From NCBI RefSeq assembly GCF_001559595.1, contig NZ_LNTY01000050.1:62001-126000 (forward strand): a stretch of DNA of 64,000 nucleotides, in the 5' to 3' direction. Shown piece after piece: positions 1 through 64,000 of the stretch (positions are counted from its first letter, which is position 1; the number at the start of each line of letters is the position of its first letter). The position numbers were made by a program, and so were the translations under genes. A model generated the notes under the pieces. That model saw only the letters and a program-made list of their open reading frames with translations, searched no databases and was not told the DNA's origin. This DNA is from Enterovibrio coralii. Lineage in GTDB: Bacteria; Pseudomonadota; Gammaproteobacteria; Enterobacterales; Vibrionaceae.

Positions 1-230
1 AGTAACGGTGCATTCTGCCTATACCTTGCAACGACAACTTATTAGTAGAAGCTAACAAAAGAGGGGGGCCTTGAGGTTATATACAACACTTGTTTTTTTG
101 TTAGTTCAATAGAAAGCATTTTATTTCATTGAGTTAAAGCCTAACATCCCATACTCTAAATGGACAAAAAGCGGTTACGTTTTGCTGGTTCGAGGAACTC
201 ACAAAAGTTTAATCGCATTAGACATTAAGG
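1..230. other. Cassette-like non-coding stretch with an attC-like candidate
   Basis: No complete gene lies here. Bases 1-45 read open in frame 1 to a TAG stop and could be the tail of a gene outside the window. A 9-bp inverted repeat pairs CTAACAAAA (52-60) with TTTTGTTAG (95-103). A second element starts with GCCTAAC (139-145), which fits the RYYYAAC box of an integron attC, and ends with ATTAGAC (217-223), one base from the GTTRRRY box. The next gene starts 13 bases after it, as cassette genes usually do. Complementarity inside the element is poor, so the attC reading is tentative. Confidence 0.3.
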
Positions 231-236
231 TTGAGT

Positions 237-641
237 ATGAAGCTTATTTATGATTTTACACCAGCGCAATTAACGCAAGTTCATCAACTTTATGCTCATA
301 CATGGTGGGGCAAAAGTAGAACACTCGAAGATACCATGAGTTGTATAGAGGGTTCTCAAATATGTATTGGAGTGATAGACCAAAATCAAGAGGTAGTAGG
401 TTTTGCACGAGCCATCAGTGACTTTATATTCAAAGCAATAATTTTTGATGTCATTGTCTGCCCTTCGCAAAGAGGTTGTGGATTGGGATCTATGATAATC
501 CGAGCACTTCAATCGCATGAAAAGCTGAAAAAGGTTAAACATTTTGAGCTTTACTGTTTACCTGAAATGGAAAAGTACTATGAACAGTTTGGATTCAGCA
601 GGCAGGTCGGCGGAATCCGATTAATGCGACGGGTCAATTAA
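237..641 (+). CDS. GNAT family N-acetyltransferase
   Basis: A small acetyltransferase (134 residues) of the GNAT fold, expected to move an acetyl group from acetyl-CoA to an unknown amine. The acetyl-CoA binding motif A is visible as QRGCGLGS at residues 78-85, after a beta strand ending in DVIVCP. The C-terminal YYEQFGF matches the usual end of the fold. A TTG at 231 is in frame, but AAGG at 227-230 touches it, while it sits 6 bases from ATG 237, so ATG 237 is chosen. The gene stands alone between two attC-like sequences, and small GNAT genes are common integron cassettes. The substrate cannot be read from sequence. Confidence 0.85.
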   Translation: MKLIYDFTPAQLTQVHQLYAHTWWGKSRTLEDTMSCIEGSQICIGVIDQNQEVVGFARAISDFIFKAIIFDVIVCPSQRGCGLGSMIIRALQSHEKLKKVKHFELYCLPEMEKYYEQFGFSRQVGGIRLMRRVN

Positions 642-716
642 TGTGTAGGAATGTGACATCAATGCTTTGCGTGTTCAAGTGGAAGTGCACGGGTGATGAA
701 TGAAAAAAGTGTGGTT

Positions 717-818
717 TTAGGACGTTTGTTCAGCCCTAAATTGCGCTAGACACTGATTTGCATTGAAGCAGAAATGGCAACACCCATCTGCCAACTCTGA
801 GCTGAACGTGCGTTAGAT
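717..818 (+). other. attC-like element (possible integron recombination site)
   Basis: The right end reads GCTGAACGTGCGTTAGATGG, close to the right half of classical attC sites, with GTTAGAT (812-818) fitting GTTRRRY. GCTGAAC at 801-807 is exactly complementary to GTTCAGC at 728-734, the spacing expected for the L boxes. The left outer box is degenerate (TTTAGGA where RYYYAAC is expected). It follows the acetyltransferase gene by about 75 bases. No integrase gene is visible in the window. Confidence 0.35.
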
Positions 819-851
819 GGAAAGCCGAATGTTCACTCCGACCCATTCAAC

Positions 852-1877
852 TTATACATTCTCGCTGGTATAGAGGTGGAAAGGCAGGACTTTGCTCTTT
901 TTCTCTGTGTTCCCATCTCGTTTTATTTCCGTCATCATCGCGACCGTTTCTTGAGCAATTTGATCAAAATCGCCAGAGAGGATCACATCAATGCCGCCTT
1001 GAAGTAAGTCAATACGAGATTGAGGCGCAAACTCTAACGAGACATAAAAGGGAGGGTGGTCGCGCCCAAACTCTTTAATTGCTTTTCTGGCACCGCAACT
1101 ACCGCCACCAGCACTAAATAAACCAACAAGATCAGGGTTCTCTCTGAGGAGGATCTTTGTTGCTTCGTAGGCCTGTTTTTCGTCATCTAATGTAGAAACG
1201 GACTCAAGCAACTTGAAGGCGGGCGCTTTTTCCCTGAAATAACTCCGAAAGCTTATCTCTCTGTCTTCTTGGCTGAGGTAGCGGTGGCTGCCAATCAGTA
1301 CGCCAATAGTGCCTCTGTCGCGGCAAAAACGGTGTATTGCCCAAGCTGCAGTTCGGCCTCGCTTTCTGTTGTTTGTGCCGACGTAGCCAGCCAAATTGGG
1401 TGCAGTGAGATCAGAGAGTAGGGCAATAACAGGCACATCATTGCTTTTCAGCTTATCGATAGCCTCGGATATGAAAGGATGATCGATGGCTGTGACCGCA
1501 ATGATATCGTGTTTCTTTCCAAGCTTAAGAAGCCTCGCTGCGATTTTTTCAGGGTCCAAGTCATCAATCAAATCAACGGACAACGAACTGTCGGGATCCA
1601 ACTCGGTGTGAGACAGACGCTCAAAGGATTCTGCACAAAGGGGAGAAATGTTCTTTTGCAGCAACACGGCGGCATTCAGCGTTGTTGAAGTGTCAATGTC
1701 ATGGATAGCATTTTCAAAAACGGCAGGAGGTCGCCAGCCTAATTCTTTCGCGGCTTTGATAATACGGTTGGCCGTCGCGCTTTTTACTGGCGCACGCTGG
1801 TTGATGACACGATCAACTGTGGCAACACTGACTTTCGCATATTCGGCGATTTGCTTTATCGTGACTCGCTTTGGCAA
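852..1877 (-). CDS. LacI family transcriptional regulator
   Basis: A 341-residue regulator with the LacI layout. The N-terminal helix-turn-helix covers about residues 5-24 (VTIKQIAEYAKVSVATVDRV), followed by the hinge helix and a periplasmic-binding-protein-like sensor domain from about residue 65 to the end. Length is normal for the family. It is the last gene of a minus-strand group with a TRAP binding protein, two MocA oxidoreductases and a cupin-like protein, 45 bases after the previous stop, so it probably controls that operon in response to a substrate or intermediate. The effector is unknown. The SVATVDRV recognition helix is also seen in LacI proteins of inositol and sugar-acid clusters, but this does not fix the ligand. 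Confidence 0.85.
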   Translation of the reverse strand: MPKRVTIKQIAEYAKVSVATVDRVINQRAPVKSATANRIIKAAKELGWRPPAVFENAIHDIDTSTTLNAAVLLQKNISPLCAESFERLSHTELDPDSSLSVDLIDDLDPEKIAARLLKLGKKHDIIAVTAIDHPFISEAIDKLKSNDVPVIALLSDLTAPNLAGYVGTNNRKRGRTAAWAIHRFCRDRGTIGVLIGSHRYLSQEDREISFRSYFREKAPAFKLLESVSTLDDEKQAYEATKILLRENPDLVGLFSAGGGSCGARKAIKEFGRDHPPFYVSLEFAPQSRIDLLQGGIDVILSGDFDQIAQETVAMMTEIKRDGNTEKKSKVLPFHLYTSENV

Positions 1878-1922
1878 TCGCGCCCCCTTATGTTTGGCGG
1901 GATTATCCCGCCACAGTTTTCA

Positions 1923-3116
1923 TTATTGGCAATTAACCCAAGCACCGCCTGAAGTATTTGATTCAACAGACGCTTCAATGAATCTTACACCCTTTGCACC
2001 GTCTTCCACTGTCGGATAACTGAGCCAACCTTCAGGAGCGGACACACCATCTTTTCTAGCGGCAACGGCCATTGCAAATTCGGTATAAAGGTTTGCCCAA
2101 GCTTCTATCAATCCCTCAGGGAAACCACGGCCAGTGCGGACGAACCGTTCAACAGCAGGATAAATGCCATGGCCTTGTCCTCGGCTTAGTACACGGTCTG
2201 GCTCACCATACTTGTTGTATTTGAGCTGCTCTGCATTCTCCATATCCCACTCGATGCCGCCTTCACTACCAAAGACGCGAAGACGTAACCCGCCGCGGTT
2301 ACCGGAAGCGATACGCGTTGCCATCAAGGTTCCTGGCACATTGCCTTCGTACCGAGTCATCATAAAAACAGTGTCTTCCAAAGGCTTTGGTGCGCCGCAG
2401 ATATGCATTTCAGCGCGGAGGTCCGTCATGTTGAGGCCGGACACAAATGTCGCTAGCTGGGCTGCATGTGTGCCAATGTCCCCCGTACAGCTGGTGGAGC
2501 CAGATTTTTTCGGGTCTAACCGCCACTTCACATGCGCGGCTTCGCCAATATCATCCGGGATCATCCAGTCCTGCATAAACTCAACGTGGATTTGTACCAC
2601 CTTGCCAATCGCGCCGTCTTTCACCATTTCTCTTGCCTGGCGAATCATGGGAAAGCAGGACATGGCATAACAGACACCAAACACTTGTCCGGTAGATTCG
2701 GTAAGTTTGACTAAGTCAGCGGCCTCCGAGTAAACATTAGTCAGGGGTTTATCGCAGAGCACATCGATACCCACATTCAGAAAAGCTTCGGCTACTTCAA
2801 AGTGAACATGGTTTGGCGTCGTGATCATCACCGCATCAATGCCATCCCCACGTTGGGATTCCTTTTCTGCCATCTCCTGATAGGAGGAGTAACACCTGTC
2901 TTCCGACAAAAACCACTGTGCGCCTCTGGCTTTGGCTTGTTCTGGGTTGGAAGAAAGCGCGCCCGCTGTGATTTCCCATCGATCGCTTAATCTGGCCGCC
3001 ATAGCTTGCGTCACTGCAATACGCCCACCACCGACTATGCCAATTCTCAGACGACGGGAAAGCGCAGGGAATGCACCCTCAAAATCTATGTTTTCTGGAA
3101 GTAATCGTGTTGCCAT
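1923..3116 (-). CDS. Gfo/Idh/MocA family NAD(P)-dependent oxidoreductase
   Basis: A cytoplasmic dehydrogenase of 397 residues. The Rossmann nucleotide-binding loop is IGIVGGGRIA (residues 25-34), and the family Lys-Pro pair appears in CDKPLTN (about 121-127) within the usual EKP position. The C-terminal alpha/beta domain (about residues 150-370) would bind the substrate. Family members oxidise or reduce sugars, inositols and sugar acids. It lies 23 bases after the cupin-like gene and is followed by the LacI gene, so the group reads as one operon. A second member of the same family lies two genes upstream, suggesting an oxidation and a reduction in one pathway. The substrate is not known. Confidence 0.85.
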   Translation of the reverse strand: MATRLLPENIDFEGAFPALSRRLRIGIVGGGRIAVTQAMAARLSDRWEITAGALSSNPEQAKARGAQWFLSEDRCYSSYQEMAEKESQRGDGIDAVMITTPNHVHFEVAEAFLNVGIDVLCDKPLTNVYSEAADLVKLTESTGQVFGVCYAMSCFPMIRQAREMVKDGAIGKVVQIHVEFMQDWMIPDDIGEAAHVKWRLDPKKSGSTSCTGDIGTHAAQLATFVSGLNMTDLRAEMHICGAPKPLEDTVFMMTRYEGNVPGTLMATRIASGNRGGLRLRVFGSEGGIEWDMENAEQLKYNKYGEPDRVLSRGQGHGIYPAVERFVRTGRGFPEGLIEAWANLYTEFAMAVAARKDGVSAPEGWLSYPTVEDGAKGVRFIEASVESNTSGGAWVNCQ

Positions 3117-3139
3117 TTCTTATCCTTTTCTTTCTTGGC

Positions 3140-3802
3140 TTAACGCTGGCTTGGAATGGGATTGCCGGACGTAAGAATTTCAATCGCCATAAAAATGCCC
3201 GGTGTAATGGTTTCATACTGATGCCAGGGGTAATTCAGCTCTGCATCAAACATGGGTTTGTGCGTACAACCCGGAGCCATGGTTTCTTCGAGAAACAGGG
3301 TTGATATGTCTTTCTCGCGGCATTGTTGCATCTTGCCGAACCCAACGATTTGGGTATGCACCTCTTGAGGCTCTTCACCGCCCAAGTGCACGTGGTTTTT
3401 GTGAAGACCCACATTCAAAGGCACTGTAGATGCGTGATACATACTGAATTGAATATTCCCAACGGTATTTTTGGGCGACATATAGTGTCCAACGCCTTTC
3501 AATCGCTCTTCACGACGAATTTCATAGGCCAGCGGCCAGGTACCGCGCACTTTCTCCAGCAGCACGTTTTCGTCTTCAAAATCATCAAAACGCTCAACGA
3601 GAACACACTTCTCGACGTTATATAACGTGATATCTTTGGCGATGATCGACTGAAAAGGTGCCAGCCACATGCCTGCAATATAAAGAGGGGATTCAGCGAT
3701 ATTCAAGACGATGGATCGTTCGGTAATGATGATCTCTGGCTCATCAATGATGTACTTCACGGTGAAAAACGGATCCGCAAAATCCAATGTTTCTAGGCTC
3801 AT
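3140..3802 (-). CDS. Uncharacterised cupin-like, probably metal-binding protein
   Basis: I do not recognise a named family for this 220-residue protein. It has no signal peptide or membrane segment and should be cytoplasmic. A cluster of possible metal ligands lies in the middle: H134, H137, H139, E143/E144 and H149 (HKNHVHLGGEEPQEVH), resembling a cupin HxH...E...H set. H181 (CTHKPM) and H194 (YPWHQYET) follow. The beta-rich pattern supports a double-stranded beta-helix. It sits between two MocA oxidoreductase genes with gaps of 5 and 23 bases, so it is almost certainly co-transcribed with them. An isomerase, epimerase or lactonase-like step would fit, but that is inference from context. Confidence 0.6.
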   Translation of the reverse strand: MSLETLDFADPFFTVKYIIDEPEIIITERSIVLNIAESPLYIAGMWLAPFQSIIAKDITLYNVEKCVLVERFDDFEDENVLLEKVRGTWPLAYEIRREERLKGVGHYMSPKNTVGNIQFSMYHASTVPLNVGLHKNHVHLGGEEPQEVHTQIVGFGKMQQCREKDISTLFLEETMAPGCTHKPMFDAELNYPWHQYETITPGIFMAIEILTSGNPIPSQR

Positions 3803-3807
3803 GACTA

Positions 3808-4964
3808 TCAGGCTCCGTTTTCACTGCTGGGGAAATCTTCAGGTAAAGCGCTTGGTGATTCACAGCGGCTTTTTATCTCGACAAACTGTCCGCTTTTAGC
3901 CGACTCAAGAATGCCAAACATCACTTCACAGACATGTTGGGCAAGCTCACCGCTCGCGCGAGCGGGACGCCTGTTTTTCACTGCGTAGGCAAGATCAAGC
4001 AACCCGAGTCCACGCGCTTCCTGATTGAAACCATGGGTGTTCTCGACCACTGACCAAAACTCAAGGTTTGGTGTTCGAGGGCGGTAAACCCATCGGGCTG
4101 TTTCTCGGGTTTTATAAAGCACTTGACCGCCAAAGATGTTGAAGCCGTCTGTTGGGTCGGGGTCGTTGATGCAAAGTGTCCCATTTTCGCCGTAAATTTC
4201 CATGCGTGGTGTTTGTGAATCCCACACATCGAAACTTGCCATCAATGAGCCCTGAACGCCGGATTCAAACTCCAGAAGGGCGTTGATATGTGTATCCACA
4301 TTCACAGGGATTTTCTCACCAGCGCGGGGCTTGGATTCAATCAAACGCTCATCCAGCGTCTTTTTGGCCAAACCACAAACGCGGGTGATTGGACCAAGAA
4401 GAGCAACCATGGCTGTCAGGTAATAAGGTCCCAGATCCAGTAGAGGGCCACCGCCATTTTGATAGTAAAAGTCCGGGTTAGGGTGGTGACGCTCGACGCC
4501 TCGGGTTGGTACAAACGCCATCACGCCGGTGGGCGTACCAATCACACCTTGGTCCACTAGCTTTTTACAAGTCTGGAGTCTTCCGCCAAGGAAGGTGTCT
4601 GGTGCATTGCCCACGTAAAGGCCCTTTGCCTTAGCAAGGGCGAGAATCTCTTCTCCATCGGCTAAATCCGTCACGAACGGTTTTTCAGAATAAACGTGTT
4701 TTCCAGCGTTCAATGCTGCGATGGAAATCTGCGCATGGGCAGCAGGAATCGTAAGGTTCAGTACACAATCAATAGAAGTATCATCAATGATTTCATCAGG
4801 GGGCACACTCGTGGGATGTTGTAAGTTTCGGCTTTTTGTTTTGATTCTTCGATATTCAGGCTGGCACAAGCGACAATATCGATGAAGTCGAACTCTTTGC
4901 AAGTTTTCAGGTATTTGTCGCTGATGACACCACATCCGATTAAGCCGATTCGAAACTTTTCCAT
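3808..4964 (-). CDS. Gfo/Idh/MocA family oxidoreductase, frame broken near 4800
   Basis: A dehydrogenase of about 385 residues once one base is restored. The N-terminal part (from ATG 4964) holds the Rossmann loop IGLIGCGVISDKY. The rest, read in another frame, continues DEIIDDTSIDCVLNLTIP and has SEKPFVTD, the family EKP motif, then a full substrate domain. The switch falls at a run of five G (4799-4803, C on the coding strand), and one more base joins both halves. A missing base in a homopolymer is more likely than a true pseudogene, because everything else is intact. It is the second gene of the operon after the TRAP binding protein. The substrate is unknown, and it is clearly a different paralogue from the gene at 1923. 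Confidence 0.75.
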
Positions 4965-5135
4965 GTTTGTTCTCGTTGCTTGGGATTTGCTCTATGCGTT
5001 ATTCACCAACCTCAGGGCGTACAAAACCACAGCGCACAAATAGCACTTGTTTCATCGTTCATAGAGGGAGATGAGAAAGGCACCGCAGCGATACTGCTGC
5101 CACGATGCCTGGTTTACTCGGTCAGCCTGTAAGAA

Positions 5136-6139
5136 TTACAGCGCGTTGATTTTCTCCAGAAGACCATCAGGCCATTGCTCAGAGTAATCTGAATTCAGGT
5201 ATGCACCTTGAACCGTTTCTCTGAAGGCGTCCAAGTTTGGTTCGTAAACGGCCAAGCTTGATCTTTGAAGAACTGCACTAGCTCATCTTCCAGAGCCAAC
5301 TGTTTCTGACGCGCAGATTCTGCGGCGTCATCAGACGCTTTTTGCAAAATGGCTTGTTGCTCTGGTGTGAAGCTATCCCAAACCTTTTTAGAGATTGCGA
5401 TGTAGTTAAGGTCGACCAAGTGACCCGTCAACACGATTTGTTTGGTCACTTCGTAGAACTTGGCGTCTTTGTCAGTCGGCAATGGGTTGTCCTGTCCGTC
5501 AACGGCACCAGTTTGCAGGGCGGTGTATACTTCAGCAAATGCCATTGGCGTCGGGTTTGCGCCAAGCGCTTTACCTAAGAACTGCCATGCATCACTGCCT
5601 GGCATACGGAGCTTCACGCCTTTCAAGTCAGCGGGTGTTTCTACTTTCATGTCATCTCGAAGGTTTACATGACGACGACCGAGGTACATGACGCTAAGCA
5701 GTTTAACGCCAAGCAGATCTTCTGCTTCCTCTTTTAACGGCTCCATAAATTCTGCTGAGAAAACGCGTTGTTGGTGTGCGGCATCGCGATGTACATAACC
5801 TGCCGAGAAAATGGAAAACGCAGGAATAAATTCGGCAAGTTCCTGAGCAGAAGTGATGGTCATATCCAGATTGCCACGCGCAATCGCTTCAAGGTCAGTG
5901 CCTTGCTTGAAAAGAGAGCTGTTCCAGTGTCCTTCGAATTCAGCAAAGTCGGAAACGGCTGGACCAAAAACTTCGGTCATCGCAACTGCGCGTTGGTCTG
6001 TCGCAGACGCAGAAGCGGACATGCGAAGTTTTGTGTCCGCCGCGTGAACGAGAGAAGTTGCGCCCATTGCAACGACCATAGCTGCCGCTGTAACCACTTG
6101 CTTCAGTTTTGGTCGTGCCAATAGTGCTGTCGGTTTCAT
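5136..6139 (-). CDS. TRAP transporter solute-binding protein (DctP family), frame broken near 5255
   Basis: The periplasmic binding protein of a TRAP carboxylate transporter, about 334 residues. I start it at ATG 6139, which has AGGGGT 8 bases upstream and gives a clean signal peptide ending VHAADTK. An in-frame start at 6190 would add 17 residues with no benefit. The body shows the DctP pattern, including VKLRMPGSDAW-like and GAVDGQDNP segments. The reading frame shifts at about 5253-5257. Restoring one base gives the conserved C-terminus ending in WPDGLLEKINAL at a stop at 5136. No permease genes are adjacent. The only dctQM pair in the window is at 27395-29187, so the two loci may form one transporter. 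It is the first gene of the MocA operon. Confidence 0.8.
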
Positions 6140-6258
6140 GCTTATTACCCCTGCATTGTGTTTGTTGGTTTGCATTCCATTCCGTTTCATTATTGGTCGC
6201 GAAAAAAAGTGTTAGCAAGATGTTAACGGTATTTAAAATGAGACAAATAGAGCATTAA

Positions 6259-6280
6259 AAATGATAGAAAAATATCATTT
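6259..6280. promoter_or_regulatory. Inverted repeat upstream of the TRAP binding-protein operon
   Basis: AAATGATA (6259-6266) and TATCATTT (6273-6280) form perfect 8-bp arms around a 6-base spacer, about 120 bases upstream of the operon's first start codon. The 308 bases between 6140 and 6447 hold no gene. The site could be an operator for the LacI regulator at 852 or for the neighbouring AraC protein. Which of them binds cannot be told from sequence, and an AT-rich repeat may also be chance. Confidence 0.35.
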
Positions 6281-6447
6281 AAGCTTGAGGGAATGTCAGA
6301 GAATCTAGAGAGGTTGATGAACTAAATATATGAATATTAGAGTTTTAAAACGCTGCATTTACCTGTCAAAAATGCACGGAAACTTTAGATAGGCTGAGAG
6401 GAATTTAGGGATGTTTCATGTTGGGGCAGCAGATGCTGGAAGTGCTT

Positions 6448-7344
6448 TTATAACTGTTTCTGCTTTTGAAGAACGGAATTTTTGTATTGTTTTGGGGATT
6501 GGCCAGTGTGTCTTTGAAAGAAACGAGAGAAATAGCCAGGGTCTTTGAATCCGAGTTGATAGCCTATTTCCTTTGCCGAAAGCTGCGTAAATATCAATAA
6601 CCTTTTTGCTTCATCCAACAGGTGTTCATGTGCAATCGCCAAGGCTTTTTGTCCTGCCACGCGCTGGCATACTCGATTTAACTGTCCCTGACTCAACCCT
6701 AATGCCTCCGCATATTGGTTTATTTGCCAGTGCTCTGTGACGTGTTCGCCAACCAAATCTACAAACCGCTCAAACAAGACGGCTTTCCCTTCAGAGACTT
6801 CTTGATGTTCGTTGTGTTGCTGGTTTCGAGCTAGCAGCACGAAGATGATCTTCAAAAACGCACCGATGATCGATGCCTGACCATGTTGTGGATGGTGGAA
6901 TTCATTGAGAAGGTTCTCGCCCATACGGCTGATTTCGCCATTATCTCGCGCTTCACTGAGAGGGATGACCATGGGTTCGCGAAATAGCGAGGCTAAGCTT
7001 TGACGTTCAGCATCATTGAACAGGCTCATCATAAAGGGTTGTGAGACGGAAAGGATGAAACCAGTCACACCGGGTTGATGTGCAAAGCCATGCACTTCCT
7101 TCGCAGGAATAGAAAGAACGCAGCGACCAGCGTATTCCGCACTTTTTTCTCTGATTTGCGCATGCATTGACCCAGACTCAAGGATCATTAACTGGTGTAG
7201 GTTGTCGTGACGATGCGGGTGAATTTCCCAGTTGTGCTTGGGCAAAGACTGCTCCAAGCGTGCAATGTGCATGTAATCAGGTGCTGTGTCAGGCAGTTCT
7301 TCACCGTAGAGAAAGTAATGAGGTATTTCGGACATCAAGGCCAA
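6448..7344 (-). CDS. AraC family transcriptional regulator, PobR-like
   Basis: A 298-residue activator-type regulator. The N-terminal half is a small cupin sensor domain with the motif HPHRHDNLHQLM (about residues 42-53), as in PobR-like AraC proteins that sense aromatic acids. The C-terminal third has two helix-turn-helix units, including ALGLSQGQLNRVCQRV and the family signature IGYQLGFKDPGYFSRFF. It is transcribed away from the protocatechuate operon across a 111-base gap, the classic position for its regulator. The ligand is probably an aromatic acid such as protocatechuate or a precursor, which is inference. ATG 7335 (MSEIPHYF) is an alternative start three codons downstream. Confidence 0.85.
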   Translation of the reverse strand: MALMSEIPHYFLYGEELPDTAPDYMHIARLEQSLPKHNWEIHPHRHDNLHQLMILESGSMHAQIREKSAEYAGRCVLSIPAKEVHGFAHQPGVTGFILSVSQPFMMSLFNDAERQSLASLFREPMVIPLSEARDNGEISRMGENLLNEFHHPQHGQASIIGAFLKIIFVLLARNQQHNEHQEVSEGKAVLFERFVDLVGEHVTEHWQINQYAEALGLSQGQLNRVCQRVAGQKALAIAHEHLLDEAKRLLIFTQLSAKEIGYQLGFKDPGYFSRFFQRHTGQSPKQYKNSVLQKQKQL

Positions 7345-7426
7345 TCCTTCGAAATGTTGATGTTAAAAATGTACAACAAAATGTAAATAAGTTGAATTTA
7401 TTGAGAGCGATATCATCTCTAAGCTG

Positions 7427-7447
7427 TTCCTTATTGAACATAAGGAA
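7427..7447. promoter_or_regulatory. Inverted repeat covering the ribosome-binding region of galD
   Basis: TTCCTTAT (7427-7434) and ATAAGGAA (7440-7447) form perfect 8-bp arms with the 5-base spacer TGAAC. The right arm merges with the Shine-Dalgarno stretch AAGGAAGGTGAG just before ATG 7456. It could be an operator for the divergent AraC protein or an mRNA hairpin that hides the ribosome-binding site of the first catabolic gene. Confidence 0.45.
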
Positions 7448-7455
7448 GGTGAGAG

Positions 7456-8517
7456 ATGCTGGCAGTTCCCTACATGCAAATGCGAGGAGGAAGCTCAAAA
7501 GGGCTTTATTTTCTCGCTTCTGATTTGCCAAGAAACGAAGCTCTGCGCGATCAGGTCATTCTCGATGCGGTTGGCCGTGATGCCCGTCAGATAGACGGTC
7601 TAGGTGGCGGTCATCCGTTGACAAGCAAGGTCGCTGTCGTTTCCAAGTCTTCTCTGCCCGAATGCGATATCGACTATCTCTTTGTACAGGTAGTGGTGGG
7701 AGAGAATCGCGTCGATACCTCACCGAACTGCGGCAATATTCTTGCCGGTGTTGGCGCGTTTGCTATCGAAAGAGGCTTGGTCGATGCCGAAGATGGCATC
7801 ACGACTGTTCGAGTGAACATGCTTAACAGCGGAAACCGCTGTGACCTTGACGTTCAAACGCCTCATCAGAAAGTCCAATACGAAGGTGATGCCGGGATAG
7901 ATGGCGTGCCAGGCACTGCAGCGCCTGTTATCTGTAACTACAAAGATATCGCAGGCTCGATTACTGGGAGCTTGTTTCCTACCGGAAATATCAAAGATAC
8001 CTTCGACGGCGTAGAAGTCACCTGTATCGACAACGGTATGCCCGTAGTCCTAATGCGTGCATCAGACCTTGGCGTGTCAGGTTATGAATCGGCTGACGAA
8101 CTCAATACCAACGAAACCTTAAAAGCCAAAATCGAATCAATTCGCTTGCAGGCGGGCGAGGCAATGAATCTGGGTAATGTGACTGAAAAAGTTGTTCCCA
8201 AGATGAGCCTAATTGCACCACCTGCAGACGGTGGGCATATCTGCTCACGCACCTTTATCCCAAGAGTCTGCCACACAGCGATAGGAGTACTTGGTGCTGT
8301 TTCTGTGGCAACCGCAGCTGCGATTTCAGGAAATGTCGCCGAAGGCATAGCCGAGATCCCCGACGGGGACGTGAAGACCATCTCTGTCGAGCACCCGTCT
8401 GGCGAGTTCTCAATGACGCTGACATTTGACAGCCAAGGAAATGTTACCAAAGCGGGCTTACTCAGATCAGCAAGATTACTCGCCAGAGGTGAGCTCTTTG
8501 TCCCTATCAAAATATAA
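7456..8517 (+). CDS. galD: 4-oxalomesaconate tautomerase, PrpF family
   Basis: Isomerises the keto and enol forms of 4-oxalomesaconate in the protocatechuate 4,5-cleavage pathway, in the cytoplasm. The 353-residue protein has the PrpF/GalD fold (two diaminopimelate-epimerase-like halves). Recognisable pieces are MQMRGGSSKG (residues 7-16) and DTSPNCGNILAG with the likely catalytic Cys at about residue 92. Length is typical. It is the first gene of the plus-strand lig operon and starts 15 bases after a strong Shine-Dalgarno stretch. PrpF relatives also act on 2-methylaconitate, but the neighbours ligI, ligJ, ligK, ligAB and ligC make the GalD role the clear choice. Confidence 0.85.
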   Translation: MLAVPYMQMRGGSSKGLYFLASDLPRNEALRDQVILDAVGRDARQIDGLGGGHPLTSKVAVVSKSSLPECDIDYLFVQVVVGENRVDTSPNCGNILAGVGAFAIERGLVDAEDGITTVRVNMLNSGNRCDLDVQTPHQKVQYEGDAGIDGVPGTAAPVICNYKDIAGSITGSLFPTGNIKDTFDGVEVTCIDNGMPVVLMRASDLGVSGYESADELNTNETLKAKIESIRLQAGEAMNLGNVTEKVVPKMSLIAPPADGGHICSRTFIPRVCHTAIGVLGAVSVATAAAISGNVAEGIAEIPDGDVKTISVEHPSGEFSMTLTFDSQGNVTKAGLLRSARLLARGELFVPIKI

Positions 8518-8543
8518 AAAAGAAAAGAATGAGGAGTCATGGA

Positions 8544-9416
8544 ATGACCAAACCAAGCTGTATGCCGCCAGATAACAACACGCGAATACCGCGCTTCGTG
8601 GCACCACCGAAGTCGTGTGATGCTCACTGCCATGTGTTCGGTCCGCATGCACAGTTTCCTTATGCGGAAACAGCGACCTACTGGCCGCCTGATGCAGGAA
8701 AAGATGCGCTGAAACGTGTTCACGACAAGCTGGGAATTGAGCGTGCAGTGTTGGTACAGGCGAGCTGCCATGGCCGCGACAACCACGCCATGATGGATGC
8801 CATTGCTTCAAGCAACGGAGCTTACCGAGGTGTTTGCATGGCCGATGACAACTTTACGGATAACGATTTTCAAGAACTACATGAAGGCGGTGTTCGTGGT
8901 ATTCGCTTTAACTTTGTGACCCATTTGGGCGGTGCGCCAAACCTGGAAATGATGGCGAGAGTGCTCGAGCGTGTGAAGCAATACGGCTGGCACTTGGTCA
9001 TTCACGTGAATGCGGAAGACATCATCAAGTACGAAGACTTCTTCAACCGTATCGATATGACCATTGTGGTTGACCATATGGGACGCGTGCCTACCTCAGA
9101 GGGTGTGGGGCAGCAGGCATATCAGATCCTGCTTGAATTTATGCGCCGTGAAAGCTGGTGGGTAAAAGTGTGTGGTTCTGAGCGAATTGCAATGGCTCCG
9201 CCGTTCTATGACGCAGTGCCATATGCGCAAGGCTTGGTGGAAGTGGCGCCAGACCGCGTGCTGTGGGGTACTGACTATCCGCACCCTAATATCAAAAAAT
9301 ACATGCCCAACGATGCGGATTTGCTGGATCTCGTGCCTTTGATTGCGCGCGATGAAACCACCCAGAAAAAGATTCTGGTGGATAACCCAGCAAGACTTTA
9401 CGGATTTGACGACTGA
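8544..9416 (+). CDS. ligI: 2-pyrone-4,6-dicarboxylate hydrolase
   Basis: An amidohydrolase-superfamily enzyme that opens the lactone 2-pyrone-4,6-dicarboxylate to 4-oxalomesaconate. The N-terminal strand carries the HxH motif in CDAHCHVFGP, and the C-terminal end has LWGTDYPHPN with the conserved Asp of the active site. LVIHVNAED and VVDHMGRVP are the other expected metal or substrate strands. Two in-frame starts exist, ATG 8529 and ATG 8544. GAGGAG at 8531-8536 is correctly spaced only for ATG 8544, so the protein is about 290 residues. It lies 26 bases after galD. Family length and neighbours agree. Confidence 0.88.
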   Translation: MTKPSCMPPDNNTRIPRFVAPPKSCDAHCHVFGPHAQFPYAETATYWPPDAGKDALKRVHDKLGIERAVLVQASCHGRDNHAMMDAIASSNGAYRGVCMADDNFTDNDFQELHEGGVRGIRFNFVTHLGGAPNLEMMARVLERVKQYGWHLVIHVNAEDIIKYEDFFNRIDMTIVVDHMGRVPTSEGVGQQAYQILLEFMRRESWWVKVCGSERIAMAPPFYDAVPYAQGLVEVAPDRVLWGTDYPHPNIKKYMPNDADLLDLVPLIARDETTQKKILVDNPARLYGFDD

Positions 9417-9455
9417 TTGGCTTTACCCGTCAAGAATGCAAGGAAGGACAGAAGT

Positions 9456-10165
9456 ATGTCTATGAGAACGATTCAAGGCGTAGCGGTTAAACATATAGAA
9501 CGTGCCGATGCCAACGTCATTGAAGGCTTGGCGGCTTGTGGCAGTGCGACCGTACATGAAGCGCAACAACGTACAGGCAACCTAAACCATGAGCTGCGTC
9601 CGATTTACAAAGGCGCACAAATTGCGGGAAGCGCAGTGACTGTTCTAGCGCAGCCGGGTGATAACTGGATGGTGCATGTTGCTATCGAGCTTTGTCAGCC
9701 AGATGATGTACTGGTGATCGCGACCACATCGCCATGTGCCGACGGTTACTTCGGGGATTTGCTGGCGACCTCGGCTCAGGCGAGAGGCGTGCAGGGACTG
9801 ATCATTGATGCGGGTGTCCGTGATACCAAAGACCTGACGGAAATGAACTTCCCTGTGTGGTCAAAAGCGGTGTCCATCAAAGGGACCGTAAAAGCAACGT
9901 TGGGCTCGGTCAATGTGCCTGTGATTTGTGGTGACCAGCCGATCTATGCTGGCGACGTAATTGTTGCAGATGATGATGGTGTGTGTGTTGTGCCACGTGC
10001 AACAGCGGAAACTGTGCTGGCATCTGCGCAAATGCGGATGGAAAACGAAGAAACAAAACGCGGCATGCTGGCTCAAGGCATTCTTGGCTAGACATGTACA
10101 ACATGCGCCCAAAGTTAGAACAAGCAGGATTTCGCTACGTGGATAAGCTGGAGGATTTGGAATGA
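9456..10165 (+). CDS. ligK: 4-carboxy-4-hydroxy-2-oxoadipate aldolase, frame broken near 10088
   Basis: The last enzyme of the 4,5-cleavage route. It splits 4-carboxy-4-hydroxy-2-oxoadipate into pyruvate and oxaloacetate and often also decarboxylates oxaloacetate. The RraA-like class II aldolase fold shows [14 protein letters not shown], holding the Arg-Asp pair of the metal site. ATG 9456 has AGGAAGGA 7 bases upstream. An upstream TTG at 9417 is not needed. An apparent stop at 10089 cuts the protein short, but one added base at about 10086-10090 continues it as [17 protein letters not shown] to a TGA at 10165. That TGA overlaps the ligJ start, a tight coupling that supports the longer, intact protein of about 236 residues. 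Confidence 0.83.
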
Positions 10166-11210
10166 GCAAGGAACCGTTAATCATTGACTGTCACGGTCAC
10201 TACACCACCGCACCGGATGAATTGGGCGAGTACCGTGAACAGCAAAAGAAAGAGTTGGCGATTGATCCTCTGTTTGACCACGTTAAAGGGATTGTGAACA
10301 TCTCTGATGACCAGATCCGTGACAGTCTCGAAGGCGCTCAGCTGAAGTTGCAAAACGATCGCGGCACGGATGTCACCATCTTCTCTCCGCGTGCAAGCTG
10401 GATGGGGCACCACATTGGTAACCAAACCACTAGTAAGTATTGGACGGAACACTGTAACGAGCTTATCTACCGTATTACGGAGCTTTATCCGCAAAACTTC
10501 ATCGGCGCAGCGCAATTACCGCAATCACCAAATGCGGATATGACAGCCAGTGCCGCGGAGCTGGAACGCACCGTCAAAGAGTTTGGTTTTGTGGGTTGTA
10601 ACCTGAGCCTGATCCATCAGGTGGCTACTGGACAGCACCGCCGCTAGACGACAAGTTTTATTACCCAATCTACGAAAAAATGTGTGAGTTGGAAGTGCCA
10701 GCAATGATCCATGTAAGTGGCTGTTGTCACCGCTGTTTCCACACTACAGGTTCACATTATCTGGGTGCAGACACCACGGCGTTCCAGCAGCTGATGATGT
10801 CGAAAACCCTATTTAAAGACTTTCCTGATCTGAAGTTCATCATTCCACATGGTGGTGGTGCAGTGCCTTACCACTGGGGTCGATTCCGTGGTCTGTGTGA
10901 CATGATGAATCTGCCGTCGCTGACAGAAATCATCGAAAACAACATCTACTTTGATACCTGTGTTTACCATCAGGAAGGTATCGATTTGTTGTTGGAAGTC
11001 GTGCCAATCGAAAACATTTTGTTTGCATCAGAAATGATTGGTGCAGTGCGTGGTATTGACCCGATGACTGGGCATTACTTCGACGATACCAAACGTTACA
11101 TCGACGGTTCTAAGCTTAACGATGAAGACAAAGCGAAAGTCTTCAACGGCAACACCCGTGATGTGTTTGCCCGCATGGATGCCAGATTAAAAGAAGTGGG
11201 ATTGATCTGA
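10162..11210 (+). CDS. ligJ: 4-oxalomesaconate hydratase, frame broken near 10609
   Basis: Adds water to 4-oxalomesaconate to give 4-carboxy-4-hydroxy-2-oxoadipate. It is the amidohydrolase-type LigJ rather than the unrelated GalB. IIDCHGHYTTAP at the N-terminus gives the HxH metal motif. AMIHVSG, FIIPHGGGAVPYH and ILFASEMIGAVRG supply the later metal-site strands. The frame shifts at about 10606-10611. One more C gives NLSPDPSGGYWTAPPLDD, which joins both parts into about 349 residues, the normal family size. The gap to ligA is 13 bases. The break is most likely a sequence error. Confidence 0.85.
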
Positions 11211-11223
11211 GAAGGAAGCAGTA

Positions 11224-11661
11224 ATGCGTGAACACAGAGATTATGACGATATTCCGGGCACCTATGTCTTTGACGGGGAAATGTCGCGTGCAGGATATCA
11301 TCTGAACATGTTTTGCATGTCGCTGAATAAAGCAGAAAATCGCGACCAATTCCGCGAGAGCGAGACCACATACATCAGTAAATTCCCCATGACGGCTGAA
11401 CAGCGCGATGCTGTATTAAAACGCGATTGGCTAGGCATGCTGCGTCTGGGTGGCAACATTTACTACACCTTTAAAATCGCGATCTTTGATGGCATGACAA
11501 TGCAACATGCCGGCGCCGCGATGTCAGGCAATGACATGACGTTTGAAGACTTCAAGCAGATGATGCTGAATGGCGGTCGTCCCATTGAAGGCAACCGCAG
11601 TAAAGCGGAATGGGCTGAGTATTACGAAAAGCCTGAAAACAAGGAGCAGTACGATGGGTAA
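11224..11661 (+). CDS. ligA: Protocatechuate 4,5-dioxygenase, alpha subunit
   Basis: The small subunit of the extradiol dioxygenase that opens protocatechuate between C4 and C5. At 145 residues it has the usual length of LigA. It is all helical, with the recognisable stretches SRAGYHLNMFCMSL and DWLGMLRLGGNIYYTFK. LigA caps the active site of the catalytic beta subunit. AAGGAAG lies 5 bases before ATG 11224. Its stop codon overlaps the start of ligB by 8 bases, which fits equal expression of the two subunits. Confidence 0.9.
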   Translation: MREHRDYDDIPGTYVFDGEMSRAGYHLNMFCMSLNKAENRDQFRESETTYISKFPMTAEQRDAVLKRDWLGMLRLGGNIYYTFKIAIFDGMTMQHAGAAMSGNDMTFEDFKQMMLNGGRPIEGNRSKAEWAEYYEKPENKEQYDG

Positions 11662-12538
11662 GATTGTTGGCGGAATAGGGACGTCGCATATTCCATCGAT
11701 AGGCGCAGCCATGGATAACGGCACCATGGTAGGGGAATACTGGCAACGTTTTGTAAACGGGATTCAGCCTGTTCGTGATTGGATGGAAGAGGTGAAGCCA
11801 GATGTTTGCCTGATTGTTTACAACGATCATGCGTCGGCATTTTCGCTGGAATCTATTGCGACCTTCTCCATCGGCGTTGCACCGCAGTTTAACCCTGCGG
11901 ATGAAGGCTATGGTCCGCGTCAGGTGCCAGTTTGTGAAGGTAACAGCGAGCTGGCTTGGCACATTGCCGAATCACTGATATTGGATGAGTTCGACATGAC
12001 CATTGTGAACGAGATGGATGTCGACCATGGCCTGACAGTCCCACTGTCTGTGGCTTATGGGCAACCCAAAGCTTGGCCTTGTCAGGTGATTCCGCTGGCG
12101 GTCAACGTGGTTCAGTACCCGCAGCCAACCGGAAACCGTTGCTACAACTTGGGCAAAGCCATTCGCAAAGCGGTCGATAGTTTCCCCGATGACACCAAAG
12201 TGGCCATCTTCGGCACGGGTGGCCTTTCTCACCAATTACAGGGTGAGCGTGCAGGTTTGATCAACGTCGAGTATGACTGCAACTGGCTCGATCTTATGGT
12301 TAATGATCCTGATGCCGCGAAGAAAGTTTCCCACACTGAATACCTGCGTGAAACGGGTTCAGAAGGCATCGAGGCGATTATGTGGTTGGTAATGCGCGGT
12401 GCGCTTGATGAAAAGGTGGACGAAGTTTACCGATTCACCCATGCCCCGGTTTCAAACTCGCATTATGGCTTGACGATTTTAGAGAATGCGAGTGACAGGG
12501 TCACGGAAGGCACTATGTCAAAAGAGCCAAACATTTAA
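11654..12538 (+). CDS. ligB: Protocatechuate 4,5-dioxygenase, beta (catalytic) subunit
   Basis: The iron-containing catalytic subunit of protocatechuate 4,5-dioxygenase, a class III extradiol dioxygenase. With ligA it makes 4-carboxy-2-hydroxymuconate-6-semialdehyde. The first iron ligand His lies in GGIGTSHIPSIG (H12) and the second in YNDHASAFSLE. EMDVDHGLTVPL holds the acid and catalytic histidine region. The true start is ATG 11654, with AAGGAG 7 bases upstream. A longer open frame from 11570 lies inside ligA and is not coding. The protein is 294 residues, close to known LigB proteins. Confidence 0.9.
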   Translation: MGKIVGGIGTSHIPSIGAAMDNGTMVGEYWQRFVNGIQPVRDWMEEVKPDVCLIVYNDHASAFSLESIATFSIGVAPQFNPADEGYGPRQVPVCEGNSELAWHIAESLILDEFDMTIVNEMDVDHGLTVPLSVAYGQPKAWPCQVIPLAVNVVQYPQPTGNRCYNLGKAIRKAVDSFPDDTKVAIFGTGGLSHQLQGERAGLINVEYDCNWLDLMVNDPDAAKKVSHTEYLRETGSEGIEAIMWLVMRGALDEKVDEVYRFTHAPVSNSHYGLTILENASDRVTEGTMSKEPNI

Positions 12539-12548
12539 GGAATAGACA

Positions 12549-13493
12549 ATGAAAATCATAATGGTGGGTGAAGGCGCTTTCGGTCACAAGCATCTGGATG
12601 CGCTAAAGAACATTGACGATGTGGAGATCGTATCGATTGCCGGCGGTGTAGAAGAAAGCACCAAGGCAACGGCCGAAAAATATGGGATCGCGCACTGGAC
12701 ATTGGACTTACAGGAAGCGTTGGCTCAACCGGGCGTTGAGGCGGCAATTATTACGTCGCCGACACCTATTCACGCCAAACAAGCCATCGAAGTGATGAAA
12801 GCGGGCAGGCACGTCATGGTAGAAATCCCAATGGCGGATTCTCTGGCTGACGCCCAAGCCGTGTGTGATGTTCAGAAAGAAACTGGATTGGTTGCTATGG
12901 CAGGTCACACCCGCCGTTTCAACCCAAGCCACCAATATCTGAACAAGAAGTTCCGCGCGGGTGAACTGAACATTCAACAAATGGATGTGCAGACCTATTT
13001 CTTCCGTCGTAAAAACCTGAATGCTTTGGGTCAGCCGCGCAGCTGGACCGATCATCTGCTTTGGCACCACGCTTGCCACACGGTTGACCTGTTTGCTTAT
13101 CAAACGGGCGAAGAGATTGTGGATGTGATGGCCATGCAAGGACCAAAACACCCAGAACTGGGTATCGCCATGGATATGAGCATCGGCATGAAAACCACCT
13201 CTGGCGCGCTGTGTACCTTGTCGTTGTCGTTCAATAATGATGGCCCGCTAGGTACGTTCTTCCGATATATCTGCGACAATGGCACTTACATCGCGAGATA
13301 CGACGACTTGGTTGACGGTAAAGAAAACCCCATTGATGTCAGCAAGGTCGATGTGTCTATGAACGGTATCGAACTTCAAGATCGCGAGTTTATTGCTGCG
13401 ATCCGCGAAGGACGCGAGCCAAACGCCAGTGTGAATCAGGCATTGATTGCTATGAAGGTGCTGGATCGCATCGACAAAGTACTGGGTCAGTAA
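12549..13493 (+). CDS. ligC: 4-carboxy-2-hydroxymuconate-6-semialdehyde dehydrogenase
   Basis: Oxidises the hemiacetal form of 4-carboxy-2-hydroxymuconate-6-semialdehyde to 2-pyrone-4,6-dicarboxylate with NAD(P). It is a Gfo/Idh/MocA-family protein of 314 residues, the size of LigC. The Rossmann loop is MVGEGAFGHKHL at the N-terminus. At the position of the family EKP motif it has VEIPMAD. The loss of the lysine fits LigC-type enzymes, which oxidise a hemiacetal rather than a sugar hydroxyl. It follows ligB by 10 bases. Operon position, between the dioxygenase and the other lig genes, is the strongest argument for this function over the other MocA paralogues of the window. Confidence 0.85.
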   Translation: MKIIMVGEGAFGHKHLDALKNIDDVEIVSIAGGVEESTKATAEKYGIAHWTLDLQEALAQPGVEAAIITSPTPIHAKQAIEVMKAGRHVMVEIPMADSLADAQAVCDVQKETGLVAMAGHTRRFNPSHQYLNKKFRAGELNIQQMDVQTYFFRRKNLNALGQPRSWTDHLLWHHACHTVDLFAYQTGEEIVDVMAMQGPKHPELGIAMDMSIGMKTTSGALCTLSLSFNNDGPLGTFFRYICDNGTYIARYDDLVDGKENPIDVSKVDVSMNGIELQDREFIAAIREGREPNASVNQALIAMKVLDRIDKVLGQ

Positions 13494-13533
13494 CTCAACC
13501 AAAGAATTAGAAAAACAAGAAGGAATGACACCT

Positions 13534-14544
13534 ATGGAAAAGCGGCACATTGGCTCACTGGCAGTATCGCCGATTGGACTTGGCTGTATGAGCATGTCTC
13601 ACGGCTATGGCCCAAGCGACGAGTCGACCTCCATCCAGTTACTCAATGAAGCGCTCGACGCCGGTTATGATTTCCTCGATACCGCCACAATGTACGGCGG
13701 GGGCAGAAACGAAGAACTGATTGCCAAGGCAGTGAAACATCGTCGTAGCGAATATGTTCTTGCTAGTAAATGCGCGCTTTTTAAGAAAGACGGAAAGCCC
13801 ACGATAGATGGCAGGCCGGAAACCATTCGTTCTCAGTGTGAGGCCAGCCTAAAGCGATTGGAAACCGACGTTATCGATTTGTACTACTTGCACCGACTCG
13901 ATCCGAAAGTCCCGATAGAAGAGAGTATCGGTGCGCTGTCAGAGCTGGTCAGGGAAGGGAAGATCCGCGAAATCGGGCTGTCTGAAGTATCCAGCGATAC
14001 ATTGCGACGCGCACATTCTATTCATCCCATTGCGGCTGTACAGTCGGAATATTCGCTTTGGACGAGATTGCCTGAACTCAAAATGCTCGATGTTTGCGAA
14101 AAGCTGGGCACTACTTTTGTGCCATTCGCGCCGCTCGGTCGTCAATTTCTGACGGGGAAAGCCCAAGACGCCTCGTTTCTGACCGAAGGAGACATTCGTA
14201 CCAATAACGCAAGACCAAGATTTGATGCTGACGCCTTTGCAAAAAACAGCGAACTGCTAAAGCCGATGGCAGAAATGGCCAAAGAACTGAACTGCTCCTT
14301 GGCGCAACTCGCGTTAGCGTGGTTGATTCATCAGCCCAATCGTCAGGGCAACACAACGCTAGTGCCAATCCCTGGCACCAAACACATCGAATACATGCAA
14401 GAGAACATTGGCGCACTTAAGGTCAATATCTCGCCTGAAGTTGTGTCGCATCTCTCCGCCTTGATTCACGATGACCTCGTCATCGGTTCGCGTTACAGCG
14501 AAGCTCAGATAAAAGTGATGGACTCGGAAAGAGATCGCGACTAA
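13534..14544 (+). CDS. Aldo/keto reductase
   Basis: An NADPH-dependent aldo/keto reductase of about 336 residues. The catalytic tetrad is visible: Asp in DFLDTATMYG, Tyr in the same segment, Lys in YVLASKCAL and His in DLYYLHRLD. The C-terminal VPIPGTKHIEYMQEN is the usual phosphate-binding strand. ATG 13525 is immediately behind the AGAAGGA stretch, whereas ATG 13534 is spaced 9 bases from it, so 13534 is chosen. It is the last gene of the lig operon, 40 bases after ligC, but it has no place in the known 4,5-cleavage route. It may act on an aromatic aldehyde feeding protocatechuate. The substrate is unknown. Confidence 0.85.
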   Translation: MEKRHIGSLAVSPIGLGCMSMSHGYGPSDESTSIQLLNEALDAGYDFLDTATMYGGGRNEELIAKAVKHRRSEYVLASKCALFKKDGKPTIDGRPETIRSQCEASLKRLETDVIDLYYLHRLDPKVPIEESIGALSELVREGKIREIGLSEVSSDTLRRAHSIHPIAAVQSEYSLWTRLPELKMLDVCEKLGTTFVPFAPLGRQFLTGKAQDASFLTEGDIRTNNARPRFDADAFAKNSELLKPMAEMAKELNCSLAQLALAWLIHQPNRQGNTTLVPIPGTKHIEYMQENIGALKVNISPEVVSHLSALIHDDLVIGSRYSEAQIKVMDSERDRD

Positions 14545-15114
14545 CTATTTCGGCTGCATCATGTTTGATTGCGCGTGATGTAGCCATTTTTCAATCTCAC
14601 TTTCCATTGCTGCAATATTGCTTTCCCTGGTCTCCATCTCTGTACGGTAAGCCTCGGCTGATAGGGCGTTTAAGTCTGCTTCCGCCTCTTTACTCAACGC
14701 GGTAAGACGATAAGTGATGGTCACGCGAGAGCCTTGTCCCTCTTGTTTTAGCTGAAGATCTATCGTGCCCACTGTTTTTTGAGGCGCAAGTCGAACGTAA
14801 GATATATGACCGCCTTCGACATCAAAGTTTGTGACGACGAAAAGCGTGTCTCCACTCGCTTTATTCAAAAAGATGTCGTTTCGAGAGAAACCGTCTCCAC
14901 GGATTAAGTCTGGCTTCCAGTTCTCTGTCCATATCACTTCACCCAAGCCGGTAAACAAGTAGGCTGCTTCAGTCGGCGAAAAGTTCACAGAAATCGTATG
15001 CGAGTGCTCCACCGACCGCGTGTCCGTGATATTCACGTCATTTGCAGAAAAAGCATTGTCGTCAGGTAAGTCGGAAAGCAGGGACTTTGTATAAGCGATG
15101 AAATCTTGGTTCAT
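14545..15114 (-). CDS. SRPBCC (START-like) domain protein
   Basis: A soluble 189-residue protein with the START/Bet v 1-like hydrophobic-cavity fold. The N-terminal part reads VSVNFSPTEAAYLFTG-like polyketide-cyclase features, then WTENWKPDLI, a central beta sheet, and a long C-terminal helix. No catalytic residues can be named. It is convergent with the aldo/keto reductase, with the stop codons adjacent (14544/14545), and is the first gene after the lig operon. There is no sign that it belongs to the aromatic pathway. A ligand-binding or cyclase-like role is possible but not shown. Confidence 0.65.
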   Translation of the reverse strand: MNQDFIAYTKSLLSDLPDDNAFSANDVNITDTRSVEHSHTISVNFSPTEAAYLFTGLGEVIWTENWKPDLIRGDGFSRNDIFLNKASGDTLFVVTNFDVEGGHISYVRLAPQKTVGTIDLQLKQEGQGSRVTITYRLTALSKEAEADLNALSAEAYRTEMETRESNIAAMESEIEKWLHHAQSNMMQPK

Positions 15115-15253
15115 TGATGATCTCCTTACATTGCACTCTCAAGTAGGAATAGACGATAAAGCTGCACCAATAGACAGGTCAATAGACATCAATGAAGAGT
15201 TTTGACATTTGAACTAGGATAATTGTTAAACATATAAATAAAGGTGCATATTT

Positions 15254-15592
15254 ATGGGAAGCGCGGCGGTGGTGCCAGAAGAAATGAAACTAAACGTCAT
15301 TTGTCGACTGGAACCTGGTTGCTTGGGCCCACAAGGGGCCTCGAAAATTGACGATTTTTGTCAGTACATCTTGGAAGAAATGAATGCACTGAACACAGCA
15401 TTTATTTCGTTAGCCGTTGTGCCAAGAAACGATAAGTCTTTGCCAGAAATGCAATTCAACGTGCTTGGGAAGAAAATGAACCGCGAGCAAGCGGGGAAAT
15501 ATTTGCAAAAATTTGAAAAGAGTTTGGATGATTTTGAAGCTGAACTTGAAGGTAAACTTGAGACACTGATCGACAAGTTCATGGGTTACTAG
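15254..15592 (+). CDS. Hypothetical protein, 112 residues
   Basis: I do not recognise this family. The protein is soluble, without signal peptide or membrane segment. It has a beta-rich first half (KLNVICRLEPGCLG) and a highly charged helical second half from about residue 77, EQAGKYLQKFEKSLDDFEAE, that could form a short coiled coil. AAGG at 15241-15244 lies 9 bases before ATG 15254. It stands alone, between genes on the minus strand. The codon pattern and clear ribosome-binding site favour a real gene. Confidence 0.6.
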   Translation: MGSAAVVPEEMKLNVICRLEPGCLGPQGASKIDDFCQYILEEMNALNTAFISLAVVPRNDKSLPEMQFNVLGKKMNREQAGKYLQKFEKSLDDFEAELEGKLETLIDKFMGY

Positions 15593-15665
15593 GTGGAAAA
15601 TTAATTACTGCTGTATGCGTCTTTACGCAAATTAGCGTGGTGCTTTAGTTCGTTATGGGTGTTTC

Positions 15666-16061
15666 CTAAGATATCGCGCTCTTAACTGCCAAAACTTGCT
15701 TATCGAGTATGGCTAAATCTCCGACATTGCTTGTTTTTACAACAGTCACCCATTGCAATCCTGTCTCGTCGCTATGCTCAACTTCTAGCTGTAGCGCATA
15801 CTTCGCGGTTTTGAAGATTGAAAAGCCGCCAATTGCAGTCAACGCAAGTGCCAGTGAAATTACCCACCCTTCTCTGACGTCAAATTGCACAATAGCAAGC
15901 CAAATCCCACCAGACCAAAGAAGCAGACAGAAAACAATGTAGATTAGGTTATCCATAAGCTTGAGTTTTTTGACTCGAGCATTGCGGATTTTCGATAGCG
16001 CGTATTCATCATGCTTAAATTGAAACACTTTGCTGTCAGTATTGAAGTCGTTTACTCTCAT
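15666..16061 (-). CDS. Small two-span inner-membrane protein, possibly DUF6232
   Basis: A 131-residue protein with two adjacent hydrophobic segments at about residues 38-58 and 65-84, separated by a short polar loop. The soluble N-terminal stretch and C-terminal beta-rich part probably both face the cytoplasm. The layout resembles the DUF6232 family, but I cannot confirm that by alignment. It has no operon partners: about 220 bases separate it from the ModF-like gene, and the gene at 15254 faces it. Function unknown. Confidence 0.6.
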   Translation of the reverse strand: MRVNDFNTDSKVFQFKHDEYALSKIRNARVKKLKLMDNLIYIVFCLLLWSGGIWLAIVQFDVREGWVISLALALTAIGGFSIFKTAKYALQLEVEHSDETGLQWVTVVKTSNVGDLAILDKQVLAVKSAIS

Positions 16062-16228
16062 CTTTTTCCCTTACCCCGAATTGGCTAAGTTGAGCACACG
16101 CAAGATGTCATTAGGATTTATGCTATTGAATATATGTTATTTTTAGCATGACAAGGTGCAGGTGAATCGTCAATTTAAGGCGTAGTGATTGCGGGTGATT
16201 TCAAAACAGTAGAAGTGAAACATCAGTA

Positions 16229-16256
16229 TGGTTTTAACCACCGAGCGCTAAAACCA
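16229..16256. repeat. Inverted repeat downstream of the ModF-like gene
   Basis: TGGTTTTA (16229-16236) and TAAAACCA (16249-16256) form perfect 8-bp arms with a 12-base spacer. It lies 29 bases beyond the stop of the minus-strand ABC ATPase gene. It could be a weak transcription terminator for that gene, but no run of T follows. Confidence 0.3.
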
Positions 16257-16284
16257 ATACCGTTTTCAATTGAGAGATATCTGA

Positions 16285-17736
16285 CTAGTTAAGAGAGGTT
16301 TCTGCGCGATAGCATTTGCGAGTTTCATCAAACTCAAATATGAGCATATTGCGAATACTTTCCAATTCATCATCTTGATAGTGTGAAACATACAGAAGTT
16401 GACTGAGATTTTCTCTCGCGATTAACTCCAAGGTATTTTTCATCAACCGTCGCCCCAAATAATCCAACCCTTGATAAGGTTCATCCAGAATCAGCAGGGT
16501 AGGTTGCTTCACAATTGCACGTGCGATTAGCAGCAGTCGTTGCTGACCGTACTCGAGTTTACGAAAAGGCGTTTTGGCATATTGACCCATGTGAAGAATA
16601 TCCAGCCATTCACGTGCAATCGCTTTCTCCTGAATGCTTGGCTGGGAATACAAGCCAATAGAGTCATAGAAACCGGAGAGAATTACATCAAGCGCAGTAC
16701 AACTCACTCGGTATTGGAGATGAAGCGCAGAGGAGACCATACCGATGTGTTTTTTGATTTCCCACACCGTTTCGCCTGAGCCACGTTTTTTGCCAAAGAT
16801 GTGAATGTCATTGCTGTAGCATTGTGGATGATCGCCGAAGATCATGCCTAAAATTGTGCTTTTCCCGCAGCCATTCGGGCCTTTAACTTGCCAATGCTCA
16901 CCTTTGTTGATGCGCCAATTTACATCGGTAAAAATCGTTTTATCCGTATATTCAACTTTGCCGTTTTTTAATTCGAAGATTGGGTTGTCGAAGGATGTGT
17001 CGTATTGATACTTTCGGATCAGCGTCATCATCTCTTCACTTTGTTTCTCAGACTGCGCAGCGATTTGCTGGATGATCGGATGGTTGTCCCAACTCGTTTT
17101 ATCAATCGCTTCCACCAGCTTTCCACGTTCAAACATGGCGACATGGTCAATCCAATCTGGCAAATCCTCATCACGGGCGAAAACGATGAGCATCTGCACG
17201 GTTTGAGACAGACTCTTAAGGTAGTCGGCCAGTGATTGTCTGTGCGCGATATCCAGACCGGTAAATGGGTTATCCAGCACCATAAAATCGGGTTTCTCCG
17301 CCAACGCCCGAGCGAGCATGACACGACGAGTTTCTCCCGTGGAAAGAACGCGAAAGCCACTGTCCTTTAAGTGCGTTAAGTCAAGGTCCTGAACTAGCTT
17401 TAAAGTCAGTGCTGCATCGTCGCACTGCTCGAAAATGAGGTCATAAACGGAGGTGCCTGTATCTATCCTATCAAGGAAGTCGGTGTCATCTTTCGCTCGT
17501 TCTTCTTCCAATAACTTCTGTTGCTCAACTAAAGACACTTGAGAAATATGGCCTTCACTTTGAGACAAACTACCTTCGAATTCGACAGTGCCACAAAGCA
17601 CACCACCAAGCACAGAGCCAATGTCGCCTTCGGTACTGAATACCGCCCAAGATTCATTGTTTTCAATCGTCCAGCTTTCAACATTCAATGTTGAAATTTC
17701 ACTACCCACGATGAGGCATTCGAAGTTGATATCCAT
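16285..17736 (-). CDS. ModF-like tandem ABC ATP-binding protein with degenerate first ATP site
   Basis: A 483-residue protein with two fused ABC ATPase domains and no membrane part, the layout of ModF and relatives. The second domain (about residues 255-475) is complete, with Walker A GPNGCGKST, signature LEYGQQRLLLIARA and Walker B TLLILDEP. The first domain keeps a signature (LSTGETRRVMLARAL) and a Walker B-like FMVLDNPFTGLD. Its Walker A is replaced by STEGDIGSVLGG and the Walker B glutamate by Asn, so it should bind ATP poorly. The usual neighbours modABC are absent. A regulatory rather than transport role is likely. The molybdate link is from family naming only. Confidence 0.7.
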   Translation of the reverse strand: MDINFECLIVGSEISTLNVESWTIENNESWAVFSTEGDIGSVLGGVLCGTVEFEGSLSQSEGHISQVSLVEQQKLLEEERAKDDTDFLDRIDTGTSVYDLIFEQCDDAALTLKLVQDLDLTHLKDSGFRVLSTGETRRVMLARALAEKPDFMVLDNPFTGLDIAHRQSLADYLKSLSQTVQMLIVFARDEDLPDWIDHVAMFERGKLVEAIDKTSWDNHPIIQQIAAQSEKQSEEMMTLIRKYQYDTSFDNPIFELKNGKVEYTDKTIFTDVNWRINKGEHWQVKGPNGCGKSTILGMIFGDHPQCYSNDIHIFGKKRGSGETVWEIKKHIGMVSSALHLQYRVSCTALDVILSGFYDSIGLYSQPSIQEKAIAREWLDILHMGQYAKTPFRKLEYGQQRLLLIARAIVKQPTLLILDEPYQGLDYLGRRLMKNTLELIARENLSQLLYVSHYQDDELESIRNMLIFEFDETRKCYRAETSLN

Positions 17737-17989
17737 ATCTTTTTGTTTGTTTTGTCAGCAAGTAGAGAGGTTATAACAAGTTTGGATGTTCGAGTCAGTA
17801 CTTGGTTGGAATGAAGTGCGGATGATAAGGCTCTTTCAGTGAAGTGGATGCTGTCTAGATATCCAGTTTTGAACTAGCACTAAATTTGTTAGTTTTTAGA
17901 GAATTAAACCTCATCCCCGCCATGCTTGAGCCTTAACAAGCAACGCGGTATGGATGCATCAAGGAACAAACTAAAAGGAATTGCTTACC

Positions 17990-18298
17990 ATGATCACCTG
18001 TTATGTTCGATATGTCATTGACCCAAAGAAGACAAAAGAATTTGAGGACTATGCGCGTATGTGGATCCCATTAGTGGAAAAGTTTGGTGGGAAGCATAAC
18101 GGCTACTTCCTTCCGTCTGAAGGGGCGAACAATGTTGCGTTGGCCTTGTTTACCTTTGAAAGTTTAACGGCCTACGAGACCTACCGAATTGACTCGTTGA
18201 AAGACCCTGAGTGTCAGGAAGCGTTCAAATTCGCAGAACAAACGGATTGCATCCTTAGCTATGAGCGAAGCTTTTTCAGACCAGTATTTGGCGAGTGA
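17990..18298 (+). CDS. NIPSNAP family protein
   Basis: A small soluble protein of about 102 residues with the dimeric alpha/beta-barrel fold of NIPSNAP proteins. ITCYVRYVIDPKKTKEFEDY and the following WIPLVEKFGGKHNGYFLPS are typical. Such proteins are often found beside oxidoreductases and monooxygenases, but their chemistry is rarely known. A TTG at 17981 directly touches the AAAAGGAA stretch. ATG 17990 is 9 bases away and is chosen. It is followed closely by a decayed gene fragment. No functional partner is visible. Confidence 0.75.
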   Translation: MITCYVRYVIDPKKTKEFEDYARMWIPLVEKFGGKHNGYFLPSEGANNVALALFTFESLTAYETYRIDSLKDPECQEAFKFAEQTDCILSYERSFFRPVFGE

Positions 18299-18308
18299 AG
18301 GAAAAGCC

Positions 18309-18500
18309 ATGGCGACAGTTCACAACTCTGTGAAGAACATTGTTGAGTTGGTAGACGCTGATCCTGCCAGTATCAAAGCTCTGGCACTGGTATTTTAACT
18401 TGAACTACCAGATTGCTATATTGCCGCCGAATTCGTGAGAAATCTTGTCTGAAACACCGTTGATAAACGTGTTCAAACCACAGGTTGGTTGGAACATTGG
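18309..18500 (+). pseudogene. Remnant of a COG3575-type nucleotidyltransferase gene
   Basis: From ATG 18309 a 29-residue frame opens (MATVHNSVKNIVELVDADPA...) and ends in TAA at 18396. In the same frame translation continues LELPDCYIAAEFVRNLV, then TGA, then NTVDKR. The LPD-x(5)-A-x-FVRNLVW block is characteristic of the N-terminus of COG3575 nucleotidyltransferases, and the TGA stands where the conserved Trp codon TGG is expected. After that the similarity fades. Two in-frame nonsense codons and the lack of the rest of the gene mark a genuine decayed fragment, unlike the single-base breaks elsewhere in the window. The upper boundary is approximate. Confidence 0.5.
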
Positions 18501-18571
18501 CCTATTTTGCGCGTTGTTAGGTAGCAGAGAGGTAGACATCAAGACAGATACTATTAGGCAAAGGAATGCTG

Positions 18572-18874
18572 ATGAAAAACGACGATGATTTCTATGCATG
18601 GAAAGCAATTCGTGAAAAAGGTAAGTTCGACTATTTTCTAGGGGAAGTGACGAAAGGCTCCATGCTTCTATCATTCTTTATCGCAGGCTTGGCGATATTT
18701 AATGGCGTTGATGCGGTGGTGGATTTCTTTTCTGAATCCTTCTACTGGATTTTGTTTATGGTTCTCGCATTTCCAATCGTTCTGTTCGTATGGCAATACA
18801 AGGAACATCAATACCGTAAAGAGTGCGAACGAAGGGGATTTGAGTTTGTAAAACCGTCACTGTTTGGATCCTGA
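18572..18874 (+). CDS. Small two-span inner-membrane protein
   Basis: A protein of about 100 residues with two hydrophobic segments, roughly residues 29-49 and 56-77, and a basic cytoplasmic C-terminus (YKEHQYRKECERRG). AAGGA at 18561-18565 is 6 bases before ATG 18572. The in-frame ATG 18566 is too close to it. I do not recognise a family. The gene is isolated, after the nucleotidyltransferase remnant and before a convergent VOC gene. Confidence 0.55.
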   Translation: MKNDDDFYAWKAIREKGKFDYFLGEVTKGSMLLSFFIAGLAIFNGVDAVVDFFSESFYWILFMVLAFPIVLFVWQYKEHQYRKECERRGFEFVKPSLFGS

Positions 18875-18956
18875 GTGCCAAATGTTCTATCCAGTAACGA
18901 ACGCCCATACAGAACACTTTGCCGATGCCACGCTGTGCAGCGTGGCAACTAAGGAT

Positions 18957-19321
18957 TTACTCTGAAACAAACACCCGGATGCGGTGGTTATCTAAGTCGG
19001 CAACAACAAAGTTCATACCGTAAATCGCTTCCTTGGGCTCTTGTAGAAAGTGCACACCTTTTGATTTCCAATCTTCATACAAGCGGTTAAATGCGCCTCG
19101 CTGAGGCAGCGATAAAGAAAGCTCCGCACCGCCACCTCTCACAGAACTTGTTGGCTCCAAAGTGTCTGCTTGTTTAAGTGTAACTTTAACGTTATCAGCA
19201 ATATCCAAAGTTACAAAAGACGCGATAAGGCCAAAGGTTCAATTTCAAATAGCTCGGCGTAAAAATGTTTACTTGCCTGAATGTCAGACACGTACAAAAC
19301 AAACGAATCAATCTTAAACAT
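18957..19321 (-). CDS. VOC (glyoxalase-like) family protein, frame broken near 19235
   Basis: A single-module vicinal-oxygen-chelate protein of about 121 residues once one base is restored. It starts at ATG 19321 with FKIDSFVLYVSDIQASKHFY, the typical first beta-alpha unit. The visible second part, from IADNVKVTLK, ends with the second module IYGMNFVVADLDNHRIRVF. The frame changes at about 19233-19237, in an AAAGG stretch. Enzymes of this fold include lactoylglutathione lyase, fosfomycin resistance proteins and dioxygenases. The metal ligands are not complete enough to choose among them. Function open. Confidence 0.7.
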
Positions 19322-19505
19322 GGGTAACTCTCAAATAGTCGGTGAGAAATAAGTTTAGTGATACTGGCTGTCAGGATGTGTCAGTAGGCTTTTCGAGAAA
19401 TTTACAGTCTGTTCTTATCTTTGAAGCTTTGGTTCCTCATAGGGGCAATTACGCTTTGAATTGAAAAAAAGAAATCTCAGACTTTCTTAAAAAAGCATAG
19501 GGAAA

Positions 19506-20069
19506 ATGCAAATGCAGTTGGCCAAATCATTAAGTCTTGTGGCAATAAGTTCAAGCCTCTTTATCGCGGGTTGCCAATCCACCAGTATCAGTGTTGAAGA
19601 AGGAAAAGGGGCGGTCGTTTTCCCAGTGACGATCGATATGGGAGGGGCTGCCACGAACTTTGCTTGTCGCACGATAGTTATAGATATCAAAGAGAAGTTT
19701 CGCTCAGGTCGTGATTTAGACAAGGCGTTGACACGTTCTCTTCCGGTGGGGAGTAAACCACCTTATGTGATTGCGGACAATCTGCCGCCCGGTGAGTACA
19801 CAGTGACTGAATATCGCTGTCTACCCAACGTAAATTGGACGTTGGGCGGTAAATCTTACCTTCGAAAGAATACTTACATCTCTTTTGAAATCTATCCGAA
19901 CAAGATAACCATTTCTGATTTCGCTTATCGTGGTAAGGAAAAATTCAAATCAGGTGGAGGCTCTACATTCAGTACGAGCTTTCAGTACTCCACGAAAGAG
20001 GAAGAAGATCGCGCGATAGAAGCTCTTATCGCGAATGGCATTCCAAAAGGGTTGGAGATAGACGAGTAA
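19506..20069 (+). CDS. Putative lipoprotein
   Basis: A 187-residue exported protein with a lipoprotein signal peptide: hydrophobic core SLVAISSSLFIAGC with the lipobox Cys at residue 23. The residue after the Cys is Gln, so outer-membrane sorting is expected. The mature part is beta-rich, with the repeated idea of a surface-exposed carbohydrate-binding-like fold (PPGEYTVTEYRCLP), but I do not recognise a family. The gene stands alone. ATG 19506 and 19512 are both possible starts. The first gives a slightly better N-region. Confidence 0.6.
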   Translation: MQMQLAKSLSLVAISSSLFIAGCQSTSISVEEGKGAVVFPVTIDMGGAATNFACRTIVIDIKEKFRSGRDLDKALTRSLPVGSKPPYVIADNLPPGEYTVTEYRCLPNVNWTLGGKSYLRKNTYISFEIYPNKITISDFAYRGKEKFKSGGGSTFSTSFQYSTKEEEDRAIEALIANGIPKGLEIDE

Positions 20070-20192
20070 TACTGCTTTGATATTGTTTTAAGTGACTGCT
20101 TTTCTAGTTGTTCCGTTCGTAGTTTGAATGATATCGAGTATTGAAATATAGACACGGCTTGGTGGCGAATAACTTTTATGCTTTACGCGAAT

Positions 20193-20213
20193 GTTACCTT
20201 CTTGGTTGGTAAC
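20193..20213. promoter_or_regulatory. Inverted repeat upstream of the exported RidA-like gene
   Basis: GTTACC (20193-20198) and GGTAAC (20208-20213) form perfect 6-bp arms 9 bases apart, 20 bases before the start codon at 20233. It is a possible operator or 5' hairpin. No regulator gene is adjacent. Confidence 0.3.
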
Positions 20214-20232
20214 GAAAGCGTAAGGCATAACA

Positions 20233-20691
20233 ATGAAAAGTACCGTTAAAATGTCACTAGGCAGTCTCTTGCTCGTCTCCTCCTTTTCTGTCCTCTCCCA
20301 CCAGTCTGACGATATTGAGTATCTCAACTCAGGCAAAGTCATTCCAACAACATTGCCATTCTCTGAGGCCGTTAGGGTAGATGATACCGTTTATCTGTCC
20401 GGTCAAATAGGCATCTTGCCAGGGACTCTCAAACTTGTTGCTGGTGGACTTGAAGCGGAATCGCGCCAGACCATGGACAACATAAAAATGTCTCTGAATG
20501 CACACGGCTTTACCATGAGTGACATTGTTAAATGCACCGTCATGATGACGGATATTTCTCAATGGGAAACATTCAACAACGTTTACAAAACCTACTTTAC
20601 GGGAAAATATCCTGCCAGAAGCGCGTTTGGCTCAACGGGGCTCGCACTGGGTGCGAATATTGAAGTTGAGTGTATTGCGGCCGTTGATTAA
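20233..20691 (+). CDS. RidA/YjgF family protein with N-terminal signal peptide
   Basis: A 152-residue protein. Residues 1-22 form an export signal (MKSTVKMSLGSLLLVSSFSV...), and the rest is a normal-length RidA domain. PFSEAVRVDDTVYLSGQIG and the C-terminal IEVECIAAVD are family hallmarks. The usual catalytic Arg-containing P-A-R-S segment is present as YPARSAFGS. Cytoplasmic RidA deaminates reactive enamines and imines. An exported version is expected in the periplasm, where its substrate is not obvious. Its neighbours give no hint, and the next gene begins the zinc operon 143 bases later. Confidence 0.8.
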   Translation: MKSTVKMSLGSLLLVSSFSVLSHQSDDIEYLNSGKVIPTTLPFSEAVRVDDTVYLSGQIGILPGTLKLVAGGLEAESRQTMDNIKMSLNAHGFTMSDIVKCTVMMTDISQWETFNNVYKTYFTGKYPARSAFGSTGLALGANIEVECIAAVD

Positions 20692-20755
20692 AAACAGCTA
20701 GACGCATACCCACAAAGTCGAAAATCACTCTTCTGCGCATTTACTGTCCAGACTA

Positions 20756-20783
20756 TTGCACTCATGAAATGTTATGTTATAAC
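20756..20783 (+). promoter_or_regulatory. Predicted promoter of the zur operon
   Basis: TTGCAC at 20756-20761 is a good -35 box and TATAAC at 20778-20783 a fair -10 box, with 16 bases between. The Zur palindrome covers the whole spacer and the -10, which fits direct repression and hence autoregulation. Read by eye only. Confidence 0.5.
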
Positions 20784-20793
20784 ATTTCATGAG
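20761..20793. promoter_or_regulatory. Zur operator (zinc box)
   Basis: CTCATGAAATGTTAT (20761-20775) and ATAACATTTCATGAG (20779-20793) are perfect 15-bp inverted arms with the 3-base centre GTT. The core GAAATGTTAT...ATAACATTTC matches the known proteobacterial Zur consensus. It sits 42 bases before the start of a Zur-like gene that heads a zinc-related operon, so repression of that operon by zinc-loaded Zur is expected. Confidence 0.85.
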
Positions 20794-20834
20794 TGCTTTG
20801 AGTTGTAACCAAACAGGTTGCGAGAAGGTGGACC

Positions 20835-21287
20835 ATGACTGACGTTGACAGTGTGATCAAAAATGTAGAGCAGAAGTGTAAGAAGCGTGGAAAACCTCTG
20901 ACTGAGAAAAGGAAGTTGGTACTGTCAGCACTTATTCATTCTGGTAAAGCACTGTCTGCCTATGAACTGGTGGATTACTGTAAGACTGAATTTGATAAGC
21001 AAATTCAAGCCATGACGGTCTACCGAACACTCGACTTTCTCGAAGAACAGCATTTAGCGCACAAGCTAAAAGTGTCTAACAAGTTTATCGCTTGCTCTCA
21101 CATGCAGTGCTCTCATGAGCATGGCGTCCCTCAGTTTTTGATTTGTTCAAAGTGCAACAAAATCAAAGAGCAGATCATCGAACCTTCGGTTATCGATGGC
21201 CTTCAATCTAATGCGCGGAAAGATGGCTTCACTGTTACGAGTCCACAACTCGAAATAACCGGTGTCTGTGATGATTGCAAAGAGTAA
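20835..21287 (+). CDS. zur: Zinc uptake regulator, Fur family
   Basis: A 150-residue Fur-family metalloregulator, best read as Zur. The N-terminal winged helix (KPLTEKRKLVLSALIHSGKA) is followed by a metal-binding C-terminal half. The latter has C-x4-C (CSHMQC), H-x-H, the structural pair CSKC and the terminal pair CDDC. This Cys set is what Zur uses for its structural zinc. The operator upstream and the downstream COG0523 GTPase are typical of a zinc-starvation operon. It should repress when zinc is plentiful. Fur itself would have a different operator and gene context. Confidence 0.88.
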   Translation: MTDVDSVIKNVEQKCKKRGKPLTEKRKLVLSALIHSGKALSAYELVDYCKTEFDKQIQAMTVYRTLDFLEEQHLAHKLKVSNKFIACSHMQCSHEHGVPQFLICSKCNKIKEQIIEPSVIDGLQSNARKDGFTVTSPQLEITGVCDDCKE

Positions 21288-21356
21288 GCACTCTGAGAGT
21301 ACCCAATCCTACCCAATAGTTCGACACCCAATGAAATCAAACAATGAGAACTCACT

Positions 21357-21917
21357 ATGTTAAGAAGGAATCCAACCGGTGACATGCCTGTTGTTTCGGA
21401 AAATGCGTTTGTCGATCCCACTGCGATTATTTGTGGGAAAGTGATTATCGAAGACAACGTATTTATCGGCCCTTATGCGGTCATTCGTGCAGATGAAGTC
21501 AATGAATTCGGGGAAATGGAGCCAATCCTGATTAAAAGGGACACCAATATTCAAGATGGTGTTGTGATTCACTCAAAAGCGGGAGCTGAAGTGACAATCG
21601 GTGAACGAACGTCGATTGCACATCGCTCAATCATCCACGGACCCTGTGTCGTTAGTGATGATGTCTTTATCGGATTCAATTCAGTGGTGTTTAACGCTCA
21701 AATCGGAAAAGGCTGCGTGATAAGGCATAACTGTGTCATCGACGGGCTCGACCTTCCTGAACACTTCCATGTACCGCCAATGACAAATATAGGTTCTGGT
21801 TTTGATTTAAATAGCATCTCCAAAGTGCCACCAGAATACTCGGCGTTCTCTGAATCTGTTGTTTCCGCCAATCACACCTTGGTGCAGGGTTACAGGAGAA
21901 TTGCCAATGAGCTTTGA
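21357..21917 (+). CDS. Gamma-carbonic-anhydrase-like left-handed beta-helix protein
   Basis: A 186-residue protein made of hexapeptide repeats (for example IICGKVIIEDNVFIGPYAVI) that form a left-handed beta-helix trimer. The zinc-type ligands of gamma-class carbonic anhydrases appear as histidines in VIHSKAG, IAHRSIIHG and IRHNCVI. It is the second gene of the zur operon, 69 bases after zur, and overlaps the next gene by 11 bases. Proteins of this kind in Zur regulons may stand in for a zinc carbonic anhydrase during starvation, using another metal. That role is inference. A sugar or amino-acid acyltransferase with the same fold cannot be excluded. Confidence 0.75.
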   Translation: MLRRNPTGDMPVVSENAFVDPTAIICGKVIIEDNVFIGPYAVIRADEVNEFGEMEPILIKRDTNIQDGVVIHSKAGAEVTIGERTSIAHRSIIHGPCVVSDDVFIGFNSVVFNAQIGKGCVIRHNCVIDGLDLPEHFHVPPMTNIGSGFDLNSISKVPPEYSAFSESVVSANHTLVQGYRRIANEL

Positions 21918-22908
21918 AGCAAAGCCCATTCGTGGCGTTCCCACCAATATCTTTACCGGTTTTCTTGGTGTCGGAAAAACCACAGCCATTCTGAACTTGA
22001 TGAAAAATAAACCAGAGGATGAACGTTGGGCTGTGCTCGTCAATGAATTCGGGGAAATTGGCGTTGATGGCAGTTTGTTTGAAGGGCAACGTGGCGAGAA
22101 AGGGCAGGTATTTATCCGCGAAGTGCCAGGTGGTTGCATGTGCTGTGCTGCGGGTTTGCCAATGCAAATTGCATTAAACCAATTATTGACTGAGGCGAGG
22201 CCAGATCGATTGCTTATCGAACCCACAGGTCTTGGTCACCCTAAGGAAGTACTACAAACGCTCTCGACGGAATACTACCAAGACATACTTTCTCTCCAGA
22301 AAACCATCACACTTGTGGATGCGAGAAAGCTCAACGATCCGCGCTATACCGACCATGACACCTTCAATCAACAAATCGCAATTGCAGACACCGTGGTAGG
22401 AAATAAACACGATCTTTATAAAGAGGGTGAGCGAGACCTGCTTTGTGACTATGTGAGTGAAAAGGGTTCCGCAAACACGCGCGTAATATTTGCAGAGCAC
22501 GGAGACATTCCATTTTCAGAATTTGAAGGGGAAACGAAACATCATGCCTCGTCAGCGCATCATCACCATCATGGGCACCTAAAGCCTCTGGTTGCAGATC
22601 TCTTGATGCCAGAAAAAGGCTTTCTAAAGGCAACAAACTCAGGGGAAGGTTTCAATAGTGTTGGCTGGCGCTTTTCTCCCCGAAAGGTATTTGAACGTAA
22701 AAAGCTTACCTCTTTAATGAGCACATTAAATGTTGAACGTATGAAAGCTGTGTTTATCACGAGCGAAGGGGTGTTTGGCTATAACCTAACTCCAGATGGC
22801 TTAACAGAGGTCGAACTCGACGATTGTAGTGAGAGCCGCATTGAGCTGATTGCGGAAAATGTGGATGAATCGCTTGAGTCCGCATTGCTGGCTTGTGTTC
22901 ACGTTTAA
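21907..22908 (+). CDS. COG0523 family GTPase, zinc metallochaperone (CobW/ZigA type)
   Basis: A 333-residue G3E GTPase thought to deliver zinc to client proteins. Walker A is FTGFLGVGKTT (about residues 16-26), the metal motif CxCC is GGCMCCAAG, and the guanine-specificity motif is VGNKHD. Before the C-terminal CobW domain there is a His-rich loop (HHASSAHHHHHGHL), probably for zinc binding. ATG 21907 has AGGAG 7 bases upstream and overlaps the preceding stop codon. An earlier in-frame start at 21859 lies inside the previous gene. Under the Zur operator, this is most likely a zinc-starvation chaperone, not a cobalamin enzyme. Confidence 0.85.
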   Translation: MSFEAKPIRGVPTNIFTGFLGVGKTTAILNLMKNKPEDERWAVLVNEFGEIGVDGSLFEGQRGEKGQVFIREVPGGCMCCAAGLPMQIALNQLLTEARPDRLLIEPTGLGHPKEVLQTLSTEYYQDILSLQKTITLVDARKLNDPRYTDHDTFNQQIAIADTVVGNKHDLYKEGERDLLCDYVSEKGSANTRVIFAEHGDIPFSEFEGETKHHASSAHHHHHGHLKPLVADLLMPEKGFLKATNSGEGFNSVGWRFSPRKVFERKKLTSLMSTLNVERMKAVFITSEGVFGYNLTPDGLTEVELDDCSESRIELIAENVDESLESALLACVHV

Positions 22909-22910
22909 TC

Positions 22911-22944
22911 AAGAAGATAGCCGTCAGATGACGGCTATCTTCTT
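22911..22944. terminator. Bidirectional intrinsic terminator
   Basis: AAGAAGATAGCCGTCA (22911-22926) and TGACGGCTATCTTCTT (22929-22944) are perfect 16-bp arms with a 2-base centre. The structure ends the zur operon on the plus strand and, on the minus strand, overlaps the stop codon of the dehydroshikimate dehydratase gene at 22943. Confidence 0.8.
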
Positions 22945-24795
22945 ATCCCGCTAATTCTCTCGCCTGCATGGTTAATCGCATCTGGCTGTTCGCTGCTCCG
23001 AAGCCTTGATAGCCATTTCTCTGCACAATTTCGAAGCAGAATCGTCCTGCAAACATCGTGGTGTAAAGCTGATAGAAGCTTCCATGCTCGTCTTCGTCAT
23101 AAAGAATATTGAAGCGTTTTAGCTTATCGATGGTTTCATCAGACAAGGAAAAACGTGCCGCCAAATCGTCATAGTAATTTGCAGTAACTGGCATGGTGGT
23201 TGTTTGCTGTTTTTCCATAAACTCAGCAGTGGCGAAGATATCATTTGTCGATAACGCGATATGGTTGACGCCAGTCCCTGCGTATTGGTCAAGAATACGG
23301 CTGGATACAGTACGCGAAGCTTGGCTGGAATTCAGTGTAAAGCTGACGCCTTTGTCTGGCGTTTGAAGAGCCTGACTTTTGATTAGTCCGCCGGGGTCAG
23401 AGACATCGACAGTCGGCATGGTTTTCATTTTGAACATTGAGCGGTAAAGCAGCACAGAGTGGAGCATTTCTTCATAGCTCATGGTGATAGCGACATGATC
23501 CACACCGTTTAGAAAAGCGAAGGTGACGGCATCATGATTCCAGACAAACTCTCGCTCCCAGTGAGGAGGTTGCTCTGCATCATCAACAAGATAAAGCAGG
23601 CTTTCACCGGGACCGTAAATCGCTGGAATACCATGTGTGTCGGTTTCTGGATTGCCATACACCGGCCTAAACTCTAGTTTTTTGGCACGCTCAAGCATGT
23701 CTTCGACCTTGTTGCATGTCAGCCCAACAGCACAGACGGAAACTCCATGCTGTTGATGAAACTTTTGCGCAAAGCTGTCCGGCTCCATATTCATCACAAG
23801 ATTGATATTGCCTTGCCGCCACAGTTCTACTTCTTTGCGCTTGTGGGTCGCCGCGTGACTGAAGCCTAGCTGCGAAAGCAGTTTGGTCAGGCCAAGCTTT
23901 TCGTTCCCACTCACCGCAAACTCGATAAACTGCACTTCGCTGGGAGAGGATACATCTGGTATCTTCGCCGTTTCTGTTGTGGTGTTTTTCTCTGCTGCTT
24001 GGTTGGCGTAAACCAAGGAGCGATAGCCATCTCGTGCCGTTTTTTCGGTAGAACCTGCTCGAAATTGATCGTTAAAGATCTCCAATGAGAAAGGACCATC
24101 GTAACCAGTGGCATGAAGGTTTTTTACGAAATGATTAAGTGGTAAGTCGCCTTGTCCTGGGAAGCAACGATAGTGGCGGCTCCAACTTAAATGATCCATC
24201 GAAAGGCTTGGTGCATCGGCAACTTGCACGAGGAAGATTCGGTCACCGGGAATGTTGAGCATGGTGTCGAGTTCGGTTTGGCGAGAGAAGATATGAAATG
24301 TATCGAGCACAAGCCCACATTCTCGTGATTTGCCCGTCGCACTATTTCCCAGGAATCGCGATAGTCGTAAACGTACTTACCCCATCCTAATGCCTCGTAT
24401 GCAACACGCATATTGCGCGTCGATGCGCGTTCACCCAGTTCATGAAAATCATCTGCTGCACGCTGAATACCGCCTAAAGCATGAGGAGAGACGCTGCTGC
24501 ACACCATCAACAAATCTGTACCCAACTGTTCCATCAAATCAAACTTTCGCTCTGCGCGGTCAAACGCCTTTTGACGGTAAGGCGCAGGAAGTCCCTCAAA
24601 GTCTCTAAACGGCTGATAGGTGACGACTTCTAGCCCGTGATCGTCGAGCATGCTTCGAATTTCATGCACTGACCCATTGTGGGTGATTAAGTCGTTTTCG
24701 AAGATTTCGATACCTCTAAAACCTGCCTTGGCAATGGCTTCGATTTTCTGTCTTAACGTGCCTGAGAGGCAAACCGTGGCGATGGAGTAAATCAT
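22943..24795 (-). CDS. quiC: 3-dehydroshikimate dehydratase fused to a VOC domain, frame broken near 24310
   Basis: Converts 3-dehydroshikimate to protocatechuate, linking quinate/shikimate to the ring-cleavage operon. The protein is about 617 residues. Residues 1-280 are an AP-endonuclease-like TIM barrel (IEIFENDLI near the start, FSLEIFNDQF at its end), and the rest resembles 4-hydroxyphenylpyruvate dioxygenase (GVNHIALSTNDI, GRFCFEIVQRNGYQGFG). This fused form is known as QuiC1 in Pseudomonas. The frame shifts at about 24308-24313. One G restores GLVLDTFHIFSR. It is the last gene of a minus-strand operon after aroQ, 3 bases away. The second domain may be structural or regulatory. Confidence 0.85.
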
Positions 24796-24798
24796 GAC

Positions 24799-25250
24799 TT
24801 ACTTCCCTAACTTTGCGATAAGACCGTCAATGGCTAGGGCGTATCCCTCTATGCCAAAACCAACAATCACGCCCTCTGCTACGGGAGAAAGATAAGAGTG
24901 GTGCCGGAATGATTCACGAGCATGGACGTTTGAAATATGTACTTCAATAACAGGAACTTCGGCTGCTTTTATCGCGTCGTATATCGCTATTGATGTGTGG
25001 GTGTATGCACCGGCATTAAACACAACGCCAATCATTTTGCCTTCTTTCACAGCACGACCTGCGCTGTGAAGGCTTCAATGAGTTCGCCTTCATGATTACT
25101 TTGAAAGCACTCTATCAGCACACTGTGCTTGTTTCCCGTGTTGCGGCAGAGTGTTTCGACGTCCGCTAAGGTGCTGTGGCCATAAAGACCTGGCTCTCGC
25201 TGACCGAGCATGTTGAGGTTTGGCCCGTTCATTACCAATATGGATTTCAT
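24799..25250 (-). CDS. aroQ: Type II 3-dehydroquinate dehydratase, frame broken near 25062
   Basis: Catalyses dehydration of 3-dehydroquinate to 3-dehydroshikimate. The small type II enzyme (about 150 residues) shows the conserved start [21 protein letters not shown] with the catalytic Tyr and Arg, SNHEGELI, and [10 protein letters not shown] with the substrate-binding asparagine and histidine. The frame breaks at about 25060-25064. One base joins both halves to the normal length. Located between a MocA dehydrogenase and quiC, it should serve quinate breakdown rather than aromatic biosynthesis, though the reaction is the same. The catabolic name quiB would also be suitable. Confidence 0.85.
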
Positions 25251-25261
25251 CGTTTGTCTCT

Positions 25262-26326
25262 CTATGCAATGTCGTCGATGTAAACAGTGCGACCAGTTTT
25301 CACGGCTTCAACCACAGCTTCAGTTACTCTTAAATTCTGAAGGCCGTCACGGACAGTTACCAACGGTTTTTCTTCCTTGCGGATCACGCGACAGAAGTGG
25401 TTTAGTTGCTCGACAAGCGGGTCTTTGCGCTCCAGAGAGACGTTTTCACACACAAAGGGCTTCCACCACGAGCGATCCTCATCATTTTGGTAATACTTGA
25501 GGCGCATCGTGGGCACAGAAATCGAACCTTTGGTGCCAGCGATGTGATAGCAATCTTCGTCGGGATAGCTGGAATAGGCTTTGTTCTCTTGCGAAGTTTG
25601 TTCCCAGCTTTGGCCTGATCCCGCGGTGTCCGACAGCAAAAATGTTCCTAGTGCACCATTGGCAAAACTCAGATTGATGGAAACCGTGTCTTCCACTTCA
25701 AAACGGCGGCGTCGGTGCGAAGCTATTGATTGGACAGCGACGATTTCGCCACAGAGATAACGAAGGTTCCCAATATCGTGAATGAGGTTGATCAGAATCG
25801 GGCCGCCGCCTTCCTTCGTTCGCCAAGGTGCTGCTGCAAAATAGTCATCAGGTTTGTAGAACATCGCACTGCCATGAGTGGCAACTAACTGCCCGATAGC
25901 GCCAGAATCTATGATCTCTCGCGTTCGTTTGATGATCGGGCTGTGCATGCGGTGATGCCCGACAAGCAAAGTGTCCCAAATTCCCGGCTCTTTCGTGGCG
26001 ATATCTAACAGCGAATTCGCTTCTGCTACTGTGTGAGAAACGGGTTTTTCTATGAGTGCAGGCATGCGATATTCAATGCACAGCTTGGCTTGTGGGACAT
26101 GCAAATTATTGGGTGTGGCGAGGATAACGCCATCGGCTAGTCCAGCTTCTAATAACTCAACAAGCGTGTCGAAATGTGGGACATCGTATTTTTCCGCTAA
26201 CCCTTTACTGGCTTCAAATGGGTCAACGATAGCGGCTAACTGGCAGTGCTCGCTCTCCGATACCAAGCGAATATGGTTCTTTCCGATCAACCCTGCGCCA
26301 ACGACCGCAATTCTTGGTTTCTCCAT
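25262..26326 (-). CDS. Gfo/Idh/MocA family oxidoreductase, candidate quinate/shikimate dehydrogenase
   Basis: A 354-residue NAD(P)-dependent dehydrogenase. The Rossmann loop is VVGAGLIGKNHI (about residues 8-19), and IEKPVSHT is the family EKP motif. The remaining part is a full-length substrate domain with the usual H in NLIHDIGNLRYL. It lies between the GntR regulator and aroQ, with an 11-base gap to aroQ. The operon has a dehydratase for dehydroquinate and one for dehydroshikimate, but no ordinary quinate or shikimate dehydrogenase. This enzyme is the only oxidoreductase in the operon, so it is the candidate for the first oxidation. That assignment is inference; the family usually acts on sugars and inositols. 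Confidence 0.75.
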   Translation of the reverse strand: MEKPRIAVVGAGLIGKNHIRLVSESEHCQLAAIVDPFEASKGLAEKYDVPHFDTLVELLEAGLADGVILATPNNLHVPQAKLCIEYRMPALIEKPVSHTVAEANSLLDIATKEPGIWDTLLVGHHRMHSPIIKRTREIIDSGAIGQLVATHGSAMFYKPDDYFAAAPWRTKEGGGPILINLIHDIGNLRYLCGEIVAVQSIASHRRRRFEVEDTVSINLSFANGALGTFLLSDTAGSGQSWEQTSQENKAYSSYPDEDCYHIAGTKGSISVPTMRLKYYQNDEDRSWWKPFVCENVSLERKDPLVEQLNHFCRVIRKEEKPLVTVRDGLQNLRVTEAVVEAVKTGRTVYIDDIA

Positions 26327-26362
26327 GTCTGACTAACGTCCTTATTGTCTTTTGATTATTTG

Positions 26363-27013
26363 TTACTGCTTCTTGTGGGTGTTGTTTTCTCTCATTCGTC
26401 GTAAAAAGCCACCAAGATGCGCTTCCAGTGCATCAACACAGGCTTGTAGATCGCGATTCAATGCGGCTTCAAGTACTGCATGGTGTTCATCAACGACGTA
26501 TTTCCCTCGAAATCCCTCAGTACGAAGCTCCATCACAACAAACTGACGAAACTGGTCGTAAATCTGGCGGTGGTAATGCATGTGGAGCTCTGATTGGCAG
26601 GCACCGATCAAGGCAGCATGGAATTCGTAATCACAGCGATGCCACATCATGAAATATTCATCGATGTTCTCGCGCATCTTGCTCTCTACGTGTTCGAGTT
26701 TGTGGTGCGCTGCAACGAGGTTGCTTTCCCATTCCATATCACCATTTTCAAACGACGCTCTTGCCCCGTCCGTTTCAAGAAGAATGCGAAGGCGCGTGAG
26801 CTCCTCCATTTTTTGAATAGAGAAGCTCGCGACATGAAAGCCTTTTTGACCTTCAGCGATAACGAGCCCGTCGCTAGAGAGGCGGGTTAGGCACTCGCGC
26901 AATAGATTCACGCCACTTCCATAGCGTTCTTTGAGCGATTCCATCCTTAACCGACTTCCGGGTTCGAATTCCCCTTTGAGCAAGTCAGTGCGAAGTGTCT
27001 CGTACAGCGTCAT
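26363..27013 (-). CDS. GntR family transcriptional regulator (FCD/FadR subfamily)
   Basis: A 216-residue regulator. The N-terminal winged helix includes PGSRLRMESLKERYGSGVN and LTRLSSDGLVI, and the C-terminal all-helical FCD domain carries Asp/His positions that bind metal and an organic acid (DYEFHAALIGAC, DEHHAVLEA). It heads the minus-strand quinate operon, 36 bases before the MocA gene, and faces the dctQM genes across a 381-base divergent region. It is therefore well placed to control both uptake and breakdown. The ligand is probably a quinate-pathway acid (inference). Confidence 0.85.
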   Translation of the reverse strand: MTLYETLRTDLLKGEFEPGSRLRMESLKERYGSGVNLLRECLTRLSSDGLVIAEGQKGFHVASFSIQKMEELTRLRILLETDGARASFENGDMEWESNLVAAHHKLEHVESKMRENIDEYFMMWHRCDYEFHAALIGACQSELHMHYHRQIYDQFRQFVVMELRTEGFRGKYVVDEHHAVLEAALNRDLQACVDALEAHLGGFLRRMRENNTHKKQ

Positions 27014-27394
27014 GTGCTCAATCCCTTTGAGAGTGCAACGTCAGATGTCCAAGTCACGTCAGTGAGGCGTGTGCTTGGTACATTTCCATTCTCGCTTCCG
27101 CATCTGCAATTTTTTGTCTCGTTTTTATGAATTCACTATAAATCACAAAATATCCCTCAAAATGAAAAATTGGGGATGATTTAACAATTGAGACACATTT
27201 GGCCGTTAAGTGGCAGAAAGGATCGGCTAGGCTAGTTACAAGTTACACAAAGCGCGAAATCAATTGCGCACAGAAAAGCGGCACTAAGCCACTGATAGCA
27301 AGGGAGTGAAGTATGGAAGTACTCAAAGGCGGAGGTGTCGACTGCCTCCAAAATGGATTTGGAAACAAACGCGTAACAACTGAGAGGTGATGGC
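27014..27394. promoter_or_regulatory. Divergent regulatory region between gntR and dctQ
   Basis: This 381-base gap separates two divergent transcripts and should hold both promoters and the GntR operator. No obvious FadR-type palindrome was found. A 25-codon frame from ATG 27313 to a TGA at 27390 (MEVLKGGGVDCLQ...) follows a GGGAG ribosome-binding site and ends just before dctQ. Within it, GGAGG and CCTCC (27331-27349) can pair as a short hairpin. It could be a leader peptide, but evidence is slight. Confidence 0.35.
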
Positions 27395-27898
27395 GTGAAA
27401 ACTATTCTGCTTTGGTTACAGCGGATAGCGGATGGCGTTGCGGTTGTTATGTTAGCAGCAATGTTCCTAATTTTTTGTGCGCAGATTTTTGCTCGCTATG
27501 TCTTGAATGAACCGATTGGCTGGTCAGCAGAGATCCTGCTGACGCTTTGGCTATGGGTGATTTTCTGGGCTGGCGCATTTTGTCTGCGTCACAAAGATCA
27601 TATTCGCTTTGATCTGCTGTTTTTAAGTGTGCCTGGGAAGGTGCAACGTATTTTTCTTATCTTGTCGGCGTTAGGCATCATCATCGGATTTGGGATGAGC
27701 TTTCTGCCTACATGGGACTACATCACGTTCTACAAGATCAAGAAAAGTGCCATTTTGAAATGGCGTCTCGACTATGTATTCAGCATATACGGCGTATTCC
27801 TCGGCGCGATTATTCTCCGCTATGGCCTTGCACTGATTCAGTACTTGGATCCGAACTACAAAGTGCAAGATGACAAGGATGAGCAGGTGGAAGAATGA
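27395..27898 (+). CDS. dctQ: TRAP transporter small permease (DctQ)
   Basis: The small membrane subunit of a TRAP carboxylate transporter, 167 residues with four hydrophobic segments. It has the family pattern FCAQIFARYVLNEPIGWSAE and LWLWVIFWAGAF. The start is GTG 27395, with GAGAGG 8 bases upstream. Its stop overlaps the dctM start by 4 bases. No binding-protein gene is next to it. The orphan DctP at 5136 is a candidate partner. Context with the quinate operon suggests import of quinate, shikimate or a related aromatic acid, powered by the sodium or proton gradient. Confidence 0.88.
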   Translation: MKTILLWLQRIADGVAVVMLAAMFLIFCAQIFARYVLNEPIGWSAEILLTLWLWVIFWAGAFCLRHKDHIRFDLLFLSVPGKVQRIFLILSALGIIIGFGMSFLPTWDYITFYKIKKSAILKWRLDYVFSIYGVFLGAIILRYGLALIQYLDPNYKVQDDKDEQVEE

Positions 27899-29187
27899 GT
27901 TTAGCTTTAACACTTTGTCTGGTAACGGTACTGTTACTGGCGGCGTTTGGGACGCCGGTCTCTTTCTCAATGATCATTGGTGCCATCGTCTATTTGGCCG
28001 TCAGTGGTCAGGATTTAGCACTGGCTGGCGAGCAGATTATTCAGGGCTTTTATAACAGCTTTATCTTGCTGGCAGTTCCGCTTTTCATTGCAGCTGCGAA
28101 TATCATGAATGCAGGCAGCATCACAGATCGACTACTCCAATTTTGTGTCGCCATGGTTGGCCATTTTCGTGGCGGTCTTGGGCACGTTAACATCGTTTCT
28201 AGTTTGATCTTTTCAGGCATGTCAGGTTCTGCGGTAGCAGATGCTGCTGGGGTGGGGCGCGTTATCATTAATATGATGACCAAAGACGGCCGCTATCCGC
28301 CTTCTTATGCAGCAGCCATTACGGCAGCATCAGCAACCATTGGCCCGATCATTCCGCCTTCGATTCCTATGGTAATTTACGCCTTAGTATCAGATACCTC
28401 AGTCGGCTATCTGTTTATCGCTGGTTTGGTGCCAGGTCTGTTGATGGGCGTGGTATTGATGGGACTAAACGCCTACATGGCGACGAAAATGGATATCCCG
28501 AAAGAGCCAAAAACACCGGCGAAGGATATTCCAAGGATCACCATTCGTGCCTTGCCTACCTTGATGATGCCAGCGATTCTTCTGTTTGGTATTTATGGAG
28601 GCGTAACCACGCCAACTGAAGCGGCGGCAGTGGCTGCAGCTTATGCGTTAATTCTCGCGGTGGCATATCGCTCTATTAGCTTTAAGCAGCTTTACATGGC
28701 GTTGAAAGAAAGTGCCTATTCCTCCGCTTCTGTCGGTTTGGTTATTGGTTCTGCACTGATCTTCAACTACATCGTAGCGACTGAAAACGTACCCACGTCG
28801 ATTGCAAATCTGATTGCAGCAGCAGACCTTTCGCCATTGCAGTTCTTGCTCATCGTAAACCTGATTTACTTAGGGCTGGGCTTCTTGCTTGATGCGACGA
28901 CGGTTATTTTGGTTATCGTGCCGCTATTTGTGCCAGCTTGTCGTGAACTCGGGATCGACTTGGTTCACTTTGGAGTGGTGACCATTGTTAACCTAATGAT
29001 TGGTCTTATAACACCACCTTATGGCGTGCTGCTTTTCGTGATAAATGGCACCACCAAGATTCCGTTAGCAGGGATTATAAAACAGGTGATTCCGTTTATC
29101 TTCGTACTGCTTGGTGCCTTGTTGGTGATGATCTTATTCCCAGACCTTGTGCTAACCATGCCAAGGCTGATGGGATATCAAGGTTAG
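27895..29187 (+). CDS. dctM: TRAP transporter large permease (DctM)
   Basis: The large membrane subunit that forms the transport path, 430 residues and about 12 membrane spans. Family features are NIVSSLIFSGMSGSAVADAA near the first third and GPIIPPSIPMVIYA, followed by GVTTPTEAAAVAAAYAL in the second half. The length is normal. It overlaps dctQ (ATGA) and is followed by a strong terminator, so dctQM is a two-gene transcript. Substrate specificity is set by the binding protein, which is not encoded here. Confidence 0.9.
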   Translation: MSLALTLCLVTVLLLAAFGTPVSFSMIIGAIVYLAVSGQDLALAGEQIIQGFYNSFILLAVPLFIAAANIMNAGSITDRLLQFCVAMVGHFRGGLGHVNIVSSLIFSGMSGSAVADAAGVGRVIINMMTKDGRYPPSYAAAITAASATIGPIIPPSIPMVIYALVSDTSVGYLFIAGLVPGLLMGVVLMGLNAYMATKMDIPKEPKTPAKDIPRITIRALPTLMMPAILLFGIYGGVTTPTEAAAVAAAYALILAVAYRSISFKQLYMALKESAYSSASVGLVIGSALIFNYIVATENVPTSIANLIAAADLSPLQFLLIVNLIYLGLGFLLDATTVILVIVPLFVPACRELGIDLVHFGVVTIVNLMIGLITPPYGVLLFVINGTTKIPLAGIIKQVIPFIFVLLGALLVMILFPDLVLTMPRLMGYQG

Positions 29188-29200
29188 CCAGATTACTCCA

Positions 29201-29233
29201 AAAAAGAAAAGGCCGATGAGGCCTTTTCTTTTT
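29201..29233 (+). terminator. Intrinsic terminator after dctM
   Basis: AAAAAGAAAAGGCC (29201-29214) and GGCCTTTTCTTTTT (29220-29233) pair over 14 bp with the loop GATGA, ending in a T-rich run. It lies 14 bases after the dctM stop codon. Confidence 0.8.
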
Positions 29234-29286
29234 CCTGTGTGTAGGCCTATGGTTACTCTCTATCCCAATTGAGAAAGCAGGCATTT

Positions 29287-29997
29287 ATGTCTCAGTCTAA
29301 ATTTCAGCTCTACTATTGGCCATTGCCTTTTCGTGGTTGTTTCGTCAGTTACCTATTTGCCTATAAAGGCGAACCGCTAGAGATGTTCACTGACCATGAT
29401 GTGATACGCGGCTTGATATCAAAACCACCTTCGGAGCAAGAAAACACGCCATTTACTGGTCCGCCTTTGCTGATTGAAAAAGAAACGGGTCTATCGATTA
29501 GCCAAACACCTGCAATTGTTTTGTATGTTTCTGGCCTTTTAGGCTTGAAGCCGAAAGACGAATTTGATGCTGCCATGTGCATGAAAATACTCATGGATTG
29601 CAATGATGTATTGATGGAAATTTGTCGCTATAACGGCGAAATGATGTGGGATCGTGAAAGCTGGCGAAACTTTCGAACCAAACGCCTTCCTAGATGGATG
29701 ACGGTGTTTGAAGAAATGCTTATAAGAGGCCATTTTGGAAAACCTGCAGTGAGTTACGCTGATATTGGCGTGTTCGCGCTGTTTGGCAATATGACACGCT
29801 GTTTACCAGAGCTAGATGCAGACTTGAAAGCGCATGCGCCAGGCGTTTACGCCCACTGCAAGAAAATTGGTGCACACCCATCGCTTGCAGCATTTGTCAA
29901 AGGACAAGAGGAGGCTTACGGCAAGCTCTACTGTGGCGGACAGATTGAGGCTTCTATCCGAGAGATGCTTGAACAAGATAAAAGAGATTTGGGGTAG
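29287..29997 (+). CDS. Glutathione S-transferase-like protein
   Basis: A cytoplasmic 236-residue protein with the GST layout. The N-terminal thioredoxin-like domain (FQLYYWPLPFRGCFVSYLFA, then GPPLLIEKETGLSISQTPAI with the glutathione-binding SQTPAI segment) is followed by the helical C-terminal domain. An earlier in-frame start at 29269 exists. ATG 29287 is better placed behind AAAGCAGG. The gene is a single transcript between two terminators or gaps. The substrate is unknown, and the aromatic cluster next door may be coincidental. Confidence 0.75.
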   Translation: MSQSKFQLYYWPLPFRGCFVSYLFAYKGEPLEMFTDHDVIRGLISKPPSEQENTPFTGPPLLIEKETGLSISQTPAIVLYVSGLLGLKPKDEFDAAMCMKILMDCNDVLMEICRYNGEMMWDRESWRNFRTKRLPRWMTVFEEMLIRGHFGKPAVSYADIGVFALFGNMTRCLPELDADLKAHAPGVYAHCKKIGAHPSLAAFVKGQEEAYGKLYCGGQIEASIREMLEQDKRDLG

Positions 29998-30072
29998 CTG
30001 CTTGTACAAAAATGGATAACGTATTGGATTTCATGCTCATGATATACTTATCCTTTTTACTGATAGCTCCTT

Positions 30073-30612
30073 ATGATTTACGAGCATTTTAAAGGTAAGT
30101 TTGAAGTTGAATTAAAGTTCAGACTCACATCAAAAGACGCCTTCTTAGCGCATCTAAAAAGCATTCCTCATGAGGTGATGCTTGAAGATAACACAGAGTG
30201 TGATTGGTATTTCGACACGTCAGACAGGGTATTGAAATCCCAAGGAAAGAGCGTGTGTATTCGCACCATGGAACCTTCGGGGATCAAGCTTTGGATTGTG
30301 AAAGGCCCTGAAACTGACCGATGCGAAGCGACGAACATTACAAATGCGGATAACGCAAAGAGCATGCTTCAAACGATGGGCTATGAGGTGTCATTAAAAG
30401 CGCAGAAAACCAGAAGTATTTACTTTGTGGGTAAGTTTCATATCACGGTAGATGCCCTTGAAGGCATTGGTGATTTCGCAGAGTTCGCCATCATGACGGA
30501 TGATGAAAGCTTATTGGATGCGTATAAGAGCGAATTAGAATCACTTGCTGCTGACTTTGGTTTAGCAGCAGAGCACCGTGAATTTCGCTCGTATCGAGAC
30601 ATGTATGCGTAA
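30073..30612 (+). CDS. CYTH domain protein, class IV adenylate cyclase type (CyaB-like)
   Basis: A 179-residue protein of the CYTH (triphosphate tunnel) superfamily. The signature ExExK near the N-terminus is FEVELKFRL. Further acidic and basic tunnel residues follow (CDWYFDT, VCIRTME, LWIVKGPE, FAEFAIM). Length and pattern match class IV adenylate cyclases such as Aeromonas CyaB and also thiamine triphosphatases. The two cannot be separated by sequence alone. It is a lone gene followed by a strong terminator. Confidence 0.75.
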   Translation: MIYEHFKGKFEVELKFRLTSKDAFLAHLKSIPHEVMLEDNTECDWYFDTSDRVLKSQGKSVCIRTMEPSGIKLWIVKGPETDRCEATNITNADNAKSMLQTMGYEVSLKAQKTRSIYFVGKFHITVDALEGIGDFAEFAIMTDDESLLDAYKSELESLAADFGLAAEHREFRSYRDMYA

Positions 30613-30630
30613 TAGGTAAATCATAAAGAA

Positions 30631-30655
30631 AAGCCCCTGAATTCAGGGGCTTTTT
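30631..30655. terminator. Intrinsic terminator between CYTH gene and lipoprotein gene
   Basis: AAGCCCCTGAATTCAGGGGCTT (30631-30652) is a perfect 22-base palindrome followed by TTT on the plus strand and TTCTTT on the minus strand. It serves the convergent CYTH and lipoprotein genes. Confidence 0.8.
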
Positions 30656-30662
30656 ATTTCGG

Positions 30663-31801
30663 TTAGTCTTCAGATGAAATCTTACGTGCGACGTGATCAT
30701 TACCAATGATCATGCCTTCAACTTCTACCTTGTTGCCAATGAGTGAGTCGAAGCTTAAACCGTCTTCATACTCAGTGTTGGCGTCTGTGAAGATGGTTTT
30801 ACCTTTCATTTTGAAGGATTTTGCATCGCTGTCGATATCGCTGATGTATCCTTCGAAATCGAATTCGTAATCGTCCCAATCAAAGTCGAAATCAAAATCG
30901 TCTTCAAATTCGATTTCTTTTGCCACGGTGCGTTGGTTCTTGGTGACATATTCAACTTCAACGTTCACACCTGGCGCAACTGGGATTTGCTGCCATCATC
31001 AAATTCAGTCGATGGTAGGATGTCAAATTGGCCACGGTAGTTCACTTCAAAGCGACTGTAATCGTTCGCTACCCAAGTCACGACGCCCTCAATTTCACCT
31101 TTGCCGTTGATGCTATTAAATGCTTTCAGTTTGATAGATTCAGCAATCAACTGGCCCGTAGACTCGTTATAGCTTCCCAGTACTTCCGCCCACGCACCAT
31201 TGCGCAGTTTTTTGATGTTGTTCACCAGTCTGTCATCGAATAAGACGGTGAGTGAACTGCCCAATTTGAAGGTGTTATTTTCAAAGTTAACTGCAGAAAC
31301 ACGACCTTCTGCTTCAGCCATTCCATTTGAGTCATATTCGAACTTAACAACAGAGAGTACTTTGTAACCCATGTTTGCGGACGGCAGGGTCGAAACCATT
31401 ACCCAATCGCCATTCTGGATTTTTGGAGACAGGGAAATAAATTTAAGTTCAACACCGCTGACCTTAAATGTGCCTTGAAGACGGTCTATGTGCGTGATCT
31501 TACCGGTGAACGTTGGGTCTAACTCGACGTTTGCACTCGTGATTGATCGACCGTTGGTGTTCAGAGCTACCATCATGTTTGGCGTCAACATGTCGTTTTG
31601 TAGCGATTGACCTTGATAAGCCACGGTGCCAACGTCGTAAGTTTGGTTATTAACCGTGATTCTTGAACCAGAGACTTGTTCAATTTTGCCTTCAACCGAC
31701 ATGGCAGAAGCAGGAGACGTGGTGGTATTGCCACTATCGCTGCCACCGCCACACGCTGTCAATGCGAGAGTAAAGAGAGGGAAAAGCGCGTAACGTTTCA
31801 T
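30663..31801 (-). CDS. DUF5666-type lipoprotein, frame broken near 30987
   Basis: An exported lipoprotein of about 379 residues. The signal peptide ends in the lipobox LTAC (MKRYALFPLFTLALTACGGG). The mature part repeats an OB-like beta module, for example GKIEQVSGSRITVNNQ, GKITHIDRLQGTFKVSG, GRVSAVNFENNTFKLG and GYISDIDSDAKSFKMKG. This is the arrangement of DUF5666 repeats. The frame shifts at a run of three A (30986-30988 on the opposite strand). A fourth A restores GSKIPVAPGVNVEVEY and joins both parts. An acidic stretch (EFEDDFDFDFDWDDYEF) precedes the last repeat. Function unknown; the gene stands alone. Confidence 0.75.
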
Positions 31802-31900
31802 ATTGAAAGCCTTATAAAGAATGGGGTGTTGAAAACGCGCGCGGAATGTAGCTTTGGATTGTCTGGGGATTTCTAGGGAAATGTCGGGGTTTTGCTAACT

Positions 31901-31958
31901 CAAGCTCTGAAAATCAGAGACTTGAAGCAATGTCACACATAAGGAGTGTGCCATTGCT
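31901..31958. repeat. Two adjacent hairpins
   Basis: The first pairs CAAG-CTCTGA (31901-31910) with TCAGAG-A-CTTG (31914-31924), with one bulged base. The second pairs AGCAATGTCACAC (31926-31938) with GTGTGCCATTGCT (31946-31958), with one mismatch in 13. They lie between the convergent ends of no genes: the lipoprotein promoter is on one side and the end of dld-II on the other. They could end the lactate operon or belong to a small RNA. Confidence 0.4.
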
Positions 31959-32026
31959 CAATCTATAAACAAAGGGTGAAAATTCAGCCTTTGTCAGTAT
32001 AAAACGTTCTGAAGGGTTGGCGAGGG

Positions 32027-34907
32027 CTACTCACTCATCACTTCTGTTTTGGCTTCCGGGACTTCTCTGTGCGGTTTTCTCGAAACAGGACAAGAAACCT
32101 CGTCGAGTAAATACAAAATAGAGCTATATGGAATGCCCGCGTGATGTGTTAACCCAATCTCGCAGGTTCGACTGTTGCTAAAGCCGCGTGTGCAATTTTC
32201 GGGTATCTGATCTTTCAAAGGGGCTGTGGCTGCCGCATTGAGTTCGGGCGTAAAAAAGCCCTTGTCGCCGGCAAAACCGCAGCATTCAATGTGCTCGGGT
32301 ACGACAACACGTTTAGCGCAGGCTTTTGCGAGGTTTAATAATGAATCCGCTAAGCCCATGCGTCGTGTGCTGCAGGTAATGTGAAGCATCACGGTTTCAT
32401 CTACGGGCGTAATCGCTAAGTCTTCCAGTAAAAACTTAATCACGAACTCAGAAGGTTCATAAATCTCAAGCGGGAAAGAGAACTGCTCTTTACTGATTTT
32501 CACGCAAGGCTGGTATCTATGAGAACGGGGAGCTTACCCAACTCACTGGCTTGCCAAAGAGCGGCTTCTAGGCGGTAGCTTTTCTCTTTGAAAATGTCCT
32601 TCATGCCTTTACTGTCGTAAGGCATGCCGCAGCACTGTTCATCTAGCCGTTTGGGAATAATGACTTGATATCCTGCGCGCTCTAGGAGTGACATTGTCAC
32701 TTCTGTTAGGGTTCTGTCTTCATCACTTTTAATGTCATTGCCCATATTACGACTGGCACAAGAAGGGTAATAAACAACGCGCTTAGCTTTCCATGACTCG
32801 CTGGTTTTCGGTGTATGAGTGTTCGCGGTTGGATAATCTGGGTGCCATTCTGGTGTGCTGCCGTTGGATAGTTTTCGTAATCCGTTGACGGTTTTATCAA
32901 GGGCCTTTTCGCCAAGTATTTTTTGCATGCTTGCATTGGCTTTGAGTCCAAAGCGCGCGATTGCGGTTGTTGCACCGAAGTGATTGGCAGTCCAAGACGC
33001 GATAGGCGTGAAACGCTTGTATTTCTCGGTTCTCACTTGCTTGATTAAATCGCCAGTGTTTATTCCAACGGGACAGCGATCGGCACACAAGCCCGTTGCT
33101 GCGCAGGTATCAACGCCAAGGTAGTTGAACGTTTTCTCCAATGCTTTGTATTTTTCACTTTGGTCATCATGTTTGAGTCGCTGCATTTCTCTATAAAGCA
33201 CGATGCGCTGGCGTGGAGATAAAGAGAGAGTGCGGGAAGGACATACTGCTTCACAGAAGCCGCATTCGATACAGCGATCGATCAACGCATCAGCTTTTGG
33301 CATCGGCTTCAAGTGAGTAATGTGCGCATTCGGATTGTCGTTGATGATCACTCCTGGATTAAGCAGGCCTTTGGGGTCAAACAGGGCTTTAATTTGACAC
33401 ATCAATCTGTAGGCGTGGGCTCCCCATTCTAGTTCTACATACGGAGCCATGTTACGCCCCGTGCCGTGCTCTGCTTTGAGTGAACCTTGGTATTTCACTG
33501 CCACAAGCTGTGCCACGGCATCCATGAAGGCTCCGTAGCGTTCCACTTCCACCTCGGAGTCAAAACCTTGAGTGAAAACGAAGTGCAGGTTTCCTTCAAG
33601 GGCATGGCCAAAAATGATCGCTTCGTTGTAGGCGTACTCATCAAACAAGGCTTGAAGCTCTCGCACACCCGCAGCCAAACGTTCAACAGGAAACGCAACA
33701 TCTTCAATGATGACAGTTGTGCCTGCCTCTCTAACGGCGCCAACTGCAGGGAACATACCTTTGCGAATGCCCCAGAGTGTATTTACGGTGTCGGCATCGG
33801 ATGTGAACATGACTTGATGTGGAATATCGAATGCGGATATCGCCGCCATTATGGTTCGGCATTGTTGGTAGAGTTCATCCTCACTTGCGGCTCGACTTTC
33901 GACCAGCAGGGCACTGTGTTCAAGCGTAAGGGTTGGCATGAAATCGGGCATGCCAGGCTTATCGGCGACGGATTGAAGAGCGCGTCCGTCCATCATTTCT
34001 ACCGCTGACACTGGCGTGCTCGCCAGAATGGACACGGCATTGGATGCACTTTCAATGTCATTAAAAACAAGGAGTGCAGACGCTTTGTTTGGGTGCTCAA
34101 TGACGGTGTTATAGGTAATTTCCGCAATGAATCCGAGTGTACCTTCAGAGCCCACCATCAAATGGGTGAGCACATCAATGGGATCGCTGAAATCAACCAA
34201 GGCATTCAATGCATATCCGGTGGTGTTTTTGAGTCGATATTTATGTTGGATACGTTCGGATAGTGCCGAATCTGCTTTCACTTCATCGCAAAGTGTCGCA
34301 ATGCCATCCAGCAGGTCTTTATGGCTGTTTCTAAATTGGCGTACTGATTCATCATCGCCGGTATTTAATACGGTGCCGTCATGAAGCACTAAGGTCATGG
34401 CATCGACGGTTTTATAGGTGTTCTGCGCTGTGCCGCAGCACATACCACTGGCGTTGTTTGCCGCGATACCGCCAATTTTACAACTGTTGATTGAAGCGGG
34501 GTCTGGGCCAATCTTTCTCTGGAAAGGAATGAGGTATTTATTGGCATCTGCGCCAATCACCCCGGGTTGGAGCTTGATCCTTTTTCCGTCTTCCAATGTT
34601 TCATGGTCACGCCAATTGTCAGTAAGGGTGATTAAAACGGAATCGGAAACGGCTTGACCGGAAAGGCTGGTGCCTGCGGCTCGGAACGTGAATGGAATAT
34701 TGGCATTACCACAAGTTTGAATAATAAAAACGATGTCTTCGAGATTATCTGCCTGAACAATCAGTTCTGGGATCATCCTGTAGAAACTGGCATCGGTGCC
34801 ATAAGCCAGACGCTTAGCATCGTCGTTGATGATGCGTGATTCAGGTATCCGTTCGCGTAAACGTGATGTCAGCGCGTCGTAATCTTCTTTTCTCGCTTCC
34901 CTGCCAT
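32027..34907 (-). CDS. dld: FAD/Fe-S D-lactate dehydrogenase, frame broken near 32508 and 34902
   Basis: A membrane-linked D-lactate oxidising flavoprotein of the Dld-II type, about 960 residues after adding one base at each of two breaks. Order of domains: FAD-binding PCMH domain (FRAAGTSLSGQAVSDS, GIAANNASGMCCG), FAD-linked C-terminal domain, 4Fe-4S ferredoxin motifs (CIECGFCEAVCPS, CAATGLCADRCPVG), then two CCG domains (CCGMPYDSKG, CCGFAGDKG). ATG 34907 lies 5 bases after the lldG stop with AAGGAA as ribosome-binding site. Its frame joins the main part by one missing base near 34902. A second break near 32508 separates the last 157 residues. The layout with lldE, lldF and lldG matches the Shewanella dld-II lldEFG cluster. 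Confidence 0.85.
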
Positions 34908-34911
34908 TTGC

Positions 34912-35598
34912 TTATTCCTTCACGATAAATACGATGAGGCGTTTCGGCCCGTGTGCGCCATACGCCAACGTTTGTTGGATGTCGGCGGTCTTTGAAGGGC
35001 CAGAAATCAGAAGCAGGTTTGTGGGCGGTGTAGTTTCCCATCCTGCCTGTTTCCAAAACGGTGTAGTCATTAGCTCGCTAAAATGCGAAACAATGGCACT
35101 TTCCCGTATGATAGCAATGTGAGTGGGCGGGACGAGTGACAAGGCTCGAGGTTCTTGTTCACCAGTTACCGTAGCCAGCGTGCCTGTATCGGCAATGCCC
35201 GCACCGACAAACGTAATTCCTGCCTCGATGTCGTTAAACAGGGCATGCTTAAACGTGTCTATGGTTTGGTCATAAACATGGATCTGCGTATGTTCGCATG
35301 CCGAGGCTAACGCATCGGCGAGAGGATTGCTTTTTCCTGCTAGAACCTGCCTGAATCCTTCTGCATTGATAAAGGTCGCCACGTCTTTTGCCAAATCAGT
35401 TTCCGTGGTTTCTATTATCTCTGCATGACTCGCGGACAGCTTTTGGATAAACCGCTGCGTGCGTTCTGATTGGTCGTCAGATTGCCACGCTTGCCAATCA
35501 GGCAAGGGAACATCGATGTGTTGTCGTGGTGCCGATTTGAGACGAGCGAAGATGGCCTCACGTGCGGCATTGGTGCGTGTTTGACGTTCTGTAGTCAT
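34912..35598 (-). CDS. lldG: L-lactate utilisation protein G (LUD domain)
   Basis: A 228-residue LUD-domain protein, one of three subunits of the iron-sulfur L-lactate dehydrogenase LldEFG (LutABC), which sends electrons to the quinone pool. ITFVGAGIADTGTLATVTGE is the LUD core, and ALSLVPPTHIAII a second conserved strand. The start is ATG 35598, overlapping the lldF stop by 4 bases. An upstream open frame to 35676 runs through lldF and is not needed. Gene order lldE-lldF-lldG-dld on the minus strand is one operon. Confidence 0.85.
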   Translation of the reverse strand: MTTERQTRTNAAREAIFARLKSAPRQHIDVPLPDWQAWQSDDQSERTQRFIQKLSASHAEIIETTETDLAKDVATFINAEGFRQVLAGKSNPLADALASACEHTQIHVYDQTIDTFKHALFNDIEAGITFVGAGIADTGTLATVTGEQEPRALSLVPPTHIAIIRESAIVSHFSELMTTPFWKQAGWETTPPTNLLLISGPSKTADIQQTLAYGAHGPKRLIVFIVKE

Positions 35599-37022
35599 GA
35601 TTTCTCTCCACGCTGAGCGAGCTTTTTCTTTAGCGATGTTTTGGCGAGCTTGGGCTTGGTTCGACATTGCGTCCAACTTCCGAGGTTATTCGGAATAACA
35701 CCGTTCATCTTACGCGCGGTATCAAGTGCCGTGTGATAAACCGTTGGATGGGTTGCCGCGAATGCAAAGCCTTTCATCGCCACTTTTTCGAGTGTGTTAT
35801 TGGCGGCATCCTGGCCGTTCAGCGGTTCATGGTCACTGTCGGCTTTATTTTTTGATTCTTGGCGCAAGCGTTGGAGCAGGGAAGGAATAGGAATCCTTAC
35901 CGGACAAACTTCCTCACAGGCTCCACACAGACTCGATGCAGTGATGAGGTCTTTGGTCTTATCAAGCCCCATCAAATGGGGAGAGATAATTTTTCCAATT
36001 GGTCCCGGATAGACGGTGCCATAAGCATGCCCGCCGATGCGTGTATAAACCGGACAGTGGTTCATGCAAGCACCGCAACGAATACATTGCAGCGTCTTTC
36101 TCATCTCGGTGTCGTGATATGCCTGAGAACGTCCGTTGTCGAGCAAGATAAGATGCACTTCTTTGGGACCATCTAATTCGTTTTCCTTGCGCGGTCCTGA
36201 AATCATGTTGAAGTAGGTGGTGATGACCTGGCCCGTCGCAGAGCGCGTTAATGCGCTGTATAGCGGAGGCACATCCGTTAAGAACTCGACCACCTTTTCA
36301 ATGCCGGTGATGGCGATATGGGTTTCTGGAATCGTGGTACACATGCGCCCATTGCCTTCATTCTCAACAAGGCACAGCGTGCCAGTTTCGGCAACCGCAA
36401 AGTTCACACCGGATACGCCAATTTCAGCATCTTGATATGCTTGGCGTAGCATTCGTCTTCCTGTCTGAATTAAAGAATCGACGTCTGTGGTTGGTTTGAA
36501 GTCGGCAATGTTGTGTTCGAAGGTGTCGGACACCTGCTGCTTGTTTTTGTGAATCGAGGGCATGATGATGTGCGACGGTGTATCGCCATCTAATTGGACG
36601 ATATATTCACCCATGTCACTTTCTAGGCAGTGAACCCCGCGCTTTTCCATGTGGTGGTTAAGCTCAATTTCTTCGCTTACCATGGACTTGCCTTTTACCA
36701 TCAACGTGGCGTGTTTTCGCGTCGCTATCTCCGCGAAGATGGCATTCGCGTCTTCTGCATTTTGCGCCCAGTGAACCTGAATTCCGTTACGAAGGCATTG
36801 CGCTTCTAGCTTTTCTAAAAGCTCGGGGAGTTTGCTTAAACACCGTTGACGGATAGCTTCGGCGCGATCTCTTACCGCTTTCTCTTCTGTTTTGTCTGGA
36901 AACGCTTCAACGCGTTTGTTGCGCAGGTAATCCATAGCACCGCGAAAATTCTGTCTCAACGCGTGATCTGCGAGGGCTTCTTTCGCTTGCTCATGAATAC
37001 GTTCAGGCGAGTTATGGCTCAT
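35595..37022 (-). CDS. lldF: L-lactate utilisation protein F (LUD and Fe-S domains)
   Basis: The 475-residue middle subunit of LldEFG. The N-terminal two thirds is a LUD domain (FAVAETGTLCLVENEGNGR, GMLRQ-like start region VKGKSMVSEEI). The C-terminal part has two 4Fe-4S motifs, CIRCGACMNHCPVY and CGACEEVCPVRI, and a DUF3390-like tail. The length agrees with LutB/LldF. It overlaps lldE by 11 bases and lldG by 4, so the three are translated as one unit. Confidence 0.9.
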   Translation of the reverse strand: MSHNSPERIHEQAKEALADHALRQNFRGAMDYLRNKRVEAFPDKTEEKAVRDRAEAIRQRCLSKLPELLEKLEAQCLRNGIQVHWAQNAEDANAIFAEIATRKHATLMVKGKSMVSEEIELNHHMEKRGVHCLESDMGEYIVQLDGDTPSHIIMPSIHKNKQQVSDTFEHNIADFKPTTDVDSLIQTGRRMLRQAYQDAEIGVSGVNFAVAETGTLCLVENEGNGRMCTTIPETHIAITGIEKVVEFLTDVPPLYSALTRSATGQVITTYFNMISGPRKENELDGPKEVHLILLDNGRSQAYHDTEMRKTLQCIRCGACMNHCPVYTRIGGHAYGTVYPGPIGKIISPHLMGLDKTKDLITASSLCGACEEVCPVRIPIPSLLQRLRQESKNKADSDHEPLNGQDAANNTLEKVAMKGFAFAATHPTVYHTALDTARKMNGVIPNNLGSWTQCRTKPKLAKTSLKKKLAQRGEKS

Positions 37023-37791
37023 GACTTACCTCCAACAACACCCGTGCGCTCTGCGAGAAAACGAGCAATGTGTCGGCCTTTAAACGTTTGGCTTGGTACT
37101 CTAGCGCGCCGTTTATATTGAGCATACAGCCCCAATCCGCACTGATGAACTCTATGGCTCCAGTCTCACGTAAGTGTCGAGATTTATCCTCCACCATCGC
37201 TTCACTAATGTTGGGATGGCGAACCGAGAAAGTGCCACCAAATCCGCAGCATTCTTGCTCGTAATTTACTTGCTTAACATCAACCTTGTTCAGTTGATTG
37301 AGAAGGTGCGCGCTGTGAGTATGGACATTCATTTCTCTACGAGCGGCACAGGAGGTATGCACGACAATCTGGGTCGGGTCGCCAACATCTTCAAGACGAA
37401 TATGGCAAACACAACTGAGAAATTCAGTGAACTCAAAGACGCGATCTGCAAATGCCAAAGCTTCTGCTTCTTTCGGTTGATCTTTAAACAACCTTGGATA
37501 GTGATGCACCATCATTCCGCCGCAAGATCCAGACAGGATGACGATAGGATAGGGCTCTGGAAACAATGCCATTTGGGATTGGGCAACCTGAATGGCTTCT
37601 TGGGTATAGCCGGAAGAATAAGCAGGCTGCCCACAACAGGTTTGCTTTGGAATATAAATGACCTCAATGCCTATCGTCTCCAACATGGCAATGGCATCGA
37701 TTCCTGTATCAGGATCAAACGCATCAACCAGACAAGTGGCATAGAGATAAACCTTCTCAGGTTTTGCTGGGTACATTCGAGGGGATGACAT
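37012..37791 (-). CDS. lldE: L-lactate utilisation protein E (CCG domains)
   Basis: The 259-residue first subunit of the LldEFG L-lactate oxidising complex. It has two cysteine-rich CCG domains, visible as TCCGQPAYSSG and QECCGFGGTFSVRH, each with upstream Cys ligands (YATCLVD, HTSCAARRE). These bind a non-cubane 4Fe-4S centre. It is the first gene of the lactate operon and is divergent from a LysR gene 153 bases away. No lactate permease gene is present in this window. Confidence 0.9.
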   Translation of the reverse strand: MSSPRMYPAKPEKVYLYATCLVDAFDPDTGIDAIAMLETIGIEVIYIPKQTCCGQPAYSSGYTQEAIQVAQSQMALFPEPYPIVILSGSCGGMMVHHYPRLFKDQPKEAEALAFADRVFEFTEFLSCVCHIRLEDVGDPTQIVVHTSCAARREMNVHTHSAHLLNQLNKVDVKQVNYEQECCGFGGTFSVRHPNISEAMVEDKSRHLRETGAIEFISADWGCMLNINGALEYQAKRLKADTLLVFSQSARVLLEVSHEP

Positions 37792-37918
37792 TAGGCGTCC
37801 TCGCTAACATTGCTCGTTATTGGTCGCGCTTTTTTATTTTTGGGTTCTATCAAGGATATAGCGCGTTCAGAAAAGCATAGGAGGTTGAGATTTGAGAATA
37901 AATAGCATTAAATGAAAT

Positions 37919-37943
37919 GATTATTTCCAAAATAGGAATAATG
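37919..37943. promoter_or_regulatory. Imperfect inverted repeat before the LysR gene
   Basis: ATTATTTCC and GGAATAAT flank AAAATA immediately upstream of ATG 37945, in the gap shared with lldE. LysR proteins often bind such a site between themselves and a divergent target, so it may be an autoregulatory or lactate-operon site. One arm carries an extra T. Confidence 0.35.
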
Positions 37944-37944
37944 A

Positions 37945-38850
37945 ATGAAAACCGATGACGCAATACTCTTTGCTGACGTTGCAGAGCTAGGTTCATTCAA
38001 GCTTGCTGCGGATAAGCTTGGTTTGGCGAACTCCGTTGTGAGTAAGCGAATTCAGCGGCTTGAGAAGGATCTCGGCGTACAACTTCTGCATCGAACTACG
38101 CGAAAGTTGTCACTGACTGAAGCGGGGCTATCTCTTTTACCGACAGCAAAGCGTCTTGCTCAGCTCAGTATTGATGCTGTCGAATCTGTGAATCAGCTCT
38201 CGTCGGAAATGAAGGGTAGGCTAAATGTGTCGGTCCCTACCATTTCCGGTGATCTCCTGCTTGCAGAGGCTATAGCTGAATTCACCAGTTTGCATGAGGG
38301 GCTGAGGATTGATGTCACGTTGAGCAATCGCTTTGTAGACCTCATCGACGAAGGGTATGACTTGGCGATTAGGACGGGTTATCTTGAAGATTCCAGCCTT
38401 GTTGCGCGACATATCCTGGATTCACAATGGATAGTGTGTGCCTCGCCAGAATATGTAGCAAAGCATGGGCGACCAGATTCACCGGATGCTTTACGAAACC
38501 ATAATTGTCTTCACTACACCTACCAATCGACTGGAGCCGGAGATTGGGAGTTTTTTGCGTCAGGTACTGACGACAAGCGCATCGTTAAAGTCTCGGGCAA
38601 CTTTTCTACAAACAATGCAGCGGCACTACGGAAAGCAGCACTTGCTGGTCATGGCATTGTGTATGTACCGAGATGTTTGGTGTATCACGACATACAAGAG
38701 GGGACGTTGATGGATTTGTTACCTAAGCAGGTCGCGAAGAAGTTGGGAATCTATGCGGTTTATCCTTATACCAAACACCCTTCTCAAAAGGTTAAAGCAC
38801 TGATCGAGCATGTTCGGCAGCGTTACCTCGATATTGCTTACTACTTTTAA
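37945..38850 (+). CDS. LysR family transcriptional regulator
   Basis: A 301-residue LysR protein. The N-terminal winged helix is AELGSFKLAADKLGLANSVV with the recognition helix VVSKRIQRLEKDL, and the C-terminal periplasmic-binding-like co-inducer domain begins at about residue 90. Its type (VPTISGDLLLAEAIAEF, FVDLIDEGYDLAIRTG) is the large DsdC/CrgA-like subgroup. It is divergent from the lldE operon with a 153-base gap, the usual position for the regulator of that operon. Whether lactate is the inducer is inference. Confidence 0.85.
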   Translation: MKTDDAILFADVAELGSFKLAADKLGLANSVVSKRIQRLEKDLGVQLLHRTTRKLSLTEAGLSLLPTAKRLAQLSIDAVESVNQLSSEMKGRLNVSVPTISGDLLLAEAIAEFTSLHEGLRIDVTLSNRFVDLIDEGYDLAIRTGYLEDSSLVARHILDSQWIVCASPEYVAKHGRPDSPDALRNHNCLHYTYQSTGAGDWEFFASGTDDKRIVKVSGNFSTNNAAALRKAALAGHGIVYVPRCLVYHDIQEGTLMDLLPKQVAKKLGIYAVYPYTKHPSQKVKALIEHVRQRYLDIAYYF

Positions 38851-38870
38851 GCGACGCATAGTTTTCTGCA

Positions 38871-38903
38871 ACAAAAGAAAAAGCCGCCTCACAAGAAGCG
38901 GCT
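38871..38903 (-). terminator. Intrinsic terminator of the HDOD gene
   Basis: On the minus strand AGCCGC (from 38903) pairs with GCGGCT (38887-38882), and the tail TTTTTCTTTTG follows. It lies 24 bases after the HDOD gene's stop codon. Confidence 0.75.
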
Positions 38904-38926
38904 CTCAAATATGCAGTCTTACCTGA

Positions 38927-39751
38927 TTAAACCAGTGAGCGCGCCATCTCGCGACCAATGCCTCGGTTATTGTCCATCACATCGAGTAAGTCTTCGTCGA
39001 GCCCTAACATGCTGTACTCAAGCTGATGGTTGAGCCACGTCTGTCTTGCTTCATCATTCGAGAGCTTGTCCCAATTTTCATCGATCTTACGTGACAGATT
39101 AATGATCGCTGCAAGTTGTGAAAATTCATCACCTTGCACCGCAGCATACTGATGAGCGATTGCATTGATCAGTTTGTCTGCAAACTTCCAATTCTTAGCA
39201 AGTGCACCGCCAAGTTGCGCGCAGTCAGTGTCTAATACAACACGTTGTGCTTCATCCTTAGTTTTACCTGCTTCAACATGCAGTTCGATCTTCGCAGCTT
39301 TGTCTGGATAAACCGTGTAGATAAGCAAATCACCGATGTTATGAAGCATGCCGGCAGTAAACGCTTCATTCGGGTCAGCTTTCACTTCTTTGGCAATGAC
39401 TTTACAAAGCGTTGCAACTTCAAAAGTAGTTCCCCAAAACTCATTCAGGTCAAAGCCTTCGATTTTAGGGAAAGTACTCATTAAAGCTGATGCTGTCACC
39501 AATGTTCTGATTGGGCCTAAACCCAACCGAATAACGGCTTCATCCACTGAAGCCACGGCTCTACCGCGGCCAAAGTGTGCAGAATTTGATAGTCGAAGCA
39601 CCCTAGCGCTGATGACCTGATCCAAAGCAATCTTGTCAGAAATTTGGGTCATGTCTGAATTGTCGCTGTTCACCAAGTCCATGAGTTCTTGAACGACTTT
39701 GGGAATTTTTGGAAGCTTGTCTACGTGAGAAAGTAATGCGTCCGTGGCCAT
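38927..39751 (-). CDS. HDOD domain protein
   Basis: A 274-residue protein consisting of one HDOD domain, the HD-related output domain found in signalling proteins. KLPKIPKVVQELMDLVNSD is the conserved start, AVIRLGLGPIRTLVTASALM the middle, and AGMLHNIGDLLIYTVYPDKA contains the HNIGDLL hallmark. The metal-binding HD pair is not complete, as usual for HDOD, so phosphodiesterase activity is not expected. GGAG precedes ATG 39751 by 7 bases. Such proteins act in chemotaxis, type IV pilus or c-di-GMP control, but the partner here is unknown. Confidence 0.85.
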   Translation of the reverse strand: MATDALLSHVDKLPKIPKVVQELMDLVNSDNSDMTQISDKIALDQVISARVLRLSNSAHFGRGRAVASVDEAVIRLGLGPIRTLVTASALMSTFPKIEGFDLNEFWGTTFEVATLCKVIAKEVKADPNEAFTAGMLHNIGDLLIYTVYPDKAAKIELHVEAGKTKDEAQRVVLDTDCAQLGGALAKNWKFADKLINAIAHQYAAVQGDEFSQLAAIINLSRKIDENWDKLSNDEARQTWLNHQLEYSMLGLDEDLLDVMDNNRGIGREMARSLV

Positions 39752-39840
39752 ATTAGACTCCGCTGTGTAACCATGAGTTAAATATAGAACAGAGTATCAA
39801 TAATGCGCCGGAATTTTATATGTAAGACATTGACGGGTAT

Positions 39841-39863
39841 AAAAAACCCCGAAGAAATCGGGG
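39841..39863 (-). terminator. Intrinsic terminator of the DUF3581 gene
   Basis: CCCCGA (39847-39852) and TCGGGG (39858-39863) pair around AGAAA, and on the minus strand the stem is followed by TTTTTTATA. It lies 19 bases after the stop at 39882. Confidence 0.8.
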
Positions 39864-39881
39864 CAGTTGTTACATTCGTTT

Positions 39882-40601
39882 TTAAACTGCCTGAGCAGAC
39901 AAAAATTCTGATTTGCGGCAATTGAACTTGTCTACCAGCGCTTCTACAGCGGTTTGTTCGTATTCACGAAGACCACTACACACCATGGTCTTTTTACCTT
40001 CACCGATGATTTCGCCATTCTCTTTAAAGCAAAACGCCAGCGTCACAGTGCCGCGTTTACCCGAAACATCCATGATGGAATCTGTTAGCTCAACGGTAGG
40101 GCATTTGAAGTCAAGGTGATGGAAGTTTAATTCCATGCTTTCGTAGATCACCAGTGGGCGTTCTGGGTTAATCATCATGCCGCTGTCTTCCATCAAAGGC
40201 ACCATGATGTGTGGGAAGTTCATGCCTGAAAACTTCACGTAGTTTTCTGCCACACAGGCCGCCAAAGATTCATCGACAAGGTTATCGCCTTCACGCGACA
40301 TCGTGAGATAAAGCTTGCCGTTGGTGTCAGTCACTTCAAGACCGCCACATTCAGAATCGCGAAATTCTAAGCCAACGTTGTCAGAGATCATGCCAGCAAA
40401 AGAGACACGCATTTTTTGGCTGATGCCAGCTTTAGCAAGCAATACAGAGAAAAGCAGATCACCCGGTACACAGAATCGCTTTGAATCTTCATCGTGGATA
40501 GGGTTGAAATCGCCAGCGACGAGTTTTGCAAAGTGGCTTGCTTGTTTACGCGTAAATACGAACTGACCGTTGCTCTGACTGAAGTAATTGTTTAGCTGCA
40601 T
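39882..40601 (-). CDS. DUF3581 family protein
   Basis: A 239-residue soluble protein of the DUF3581 family, found mainly in marine gammaproteobacteria. The N-terminus (FVFTRKQASHFAKLVAGDFNPIHDEDSKRFCVPGDLLF) looks like a hotdog-fold MaoC-like hydratase segment, including the GDFNPIH-type motif of that fold. The C-terminal half has a second hotdog-like repeat. A GTG at 40625 is in frame, but ATG 40601 is the likely start, since the extra residues are low in complexity. Function is unknown. A role in fatty acyl chemistry is only suggested by the fold. Confidence 0.7.
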   Translation of the reverse strand: MQLNNYFSQSNGQFVFTRKQASHFAKLVAGDFNPIHDEDSKRFCVPGDLLFSVLLAKAGISQKMRVSFAGMISDNVGLEFRDSECGGLEVTDTNGKLYLTMSREGDNLVDESLAACVAENYVKFSGMNFPHIMVPLMEDSGMMINPERPLVIYESMELNFHHLDFKCPTVELTDSIMDVSGKRGTVTLAFCFKENGEIIGEGKKTMVCSGLREYEQTAVEALVDKFNCRKSEFLSAQAV

Positions 40602-40752
40602 GTTCTTGTTCTGGTGGTTGTACACAGTTTAAGTTGGGACGCATTGTAACTGACTAAACTGAATTTAATGGTCTAGCCAGTTGGACGACCTGGAATTGGT
40701 TGAAAAATGACACTTTTCCCCGTCATTCTGTGGCTTTTGCTGGTGGAGCTAC

Positions 40753-41202
40753 TTACAAAATATGCCCCTGATAAATGCGCTCAAATGTCTTGTTTTGAAG
40801 ACTAGGCACCATTGTTTTGGGGAAGAAGATAAGTTCAGGTAGTTTTTCCAAAGGCATCCAAACCATGCCTATCTGGTCTTTGTCGAGTTCTTGTGGTGTC
40901 GTCACCGGTTCAAAGTGTTTGGCTTCAACGAATAACTCTATCTGGTGCAAGTGTTCTGGTAAGTAGGTTGTGTCGAGAAGATCAGCGATAACTTCTCGGA
41001 CAAAAAGCACGTCGCCCATTTCCGCTTTTCCGCCCGTTTCTTCAAGCAATTCTCGGTCGAATGCTTCTGAGAGCGTTTCATTATGTTGAATGCCGCCACC
41101 GGGAAGGATATACCACAAACCACGATCATCACGGTGTTCTGCGAGAAGAATCGAATCCTCGCGATAGCAAACGGCGCGCACCGACACTCTTAAAGGATGC
41201 AT
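40753..41202 (-). CDS. NUDIX hydrolase
   Basis: A 149-residue pyrophosphatase. The NUDIX box reads GGGIQHNETLSEAFDRELLE followed by ETGG, matching G-x5-E-x7-R-E-U-x-E-E-x-G-U, so the metal-binding glutamates are all present. LWYILPGGG precedes it. The substrate, a nucleoside diphosphate derivative, cannot be deduced. GGAG sits 5 bases before ATG 41202. It is a single gene between DUF3581 and the GGDEF operon. Confidence 0.85.
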   Translation of the reverse strand: MHPLRVSVRAVCYREDSILLAEHRDDRGLWYILPGGGIQHNETLSEAFDRELLEETGGKAEMGDVLFVREVIADLLDTTYLPEHLHQIELFVEAKHFEPVTTPQELDKDQIGMVWMPLEKLPELIFFPKTMVPSLQNKTFERIYQGHIL

Positions 41203-41279
41203 CTATTCTCCAACGTCCATATTGATAGCTTATGGTACAAACCTTACTAGCCAGAGAAGCCCCGTCAAGGGCGCATGGC

Positions 41280-42926
41280 TTATTTGTGGGTTGAGAGCGT
41301 TTTGCTGTCGGCAGTTTTGGTTTCGTCGGGCTCGTAGAATTTGTAGAAGTTTTTGCCGTGGTTTTTCACGTAGTACATGGCTTCGTCGGCTTTCTCGATT
41401 AGCGAACTGATGGTGCTGTCGTTATCAGGGTAGAGGCTGATGCCAATACTGGAGCCGACAGTCGCCGTTTGTTCGTGCCCAATTTCAATCGGCAAAGAGA
41501 CTTGATGCTGAAGGTCAGCGGCAATGTCTGATACTGCTGTTTCGTAGCTTGGGTTGTAAGAGAAGCCAATTAAGAACTCGTCGCCACCCCAGCGAGCCAC
41601 GACATCAGACCCTCTGAAGAACTGTTTTATCCGCCTCGCTACCTCGATAATGACTTTGTCACCCGCATCGTGGCCGTAAGTGTCGTTTACGTGTTTGAAG
41701 CCATCTAAGTCGATCATCAGCACCGCGAAATTACGCTGTTTCTTTTCCGCTTCAACGACAGAGTTTTCAAGCTTATTCATGCCTGCTCGGCGGTTAAGCA
41801 GCAGGGTAATGGCATCGTGCTCTGCTTCGTAAATGATGTTCTGCTCACGCTCAGCCCGTTCAGTGATGTCGTATACAACGACCTCCAATAAGCTGTCATC
41901 AGGGTTGTTGATGTCTTCAACTTTGGAGAAAAGGCAGTGTACCCATCGGTCTGCGGCTCTAACTTTGTGGCGAAGTTGAACGTCAATCGCACTGAACTGG
42001 TTACCCGGTTTCGCCCAAAAATCTTCAATAAACTCTTTAATTTCCTGCGGGTCAAAGAAATAACCCGTGAAATCAGATTTGGTAAACCGCTCGGTATCGA
42101 CGATAAAGGTTTGGCCCAATAAACGAAGTAGTGCAGGGTTAGCCACGATCAATTGATTGTTCGCATCAAGAAGGCCTATGCCAGCACTGGCGCGCTCAAA
42201 AATAAGCCGGAATTTTTTCGAGAGGTTTTCGGTTTCGGCACGTAGATCTCGTTCATTGTCGATCTGATTGTTCACCGCATCTAACAAGCCGTTGATGTCT
42301 TTAACCAAAGCACCAATTTCGTTGTTTTGGTGGGCGAGAGGTACGTCGATACGCGTTGAATCACCAGGGGTAATCAAGTGGAATCGATTTGCGATGTTCT
42401 TCATCGGTTCCGTCAGGATTTTGTTGACGATAAACAAGGTAAGAAGCGCAATGATGATCGAATAGGTGACGAGCACGATAACCTGAATCTTTGCTAACGA
42501 AATCGCATTGTTTTCGATGTACTGCTGATTGGGGTACACCAAAAGGTCACCGACGTATTCGGTGTTATCAAAAGGAGAGACGATAGGGAAGACGACGGCA
42601 GTTTCTGACTGGCTGATAACGTCACGATTTTCGAATGACGCGGTTAAACCATCTTGGCTCGTTAAACGCGCGGCAGAAATGATGTCATTGGCTTCCAAGC
42701 CACTTAACACCTCGTCGGCGAGTTCTTTGTTACCGAGGTACAAGGCGATTGATGCAGTTTGCTCTACCGTAGTGATAATTTGCTTAATTTGGCTTCGAGA
42801 GCGGTCAACTTCCTGATGGTACGAGATATAGAACCATATCAACGACGCGATGATTGAGAAGATAACAGCACCGCCGGCCACGCCTCCGGCAACGCGTATA
42901 TGAATCTTTTTATTTAGGATCTTCAA
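41280..42926 (-). CDS. Membrane-bound diguanylate cyclase (sensor, HAMP, PAS, GGDEF)
   Basis: A 548-residue enzyme expected to make cyclic di-GMP from two GTP. Order: a membrane span at about residues 14-36, a periplasmic sensor (CHASE8-like) domain, a second span at about 150-172, HAMP, a PAS domain (FRLIFERASAGIGLLDANNQ) and a C-terminal GGDEF domain. The active-site motif RWGGDEFLIGF is intact, and an inhibitory RxxD site (RGSD) lies five residues before it, so product feedback is likely. It is the third gene of an operon with an outer-membrane barrel and a periplasmic phosphate-binding-like protein and overlaps the latter by 17 bases. The context suggests sensing of a periplasmic ligand. 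Confidence 0.88.
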   Translation of the reverse strand: MKILNKKIHIRVAGGVAGGAVIFSIIASLIWFYISYHQEVDRSRSQIKQIITTVEQTASIALYLGNKELADEVLSGLEANDIISAARLTSQDGLTASFENRDVISQSETAVVFPIVSPFDNTEYVGDLLVYPNQQYIENNAISLAKIQVIVLVTYSIIIALLTLFIVNKILTEPMKNIANRFHLITPGDSTRIDVPLAHQNNEIGALVKDINGLLDAVNNQIDNERDLRAETENLSKKFRLIFERASAGIGLLDANNQLIVANPALLRLLGQTFIVDTERFTKSDFTGYFFDPQEIKEFIEDFWAKPGNQFSAIDVQLRHKVRAADRWVHCLFSKVEDINNPDDSLLEVVVYDITERAEREQNIIYEAEHDAITLLLNRRAGMNKLENSVVEAEKKQRNFAVLMIDLDGFKHVNDTYGHDAGDKVIIEVARRIKQFFRGSDVVARWGGDEFLIGFSYNPSYETAVSDIAADLQHQVSLPIEIGHEQTATVGSSIGISLYPDNDSTISSLIEKADEAMYYVKNHGKNFYKFYEPDETKTADSKTLSTHK

Positions 42927-43344
42927 ATCTAAACACCACTTTTAAGCCGTCGGCCACGTCCGATTCCATGATGTACGCAATTGCGTTTCGATTTTCGCGT
43001 ACGTAGTCAACAACGTCTTTTTCTGAAGGTTTTGCTTGGGGCGGCTCAGCCTTACCTGTAAAGAGAAGCCGTGCCCAGTAAGCATTAATTTGAGCAACAG
43101 ATTTACCAACGAGGCGATTATAAAAGTCCTCACGTAAGGGACTGTTGTCGGGGAGGTCTGTTGTTTTCACTGATGAACCGTCTGGATAAGCGGTATAGCG
43201 TCCCATGTAGAGATCCATGATTTGTCGTGATGATAACTCTTCTACGGGATTGGCTTGGTTGACGACCACGACTAGCCCCGCCTGAGCGGCGTTTGCCCAG
43301 GTTAAGGTGGCGTATGTGAGCAGTGCTAATACTGTTTTCTTCAT
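42910..43344 (-). CDS. Periplasmic phosphate-ABC-binding-like protein
   Basis: A 144-residue secreted protein with a signal peptide ending ANAAQAG (MKKTVLALLTYATLTWANAA). The mature part is a short PstS-like domain: LVVVVNQANPVEELSSRQIM, LYMGRYTAYPDGSSVK and VVDYVRENRNAIAYIM. It is about half the size of a true PstS and has no ABC transporter beside it. The start at ATG 43344 overlaps the porin stop codon, and an earlier start at 43356 lies inside the porin gene. Encoded with a GGDEF enzyme and an outer-membrane barrel, it most likely works as a periplasmic ligand receptor for the cyclase. Confidence 0.8.
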   Translation of the reverse strand: MKKTVLALLTYATLTWANAAQAGLVVVVNQANPVEELSSRQIMDLYMGRYTAYPDGSSVKTTDLPDNSPLREDFYNRLVGKSVAQINAYWARLLFTGKAEPPQAKPSEKDVVDYVRENRNAIAYIMESDVADGLKVVFRFEDPK

Positions 43345-43345
43345 A

Positions 43346-44608
43346 TCAGAACACAAAGCTCAGGCTAATCGAGTAGGTATCAATGTAATCAGGCGCAGCT
43401 GCACTTAGGCCTTGTATGGTCTGCAGCCAGCCCCCAATTTGATCGTTCTTCAACCATGTACGTTCTACTTGTCCTTTTAATGCCATTTGCGGCGTTATAT
43501 CAATGCGTAAACCGAATCCAAGCGTTTCTTGGTCGATAAACCGCGCGTTAACGTTGCTGTTAATCAGTTGATAGGCTTCGGCGACCTGTGAAATAGAAAG
43601 CCCAAACGTAGAAGGGGCAGCTACCTCGTATAGGTCATCGACAGTTTTCGCTTTGGATGCGAACCCATAATAGGTGGTGTTGTTTACGGTGCGTCCCAAA
43701 CTAAAATACCCAGCGGCCAAGTCTGGGAAGAAAGGCCAATCAGCGTCGGTATAGCTCAGTTCAGCTTGGGCGTTCCATAGACCCGATTCGTAGTGTCCAC
43801 CCACGGTGTAATAGGAAACGCGTGTATCTTGGAACATGAAATCGGAAGAAAATGAGGTTGATTCCGGCCACACAGCGGCAATGGTCGGATTGCTATCGAT
43901 GTTTGCGGTCAGGGTTTGAGCGGGTTCACCATCTTTTACTTTTGTCGTTGCCGCAACGGCGGAAAATAACCAATCTTCAAGAGAGTACGTGAACTTTGCG
44001 CCAATCATAGGTGACAGTGTCACCTCATAAGATTCAAATATCGTTTCAATCGTAACGTCTGAGGTGCCGCCAAATAATGTCGCTTCGAAAATACCCTCGC
44101 CAAGTTGGGTGTTGTAAGTGATGTCTCCGCCATCCACATAAGTAATTGGGATGGAGGAATAGAAATCCGTGATGGGTTTGGTCCAAAGATAGGCAAAGCC
44201 GACATCACGATATTCAGAGAGCATGTAGATAGGGGTGGCTATTCGTCCAACTCGGAATGTCAGGTTGGGGTTCGCTTTGTATCTAACAAATGCCCAAGTG
44301 ATGGTTTTATTGAGGTCGTTATCGAGCCTGTCTTGTAAAACACCTTGAACGACCGCATCAAATTGATCAGAGATGTCCGCATTTAGCTGCAAACCCAGTG
44401 ATGAGCCGGGTTTTAAACTCCATTCGTCGTACAGAGCTTCTTTAGTGAGGTCGTATTTGAAACCGAGGTTTTCTGTGCCGGATTTAATGAGGCTGACGTT
44501 ACCGAAACCGCTGACGCGCAAGTTATCGCTCGCGATCGCACTATTGCACGCGAGGAGGGCAACACAAACTGGTCCAAGCAAGCGAGTTTGTCGTGGCAGT
44601 GGCATCAT
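43346..44608 (-). CDS. Outer-membrane beta-barrel (porin-like) protein
   Basis: A 420-residue protein with a signal peptide (PVCVALLACNSAIASD) followed by alternating strands typical of an outer-membrane barrel, such as NLTFRVGRIATPIYMLSEYRDVGFAYLW. It ends with YSISLSFVF, whose terminal Phe is the usual barrel-insertion signal. It heads the operon with the phosphate-binding-like protein and the GGDEF protein. No specific family is recognised beyond general porin similarity. It may allow entry of the ligand sensed downstream. Confidence 0.8.
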   Translation of the reverse strand: MMPLPRQTRLLGPVCVALLACNSAIASDNLRVSGFGNVSLIKSGTENLGFKYDLTKEALYDEWSLKPGSSLGLQLNADISDQFDAVVQGVLQDRLDNDLNKTITWAFVRYKANPNLTFRVGRIATPIYMLSEYRDVGFAYLWTKPITDFYSSIPITYVDGGDITYNTQLGEGIFEATLFGGTSDVTIETIFESYEVTLSPMIGAKFTYSLEDWLFSAVAATTKVKDGEPAQTLTANIDSNPTIAAVWPESTSFSSDFMFQDTRVSYYTVGGHYESGLWNAQAELSYTDADWPFFPDLAAGYFSLGRTVNNTTYYGFASKAKTVDDLYEVAAPSTFGLSISQVAEAYQLINSNVNARFIDQETLGFGLRIDITPQMALKGQVERTWLKNDQIGGWLQTIQGLSAAAPDYIDTYSISLSFVF

Positions 44609-44775
44609 TCGGTATCAAAATCGGTACGTTTATTAAATATAAGACATTTTTCGAATTTCACTGGGTAAATCGCATTACTTAATCGAATTCGACTATGGTC
44701 TAGCCCGCTTGGCCTGTCATGGACTATCCATCAATGTTATAAAGGTTATTAAATTAACGAGATAGGATGCTCTAC

Positions 44776-45492
44776 ATGCAATTTCCCCACAAAAATATCG
44801 TGATTCTGACCGGTGCTGGTATTTCTGCGGAATCTGGGATTCGGACATTTCGCGCACAAGATGGATTGTGGGAGGAGCACCATATCGAAGATGTCGCGAC
44901 ACCAGAGGGCTTCGCGAGAAACCCAGCGTTGGTTCAAACCTTCTATAACGCGCGTCGCAGACAACTACAGTCAGGCGTTGCACCAAATGCTGCTCATGAA
45001 GCGTTAGCGAGGCTTGAAAAAGAGCTAGACGGTACGGTGACCATCGTTACTCAGAACATTGATGACCTGCATGAGCGTGCGGGCAGCGAGAACATCATCC
45101 ACATGCATGGTGAATTGCTTAAAGCGCGATGCAGTGGCTCTAATCAAGTGTTGGATTGGAAAGACGACATCATGGTCGATGACATGTGTCACTGCTGCCA
45201 AATACCTTCGGCTATGCGTCCTCATGTCGTATGGTTTGGCGAGATGCCTATTGCGATGGATAAGATCCACGACGCGCTAATGGAAGCAGATTTGTTCATT
45301 TCAATCGGCACGTCAGGTGCGGTCTATCCTGCTGCTGGCTTCGTTCATGAAGCATCGATTGGCGGCGCAAGAACGATAGAAGTGAACCTAGAGCCTAGCG
45401 CGGTGGAAAGCGAGTTTGATGAAAAACGCTACGGCAAAGCGACAGTACTCGTGCCGGAGTTAGTTGAAGAGTTATTGAACATGGGCAAATAA
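44776..45492 (+). CDS. cobB: NAD-dependent protein deacylase, sirtuin family
   Basis: Removes acyl groups from lysines using NAD. The 238-residue protein carries the sirtuin motifs [15 protein letters not shown] (NAD pocket), [12 protein letters not shown] and [11 protein letters not shown] with the catalytic His. The structural zinc set is reduced: CSGSNQ and CHCC. The FYNARRRQL stretch gives the Tyr and Arg of SIRT5-like enzymes, which favours desuccinylation as well as deacetylation. Of two in-frame starts, ATG 44776 is correctly spaced (8 bases) from AGGA at 44764-44767. It is a single gene ended by a shared terminator. Confidence 0.88.
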
Positions 45493-45510
45493 CCCTAAAC
45501 CAAGAGACAA

Positions 45511-45536
45511 AAAAAGCGGCTTATCAGCCGCTTTTT
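45511..45536. terminator. Bidirectional terminator between cobB and potD
   Basis: AAAAAGCGGCT (45511-45521) and AGCCGCTTTTT (45526-45536) pair around TATC and run into TTTCTTTT on the plus strand and TTTTTTGTC on the minus strand. It serves the convergent cobB and potD genes. Confidence 0.85.
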
Positions 45537-45564
45537 CTTTTCGCATTGAATAACCGAAATTCGA

Positions 45565-46608
45565 TTATTGACCTGCTTTCAATTTCTGGAAGTATTCTTC
45601 GTAAAGCACGTTTGCTTTGCCAACAGAACCTTGCCACTCGCCACTTTCCATCACGTCTTGTGGTGGGTATACGCTTGGATCGTCTTTAAACGATTTAGGT
45701 AGCAGTGGGTAAGCCGCTTTAACTGGAGTCGGGTAGCCAATTTCGATAGCCAACTTCGCAGCGTTTTCTGGACGCAGCAGGAAGTCGATCATCTTGTGCG
45801 CAGCATCGACATTTTTCGCTGTTGCAGGAATTGCCAAGCTATCCATCCAGAAGATCGCGCCTTCTTTCGGCCAAACGATGTCTACTGGCGCACCTTCGCT
45901 ACGTGCGATGTACGCAGAGCCGTTCCACAGCATACCTAGCGCAACTTCGCCAGCCATGTATGGGTTAGCAGGGAAGTCTGAGTTGAATACCAGCACGTTC
46001 GGCATGATTTTCTTCAGTTCTTCGTAAGCAGCTTTGATTTCTTCTGGGTTTTGCGTGTTTGCAGAGTAGCCCAGCTTGCGCAGTGCGATATGGAAGAATT
46101 CGCGTGCGTCATCCATCATCAGCAGTTGGCCTTCGTACTCAGGGTTCCACAGGTCAGCCCATGAATGTACGCTGGATTTCTCGATGATGTCAGTGTTAAC
46201 ACCGATACCCGTTGCACCCCAAATGTACGGTACAGAGTATTCGTTGTTTGGATCGAAAGGCTTGTTCAGCTGGTTTGGATCAAGACCGTCGAAGTTAGAC
46301 AGTTTGCTCTTGTCGATTTTTTGCAGCATGCCTTCGTCACGCATCTTCTGAACGTAGTACGTTGAAGGTACAACCAGATCATAACCTTCTGGATGAGTCT
46401 TCAGTTTTGCGTACATGCTTTCGTTAGATTCGTACGTAGAGTAGATAACTTTGATGCCAGTTTCTTCAGTAAACTCTTCAAGTACTTCGGTAGGGATGTA
46501 CTCAGACCAGTTATAGAAGTAAAGCTCGTTATCAGCAGCCAGTGCTGTGTTTGAGAGAAGAGAGACGGCCAGAGAACTGCCCAGCACAAACTTAGACCAG
46601 GGTTTCAT
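45565..46608 (-). CDS. potD: Spermidine/putrescine ABC transporter, periplasmic binding protein
   Basis: The polyamine-binding protein of the PotABCD importer, 347 residues. A signal peptide ends SNTALAADNELYFYNWSEYI, and YNWSEYIP plus DLVVPSTYYV are family marks. ATG 46608 has AGGAG 6 bases upstream. An in-frame TTG at 46614 is less likely. It is last in the pot operon, after a 117-base gap containing a strong hairpin, so it may be expressed at a different level from the other three genes. The Vibrio counterpart PotD1 responds to spermidine or norspermidine. Confidence 0.9.
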   Translation of the reverse strand: MKPWSKFVLGSSLAVSLLSNTALAADNELYFYNWSEYIPTEVLEEFTEETGIKVIYSTYESNESMYAKLKTHPEGYDLVVPSTYYVQKMRDEGMLQKIDKSKLSNFDGLDPNQLNKPFDPNNEYSVPYIWGATGIGVNTDIIEKSSVHSWADLWNPEYEGQLLMMDDAREFFHIALRKLGYSANTQNPEEIKAAYEELKKIMPNVLVFNSDFPANPYMAGEVALGMLWNGSAYIARSEGAPVDIVWPKEGAIFWMDSLAIPATAKNVDAAHKMIDFLLRPENAAKLAIEIGYPTPVKAAYPLLPKSFKDDPSVYPPQDVMESGEWQGSVGKANVLYEEYFQKLKAGQ

Positions 46609-46696
46609 CGACAACTCCTGCAGTTTTATATTGGTATTGATAGGTTAGGATAACGGCTGCACAACGCCAGCCGTGACTGAAAAATGCGAAATTGCA

Positions 46697-46721
46697 AAAG
46701 GGCAGGCTAAGCCTGCCCTTT
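46697..46721 (-). terminator. Hairpin between potC and potD
   Basis: AAAGGGCAGGC (46697-46707) and GCCTGCCCTTT (46711-46721) are perfect 11-bp arms around TAA. On the minus strand it is followed by TTTTGC. It probably acts as a partial terminator or mRNA stability element, separating potABC from potD. Confidence 0.55.
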
Positions 46722-46725
46722 GTGC

Positions 46726-47496
46726 TTATCGCACCTTATCGCGTGCTAGTAGTTGAGAGCAAATGACTAGTACGAGAGAAACGATCAGCATTAACGTTGC
46801 CAGCGCGTTGACTTCTGGAGATACGCCAACCTTAACCATTGAGTAAATCTTCAGTGGTAAGATTTCGTAGCTCGGGCCTGTTACGAATGAACTCACGATA
46901 ACGTCGTCCAGTGACAGGGTGAAGCTCAACAACCAGCCAGCAGCTACTGCTGGTGCCGCAAGAGGCAGAATGATTTTGGTTAGGATAACCCACTCACTTG
47001 CTGCCAAATCTTTCGCTGCTTCAAGCATACGCAGATCGAAGCCATTCAAGCGGCTGTAAACAGTTACAACCACAAATGGAAGACAGAAAGTGATGTGAGA
47101 TAGCAGCAGGGTCAAGAAACCAAGCTGAGCACCCAACAGTACAAACAGTGCCAGAAGCGAAATCGCCATGACGATGTCTGGAGACATCATTACAACAAAC
47201 AGCATACCGTTAACAAAGTTTTTGCCACGGAAGCGGTAACGATACAGCGCAACCGCTGTCAGGCTACCAATGATTGCTGCAGCAGTTGCAGAAAACACTG
47301 CAATGGTCAGCGAGTTTCCAGCTGCTTGTACCAAGCTGTCATTATTCAGCAGTTGGGTATACCACTTGGTGGTAAAACCCTTCCAATCCATACCGAACTT
47401 ACTTTCGTTAAACGAGTTAACGATAAGAATGATGATAGGGATGTATAAGAACGCATAAACCAGCGACATAAAGCCGGTTTTGAAGAAACGACTCAT
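46726..47496 (-). CDS. potC: Spermidine/putrescine ABC transporter permease PotC
   Basis: An inner-membrane permease of 256 residues with six hydrophobic segments. The permease signature for ABC contact is LEAAKDLAASEWVILTKIIL. IPIIILIVNSFNESKFGM is the usual N-terminal segment of PotC. It overlaps potB by 4 bases. Together with PotB it forms the path for polyamines, driven by PotA. Confidence 0.9.
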   Translation of the reverse strand: MSRFFKTGFMSLVYAFLYIPIIILIVNSFNESKFGMDWKGFTTKWYTQLLNNDSLVQAAGNSLTIAVFSATAAAIIGSLTAVALYRYRFRGKNFVNGMLFVVMMSPDIVMAISLLALFVLLGAQLGFLTLLLSHITFCLPFVVVTVYSRLNGFDLRMLEAAKDLAASEWVILTKIILPLAAPAVAAGWLLSFTLSLDDVIVSSFVTGPSYEILPLKIYSMVKVGVSPEVNALATLMLIVSLVLVICSQLLARDKVR

Positions 47497-48347
47497 TCCA
47501 GCTCTACCTTCTTGTTCATTAGCTTGCCAACACGCCAGTAGGCGAGCAGCATCAGACCCATCAAGACAGTCAACGAAATACTTGCAGCTGAACCAAACGG
47601 CCAGTCACGAACGTTGAGGATCTGACTCTTGATGACGTTACCAATCAACAGGTTCTTCGCGCCACCCAGCAGGTCAGACACGTAGAACATGCCCAGAGCT
47701 GGAAGCAGAACCAGAAGACAGCCCGCAATAATGCCTGGCATTGTCAAAGGCAGAATAACCTTGATGAATGCCTGCAATTTGCTTGCGCCCAAATCTTTTG
47801 CTGCTTCAAGGTAGCTGTTATCCAGCTTCTCAATGCTTGAGTACAGCGGCAGAATCATAAACGGCAGCAGGATGTAAACCAGACCAATCATTACGGCATA
47901 TTCGGTGTACATAATACGCAGTGGCTTGTCGATCAAACCCAGCGTTAGCAGACCTTCGTTAAGCAGGCCGCGTGTACCCAAAAAGATTTTTAGGCCGTAA
48001 GTACGGATCAGGGAGTTGGTCCAAAACGGAACAATCACCATGAACAGCATGATTGGACGCCATTTCTGCGGCATACGCGCGATGAAATAGGCGAACGGGT
48101 AACCGATCATTAAACACAAAAGTGTCGCGATGGCAGCCATATAGAAGGAGTGCCAAACAACTTTTGCGTAAAGAGGATCCATCAACTTGGCATAGTTGCT
48201 CAAGGTGAAGGTCATCTCGATCAGGTTTGCATCGTCGCGGGTCAGGAAGCTGGTGATGATAATCATCGAGTTCGGAATGAACACGAACAGTAGCAACCAA
48301 CCTACGATAACACCGATAATGGCGTTCTGGAGATTAATCTTCTTCAT
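47493..48347 (-). CDS. potB: Spermidine/putrescine ABC transporter permease PotB
   Basis: The partner permease, 284 residues with six membrane segments. The EAA-type loop is [20 protein letters not shown]. The true start is ATG 48347 ([12 protein letters not shown]), overlapping the end of potA. An open frame extends further upstream to 48416 within potA and is not needed. Length and motifs match PotB. Confidence 0.9.
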
Positions 48348-49449
48348 CAGGCAGTACCACTTCCCAGCTTTCAACCCAGGTAATTGCAACTTTCTGATCC
48401 AGTGAGTGGTCAACATCAGGATCGTCTTCGTTGAAGAACTCGCTAACCATCACTGACATACCTGATTCCAGTTCAAGAACTGAATCCAGCGTCATGCCTT
48501 TGTAGTTACGTTCACGAACGTAGCCAACGATACCGTTGCCTGATTCCGTTGCGCCGATTTCTTCGATACGCAAATCTTCAGGACGCAGCAGCACTTTCAC
48601 TTTGTCGCCAGCAGAAACGTCCAGTTTACAGTAAACCTGACATTCACGGCCTTCAACAGTCGCAGTGATACGTTCTTCGTCGATACGTGCAATTACATGT
48701 GCGTCAAACACGTTGATCTCACCGATAAAGCGAGCAACAAACAGGTTTGCTGGCTCTTCGTAGATCTCACGTGGCGTACCATCTTGAACAACCTTACCGG
48801 CTTTCATAACGATGATACGGTCTGACATTGAAAGGGCTTCTTCTTGATCGTGAGTAACGAAAATGAAGGTGATACCCAGCTTACGTTGAAGCTGCTTAAG
48901 CTCGATTTGCATCTGCTTACGCAGTTTGTAGTCCAACGCAGAAAGCGATTCATCAAGCAGCAGTACTTTTGGCTTGTTAACAACTGCACGTGCGATAGCA
49001 ACACGCTGTTGTTGGCCGCCTGAAAGCTGATGAGGTTTGCGAGGTGCAAATTTCTCGAGTTGAACCATGCGCAGTGCTTCCATTACACGCGGTTCGATTT
49101 CACTTTCGGCTACTTTCTGCATACGCAGACCGAAAGCTACGTTTTCGAACACAGTCATGTGCGGGAAAAGTGCATAGCTCTGAAAGACGGTATTGACGTG
49201 GCGTTGTTCCGCGGGGATAGCGGTTACGTCTTGCTCGTCAAGGATAATTTGGCCATCGTCTGCATCTTCAAGACCGGCAATCAAACGAAGAACTGTGGTC
49301 TTGCCACAACCTGACGGACCGAGGATTGTCAAAAACTCGCCATTGTTAATCTCGAGATCAAAAGAAGAAATGATCTCCTTGCCATCAAAACTCTTACAAA
49401 GCCCTTTAAGCTGAACAATGGGTTTTTTCATTGGTTGTGTTGCGTTCAA
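48334..49449 (-). CDS. potA: Spermidine/putrescine ABC transporter ATP-binding protein
   Basis: The ATPase of the polyamine importer, 371 residues. Walker A is GPSGCGKTT, the signature [14 protein letters not shown], and Walker [14 protein letters not shown]. The C-terminal TOBE domain carries the regulatory part. The start is probably TTG 49449, behind AAGGAG. ATG 49431, six codons further, is an alternative but has no good ribosome-binding site. It is the first gene of the pot operon. Confidence 0.9.
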
Positions 49450-49790
49450 TTCTACTCTCTCTCCTTACACCACGGGCGATTAGCTAGTAAAAATTCCCCT
49501 AAAAAGTAGACGGCGCATGATAGACGTGCGAACCATGAAGTTAAAGCGTTTTTTTTGATTTAACAGTAAAACTTTGCCCAAAAAATCCATCGCCACAGAG
49601 ATGTGTAGAAACATCGACCAAATCGGCGTGTTGTGAACCACATCTCGAAATGCAGCAAGTAAGCGTCGCTTAGTATAGCTCCAATCGTGTCTGGCTAAAA
49701 ATACATCAGCGTGAGACGCGTTTAAAAAAAATCACCTATAACTTTATAAGTGGGGAACTTTCTTAGGCTAAAGACAAAAGTTACTTTGCT
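49450..49790. promoter_or_regulatory. Divergent intergenic region upstream of potA
   Basis: A 341-base AT-rich gap between potA (minus) and a membrane-protein gene (plus). It must contain both promoters. The only structure seen is an imperfect palindrome, CACCTATAACTTTATAAGTG (49733-49752), near the plus-strand gene. No gene or RNA was recognised. Confidence 0.35.
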
Positions 49791-50599
49791 ATGAATAAAC
49801 AACAATTGAGCAACGCACTTCATGTTGGTGGCACCTTAGAAAATGCACTTTCAGGTAAGTACAATCTCAGTGCTTCCAGTGTGGTTCAGGAAGCCGTTAA
49901 GCTGACACAGAAACACTTTTGGCGTTTTTTGCCCGCTACGATTGTTTTGGCTGGAGCAAATCTCGCGATATTCCTTGTCGTTTTGTCGTTCATGATCGAA
50001 TCACCAGGCAGGTGGTGTCGGGTTTCATCGGGCAAACACAGATGACGCCGGACATGTTAGCCGCGGGGAGAATCGCCCTGTTCGCCGCAACTGTCTTGAG
50101 TGCACCTCTTTACGCAGGTGCGAGTTTGATGGGGTTAAGCCATGCCATTGGCTTTAGAACCAAACCTCGTCACATCATCAAAGGGCTGGCTTATGCGATG
50201 GCGGTCACTCTGGCAATGGGCTTTATCTCTGCGTTACAGAGTTTTGGTAACCAGATACTGCCGTTGTTAGGTATTTTCCTTGGTATTGCCTTCTCTATGA
50301 CAATCCTTCTTATCTGTGAGAAAAGGCTTCGACCTGTTGAGGCGATGATCGTTTCTTTTAGGGCGATCACAAAAAAAATGATACCATTGACGCTTGTTTA
50401 CATCGTCATCGCTGTGCTTTTTCTCTTTTCTTATGCCACAGCCGGTATAGCCCTCGTCTGGGCGTTGCCCTTCATGTTCAATGTCAAAGGCGTGTTATAT
50501 CGCGAGATGTTCGGTGTTGGTATAGAAGTGACCGTGTCACAAGAAGGGGATGATGATTCTTCTTCTGGAGACGGTAATAAAGAGGTTTTCAACGCTTAA
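49791..50599 (+). CDS. Multi-span inner-membrane protein, frame broken near 50005
   Basis: A membrane protein of about 269 residues once one base is added at about 50004-50006. An N-terminal cytoplasmic stretch of about 40 residues (SNALHVGGTLENALSGKY) is followed by roughly six hydrophobic segments, such as IVLAGANLAIFLVVLSFMI, ALFAATVLSAPLYAGASLMG and LVYIVIAVLFLFSYATAGIA. The C-terminus is acidic. The stop codon sits directly before the next gene's start. No family was recognised. Conserved Vibrio membrane proteins of similar shape exist, but I cannot name one. Confidence 0.7.
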
Positions 50600-51376
50600 A
50601 TGAAGCTTTCCTTTGCTGTTTTGGCTTCGGCTCTATTACTTTCTGCCTGTAGCGAGGCACCACACACCCCAGTTACCACAGTAAACCAACTCCAACCGGC
50701 TTCACCGCCACCAGAAATGGTGCAGAAGCCGGATTTCGCGTCATATAAAATCGTGACCGAAAAGAAGCAAGCGTTTGCTGATTATCTAAAACCGGGCGTT
50801 AATTACATTAATGGCCTGATTGAAAATGCGCGTACTCGACTCATTTCTCTGTCGTCAACTACCACGTTGACAGAGAGTGACAATGAGTTCTTAGCGAAAG
50901 TGGCTGAGCTGTTTAATTTGCCGATCCCAGAAGCTGGCGTCGACAAAGCGTGGTATGCAGAAGCTCTCAAACGTGTAGACGTAATCCCAATGGATTTGGT
51001 CCTCAGCCAAGCGGCGATTGAATCTGGGTGGGGTACATCACGCTTTGCTCGCGAAGGTAATAACTACTTCGGGCAGTGGTGTTACACTGAGGGCTGCGGC
51101 ATGGTGCCAAGTGCACGTAGCCCAGGCAAATTTCACGAAGTCGCCGTTTATAAAGACCCACTCCAATCGATTCGCGCCTATTTCTTGAATGTGAACCGCA
51201 ACAGAGCCTACTCAGAGTTGAGAGACATTCGTGCTGATCTTAGAAAAGAGCACGAGCCTGTCACCGGCACAGCATTGGCGAATGGATTGTTGAGTTATTC
51301 CGAACGTGGTCAGGCTTATGTGAACGAAGTTCAAGGCATGATAAGCCACAACCAGCAGTATTGGAGCCAAGGATGA
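50600..51376 (+). CDS. Glucosaminidase-domain lipoprotein (Bax-like)
   Basis: A 258-residue lipoprotein (signal peptide ending LLLSAC, Cys at about residue 17) with a glucosaminidase/Bax-type domain. QAAIESGWGTSRFAREGNNYFGQW holds the catalytic Glu and the usual aromatic residues. It should cut peptidoglycan between N-acetylglucosamine and N-acetylmuramic acid from the outer membrane. It starts directly after the membrane-protein stop and overlaps the DUF2987 gene, so the three are one operon. A periplasmic role in septum or wall remodelling is likely. Confidence 0.85.
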   Translation: MKLSFAVLASALLLSACSEAPHTPVTTVNQLQPASPPPEMVQKPDFASYKIVTEKKQAFADYLKPGVNYINGLIENARTRLISLSSTTTLTESDNEFLAKVAELFNLPIPEAGVDKAWYAEALKRVDVIPMDLVLSQAAIESGWGTSRFAREGNNYFGQWCYTEGCGMVPSARSPGKFHEVAVYKDPLQSIRAYFLNVNRNRAYSELRDIRADLRKEHEPVTGTALANGLLSYSERGQAYVNEVQGMISHNQQYWSQG

Positions 51377-52017
51377 TCAAAGGACTTACGGCTGCCATCA
51401 TGGCAGCTGTAATTTCAGTACCTGTCGCCGCCGCGCAGGTCGAACTCAGATATAGCAGTCTATTTAGCCAACTCAAACATAACCATGGTGAAAACCATCC
51501 TGATGTGAAAATTGGCTATTTTCTCGTTTCCCCGGAAACAGGCAAGGTGTGCGAAATTACAAAAGCGTGGATGGTGAAAAAAGAACACTACGAAGCGTTT
51601 TCGATTCCACCATCGCAAGAGTTGCCACTTCCCATTGATAAGCATCTTCGCCAAGTCAATCCTGACGTCTTCATTGAAACAGCAGGGGACGAAACCTGTA
51701 ACGTTTCATACCAAGTGATGGCGAAAGAGTCATTCAATGACGAAATCAGTGCTAACGATATTCAAAAACTCGTCCCACAAATGACTGAGATGATGCAAGA
51801 CCTTGGTGGCATGTTTGCTTCATGGTTTATGCCGGAAGTAGAAGGTGTGATGGTGCATTTCGCTGAGCCAGTGTCAGCTCTCTCAACGTCTTCCGGTCGC
51901 GAGATTGCAGTAAAAGGTAATGTCGCGGTGATTAAGCTCGATGAGCTTAAAGACGGAGAGAAAGTCGCTTTCGCTCAGTCTCCGCTAAAAGTGACGCCTT
52001 GGATCCCGCAAAGCTAA
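51373..52017 (+). CDS. DUF2987 family exported protein
   Basis: A 214-residue periplasmic protein with a signal peptide (MIKGLTAAIMAAVISVPVAAAQ). The mature part has the DUF2987 pattern: LRYSSLFSQLKHN near the start, VSPETGKVCEITKAW, and a small acidic C-terminus. ATG 51373 overlaps the preceding stop by 4 bases. An earlier in-frame TTG at 51361 is unnecessary. Function unknown. The association with a peptidoglycan hydrolase suggests an envelope role. Confidence 0.75.
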   Translation: MIKGLTAAIMAAVISVPVAAAQVELRYSSLFSQLKHNHGENHPDVKIGYFLVSPETGKVCEITKAWMVKKEHYEAFSIPPSQELPLPIDKHLRQVNPDVFIETAGDETCNVSYQVMAKESFNDEISANDIQKLVPQMTEMMQDLGGMFASWFMPEVEGVMVHFAEPVSALSTSSGREIAVKGNVAVIKLDELKDGEKVAFAQSPLKVTPWIPQS

Positions 52018-52113
52018 CGCCGCTATACCCAGCCTCAGCGTGAGATTTTCTGCTGGGGCTACACTTCTCCTACAGTTCTAAATTGCAAAGTACGTGGATT
52101 TTTCATCTAGGCA

Positions 52114-52142
52114 TTTCAACGCTTGTAAAAGATACGTATAAT
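52114..52142 (+). promoter_or_regulatory. Predicted promoter of ttcA
   Basis: TTTCAA (52114-52119) and a perfect TATAAT (52137-52142) are 17 bases apart, 54 bases before the ttcA start. The spacing and -10 box fit a sigma-70 promoter. Confidence 0.5.
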
Positions 52143-52195
52143 CGCCCGCCTGTTAAATTCCACGGTCGGCTTGGTCGACAACTTGAGAACAACAA

Positions 52196-53089
52196 ATGAA
52201 TCAGAAAGATACAAGAAAAGAGACACTTGAATTCAACAAACTCCAAAAGCGTTTGAGGAGAAATGTTGGTAGTGCTATCGCTGACTACAATATGATCGAA
52301 GAAAATGATGTCGTCATGGCGTGTATCAGTGGTGGTAAAGATTCATTTGCTATGCTTGATATCTTGCTGAATCTACAGGCCGCTGCTCCGATTAAATTCG
52401 ACGTGGTTGCAGTAAACTTGGACCAAAAACAGCCAGGCTTCCCAGAGCATATTTTGCCTGAGTACTTCGAAAGCCTGAACATTCCTTACTACATCGTGGA
52501 TAAAGACACGTACTCAGTAGTAAAAGAGAAAATTCCAGAAGGCAAAACGACCTGTGGTCTGTGTTCACGTCTGCGCCGCGGTACGCTTTACTCATTTGCT
52601 GAGAAAATTGGTGCAACCAAGCTAGCATTGGGTCACCACATGGACGATATCGTTGAGACCATGTTCTTGAACATGTTCCACGGTTCACGCTTGAAAGCGA
52701 TGCCACCTAAGCTTCGTTCAGATGATGGCCGTAACGTGGTTATTCGTCCGCTTACTTACTGCCGTGAAAAAGATCTGATCAAATACGCAGAGCACAAAGC
52801 GTTCCCGATCATTCCTTGTAACCTGTGTGGTTCGCAAGAGAACCTGCAGCGTCAGTCGATCAAAGCAATGCTGATCGAGTGGGACAAAAAGACGCCTGGT
52901 CGCGTAGAAAGCATTTTCAAATCCATTCAGAACGTCAGCCCAAGTCAGCTTGCAGACCGTGAACTGTTTGACTTTGTGAACCTTCCGCTAGATCGCGAAG
53001 GTGACCGTGGCGAATACGAATTCAGTGAAGCGACGGTGTCTTCGTCAAATATCGATGAGTCGCTGTTCATTGACGTTACTAACGTATAA
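52196..53089 (+). CDS. ttcA: tRNA 2-thiocytidine biosynthesis protein
   Basis: Introduces sulfur at cytidine 32 of certain tRNAs. The 297-residue protein carries the PP-loop [10 protein letters not shown] that activates the base with ATP. Two cysteine pairs, [12 protein letters not shown] and CNLCGSQ, bind the iron-sulfur cluster and carry sulfur. The rest matches TtcA along its length, including [19 protein letters not shown]. It starts 179 bases after DUF2987, with its own promoter. Next to uspE and fnr it follows the Vibrio order. Confidence 0.92.
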
Positions 53090-53114
53090 ATCGATATACG
53101 AATACTGAAATAAG

Positions 53115-53144
53115 AAAGGGGAACAACGCGTTGTTCCCCTTTTG
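53115..53144. terminator. Terminator between ttcA and uspE
   Basis: AAAGGGGAACAACG (53115-53128) is perfectly complementary to CGTTGTTCCCCTTT (53129-53142), and TTTTGC follows. The site lies between the convergent ttcA and uspE genes. Confidence 0.85.
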
Positions 53145-53185
53145 CTTTCTGTCGCACCGACATGTGTCACTACGTTTCGGTTCTA

Positions 53186-54134
53186 TCAGCCCAAGCTAAC
53201 GTTTGGTGCCAAAGGACTGACGTAACCATCCGGTTTTATGGCTAAAACATCACAGTCTAATTGGTCTATGGTGTGTTCCGCCGTGTTTCCGATGAAGATG
53301 CAGAGAGGCCAATTCGACCCGTTGTTCCCAATATCACCAGTTCTACATCCAACTCTTTTGCTACAGCAGGAATGACGTCCTCGGGTAACCCTTCCTGACA
53401 GTGGGTTTGTGCTTCATCAATGCCATGTTTTTGTCGCAGAGCTTTCATTTGTAGCAAGTGATGACCACGAACGCATCTGTGTAAGATGCTGGGTCAAACT
53501 CAGGCAACTCAATGGTGACATTGACGGGTGTAGCAGGGTAGGCGTTGACGAGATTGACTTCTGCTTCCAGCAATTTACTCATTGCGTTCGCTTCATCAAT
53601 CAATTTGTCGTTAAGAGGTTCGTGAGCCTCGTTCTCTGACGCAACGTTTACGGCAGCAAGAACTTTGCCGTTTACTGGCCAGCCATGTTCTTTTACGAGT
53701 AGTACCGGACATGGACATTTACGGAGTAAGTGCCAGTCGGTAGGCGTGAAAATGACGGAGCCGAGTTTGTCGTGCTTGTGTGTTGCCTTCACTAACAGAT
53801 CGTGTTCGCCATCAAAGACCTGCGCAATCATGCTCTCATAGGGGCGATTATGCCAAACGACGTGATTTTCAATCGTCACGTCAGAAGTGTCGTGTTGTTC
53901 GAGAAGGGATGTCACCCATTCCTCGCGCTGACGCAATACGCCGGCTCTCATGGCCTGACGTTCTTCAGCCGAAAGCATGGATGTCATTTCGTAGGAAAAA
54001 TCATAGATAGCGAGAAATAGCGTCAATTTAACAGGCGCAGACGACTTCTTCGCAATGTCCAGAGCGCGCGATAGTGCGGGTTGTTCTTCGTGGTCGGGAT
54101 CGATAGCGACAAGCAAGTTGGTATATCTGTTCAT
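53186..54134 (-). CDS. uspE: Universal stress protein E, frame broken near 53296 and 53471
   Basis: A tandem universal stress protein of 316 residues, the length of E. coli UspE, after adding one base at each of two breaks. The first UspA domain ([32 protein letters not shown]) is intact. The second continues [11 protein letters not shown], then [17 protein letters not shown], then [19 protein letters not shown] to a stop at 53186. It binds ATP-like ligands and affects motility and stress tolerance in other bacteria. It is a single gene convergent with ttcA and next to fnr, as in Vibrio. Two breaks within one conserved gene support sequence error. Confidence 0.85.
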
Positions 54135-54277
54135 AACAACCTCCAGCTGTGTGATGCCGATACTTTAATGTAACGCAATCTCAACCAAAGTTGCGATAAA
54201 TTCAGATAATTATAAGTTAAAAAAGAGAAATGGCACCAAAAGTGCCATTTCAATAAGTTGCTGATTGTAACGAACGA

Positions 54278-55024
54278 TTAGCAGCGAGTGATGCCAGCCA
54301 AACGACTCAGTTCATCGTGATCAAGGATGGTAATGTACTTACCTTTTACACTCAGCATGCCGCTTTTCTGGAATCGACCCAGAAGACGGCTAATGGTTTC
54401 AACAGTCAGGCCAAGGTAGTTACCGATGTCACCACGAGTCATGGTCAAACGGAATTCTTTTGCAGAGAAACCACGTTGAGAGAAGCGGGTAGAAAGGCTG
54501 TGCAGGAAAGCAGCCAGACGCTCTTCAGCGTTTTTCTTGGAAAGCAGCAGAATCATTTCTTGGTCGCCTTTGATTTCGCTACTCATCAATCGCATGATTT
54601 GTTGGCGAAGCTTAGGCATTTTACCTGAGAGGTCATCAAGAATTTCGAAAGGAATTTCGCACACCATAGAAGTCTCTAAGGCTTGAGCAAAACTTGGGTG
54701 AGACATGTGGTTGATGGCGTCGAAACCTACCAAATCACCCGCTAAGTGGAACGCTGTAATTTGTTCGTCACCTTGCTCGGTTATGGTGTAGCTCTTGATG
54801 GTGCCAGAACGGATAGCATAGAGAGAGCGCAGTTGATCACCTGCTTGGAATAGCGGCTGTCCTTTCTGAATTGGCTTTTTGCGTTCAATGATTTGGTCAA
54901 GCTGATTGAGCTCAGTTTCGCTTAACGTAAAAGGAATGCAAAGCTGACTGATACTACAGTCTTGGCAATGAATTGCACACCCGCCAGATTGAACACGTTT
55001 GGTAATGATTTTTTCTTGAATCAT
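54278..55024 (-). CDS. fnr: Anaerobic regulator FNR/EtrA
   Basis: The oxygen-sensing CRP/FNR regulator, 248 residues. Three cluster ligands lie at the N-terminus (C20, C23, C29 in [10 protein letters not shown]) with the fourth in MVCEIPFE. C16 is an additional Cys, as in E. coli. The cNMP-like sensor is followed by the winged helix, whose recognition helix [11 protein letters not shown] is that of FNR (E..SR). With its 4Fe-4S cluster it should turn on anaerobic genes, including the cbb3 operon just upstream. It is 63 bases after the TauE-like gene. Confidence 0.93.
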
Positions 55025-55087
55025 GAGCCTGCTTAGCCAAATTGATTTGAGTCAAGATTTTACCATTTCTACGTGTAAAAGCGAGTC

Positions 55088-55762
55088 TTAGTGAAACTGA
55101 TTGTACACATTGTAAGCGGTAATTAATCCGTACATTAGAAGTATCAATGATGAGAATCTTCTAAATATCAGATTGTTAAGCAGCCCCTTCATATATTCAG
55201 CCGCACTCCCGACAAGAATCATGGCAGGTAGAGTTCCTAATCCAAATGCGAGCATTATCAATAAACCGTGTGTGGCATTTCCTGCCACCGCGGCCCAACT
55301 CAGTGCTGAATAGACCAATCCGCAGGGTAACCAACCCCACACCATGCCAAAAGGCAGTGCAGAAATAGCATGTTTCAGAGGTAACAGCTTGGATGCTAGG
55401 GGAGAGATATGTTTCCAGATGTGTTGGCCCAACTTCTCAATATGTGAAAGGCCATTCCAGAAACGTCCAATATAAAGTGCAAGTAAAATGAGCATGATAG
55501 CAGCGACGAGGCGCAGCCAAAGTAGCCCTTGCGTAAAGGATGTTACGCCGACAATGCCTGAGATCACGCCACCCGCGATCGCACCAATTAAGCCATAAGA
55601 AAGGAGCCGGCCAGCGTTGTAGTAAAGAAGGTAGGGAAGTTTGCTCTTATTTTGCGGTGTGCCAATGGTGACTGCGGCAGCAACACCGCCGCACATACCA
55701 AGACAATGACCAGCACCGAGTAAACCTACCATGAAGGCAGCAATAAAGTCGGAAACTGGCAT
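55088..55762 (-). CDS. Sulfite exporter TauE/SafE family membrane protein (cbb3-associated)
   Basis: A 224-residue inner-membrane protein with about six spans, of the SafE/DsbD-like kind found after ccoS in many gammaproteobacteria. LGAGHCLGMCGGVAAAV at the N-terminus and WGWLPCGLVYSALSWAAVAG have the paired Cys or Pro-Cys motifs that may carry copper or thiol electrons. ATG 55762 is chosen; TTG 55765 is adjacent. It directly follows ccoS. Copper delivery to the cbb3 oxidase is inferred from context. Confidence 0.82.
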   Translation of the reverse strand: MPVSDFIAAFMVGLLGAGHCLGMCGGVAAAVTIGTPQNKSKLPYLLYYNAGRLLSYGLIGAIAGGVISGIVGVTSFTQGLLWLRLVAAIMLILLALYIGRFWNGLSHIEKLGQHIWKHISPLASKLLPLKHAISALPFGMVWGWLPCGLVYSALSWAAVAGNATHGLLIMLAFGLGTLPAMILVGSAAEYMKGLLNNLIFRRFSSLILLMYGLITAYNVYNQFH

Positions 55763-55765
55763 CAA

Positions 55766-55951
55766 TTACTTTTCCTGTTGCTCGCTAGATTGAGAGCGAG
55801 AAGGTGACTTTTCATCCTCATCTAACAGAATGTTAATGCCTTGGCGCTCAAGGTCTTCAAACTGTTCAGATTTAACCGCCCAAATAAACACACCAACAGC
55901 CACACAAACCAGCAAAATGGCAATGGGGATGAGAATGTACAAACTTTCCAT
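55766..55951 (-). CDS. ccoS: Cytochrome cbb3 oxidase maturation protein CcoS
   Basis: A 61-residue protein with one membrane span at about residues 3-23 (IPIAILLVCVAVGVFIWAVK) and a charged tail containing LEDLERQGINILLDEDE. This size and pattern are those of CcoS, which is needed to insert heme and copper into the oxidase. It overlaps ccoI by one base (TAATG). Confidence 0.88.
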   Translation of the reverse strand: MESLYILIPIAILLVCVAVGVFIWAVKSEQFEDLERQGINILLDEDEKSPSRSQSSEQQEK

Positions 55952-58347
55952 TAGTCGGCATCCTTAAGCTTATCGAGCAAGTCATTTCTGAAAAGACGCA
56001 GTGAGTTCGTCACGACAATCACAGAGCTTCCAGACATGCCGGCGACCGCAATATAAGGCGCAACAAAACCTGCGACTGCCAGAGGCAAAATCACTAGGTT
56101 GTATCCTAAAGCCCAAGCAAGATTCTGACGAATGATTTTTTGGGTGAAAGCGGCGAGTTTTCGAGCATCCAGCAATTTTGTTAGATCGTCACCTAATAAC
56201 ACCATGTCAGCAGAGGACTTCGCGACATCTGTTCCGCTTCCCATCGCAACAGACAGGTGCGCGCCCGCAAGTACCGGCGCATCATTCACGCCATCACCAA
56301 TCATCATGGTGATTTGATCATTTGGCAGAGACTGAAGGTATGCCAGTTTCCCTTGCGGGGAAACATCAGCGACGATTTCATCGATGCCAAGATCGTTAGC
56401 CACTGACGCTGCCGCCTGAGCATTGTCTCCCGTCAGCATGGTGACGCGAATTCCTGCTTGATGGAATTGTTCAATGAGTGCCTTGCTGCTAGGTCGAACC
56501 GGATCTATCAAGCCAAAAGAAGCGATAGGCTGACGATGACAAGACAACCAAATTTGATGCGTGCTTTCATTTGCGAAAGCGGAATCTTGCAGAGCAAAAG
56601 ACGGTTTTCCGATACGCCATTCTTTCTCGTTGAAGGTGCCTTTTAAGCCTTCACCGATGACGTTTTCTACGTGTGCTATCCCGTCAATAGCGTCATGTTG
56701 CTTGAAGGCTTCTGCGATAGGATGGTTTGCATAACCTTCCAAAGCGGCAGCGATTGATAGTGCTTCGCTTTCAGTCACGTCACCGTACGTTGAGGTCTCA
56801 GCGATCGAAATGTTTCCTTCCGTCAGCGTACCTGTTTTGTCGATAACGACTCTGTTTATCTTGGTCAGTGTTTCGAAAACATGACCGCGGCGTAGCAAAA
56901 TACCGAGCTTACCAAACGCGGACGTAGAGCAGGTGAGTGCGGTTGGCGTTGCTAACGATAGCGCACAAGGGCAGGTTGCAACCAAGACGGAAAGCATAAT
57001 CCAGAAGGCATCATCTGGACGGTGACCTTGCCAATACCACCATGTGCACGCAGAGATAACCAGAATCGCAGCGACAAAGTAGCGTGCGACGATATCGGCG
57101 ATTTCTGCCACTCTCGGTTTGGCAAGTTGCGCTTCGTCTTGAAGCTGGACGATATGGGCGATCAGTGAGTCTTTTTTCTCTGCTGTGACTTCTACATCAA
57201 TGTTGCCATCAATGTTCATGGTGCCTGCGAAAACAGCATCGCCAACATTGCGAGACTCAGGCAGTGACTCGCCAGTAAGCATGGCTTCATTCACGGTCGT
57301 TACGCCATCAACGATAACGCCGTCAGCAGGGAAGGGTTCACCGGGCAAGACGCGAACAACATGGCCCACTCTGAGTGACTTAGCCGGTATCTGTTCACCG
57401 GATTGCAATAGCGCAAGCTTTGGAACGAGCTTTAGAAGGTTTGCACTGGCTGCGGCGGCTGTTCGGCGGGCACGCATTTCGAGAAATCTTCCGATTAAAA
57501 GGAAGAAGGTGAACATGGCGATCGATTCGAAAAAGACTTCACCTTTTTCAGTCACCGTCGCATACAAACTTGCGAAGTAGGCAAAAAGGAGTGCAATGGA
57601 AACAGGCACATCCATACCTAACGTTCGTGCTTTCAGATTTCGCCATGCATTGATGTAAAACGGCATGCCTGAGTAGAGAAGTACTGGCGTTGCGAAGATA
57701 AGGCTGACCCAGCGGAAGTAGTTCCTGAAGGATTCATCCATGTCGCCAAACACTTCGAAGTACATAGCAACAGCAAGCATCATCACTTGCATGGTTGCGA
57801 GGCCCGCAATACCTAAACGATAGAGGTATTGCTTCATTGTTTGGTGATACTGCGCTTCTTGGTTGTCGGCTTCAAATGGGGCGGCTTTGTAGCCCAATGC
57901 GTGAATCTTACTCAGCAATTCACTCAACTTGGCTTTTGATGGGTCCCAACGGAGCGTCGCGCGGTGCGTCGTGGTGTTAACTTGAATACGTGCAACACCC
58001 TCATGAGAGCCAAGTTGCTTTTCAATTAACCATGCACACGCTGCGCAAGATACTCCGTCTACTGAAAGTACAACTTCATCAATGCCATTTTCGTGTCGTA
58101 CAAACTCTTCTTGTACGTCTTGGTTATCGTAAAGGCTGAGAGATTGAAGTTCTTCCGGGATAAGGCTGGCTTTTTCTGCTGGCGCGGTGCGGTATTCGTA
58201 ATAAGAAGTGAGTCCACTTGCCACGATAGTACTGGCAACGGCTTGGCAGCCTGGACAACACATGATTTGTTTAACGCCGAGGATCTCGACTTGATAGGAG
58301 TCGCCGGTTAAGACCGGCTCTCCGCAGTGGTAACAGTCTTTCGTCAT
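55951..58347 (-). CDS. ccoI: Copper-exporting P-type ATPase for cbb3 assembly
   Basis: A 798-residue P1B-type ATPase. The N-terminus has a Cys-rich zinc-ribbon-like start (CYHCGEP, CCPGCQ), then an HMA metal domain with GVSCAACAWLIE. Eight membrane segments follow. The transport motif is CPC (ATCPCALSLATPT), the phosphorylation site DKTGTLTEG, and the hinge GDGVNDAP. This is the CcoI/FixI copper pump that supplies copper for the oxidase. It overlaps ccoH by 4 bases. Confidence 0.92.
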   Translation of the reverse strand: MTKDCYHCGEPVLTGDSYQVEILGVKQIMCCPGCQAVASTIVASGLTSYYEYRTAPAEKASLIPEELQSLSLYDNQDVQEEFVRHENGIDEVVLSVDGVSCAACAWLIEKQLGSHEGVARIQVNTTTHRATLRWDPSKAKLSELLSKIHALGYKAAPFEADNQEAQYHQTMKQYLYRLGIAGLATMQVMMLAVAMYFEVFGDMDESFRNYFRWVSLIFATPVLLYSGMPFYINAWRNLKARTLGMDVPVSIALLFAYFASLYATVTEKGEVFFESIAMFTFFLLIGRFLEMRARRTAAAASANLLKLVPKLALLQSGEQIPAKSLRVGHVVRVLPGEPFPADGVIVDGVTTVNEAMLTGESLPESRNVGDAVFAGTMNIDGNIDVEVTAEKKDSLIAHIVQLQDEAQLAKPRVAEIADIVARYFVAAILVISACTWWYWQGHRPDDAFWIMLSVLVATCPCALSLATPTALTCSTSAFGKLGILLRRGHVFETLTKINRVVIDKTGTLTEGNISIAETSTYGDVTESEALSIAAALEGYANHPIAEAFKQHDAIDGIAHVENVIGEGLKGTFNEKEWRIGKPSFALQDSAFANESTHQIWLSCHRQPIASFGLIDPVRPSSKALIEQFHQAGIRVTMLTGDNAQAAASVANDLGIDEIVADVSPQGKLAYLQSLPNDQITMMIGDGVNDAPVLAGAHLSVAMGSGTDVAKSSADMVLLGDDLTKLLDARKLAAFTQKIIRQNLAWALGYNLVILPLAVAGFVAPYIAVAGMSGSSVIVVTNSLRLFRNDLLDKLKDAD

Positions 58348-58835
58348 TCCTTGCTCGAACCATACAACTTAATTGGATCAGATGAAGGGAAGTTTGCGCG
58401 TCCGTTGAGTGCCCAAGTTCCATCAAATGCATTGAGTTCAATATACCATGGGCCTTGAAGCGGTTCGGTGAGCGCGATTCGATAATTGCCTGATGCATCG
58501 GCATTTACCATTTTTTCGATGTCTTTGTCCGCCAGCGTGCGGTGCTGGAACGTGACACGGAGAGTCGGGAACTGAGTGAGTTCACCTTTGTCTAGAGAGA
58601 AAGTCGCTTTCTCTTGATCGGCAGACAGAAACGCAGAGATATTGAGCTCATCCGCCTTACGCAAACGAGTCAGATCCTGATTGATGCCTTTCCCTTGTTT
58701 GTAATAGTCCTCGGCAACGAGTGACACTTGGTTCTTACTGAACAATGAAAAAGTGAAAAGGCTGGCAACGACAACCGTGCCGGGGAGGGCAATCAGGAAC
58801 CAAGGCCAAAACTGCTTATACCAAGGCTTAATCAT
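58344..58835 (-). CDS. ccoH: Cytochrome cbb3 oxidase assembly protein CcoH/FixH
   Basis: A 163-residue protein with one N-terminal membrane span (WFLIALPGTVVVASLFTFSL) and a periplasmic immunoglobulin-like FixH domain. KNQVSLVAEDYYKQGKGINQ is the family signature. It is the first gene of the ccoHIS group, separated from ccoP by a terminator. It assists assembly of the cbb3 oxidase. Confidence 0.88.
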   Translation of the reverse strand: MIKPWYKQFWPWFLIALPGTVVVASLFTFSLFSKNQVSLVAEDYYKQGKGINQDLTRLRKADELNISAFLSADQEKATFSLDKGELTQFPTLRVTFQHRTLADKDIEKMVNADASGNYRIALTEPLQGPWYIELNAFDGTWALNGRANFPSSDPIKLYGSSKE

Positions 58836-58869
58836 ATCGCTTTCCTGTTTTACAACGTTCTTGGGTAAA

Positions 58870-58893
58870 AAAGCCCCTGCAAGCAGGGGCTTT
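58870..58893 (-). terminator. Terminator of the ccoNOQP operon
   Basis: AAAGCCCCTGC (58870-58880) and GCAGGGGCTTT (58883-58893) pair around AA. On the minus strand TTTTTTACCC follows, so transcription from ccoP should stop before ccoH. Confidence 0.82.
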
Positions 58894-58909
58894 AAAGTAC
58901 TGCTAATAA

Positions 58910-59884
58910 TTATTGTCGGTTGTCAGCGTTGCTAACGTCCCAAACATACGCAGAAAGAAGCTGGATTTTGTCTTCGTCCAGAATGTTTTCCCACGCTGGC
59001 ATGACACCTTGGCGTCCGTAGCGAATGGTTTCTTCAACCGCTTTGCGCGAACCACCAAACAGCCATACATTATCAGTCAGATCAGGTGCGCCGAATGCTG
59101 GGTTACCTTTACCGTCTGTACCGTGACAAGCTGCACACACAACGAAGCGAGCTTTACCTTTTGCTGCTTCTTGCGCATCTACTTTACGTCCTGAGAGGCT
59201 AAGTGTATAAGCTGCAACTTCTTTAACGCCGTCCGGCCCCATTGCATCTAACCATGCTGGCATATTACCGATTCGGCCGTGCAGAATCGTTGCTTTGATG
59301 GTTTGTGGCTCACCGCCATACAACCAAGCTTTGTCAGTTAGGTTAGGGAAGCCAGCTTGTCCACGTGCATCTGAGCCATGGCACTGGGCACAGTTTTGAA
59401 TGAACAAGCGTTGACCCACTTTGATTGCTTCTGGGTTCTTCGCAATCTCAGGAATGTCTTGTAGCTCGTCAGTACCTGGTTTGTAAGCAAGCTTACGGTA
59501 CGTTTCCCCAAAAATGGCGTTCGCAGTGGTCAATTCACGTGCATATTGGTCGATGCCGCTGCTGTCTGCGAGCAACTGACGGGACTCTTCGAGGTTGCTA
59601 ACGTCTTGAGCAGAGCTCTGCCAGTTAAACAATCCTTTGAAGTTACCTAAACCTGGGTACAGCGCGAAGTAAACTATGCCGAACACCAAGGTTGCCCAAA
59701 ACATGTAAGACCACCACTTTGGAAGTGGATTATTCAGCTCACGAATACCATCGTATTCGTGGCCCATATCTTCACCTTCAGCAATACCGTCTAGGTCTTT
59801 GCTACACCAAATAATCAGCGCGGCACACCCGGCGATAGTACCGAGGGTAATGACAGTGATAAATAGACTCCAAAATGTCGTCAT
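58910..59884 (-). CDS. ccoP: Cytochrome cbb3 oxidase diheme subunit CcoP
   Basis: The 324-residue diheme c subunit, anchored by membrane helices at about residues 5-27 and 58-78. Two CxxCH heme sites are present, NCAQCHGSDARG and VCAACHGTDGKG, with axial methionines in NMPAW and VMPAW. It shuttles electrons into the oxidase. It overlaps ccoQ by 3 bases at the end of the four-gene operon. Confidence 0.93.
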   Translation of the reverse strand: MTTFWSLFITVITLGTIAGCAALIIWCSKDLDGIAEGEDMGHEYDGIRELNNPLPKWWSYMFWATLVFGIVYFALYPGLGNFKGLFNWQSSAQDVSNLEESRQLLADSSGIDQYARELTTANAIFGETYRKLAYKPGTDELQDIPEIAKNPEAIKVGQRLFIQNCAQCHGSDARGQAGFPNLTDKAWLYGGEPQTIKATILHGRIGNMPAWLDAMGPDGVKEVAAYTLSLSGRKVDAQEAAKGKARFVVCAACHGTDGKGNPAFGAPDLTDNVWLFGGSRKAVEETIRYGRQGVMPAWENILDEDKIQLLSAYVWDVSNADNRQ

Positions 59885-60054
59885 TTGTTATCTTCTCCTG
59901 TCTTTTTAGGGCTTTCTTCCTCATCGGCGAAGATAAGGTTTGCGGCTTCGTCGAAATCCTTTTTACGACGGCTGCTGTATGCCCAAAGTACAATCCCTAC
60001 AAATGCCAAAAAGAGAACAAGTGTCCAGATACTATGGAATGATGCGATTTCCAT
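59881..60054 (-). CDS. ccoQ: Cytochrome cbb3 oxidase subunit CcoQ
   Basis: A 57-residue protein found by translating the gap between ccoP and ccoO. It reads MEIASFHSIWTLVLFLAFV and so on, with one membrane span and an acidic tail (FADEEESPKK). That is the pattern of CcoQ, a small stabilising subunit. Its stop overlaps the ccoP start (AAATGACG). Confidence 0.88.
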   Translation of the reverse strand: MEIASFHSIWTLVLFLAFVGIVLWAYSSRRKKDFDEAANLIFADEEESPKKTGEDNK

Positions 60055-60063
60055 AATGACCCC

Positions 60064-60674
60064 TTATTTCATTGCGTGGCCGAGAGATTGAAGGTAAGCA
60101 ATGATTGCATCCATTTCTGTTTTGCCTTCCACATCCGATTTCGCGTTAGCAATTTGCTCTTCGGTGTAAGGAACGCCAAACATGTCGCGGAAAACAGTCA
60201 GCTTCTCTTGCGTGTGTTCGCCAGTCAGAACATTTTCTGCCAACCAAGGGAAGCCAGGCATGTTTGACTCAGGAACCACAGCGCGAGGATCAATCAGGTG
60301 AACGCGGTGCCACTCGTCAGAGTAACGACCACCAACACGTGCCAGATCCGGACCTGTACGCTTAGAACCCCATAGGAATGGGTGTTCCCAAACACTTTCA
60401 CCCGCTACAGAGTAGTGGCCGTAGCGTTCGGTCTCAGCACGGAAAGGACGAATCATTTGGCTGTGACAAACGTTACAACCTTCGCGGATGTATATGTCAC
60501 GGCCTTCCATTTCCAATGCTGTGTAAGGGCGCAGGTTATCGACAGGCTCAGTCGTTTGTTTTTGGAACAGAAGCGGGGTGATCTCTACCAGCGCACCAAA
60601 GCTGATTGCAATGATGGTAAGGATGGCAAAGAGACCAACGTTCTTTTCTACTATTTCGTGACGGCTAGACTCAT
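60064..60674 (-). CDS. ccoO: Cytochrome cbb3 oxidase monoheme subunit CcoO, frame broken near 60670
   Basis: The monoheme c subunit, about 203 residues. The heme site is [13 protein letters not shown], with the axial Met in SNMPGFPWL. The N-terminal anchor ([20 protein letters not shown]) is in frame with this part, but its only sensible start is ATG 60674, which is out of frame by one base. AAGGAG lies exactly 8 bases before that ATG. One base missing just after the start codon explains this. The length then agrees with CcoO. Confidence 0.87.
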
Positions 60675-60686
60675 TCGTCAGTCTCC

Positions 60687-62114
60687 TTATGCTGGTTGCT
60701 CGACGGCTTTCAGGCTGGCTTTTGGTGCCGTGATGGTTTTGTACGTGTTGTACGCCATCAAGAACATGCCAGACAGGAAGATAGCTCCGCCAACGAAACG
60801 AACGAAGTAGAACGGATAAGACGCTTCCAAGGACTCTACAAAGCTGTACGTCAGTGTGCCGTCAGTGTTAACTGCACGCCACATCAGACCTTGCATCACA
60901 CCTGAAATCCACATCGCTACGATGTACAGAACCGTACCCACGGTTGCCAGCCAGAAGTGAACGTTGATCAGGCTGAGAGAGTACATGCGCTCTTGACCAA
61001 ACAGCTTTGGTACCAAGTGATAAACGGCACCGATAGAAACCATCGCAACCCAACCCAGAGCACCTGAGTGAACGTGGCCGATTGTCCAGTCGGTATAGTG
61101 AGACAGTGCGTTAACTGTCTTGATTGCCATCATCGGGCCTTCAAACGTTGACATGCCGTAGAACGACAGAGAAACGATCAGGAAGCGAAGAATTGGGTCA
61201 TAGCGCAGTTTGTGCCAAGCACCTGATAGCGTCATGATACCGTTGATCATGCCACCCCAAGACGGTGCAAACAGAATCACCGACATAACCATGCCCAAGG
61301 ACTGTGTCCAGTCAGGTAGCGCGGTGTAGTGAAGGTGGTGTGGACCTGCCCAGATGTAAAGAGATACAAGAGCCCAAAAGTGAACAATGGACAGGCGGTA
61401 GGAGTAAACCGGACGACCTGCTTGCTTAGGCACGAAGTAATACATCATCCCCAAGAAACCCGCAGTCAAAAGGAAGCCTACAGCGTTGTGACCATACCAC
61501 CATTGGATCATCGCATCGATTGCACCGGAGTAAATCGAGTATGACTTAAGACCTGATACAGGAATTGCCATGCTGTTTACGATATGCAAAACGGCAACGG
61601 TAAGGATAAAGGCACCGAAGAACCAGTTTGCTACGTAGATATGGGAGGTTTTTCGTTTGATCATGGTTCCGAAGAACACGACGGCATAAGATACCCACAC
61701 GACGGCAATGGCGATATCGATTGGCCACTCCAACTCAGCGTACTCTTTACCACTGGTGTAACCCAGAGGCAAAGTGATCGCCGCAGACAGGATAATTGCT
61801 TGCCATCCCCAGAAGGTAAATTCAGCTAGCTTGCCTCCAAACAGACGAACCTGACAGGTACGTTGCACAACATAGTAAGATGTTGCGAACAGCGCACTGG
61901 TACCGAATGCAAAGATTACTGCGTTTGTATGCAGCGGTCTCAAACGGCTATATGTCAGGTAAGGAACGTCGAAGTTTAGCGCAGGCCATACCAACTGAGC
62001 GGCAATTAGAACACCAACACCCATGCCCACAATGCCCCACAAAATTGTTACTAGGGTAAATTGACGGACAACGCGGTAGTTGTATTCCAGTTCAAGCTGC
62101 TTTTCTTGGCTCAT
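60687..62114 (-). CDS. ccoN: Cytochrome cbb3 oxidase catalytic subunit CcoN
   Basis: The heme-copper subunit, 475 residues and 12 or more membrane helices. [10 protein letters not shown] and FGTSALF give a heme ligand region. [15 protein letters not shown] holds the copper ligand, [13 protein letters not shown] the pair of copper histidines, and [12 protein letters not shown] the heme histidines. ATG 62114 ([11 protein letters not shown]) has GGAAG upstream; an earlier in-frame start at 62192 is unlikely. It is the first gene of ccoNOQP and reduces oxygen at low concentration. Confidence 0.94.
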
Positions 62115-62158
62115 ATTGCATGCTTCCACTTTTTGATTACTACACTCACGTATACAAG

Positions 62159-62174
62159 GTGACCCAATGGTCAC
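62159..62174. promoter_or_regulatory. Palindrome upstream of ccoN
   Basis: GTGACC (62159-62164) and GGTCAC (62169-62174) form perfect arms around CAAT, 45-60 bases before the ccoN start. The spacing differs from the CRP consensus (TGTGA-N6-TCACA), and no FNR consensus was found in this gap. It may be an operator for an unknown regulator. Confidence 0.35.
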
Positions 62175-62387
62175 AATGCCACCCAGAAGCAATGCAATGC
62201 GAATAGTGCTTGAATTATGTCCACTTAATGCATTCCATTGCTATTTTGTTGTAAAAGTGGCATTTTCCACAAAGATGATACTGCACTTAGTCAGTTAAAT
62301 ACAGGGTTATGCCCACAGTTGGTTTACTCTTGGGTAACATTTCTATTAAAACTTTGAGCTCTGTAACACGGGAATAGCATAAATTTT

Positions 62388-62798
62388 ATGGCTGCAGAAA
62401 AATTAACCACAGCAAGGCTTGTTCAAATACTGGTTGTTTTGGCCGTTTTGATCACCGCATTCACATGGCGCACCTTGGATTATTCTCCAGAATCCAAAGA
62501 GTTAAGCTGCGTACTCAAAGACCAATCGTGTAGTGTATCTATCAAGGATGATACAGTAGTCATATCTGTTATTAAACAAGAAGATACACTGAAGCGCGTA
62601 GAAGTGGTTTCAAACGTTAAACCACAGTCTGTTACCGCCTTGGAAGGGAAGAACAAAATTGTTCTCGCGGATATTTCGTCGGAGGCTGACTCTGCAAATA
62701 CGAAATATATTTATGGCGTGAATAATACGGACGCCGTTCTAATAAACGGAAAGTTAAATTTGATCATTGATCAGGATCAAGTTGAAATTAACTTTTAA
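62388..62798 (+). CDS. Hypothetical single-span membrane protein
   Basis: A 136-residue protein. A basic N-terminus and one hydrophobic segment (LVQILVVLAVLITAFTW, about residues 11-27) anchor it in the inner membrane with the rest in the periplasm. The outer part contains two Cys (CVLKDQSC) that could form a disulfide. It is divergent from ccoN and ended by a terminator. I do not recognise a family. A cbb3-related role is only suggested by position. Confidence 0.6.
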   Translation: MAAEKLTTARLVQILVVLAVLITAFTWRTLDYSPESKELSCVLKDQSCSVSIKDDTVVISVIKQEDTLKRVEVVSNVKPQSVTALEGKNKIVLADISSEADSANTKYIYGVNNTDAVLINGKLNLIIDQDQVEINF

Positions 62799-62881
62799 CC
62801 GCAAATTAATATTTGTGCGAAATATGATAACAATTGGACTCTTTCTGATAATTTGGCGATGAAGTGTCCAATTTTTTAACT

Positions 62882-62907
62882 AAGCAGCGTGAAGGCTGCT
62901 TTTTTAT
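62882..62907 (+). terminator. Intrinsic terminator after the gene at 62388
   Basis: AAGCAGC (62882-62888) pairs with GCTGCTT (62895-62901), then TTTTTA follows. It lies about 80 bases after the stop codon. Confidence 0.75.
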
Positions 62908-62919
62908 TGGCTTACAGTT

Positions 62920-63531
62920 TTAAACGTTTCCAAAATAGAACGCTTGGCTATGAAGGCAGTGTGATGTTGTGGACGTGAGATAGTGGATAAGTTCTGACGT
63001 ATCTGCTGCTAAATTTCCACAATCTTCACTTGAGTATACAGCGGAATCAGACACGAAGACGTGATTGATTCTCAGCGTGCTGTCTGCATTTTTGACGTCG
63101 TGGGAACGTTGGCAAAGCGAAAGGTGCAGTGACTTTAGATTGTCAGCTTCTGAATCCTTCTCAGGAAAGACGACATAAGTGAGCGTCAGAGGGGACTCAG
63201 CGTCGGTGATTGGGGAGCCAATTTCAGCGAGAAGGGATTGGTAATATTCCTCACTTAATAAGACAGATTGGCTGAACGGCACCATGACAACGATACCATG
63301 TACCTTTGAAATACAACGCTCTGACCAGAGAAATTCAGTCGCAATTTCCTTAGCACTAAGCGACTGACAATGACGAAATCGCACTCTTGGCTCTTCGGCT
63401 GCGAGGGCATATCCGGCTTGCTCATCATCACCCAAAAATACCACGGTATTTCCACGTGCCGCTAATCGTTTGCTTAAAGATTGGCCGAGTGACTGCTTCG
63501 CATTTATAACGATATAGAGTTTGCTTTCCAT
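62920..63531 (-). CDS. SDR-like Rossmann-fold hypothetical protein
   Basis: A 203-residue soluble protein. The N-terminal LYIVINAKQSLGQSLSKRLA resembles the first strand and helix of short-chain dehydrogenases, but the nucleotide-binding Gly motif is weak and the catalytic Tyr-x3-Lys is absent. It may be a non-catalytic relative. Single gene; function unknown. Confidence 0.6.
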   Translation of the reverse strand: MESKLYIVINAKQSLGQSLSKRLAARGNTVVFLGDDEQAGYALAAEEPRVRFRHCQSLSAKEIATEFLWSERCISKVHGIVVMVPFSQSVLLSEEYYQSLLAEIGSPITDAESPLTLTYVVFPEKDSEADNLKSLHLSLCQRSHDVKNADSTLRINHVFVSDSAVYSSEDCGNLAADTSELIHYLTSTTSHCLHSQAFYFGNV

Positions 63532-63685
63532 CGCACTAATAAAGATTCCTGTCAGATTCGACTATTCTATCGACTATTGTTCGAATTTTCAGTGATTAAA
63601 CGTAAAGAATAGTGTCTAGGGCTGGAGTTATCAGAACTTAGGGCGTTATTATTACTTCATTAAACAAAGCAACAAAACCGACTCT

Positions 63686-64000
63686 ATGAGAATAGCCACA
63701 TCTTCGTCTATCAATGACGACGCAGTTCAAGCAGTGAAGGACGTGTCAACAGACATTCTTCGCTCATTCGCCACGCCTGATTTGGTGCTAGCGTACTATA
63801 CAGAAACGCAGGATGTCGCAACGCTCAAGTCGGAGTTAAAAGCGGCGTTCCCTTCTGCACAAATTTTAGGTTGCTCATCTTGTCAGGGAACAATGACGGA
63901 TAAAGGTTACCTGAGCGGGCACAACCTATCTGTACTGGCAATCAAAGATACGCACGGGGCTTATGGTTCTGCCGCGATTCAGTTGAATCCGAATATTGAT
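63686..64000 (+). CDS. FIST domain protein, 5' part only
   Basis: An open frame from ATG 63686 to the window end (105 residues). It starts MRIATSSSINDDAVQAVKDV and continues VLAYYTETQDVATLKSELKA and ILGCSSCQGTM, the FIST N-terminal sensory domain. The C-terminal half lies beyond the window. FIST proteins sense small ligands such as amino acids in signalling pathways. Confidence 0.75.
   Translation, partial: MRIATSSSINDDAVQAVKDVSTDILRSFATPDLVLAYYTETQDVATLKSELKAAFPSAQILGCSSCQGTMTDKGYLSGHNLSVLAIKDTHGAYGSAAIQLNPNID

Follow-up and report, generated by a model that had tools for sequence, protein, structure and literature searches.

Plants contain the acids quinate and shikimate in abundance, and metabolic engineering makes use of the route from both to protocatechuate. 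To our knowledge, the bacterial enzymes through which the two acids enter this route are either PQQ-dependent or AroE-like. QuiA (Acinetobacter/Pseudomonas type) is a membrane-bound, PQQ-dependent quinate dehydrogenase; the AroE-type quinate/shikimate dehydrogenases comprise YdiB, QsuD, and the fungal QutB. We found no bacterial quinate or shikimate dehydrogenase of the Gfo/Idh/MocA family in the open-access literature, in which the nearest case is the fungal QutH, a quinic acid-induced protein with Gfo/Idh/MocA domains from the QUT cluster of A. nidulans (NRRL3_10284 in A. niger). QutH is argued to be non-essential and its function is described as unknown (PMC12610400). The description of Grimontia indica (PMC3897461), searched for carbon-source terms, contained none of them.

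The operon described here lies in a window of 64,000 nucleotides (the whole stretch of DNA analysed) from Enterovibrio coralii. As the initial annotation proposed, it holds a dehydroquinase and a dehydroshikimate dehydratase at 22943-27013. The operon is on the minus strand, and the genes for these two enzymes prove to be split by frameshifts. The features concerned are as follows:

26363..27013, minus strand: leading gene of the operon, a regulator of the GntR/FCD family (GntR and FCD domains of Pfam both over cut-off)
25262..26326, minus strand: Gfo/Idh/MocA oxidoreductase (hereafter MocA), 354 aa, frame intact (Pfam GFO_IDH_MocA, _C, and _C3 over cut-off)
25047..25250, minus strand: N-terminal piece of aroQ (type II 3-dehydroquinase), cut by a frameshift (DHquinase_II positions 2-60)
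24799..25050, minus strand: C-terminal piece of aroQ (DHquinase_II positions 65-137)
24187..24795, minus strand: N-terminal TIM-barrel piece of the quiC-like dehydroshikimate dehydratase (NF042435 positions 1-173)
22943..24310, minus strand: remaining barrel and HPPD-like C-terminal domain of the quiC-like gene (NF042435 positions 163-624; AP_endonuc_2, Glyoxalase_5)
27395..27898, plus strand: TRAP small permease DctQ, divergent from the operon (Pfam DctQ; same position in related Vibrionaceae loci)
27895..29187, plus strand: TRAP large permease DctM (Pfam DctM and TIGR00786 over cut-off)
5195..6190, minus strand: TRAP solute-binding protein DctP (TRAP_S1 over cut-off)
7456..13493, plus strand: protocatechuate 4,5-cleavage (lig) genes (OMA_tautomer and ligK over cut-off; Pfam LigA, LigB)

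The two aroQ pieces belong to the DHquinase_II domain family (73.9 and 116.4 bits, cut-off 23.3) and stay singly under the cut-off of TIGR01088. The quiC pieces, of which the N-terminal one loses its in-frame homology near 24307, score 204 and 405.7 bits on the QuiC equivalog model NF042435, and ten intact QuiC relatives of the same genus reach 614-633 bits; since all of these fall under the cut-off of 1200, the enzyme is named QuiC-like. Its layout is the two-domain one of QuiC, a TIM barrel plus an HPPD-like domain, and is encoded in a single 617-aa frame in the relatives G055 and G059. The GntR/FCD gene adjoins the MocA gene in the Grimontia, Enterovibrio, Veronia, and V. penaeicida loci. 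The DctP gene, 21 kb away from DctQM, is possibly the partner of those permeases, and its product shares 69-75% identity with the DctP proteins encoded beside GntR-MocA in Enterovibrio, Veronia, and V. penaeicida. The lig set consists of OMA tautomerase, LigI-like hydrolase, LigK, LigJ (split), LigA, LigB, and LigC-like genes, the names LigI, LigJ, and LigC being provisional ones based on family and gene order. These genes share the window with the MocA operon and are not adjacent to it; other Vibrionaceae likewise have lig-type genes in the regions that hold MocA and QuiC.

The initial annotation had also pointed out that the operon lacks a quinate dehydrogenase of the PQQ or AroE type, and had suggested a genome search for quiA or ydiB. 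The genome (5.5 Mb; listed as 100% complete and 5.45% contaminated) contains a single AroE-family gene as judged by the Shikimate_dh_N model. Two shikimate dehydrogenase models recognise this gene above their cut-offs (390 vs 221 bits and 272 vs 200), and it is surrounded by what we take to be the usual neighbours of biosynthetic aroE. For the glucose/quinate/shikimate PQQ family (TIGR03074), the whole genome yields eight partial matches, none over the cut-off; the five frames behind them fit the methanol/ethanol PQQ family (TIGR03075) best, two passing its cut-off and the other three being split pieces below it. No type I dehydroquinase match was obtained. Because the only AroE-family gene stands in what is presumably its biosynthetic context and no PQQ dehydrogenase of the relevant family passes its cut-off, the point about the missing dehydrogenase holds for the genome as a whole. 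Compared with the AroE-type systems, the proposed reaction and the partner enzymes (dehydroquinase and dehydroshikimate dehydratase) are the same, but the oxidoreductase is a Gfo/Idh/MocA protein and the single AroE-family gene lies elsewhere. Compared with QuiA, the proposed first step would likewise feed protocatechuate, yet no QuiA-type gene over cut-off is present in this genome.

The MocA protein is a member of the Gfo/Idh/MocA family, with an N-terminal Rossmann domain and a C-terminal alpha/beta domain recognised by both Pfam and fold matches (PF01408, 76 bits, cut-off 24; PF02894, 87 bits, cut-off 22.9; PF22725, 86.8 bits, cut-off 27); its structure model has a pLDDT of 93.1 and a pTM of 0.90. 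No Pfam or NCBIfam match to the shikimate dehydrogenase families was obtained at E <= 0.001. The protein stays under the cut-off of every NCBIfam model that it matches, including inositol 2-dehydrogenase IolG (TIGR04380; 118.4 bits, curated cut-off 355), and the annotated records examined carry the family name only. Its fold neighbours include oxidisers of ring hydroxyls, acting on cyclitols and, in one case, on a ring carboxylate; this is the cis-4,5-dihydrodiol phthalate dehydrogenase 7x1x (Z 33.8, rmsd 2.3, 321 aligned). IolG and its kin, as well as the phthalate enzyme, resemble the MocA protein in fold, Rossmann domain, and the ring-hydroxyl oxidation proposed for it, but share only about 20-25% identity with it in structural alignments. 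E93-K94-P95, H183, and D35 are invariant in all 53 rows of the alignment; K94 and H183 are presumably the catalytic Lys (of the EKP motif) and His of the family, and D35 suggests NAD as the cofactor. Position 179, four residues before the His, would in the presumed register be the family's catalytic Asp site; it is Ile or Leu, and position 180 is Asn, in 53 of 53 rows. Nine polar residues are specific to the clade (S129, N187, Q243, E257, D258, T273, K277, D327, and N331; from a comparison of 60 rows of the clade with 7 distant rows) and are candidates only, for mutagenesis. The mis-framed sequence L147 was excluded from this comparison and from the tree. Since the forks at the base of the tree are open and the outgroup branches have a length of 10, only its two starred groups are used: one of Grimontia, Enterovibrio, and Veronia, and a separate one of other Vibrionaceae.

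The association of the MocA gene with quinate catabolism is clearest within Vibrionaceae. Matches covering the dehydratase part of QuiC are present in 20 of 150 genomes (18 full length, one over positions 1-388 in G016, and one split in G000). All 20 carry the MocA gene, with QuiC adjacent to it or separated from it only by aroQ, and TRAP genes nearby. QuiC and MocA are jointly present or absent in 149 of the 150 genomes, an association with a chance probability of 3e-25, a figure not corrected for the tree. The exception is G081 (87% complete), in which the MocA gene is broken into three frames and QuiC gives no match. A further type II aroQ exists in 14/14 genomes searched, the operon aroQ being a second copy. 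Among the 22 MocA-bearing Vibrionaceae (G081 counted), 15 have exactly one AroE-family gene, and 21 have no TIGR03074 match at E <= 1e-60. The initial description, in which a MocA enzyme replaces the usual dehydrogenase, applies to Grimontia/Enterovibrio, Veronia, V. penaeicida, and Photobacterium sp. DA100, each with a single AroE-family gene, but not to the remaining 7 of 22 Vibrionaceae, nor to several loci of Comamonadaceae and Caballeronia, in which an AroE-like gene accompanies MocA. Five Vibrio-type clusters with both enzymes were read, and in these MocA stands beside QuiC and aroQ is paired with the AroE-like gene. One QuiC cluster (L157) has TRAP, AroQ, and QuiC genes, with an AroE-like gene instead of MocA, and represents the AroE-type version of the system.

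In another collection, tblastn was run over 80 related MocA loci. In 54 of them an aroQ gene is present on the same strand at a distance of no more than 2.5 kb, and in 42 it directly follows MocA (gap below 150 bases). The 17 QuiC genes counted in these 80 loci are given no weight, because plain HPPD genes may be among them. QuiC is found at E <= 1e-90 in 32 of the 34 genomes searched behind such loci, a count taken in MocA-bearing genomes, and is missing from the other two. For a neighbouring MFS transporter (one representative), the best named equivalog is a shikimate transporter, at 264 bits against a cut-off of 538. Around the gene of a more distant relative that was read (Azospirillum, 46.5%), no quinate gene was found. 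The class-wide co-occurrence scan was of little help: it gave eight MocA matches in 369 genomes, one being the genome itself and seven at 39-45% identity, among them G209 with QuiC on the same contig. Among the genomes in which QuiC covers most of the profile and MocA is not matched, G421 and G514 have TIGR03074 genes over the cut-off, in a family that includes glucose dehydrogenases; G514 has in addition four AroE-family genes. G454 has no TIGR03074 gene and carries a second AroE-family gene inside its QuiC cluster.

Given that the two known types of quinate dehydrogenase are absent from the genome and that MocA is linked to QuiC and AroQ in many genera, no protein is a better candidate than MocA for catalysing the oxidation. 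From this comparative evidence we consider, with good confidence, that it probably acts as the NAD-dependent quinate and/or shikimate dehydrogenase of a quinate/shikimate catabolic operon. For the substrate, cofactor, direction, transport, and regulation of the pathway, we infer the following scheme. The TRAP transporter would import quinate or shikimate, and the MocA protein, with bound NAD, would oxidise the ring hydroxyl at C3, converting quinate to 3-dehydroquinate and perhaps also shikimate to 3-dehydroshikimate. AroQ would then dehydrate 3-dehydroquinate to 3-dehydroshikimate, and the QuiC-like enzyme would convert the latter to protocatechuate, whose presumed sink is ring opening by the lig gene products. 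The GntR protein may control the gene set.

The presence of an AroE-like gene beside MocA in many clusters means that MocA might do something else in those genomes. It could act, as an accessory branch, on another hydroaromatic acid (a quinate epimer, dihydroshikimate, or a conjugate), with shikimate being oxidised by the single AroE working in reverse or, where present, by the AroE-like enzyme. The 20 of 80 loci with neither aroQ nor QuiC in their flanks, a few of which are short, would fit this reading. So would the fungal QutH, a quinate-induced protein of the same broad family in organisms where a quinate dehydrogenase works; QutH coexists with that separate enzyme, unlike MocA here (PMC12610400). 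However, in the 15 of 22 MocA-bearing Vibrionaceae with a single AroE-family gene, an accessory role would leave quinate with no entry enzyme, yet the second aroQ is kept (14/14), and we regard such a role as unlikely. It is less probable still that 3-dehydroquinate or 3-dehydroshikimate released by other bacteria is imported, so that aroQ and quiC need no dehydrogenase and MocA reduces or repairs a by-product. The TRAP genes near MocA in all 20 QuiC loci of Vibrionaceae agree with import, their substrate not being readable from sequence, but the nearly perfect co-occurrence of QuiC and MocA is unexpected for an optional repair enzyme.

Finally, a frameshift interrupts each of the genes aroQ and quiC in this window, both being intact in the two relatives compared (G055 and G059), and so the present function of the operon in this very strain is uncertain. 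The damage is not peculiar to the quinate operon, since 5 of the 21 window genes compared are split, the others being a large FAD/FeS oxidase, a DUF5666 protein, and ligJ. For the pieces flanking the breaks, dN is low (0.017-0.092), whereas dS reaches saturation in 11 of 12 comparisons and stands at 1.7 in the twelfth, which suggests sequence errors or very recent damage. That the operon is decaying or dead here, with aroQ and quiC as pseudogenes and the MocA gene as a remnant, is therefore highly improbable, in spite of the three-frame MocA gene of G081 and an internal stop in that of the Grimontia relative G071, and even if true it would leave the role of the family unchanged.

Returning to MocA as the probable entry enzyme, it seems reasonably likely that these proteins form a third, unrelated family of NAD-dependent quinate/shikimate dehydrogenases of the Gfo/Idh/MocA type, coupled to AroQ or QuiC in Vibrionaceae, Pseudomonas, Burkholderiaceae, and Comamonadaceae, and serving as the only entry enzyme in Grimontia/Enterovibrio. 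If so, a soluble enzyme would constitute a third solution besides the PQQ-dependent and AroE-like ones, and annotation could give a functional name to a gene that now bears only that of its family. The same family might also explain QutH, for whose role this would provide a testable idea.

Judging from its sequence and gene company, the Gfo/Idh/MocA oxidoreductase of the operon (hereafter MocA; 25262..26326, minus strand, 354 aa) would most likely catalyze the NAD-dependent oxidation of quinate and/or shikimate at C3. The genes concerned are the following:

Gene groups and frameshifted genes
852-6190, minus strand: DctP, Gfo/Idh/MocA protein, 220-aa protein, second Gfo/Idh/MocA protein, LacI regulator
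10162-11210: ligJ, frameshifted
22943-27013, minus strand: GntR, Gfo/Idh/MocA (MocA), type II dehydroquinase (aroQ), QuiC-like dehydroshikimate dehydratase (quiC)
27395-29187, divergent from the operon: TRAP permease genes DctQ and DctM
30669-31801: DUF5666 protein, frameshifted
32027-34881: large FAD/FeS oxidase, frameshifted

The dehydroquinase and dehydroshikimate dehydratase that the initial annotation had placed in this operon are both present, each broken into two overlapping frames; the MocA reading frame is unbroken. Both are single frames in the two compared relatives (G055 and G059), against which 5 of 21 window genes are split: aroQ, quiC, ligJ, and the oxidase and DUF5666 genes. 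For the aroQ and quiC pieces, dN is 0.017-0.092 and dS is saturated except in one comparison, where it is 1.7. We read the frameshifts as a sign of a sequence rich in errors or of damage that occurred very recently, rather than of decay specific to this operon. Given this share of split genes, the genome sequence of the strain may be error-rich. The TRAP solute-binding gene (5195-6190) seems to lie 21 kb from its permease genes; the two are together in Enterovibrio, Veronia, and V. penaeicida.

The claim that a PQQ- or AroE-type quinate dehydrogenase is missing was upheld by a genome-wide profile search of this genome (listed as 100% complete, 5.45% contaminated). A single Shikimate_dh_N gene was found, over the cut-offs of two shikimate dehydrogenase models and within what we take to be the usual aroE surroundings, and nothing exceeded the cut-off of TIGR03074 (glucose/quinate/shikimate PQQ dehydrogenases). 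The partial TIGR03074 matches come from genes that fit the methanol/ethanol family TIGR03075 better, two of the five frames passing its cut-off. Contig C55 carries two of these methanol/ethanol-type genes, both read as a pair of overlapping frames, and contig C25 carries one more, in a single frame. Several AroE-type enzymes act on both quinate and shikimate; the single AroE, working in reverse, could feed in shikimate, with no entry for quinate. Type I dehydroquinase gave no match in the genome, and another contig carries a further type II aroQ in one piece, so the operon's aroQ is an extra copy, presumably catabolic.

In a sample of 150 Vibrionaceae, MocA (E <= 1e-40) occurs in 21 genomes and QuiC (E <= 1e-60) with its dehydratase domain in 20, the remaining QuiC-profile matches, with the HPPD-like half only, being taken as ordinary HPPD. 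All 20 QuiC-bearing genomes carry MocA, and in every one QuiC adjoins it or only aroQ intervenes; the MocA genome outside this group, G081 (87% complete), shows its copy spread over three frames and gives no QuiC match. The chance figure for this co-occurrence, 3e-25, ignores kinship, and since the genomes are related its real weight is smaller, about that of a few gains or losses that arose independently across five genus groups. By the MocA gene, the nearest named records are Grimontia celer and G. indica (92% identity each) and Enterovibrio sp. ZSDZ35 (90%), and the genus of the window is assigned on that basis. MocA is also present in 11 further same-genus genomes of the sample, broken in one. 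An internal stop of MocA in G071 counts against the dehydrogenase reading.

The order GntR-MocA-aroQ-quiC recurs in Grimontia, Enterovibrio, Veronia, and V. penaeicida, and this linkage to aroQ points to quinate as the putative substrate. In the regions read from five other Vibrionaceae (G012, G129, G099, G011, G096) a TRAP set is followed by MocA-quiC, and aroQ pairs nearby with an AroE-family gene (in the G132 region aroQ was found and no AroE-like gene). Since MocA in these other Vibrionaceae is linked to quiC without aroQ, shikimate may also be a substrate. Among 22 MocA-bearing Vibrionaceae, AroE-family genes (E <= 1e-5) number one in 15 and two in seven, and TIGR03074 (E <= 1e-60) is absent from all save G011, which has one. 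Of the QuiC-bearing genomes that gave no MocA match, G454 contains an AroE-like gene within the QuiC cluster, and G421 and G514 contain PQQ genes of the TIGR03074 family, which also takes in glucose dehydrogenases.

It also speaks against the dehydrogenase reading that an AroE-like gene is often present too in the clusters of other lineages. Scanning one genome for each species yielded 327 MocA relatives. The best 80 of these come from Vibrionaceae, Pseudomonas, Paraburkholderia, Burkholderia, Caballeronia, Comamonadaceae, Marinomonas, and others. Of the 80 loci, 12 have an AroE-family gene within 3 kb of MocA. An aroQ is present somewhere in the examined flanks of 57; it is within 2.5 kb of MocA and on its strand in 54, and immediately downstream in 42. 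In 20 of the 80, the examined flanks, short in a few cases, revealed neither aroQ nor QuiC. Considering MocA-bearing genomes only, QuiC (E <= 1e-90) was present in 32 of 34 searched behind such loci and not found in Hydrogenophaga 2FB and Variovorax Sphag1AA. A plasmid of Caballeronia sp. M1242 (L163) has an annotated aroE-MocA-aroQ array in which the MocA gene carries the family name only; CoA-transferase, MaoC, VOC, and ketopantoate-reductase-like genes precede the array in one run. A fungal precedent, QutH, likewise counts against the dehydrogenase reading, as it shows that a Gfo/Idh/MocA protein tied to quinate is not necessarily the quinate dehydrogenase: expression of its Aspergillus niger gene increases 6-fold with quinic acid and 245-fold when qutX is deleted, and the gene is argued to be dispensable (PMC12610400).

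Many of the remoter relatives (38-47% identity) are from Rhizobium; the only one whose surroundings were read, from Azospirillum, has no quinate gene nearby, and the dehydrogenase claim is therefore limited to the closer clade. The quinate/shikimate clade may have its edge at locus L155 (G209): there a 46%-identical MocA accompanies GntR, TRAP, QuiC-like, and AroE-like genes, and the part examined contains no aroQ. In the cassette at 852-6190, the 220-aa protein has no match in Pfam or NCBIfam. Its MocA-220aa-MocA trio reappears beside aroQ and quiC in another locus, L150 (64, 54, and 69% identity), behind a different DctP; the substrate may be another ring acid.

The AlphaFold2 model of MocA is good (pLDDT 93.1, pTM 0.90). 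Its top solved matches (3db2, 5uhw, glucuronide-3-dehydrogenase 8tdi, WlbA, anhydrofructose reductase, levoglucosan and inositol dehydrogenases, and cis-4,5-dihydrodiol phthalate dehydrogenase) have such close Z scores (about 33-37) that the modeled fold picks out no substrate; by analogy, they show the capacity of this fold for ring hydroxyls, also beside ring carboxylates. All 53 alignment rows share K94, H183, and D35, and the position that we take to be that of the catalytic Asp holds Ile or Leu, with an invariant Asn next.

No report of a bacterial Gfo/Idh/MocA quinate/shikimate dehydrogenase was found in the open-access literature searched. Downstream of MocA, the product would pass through AroQ and the QuiC-like enzyme to Lig ring cleavage, and we rate the proposed MocA entry step as a variant within the known quinate pathway, not as a separate type of system.
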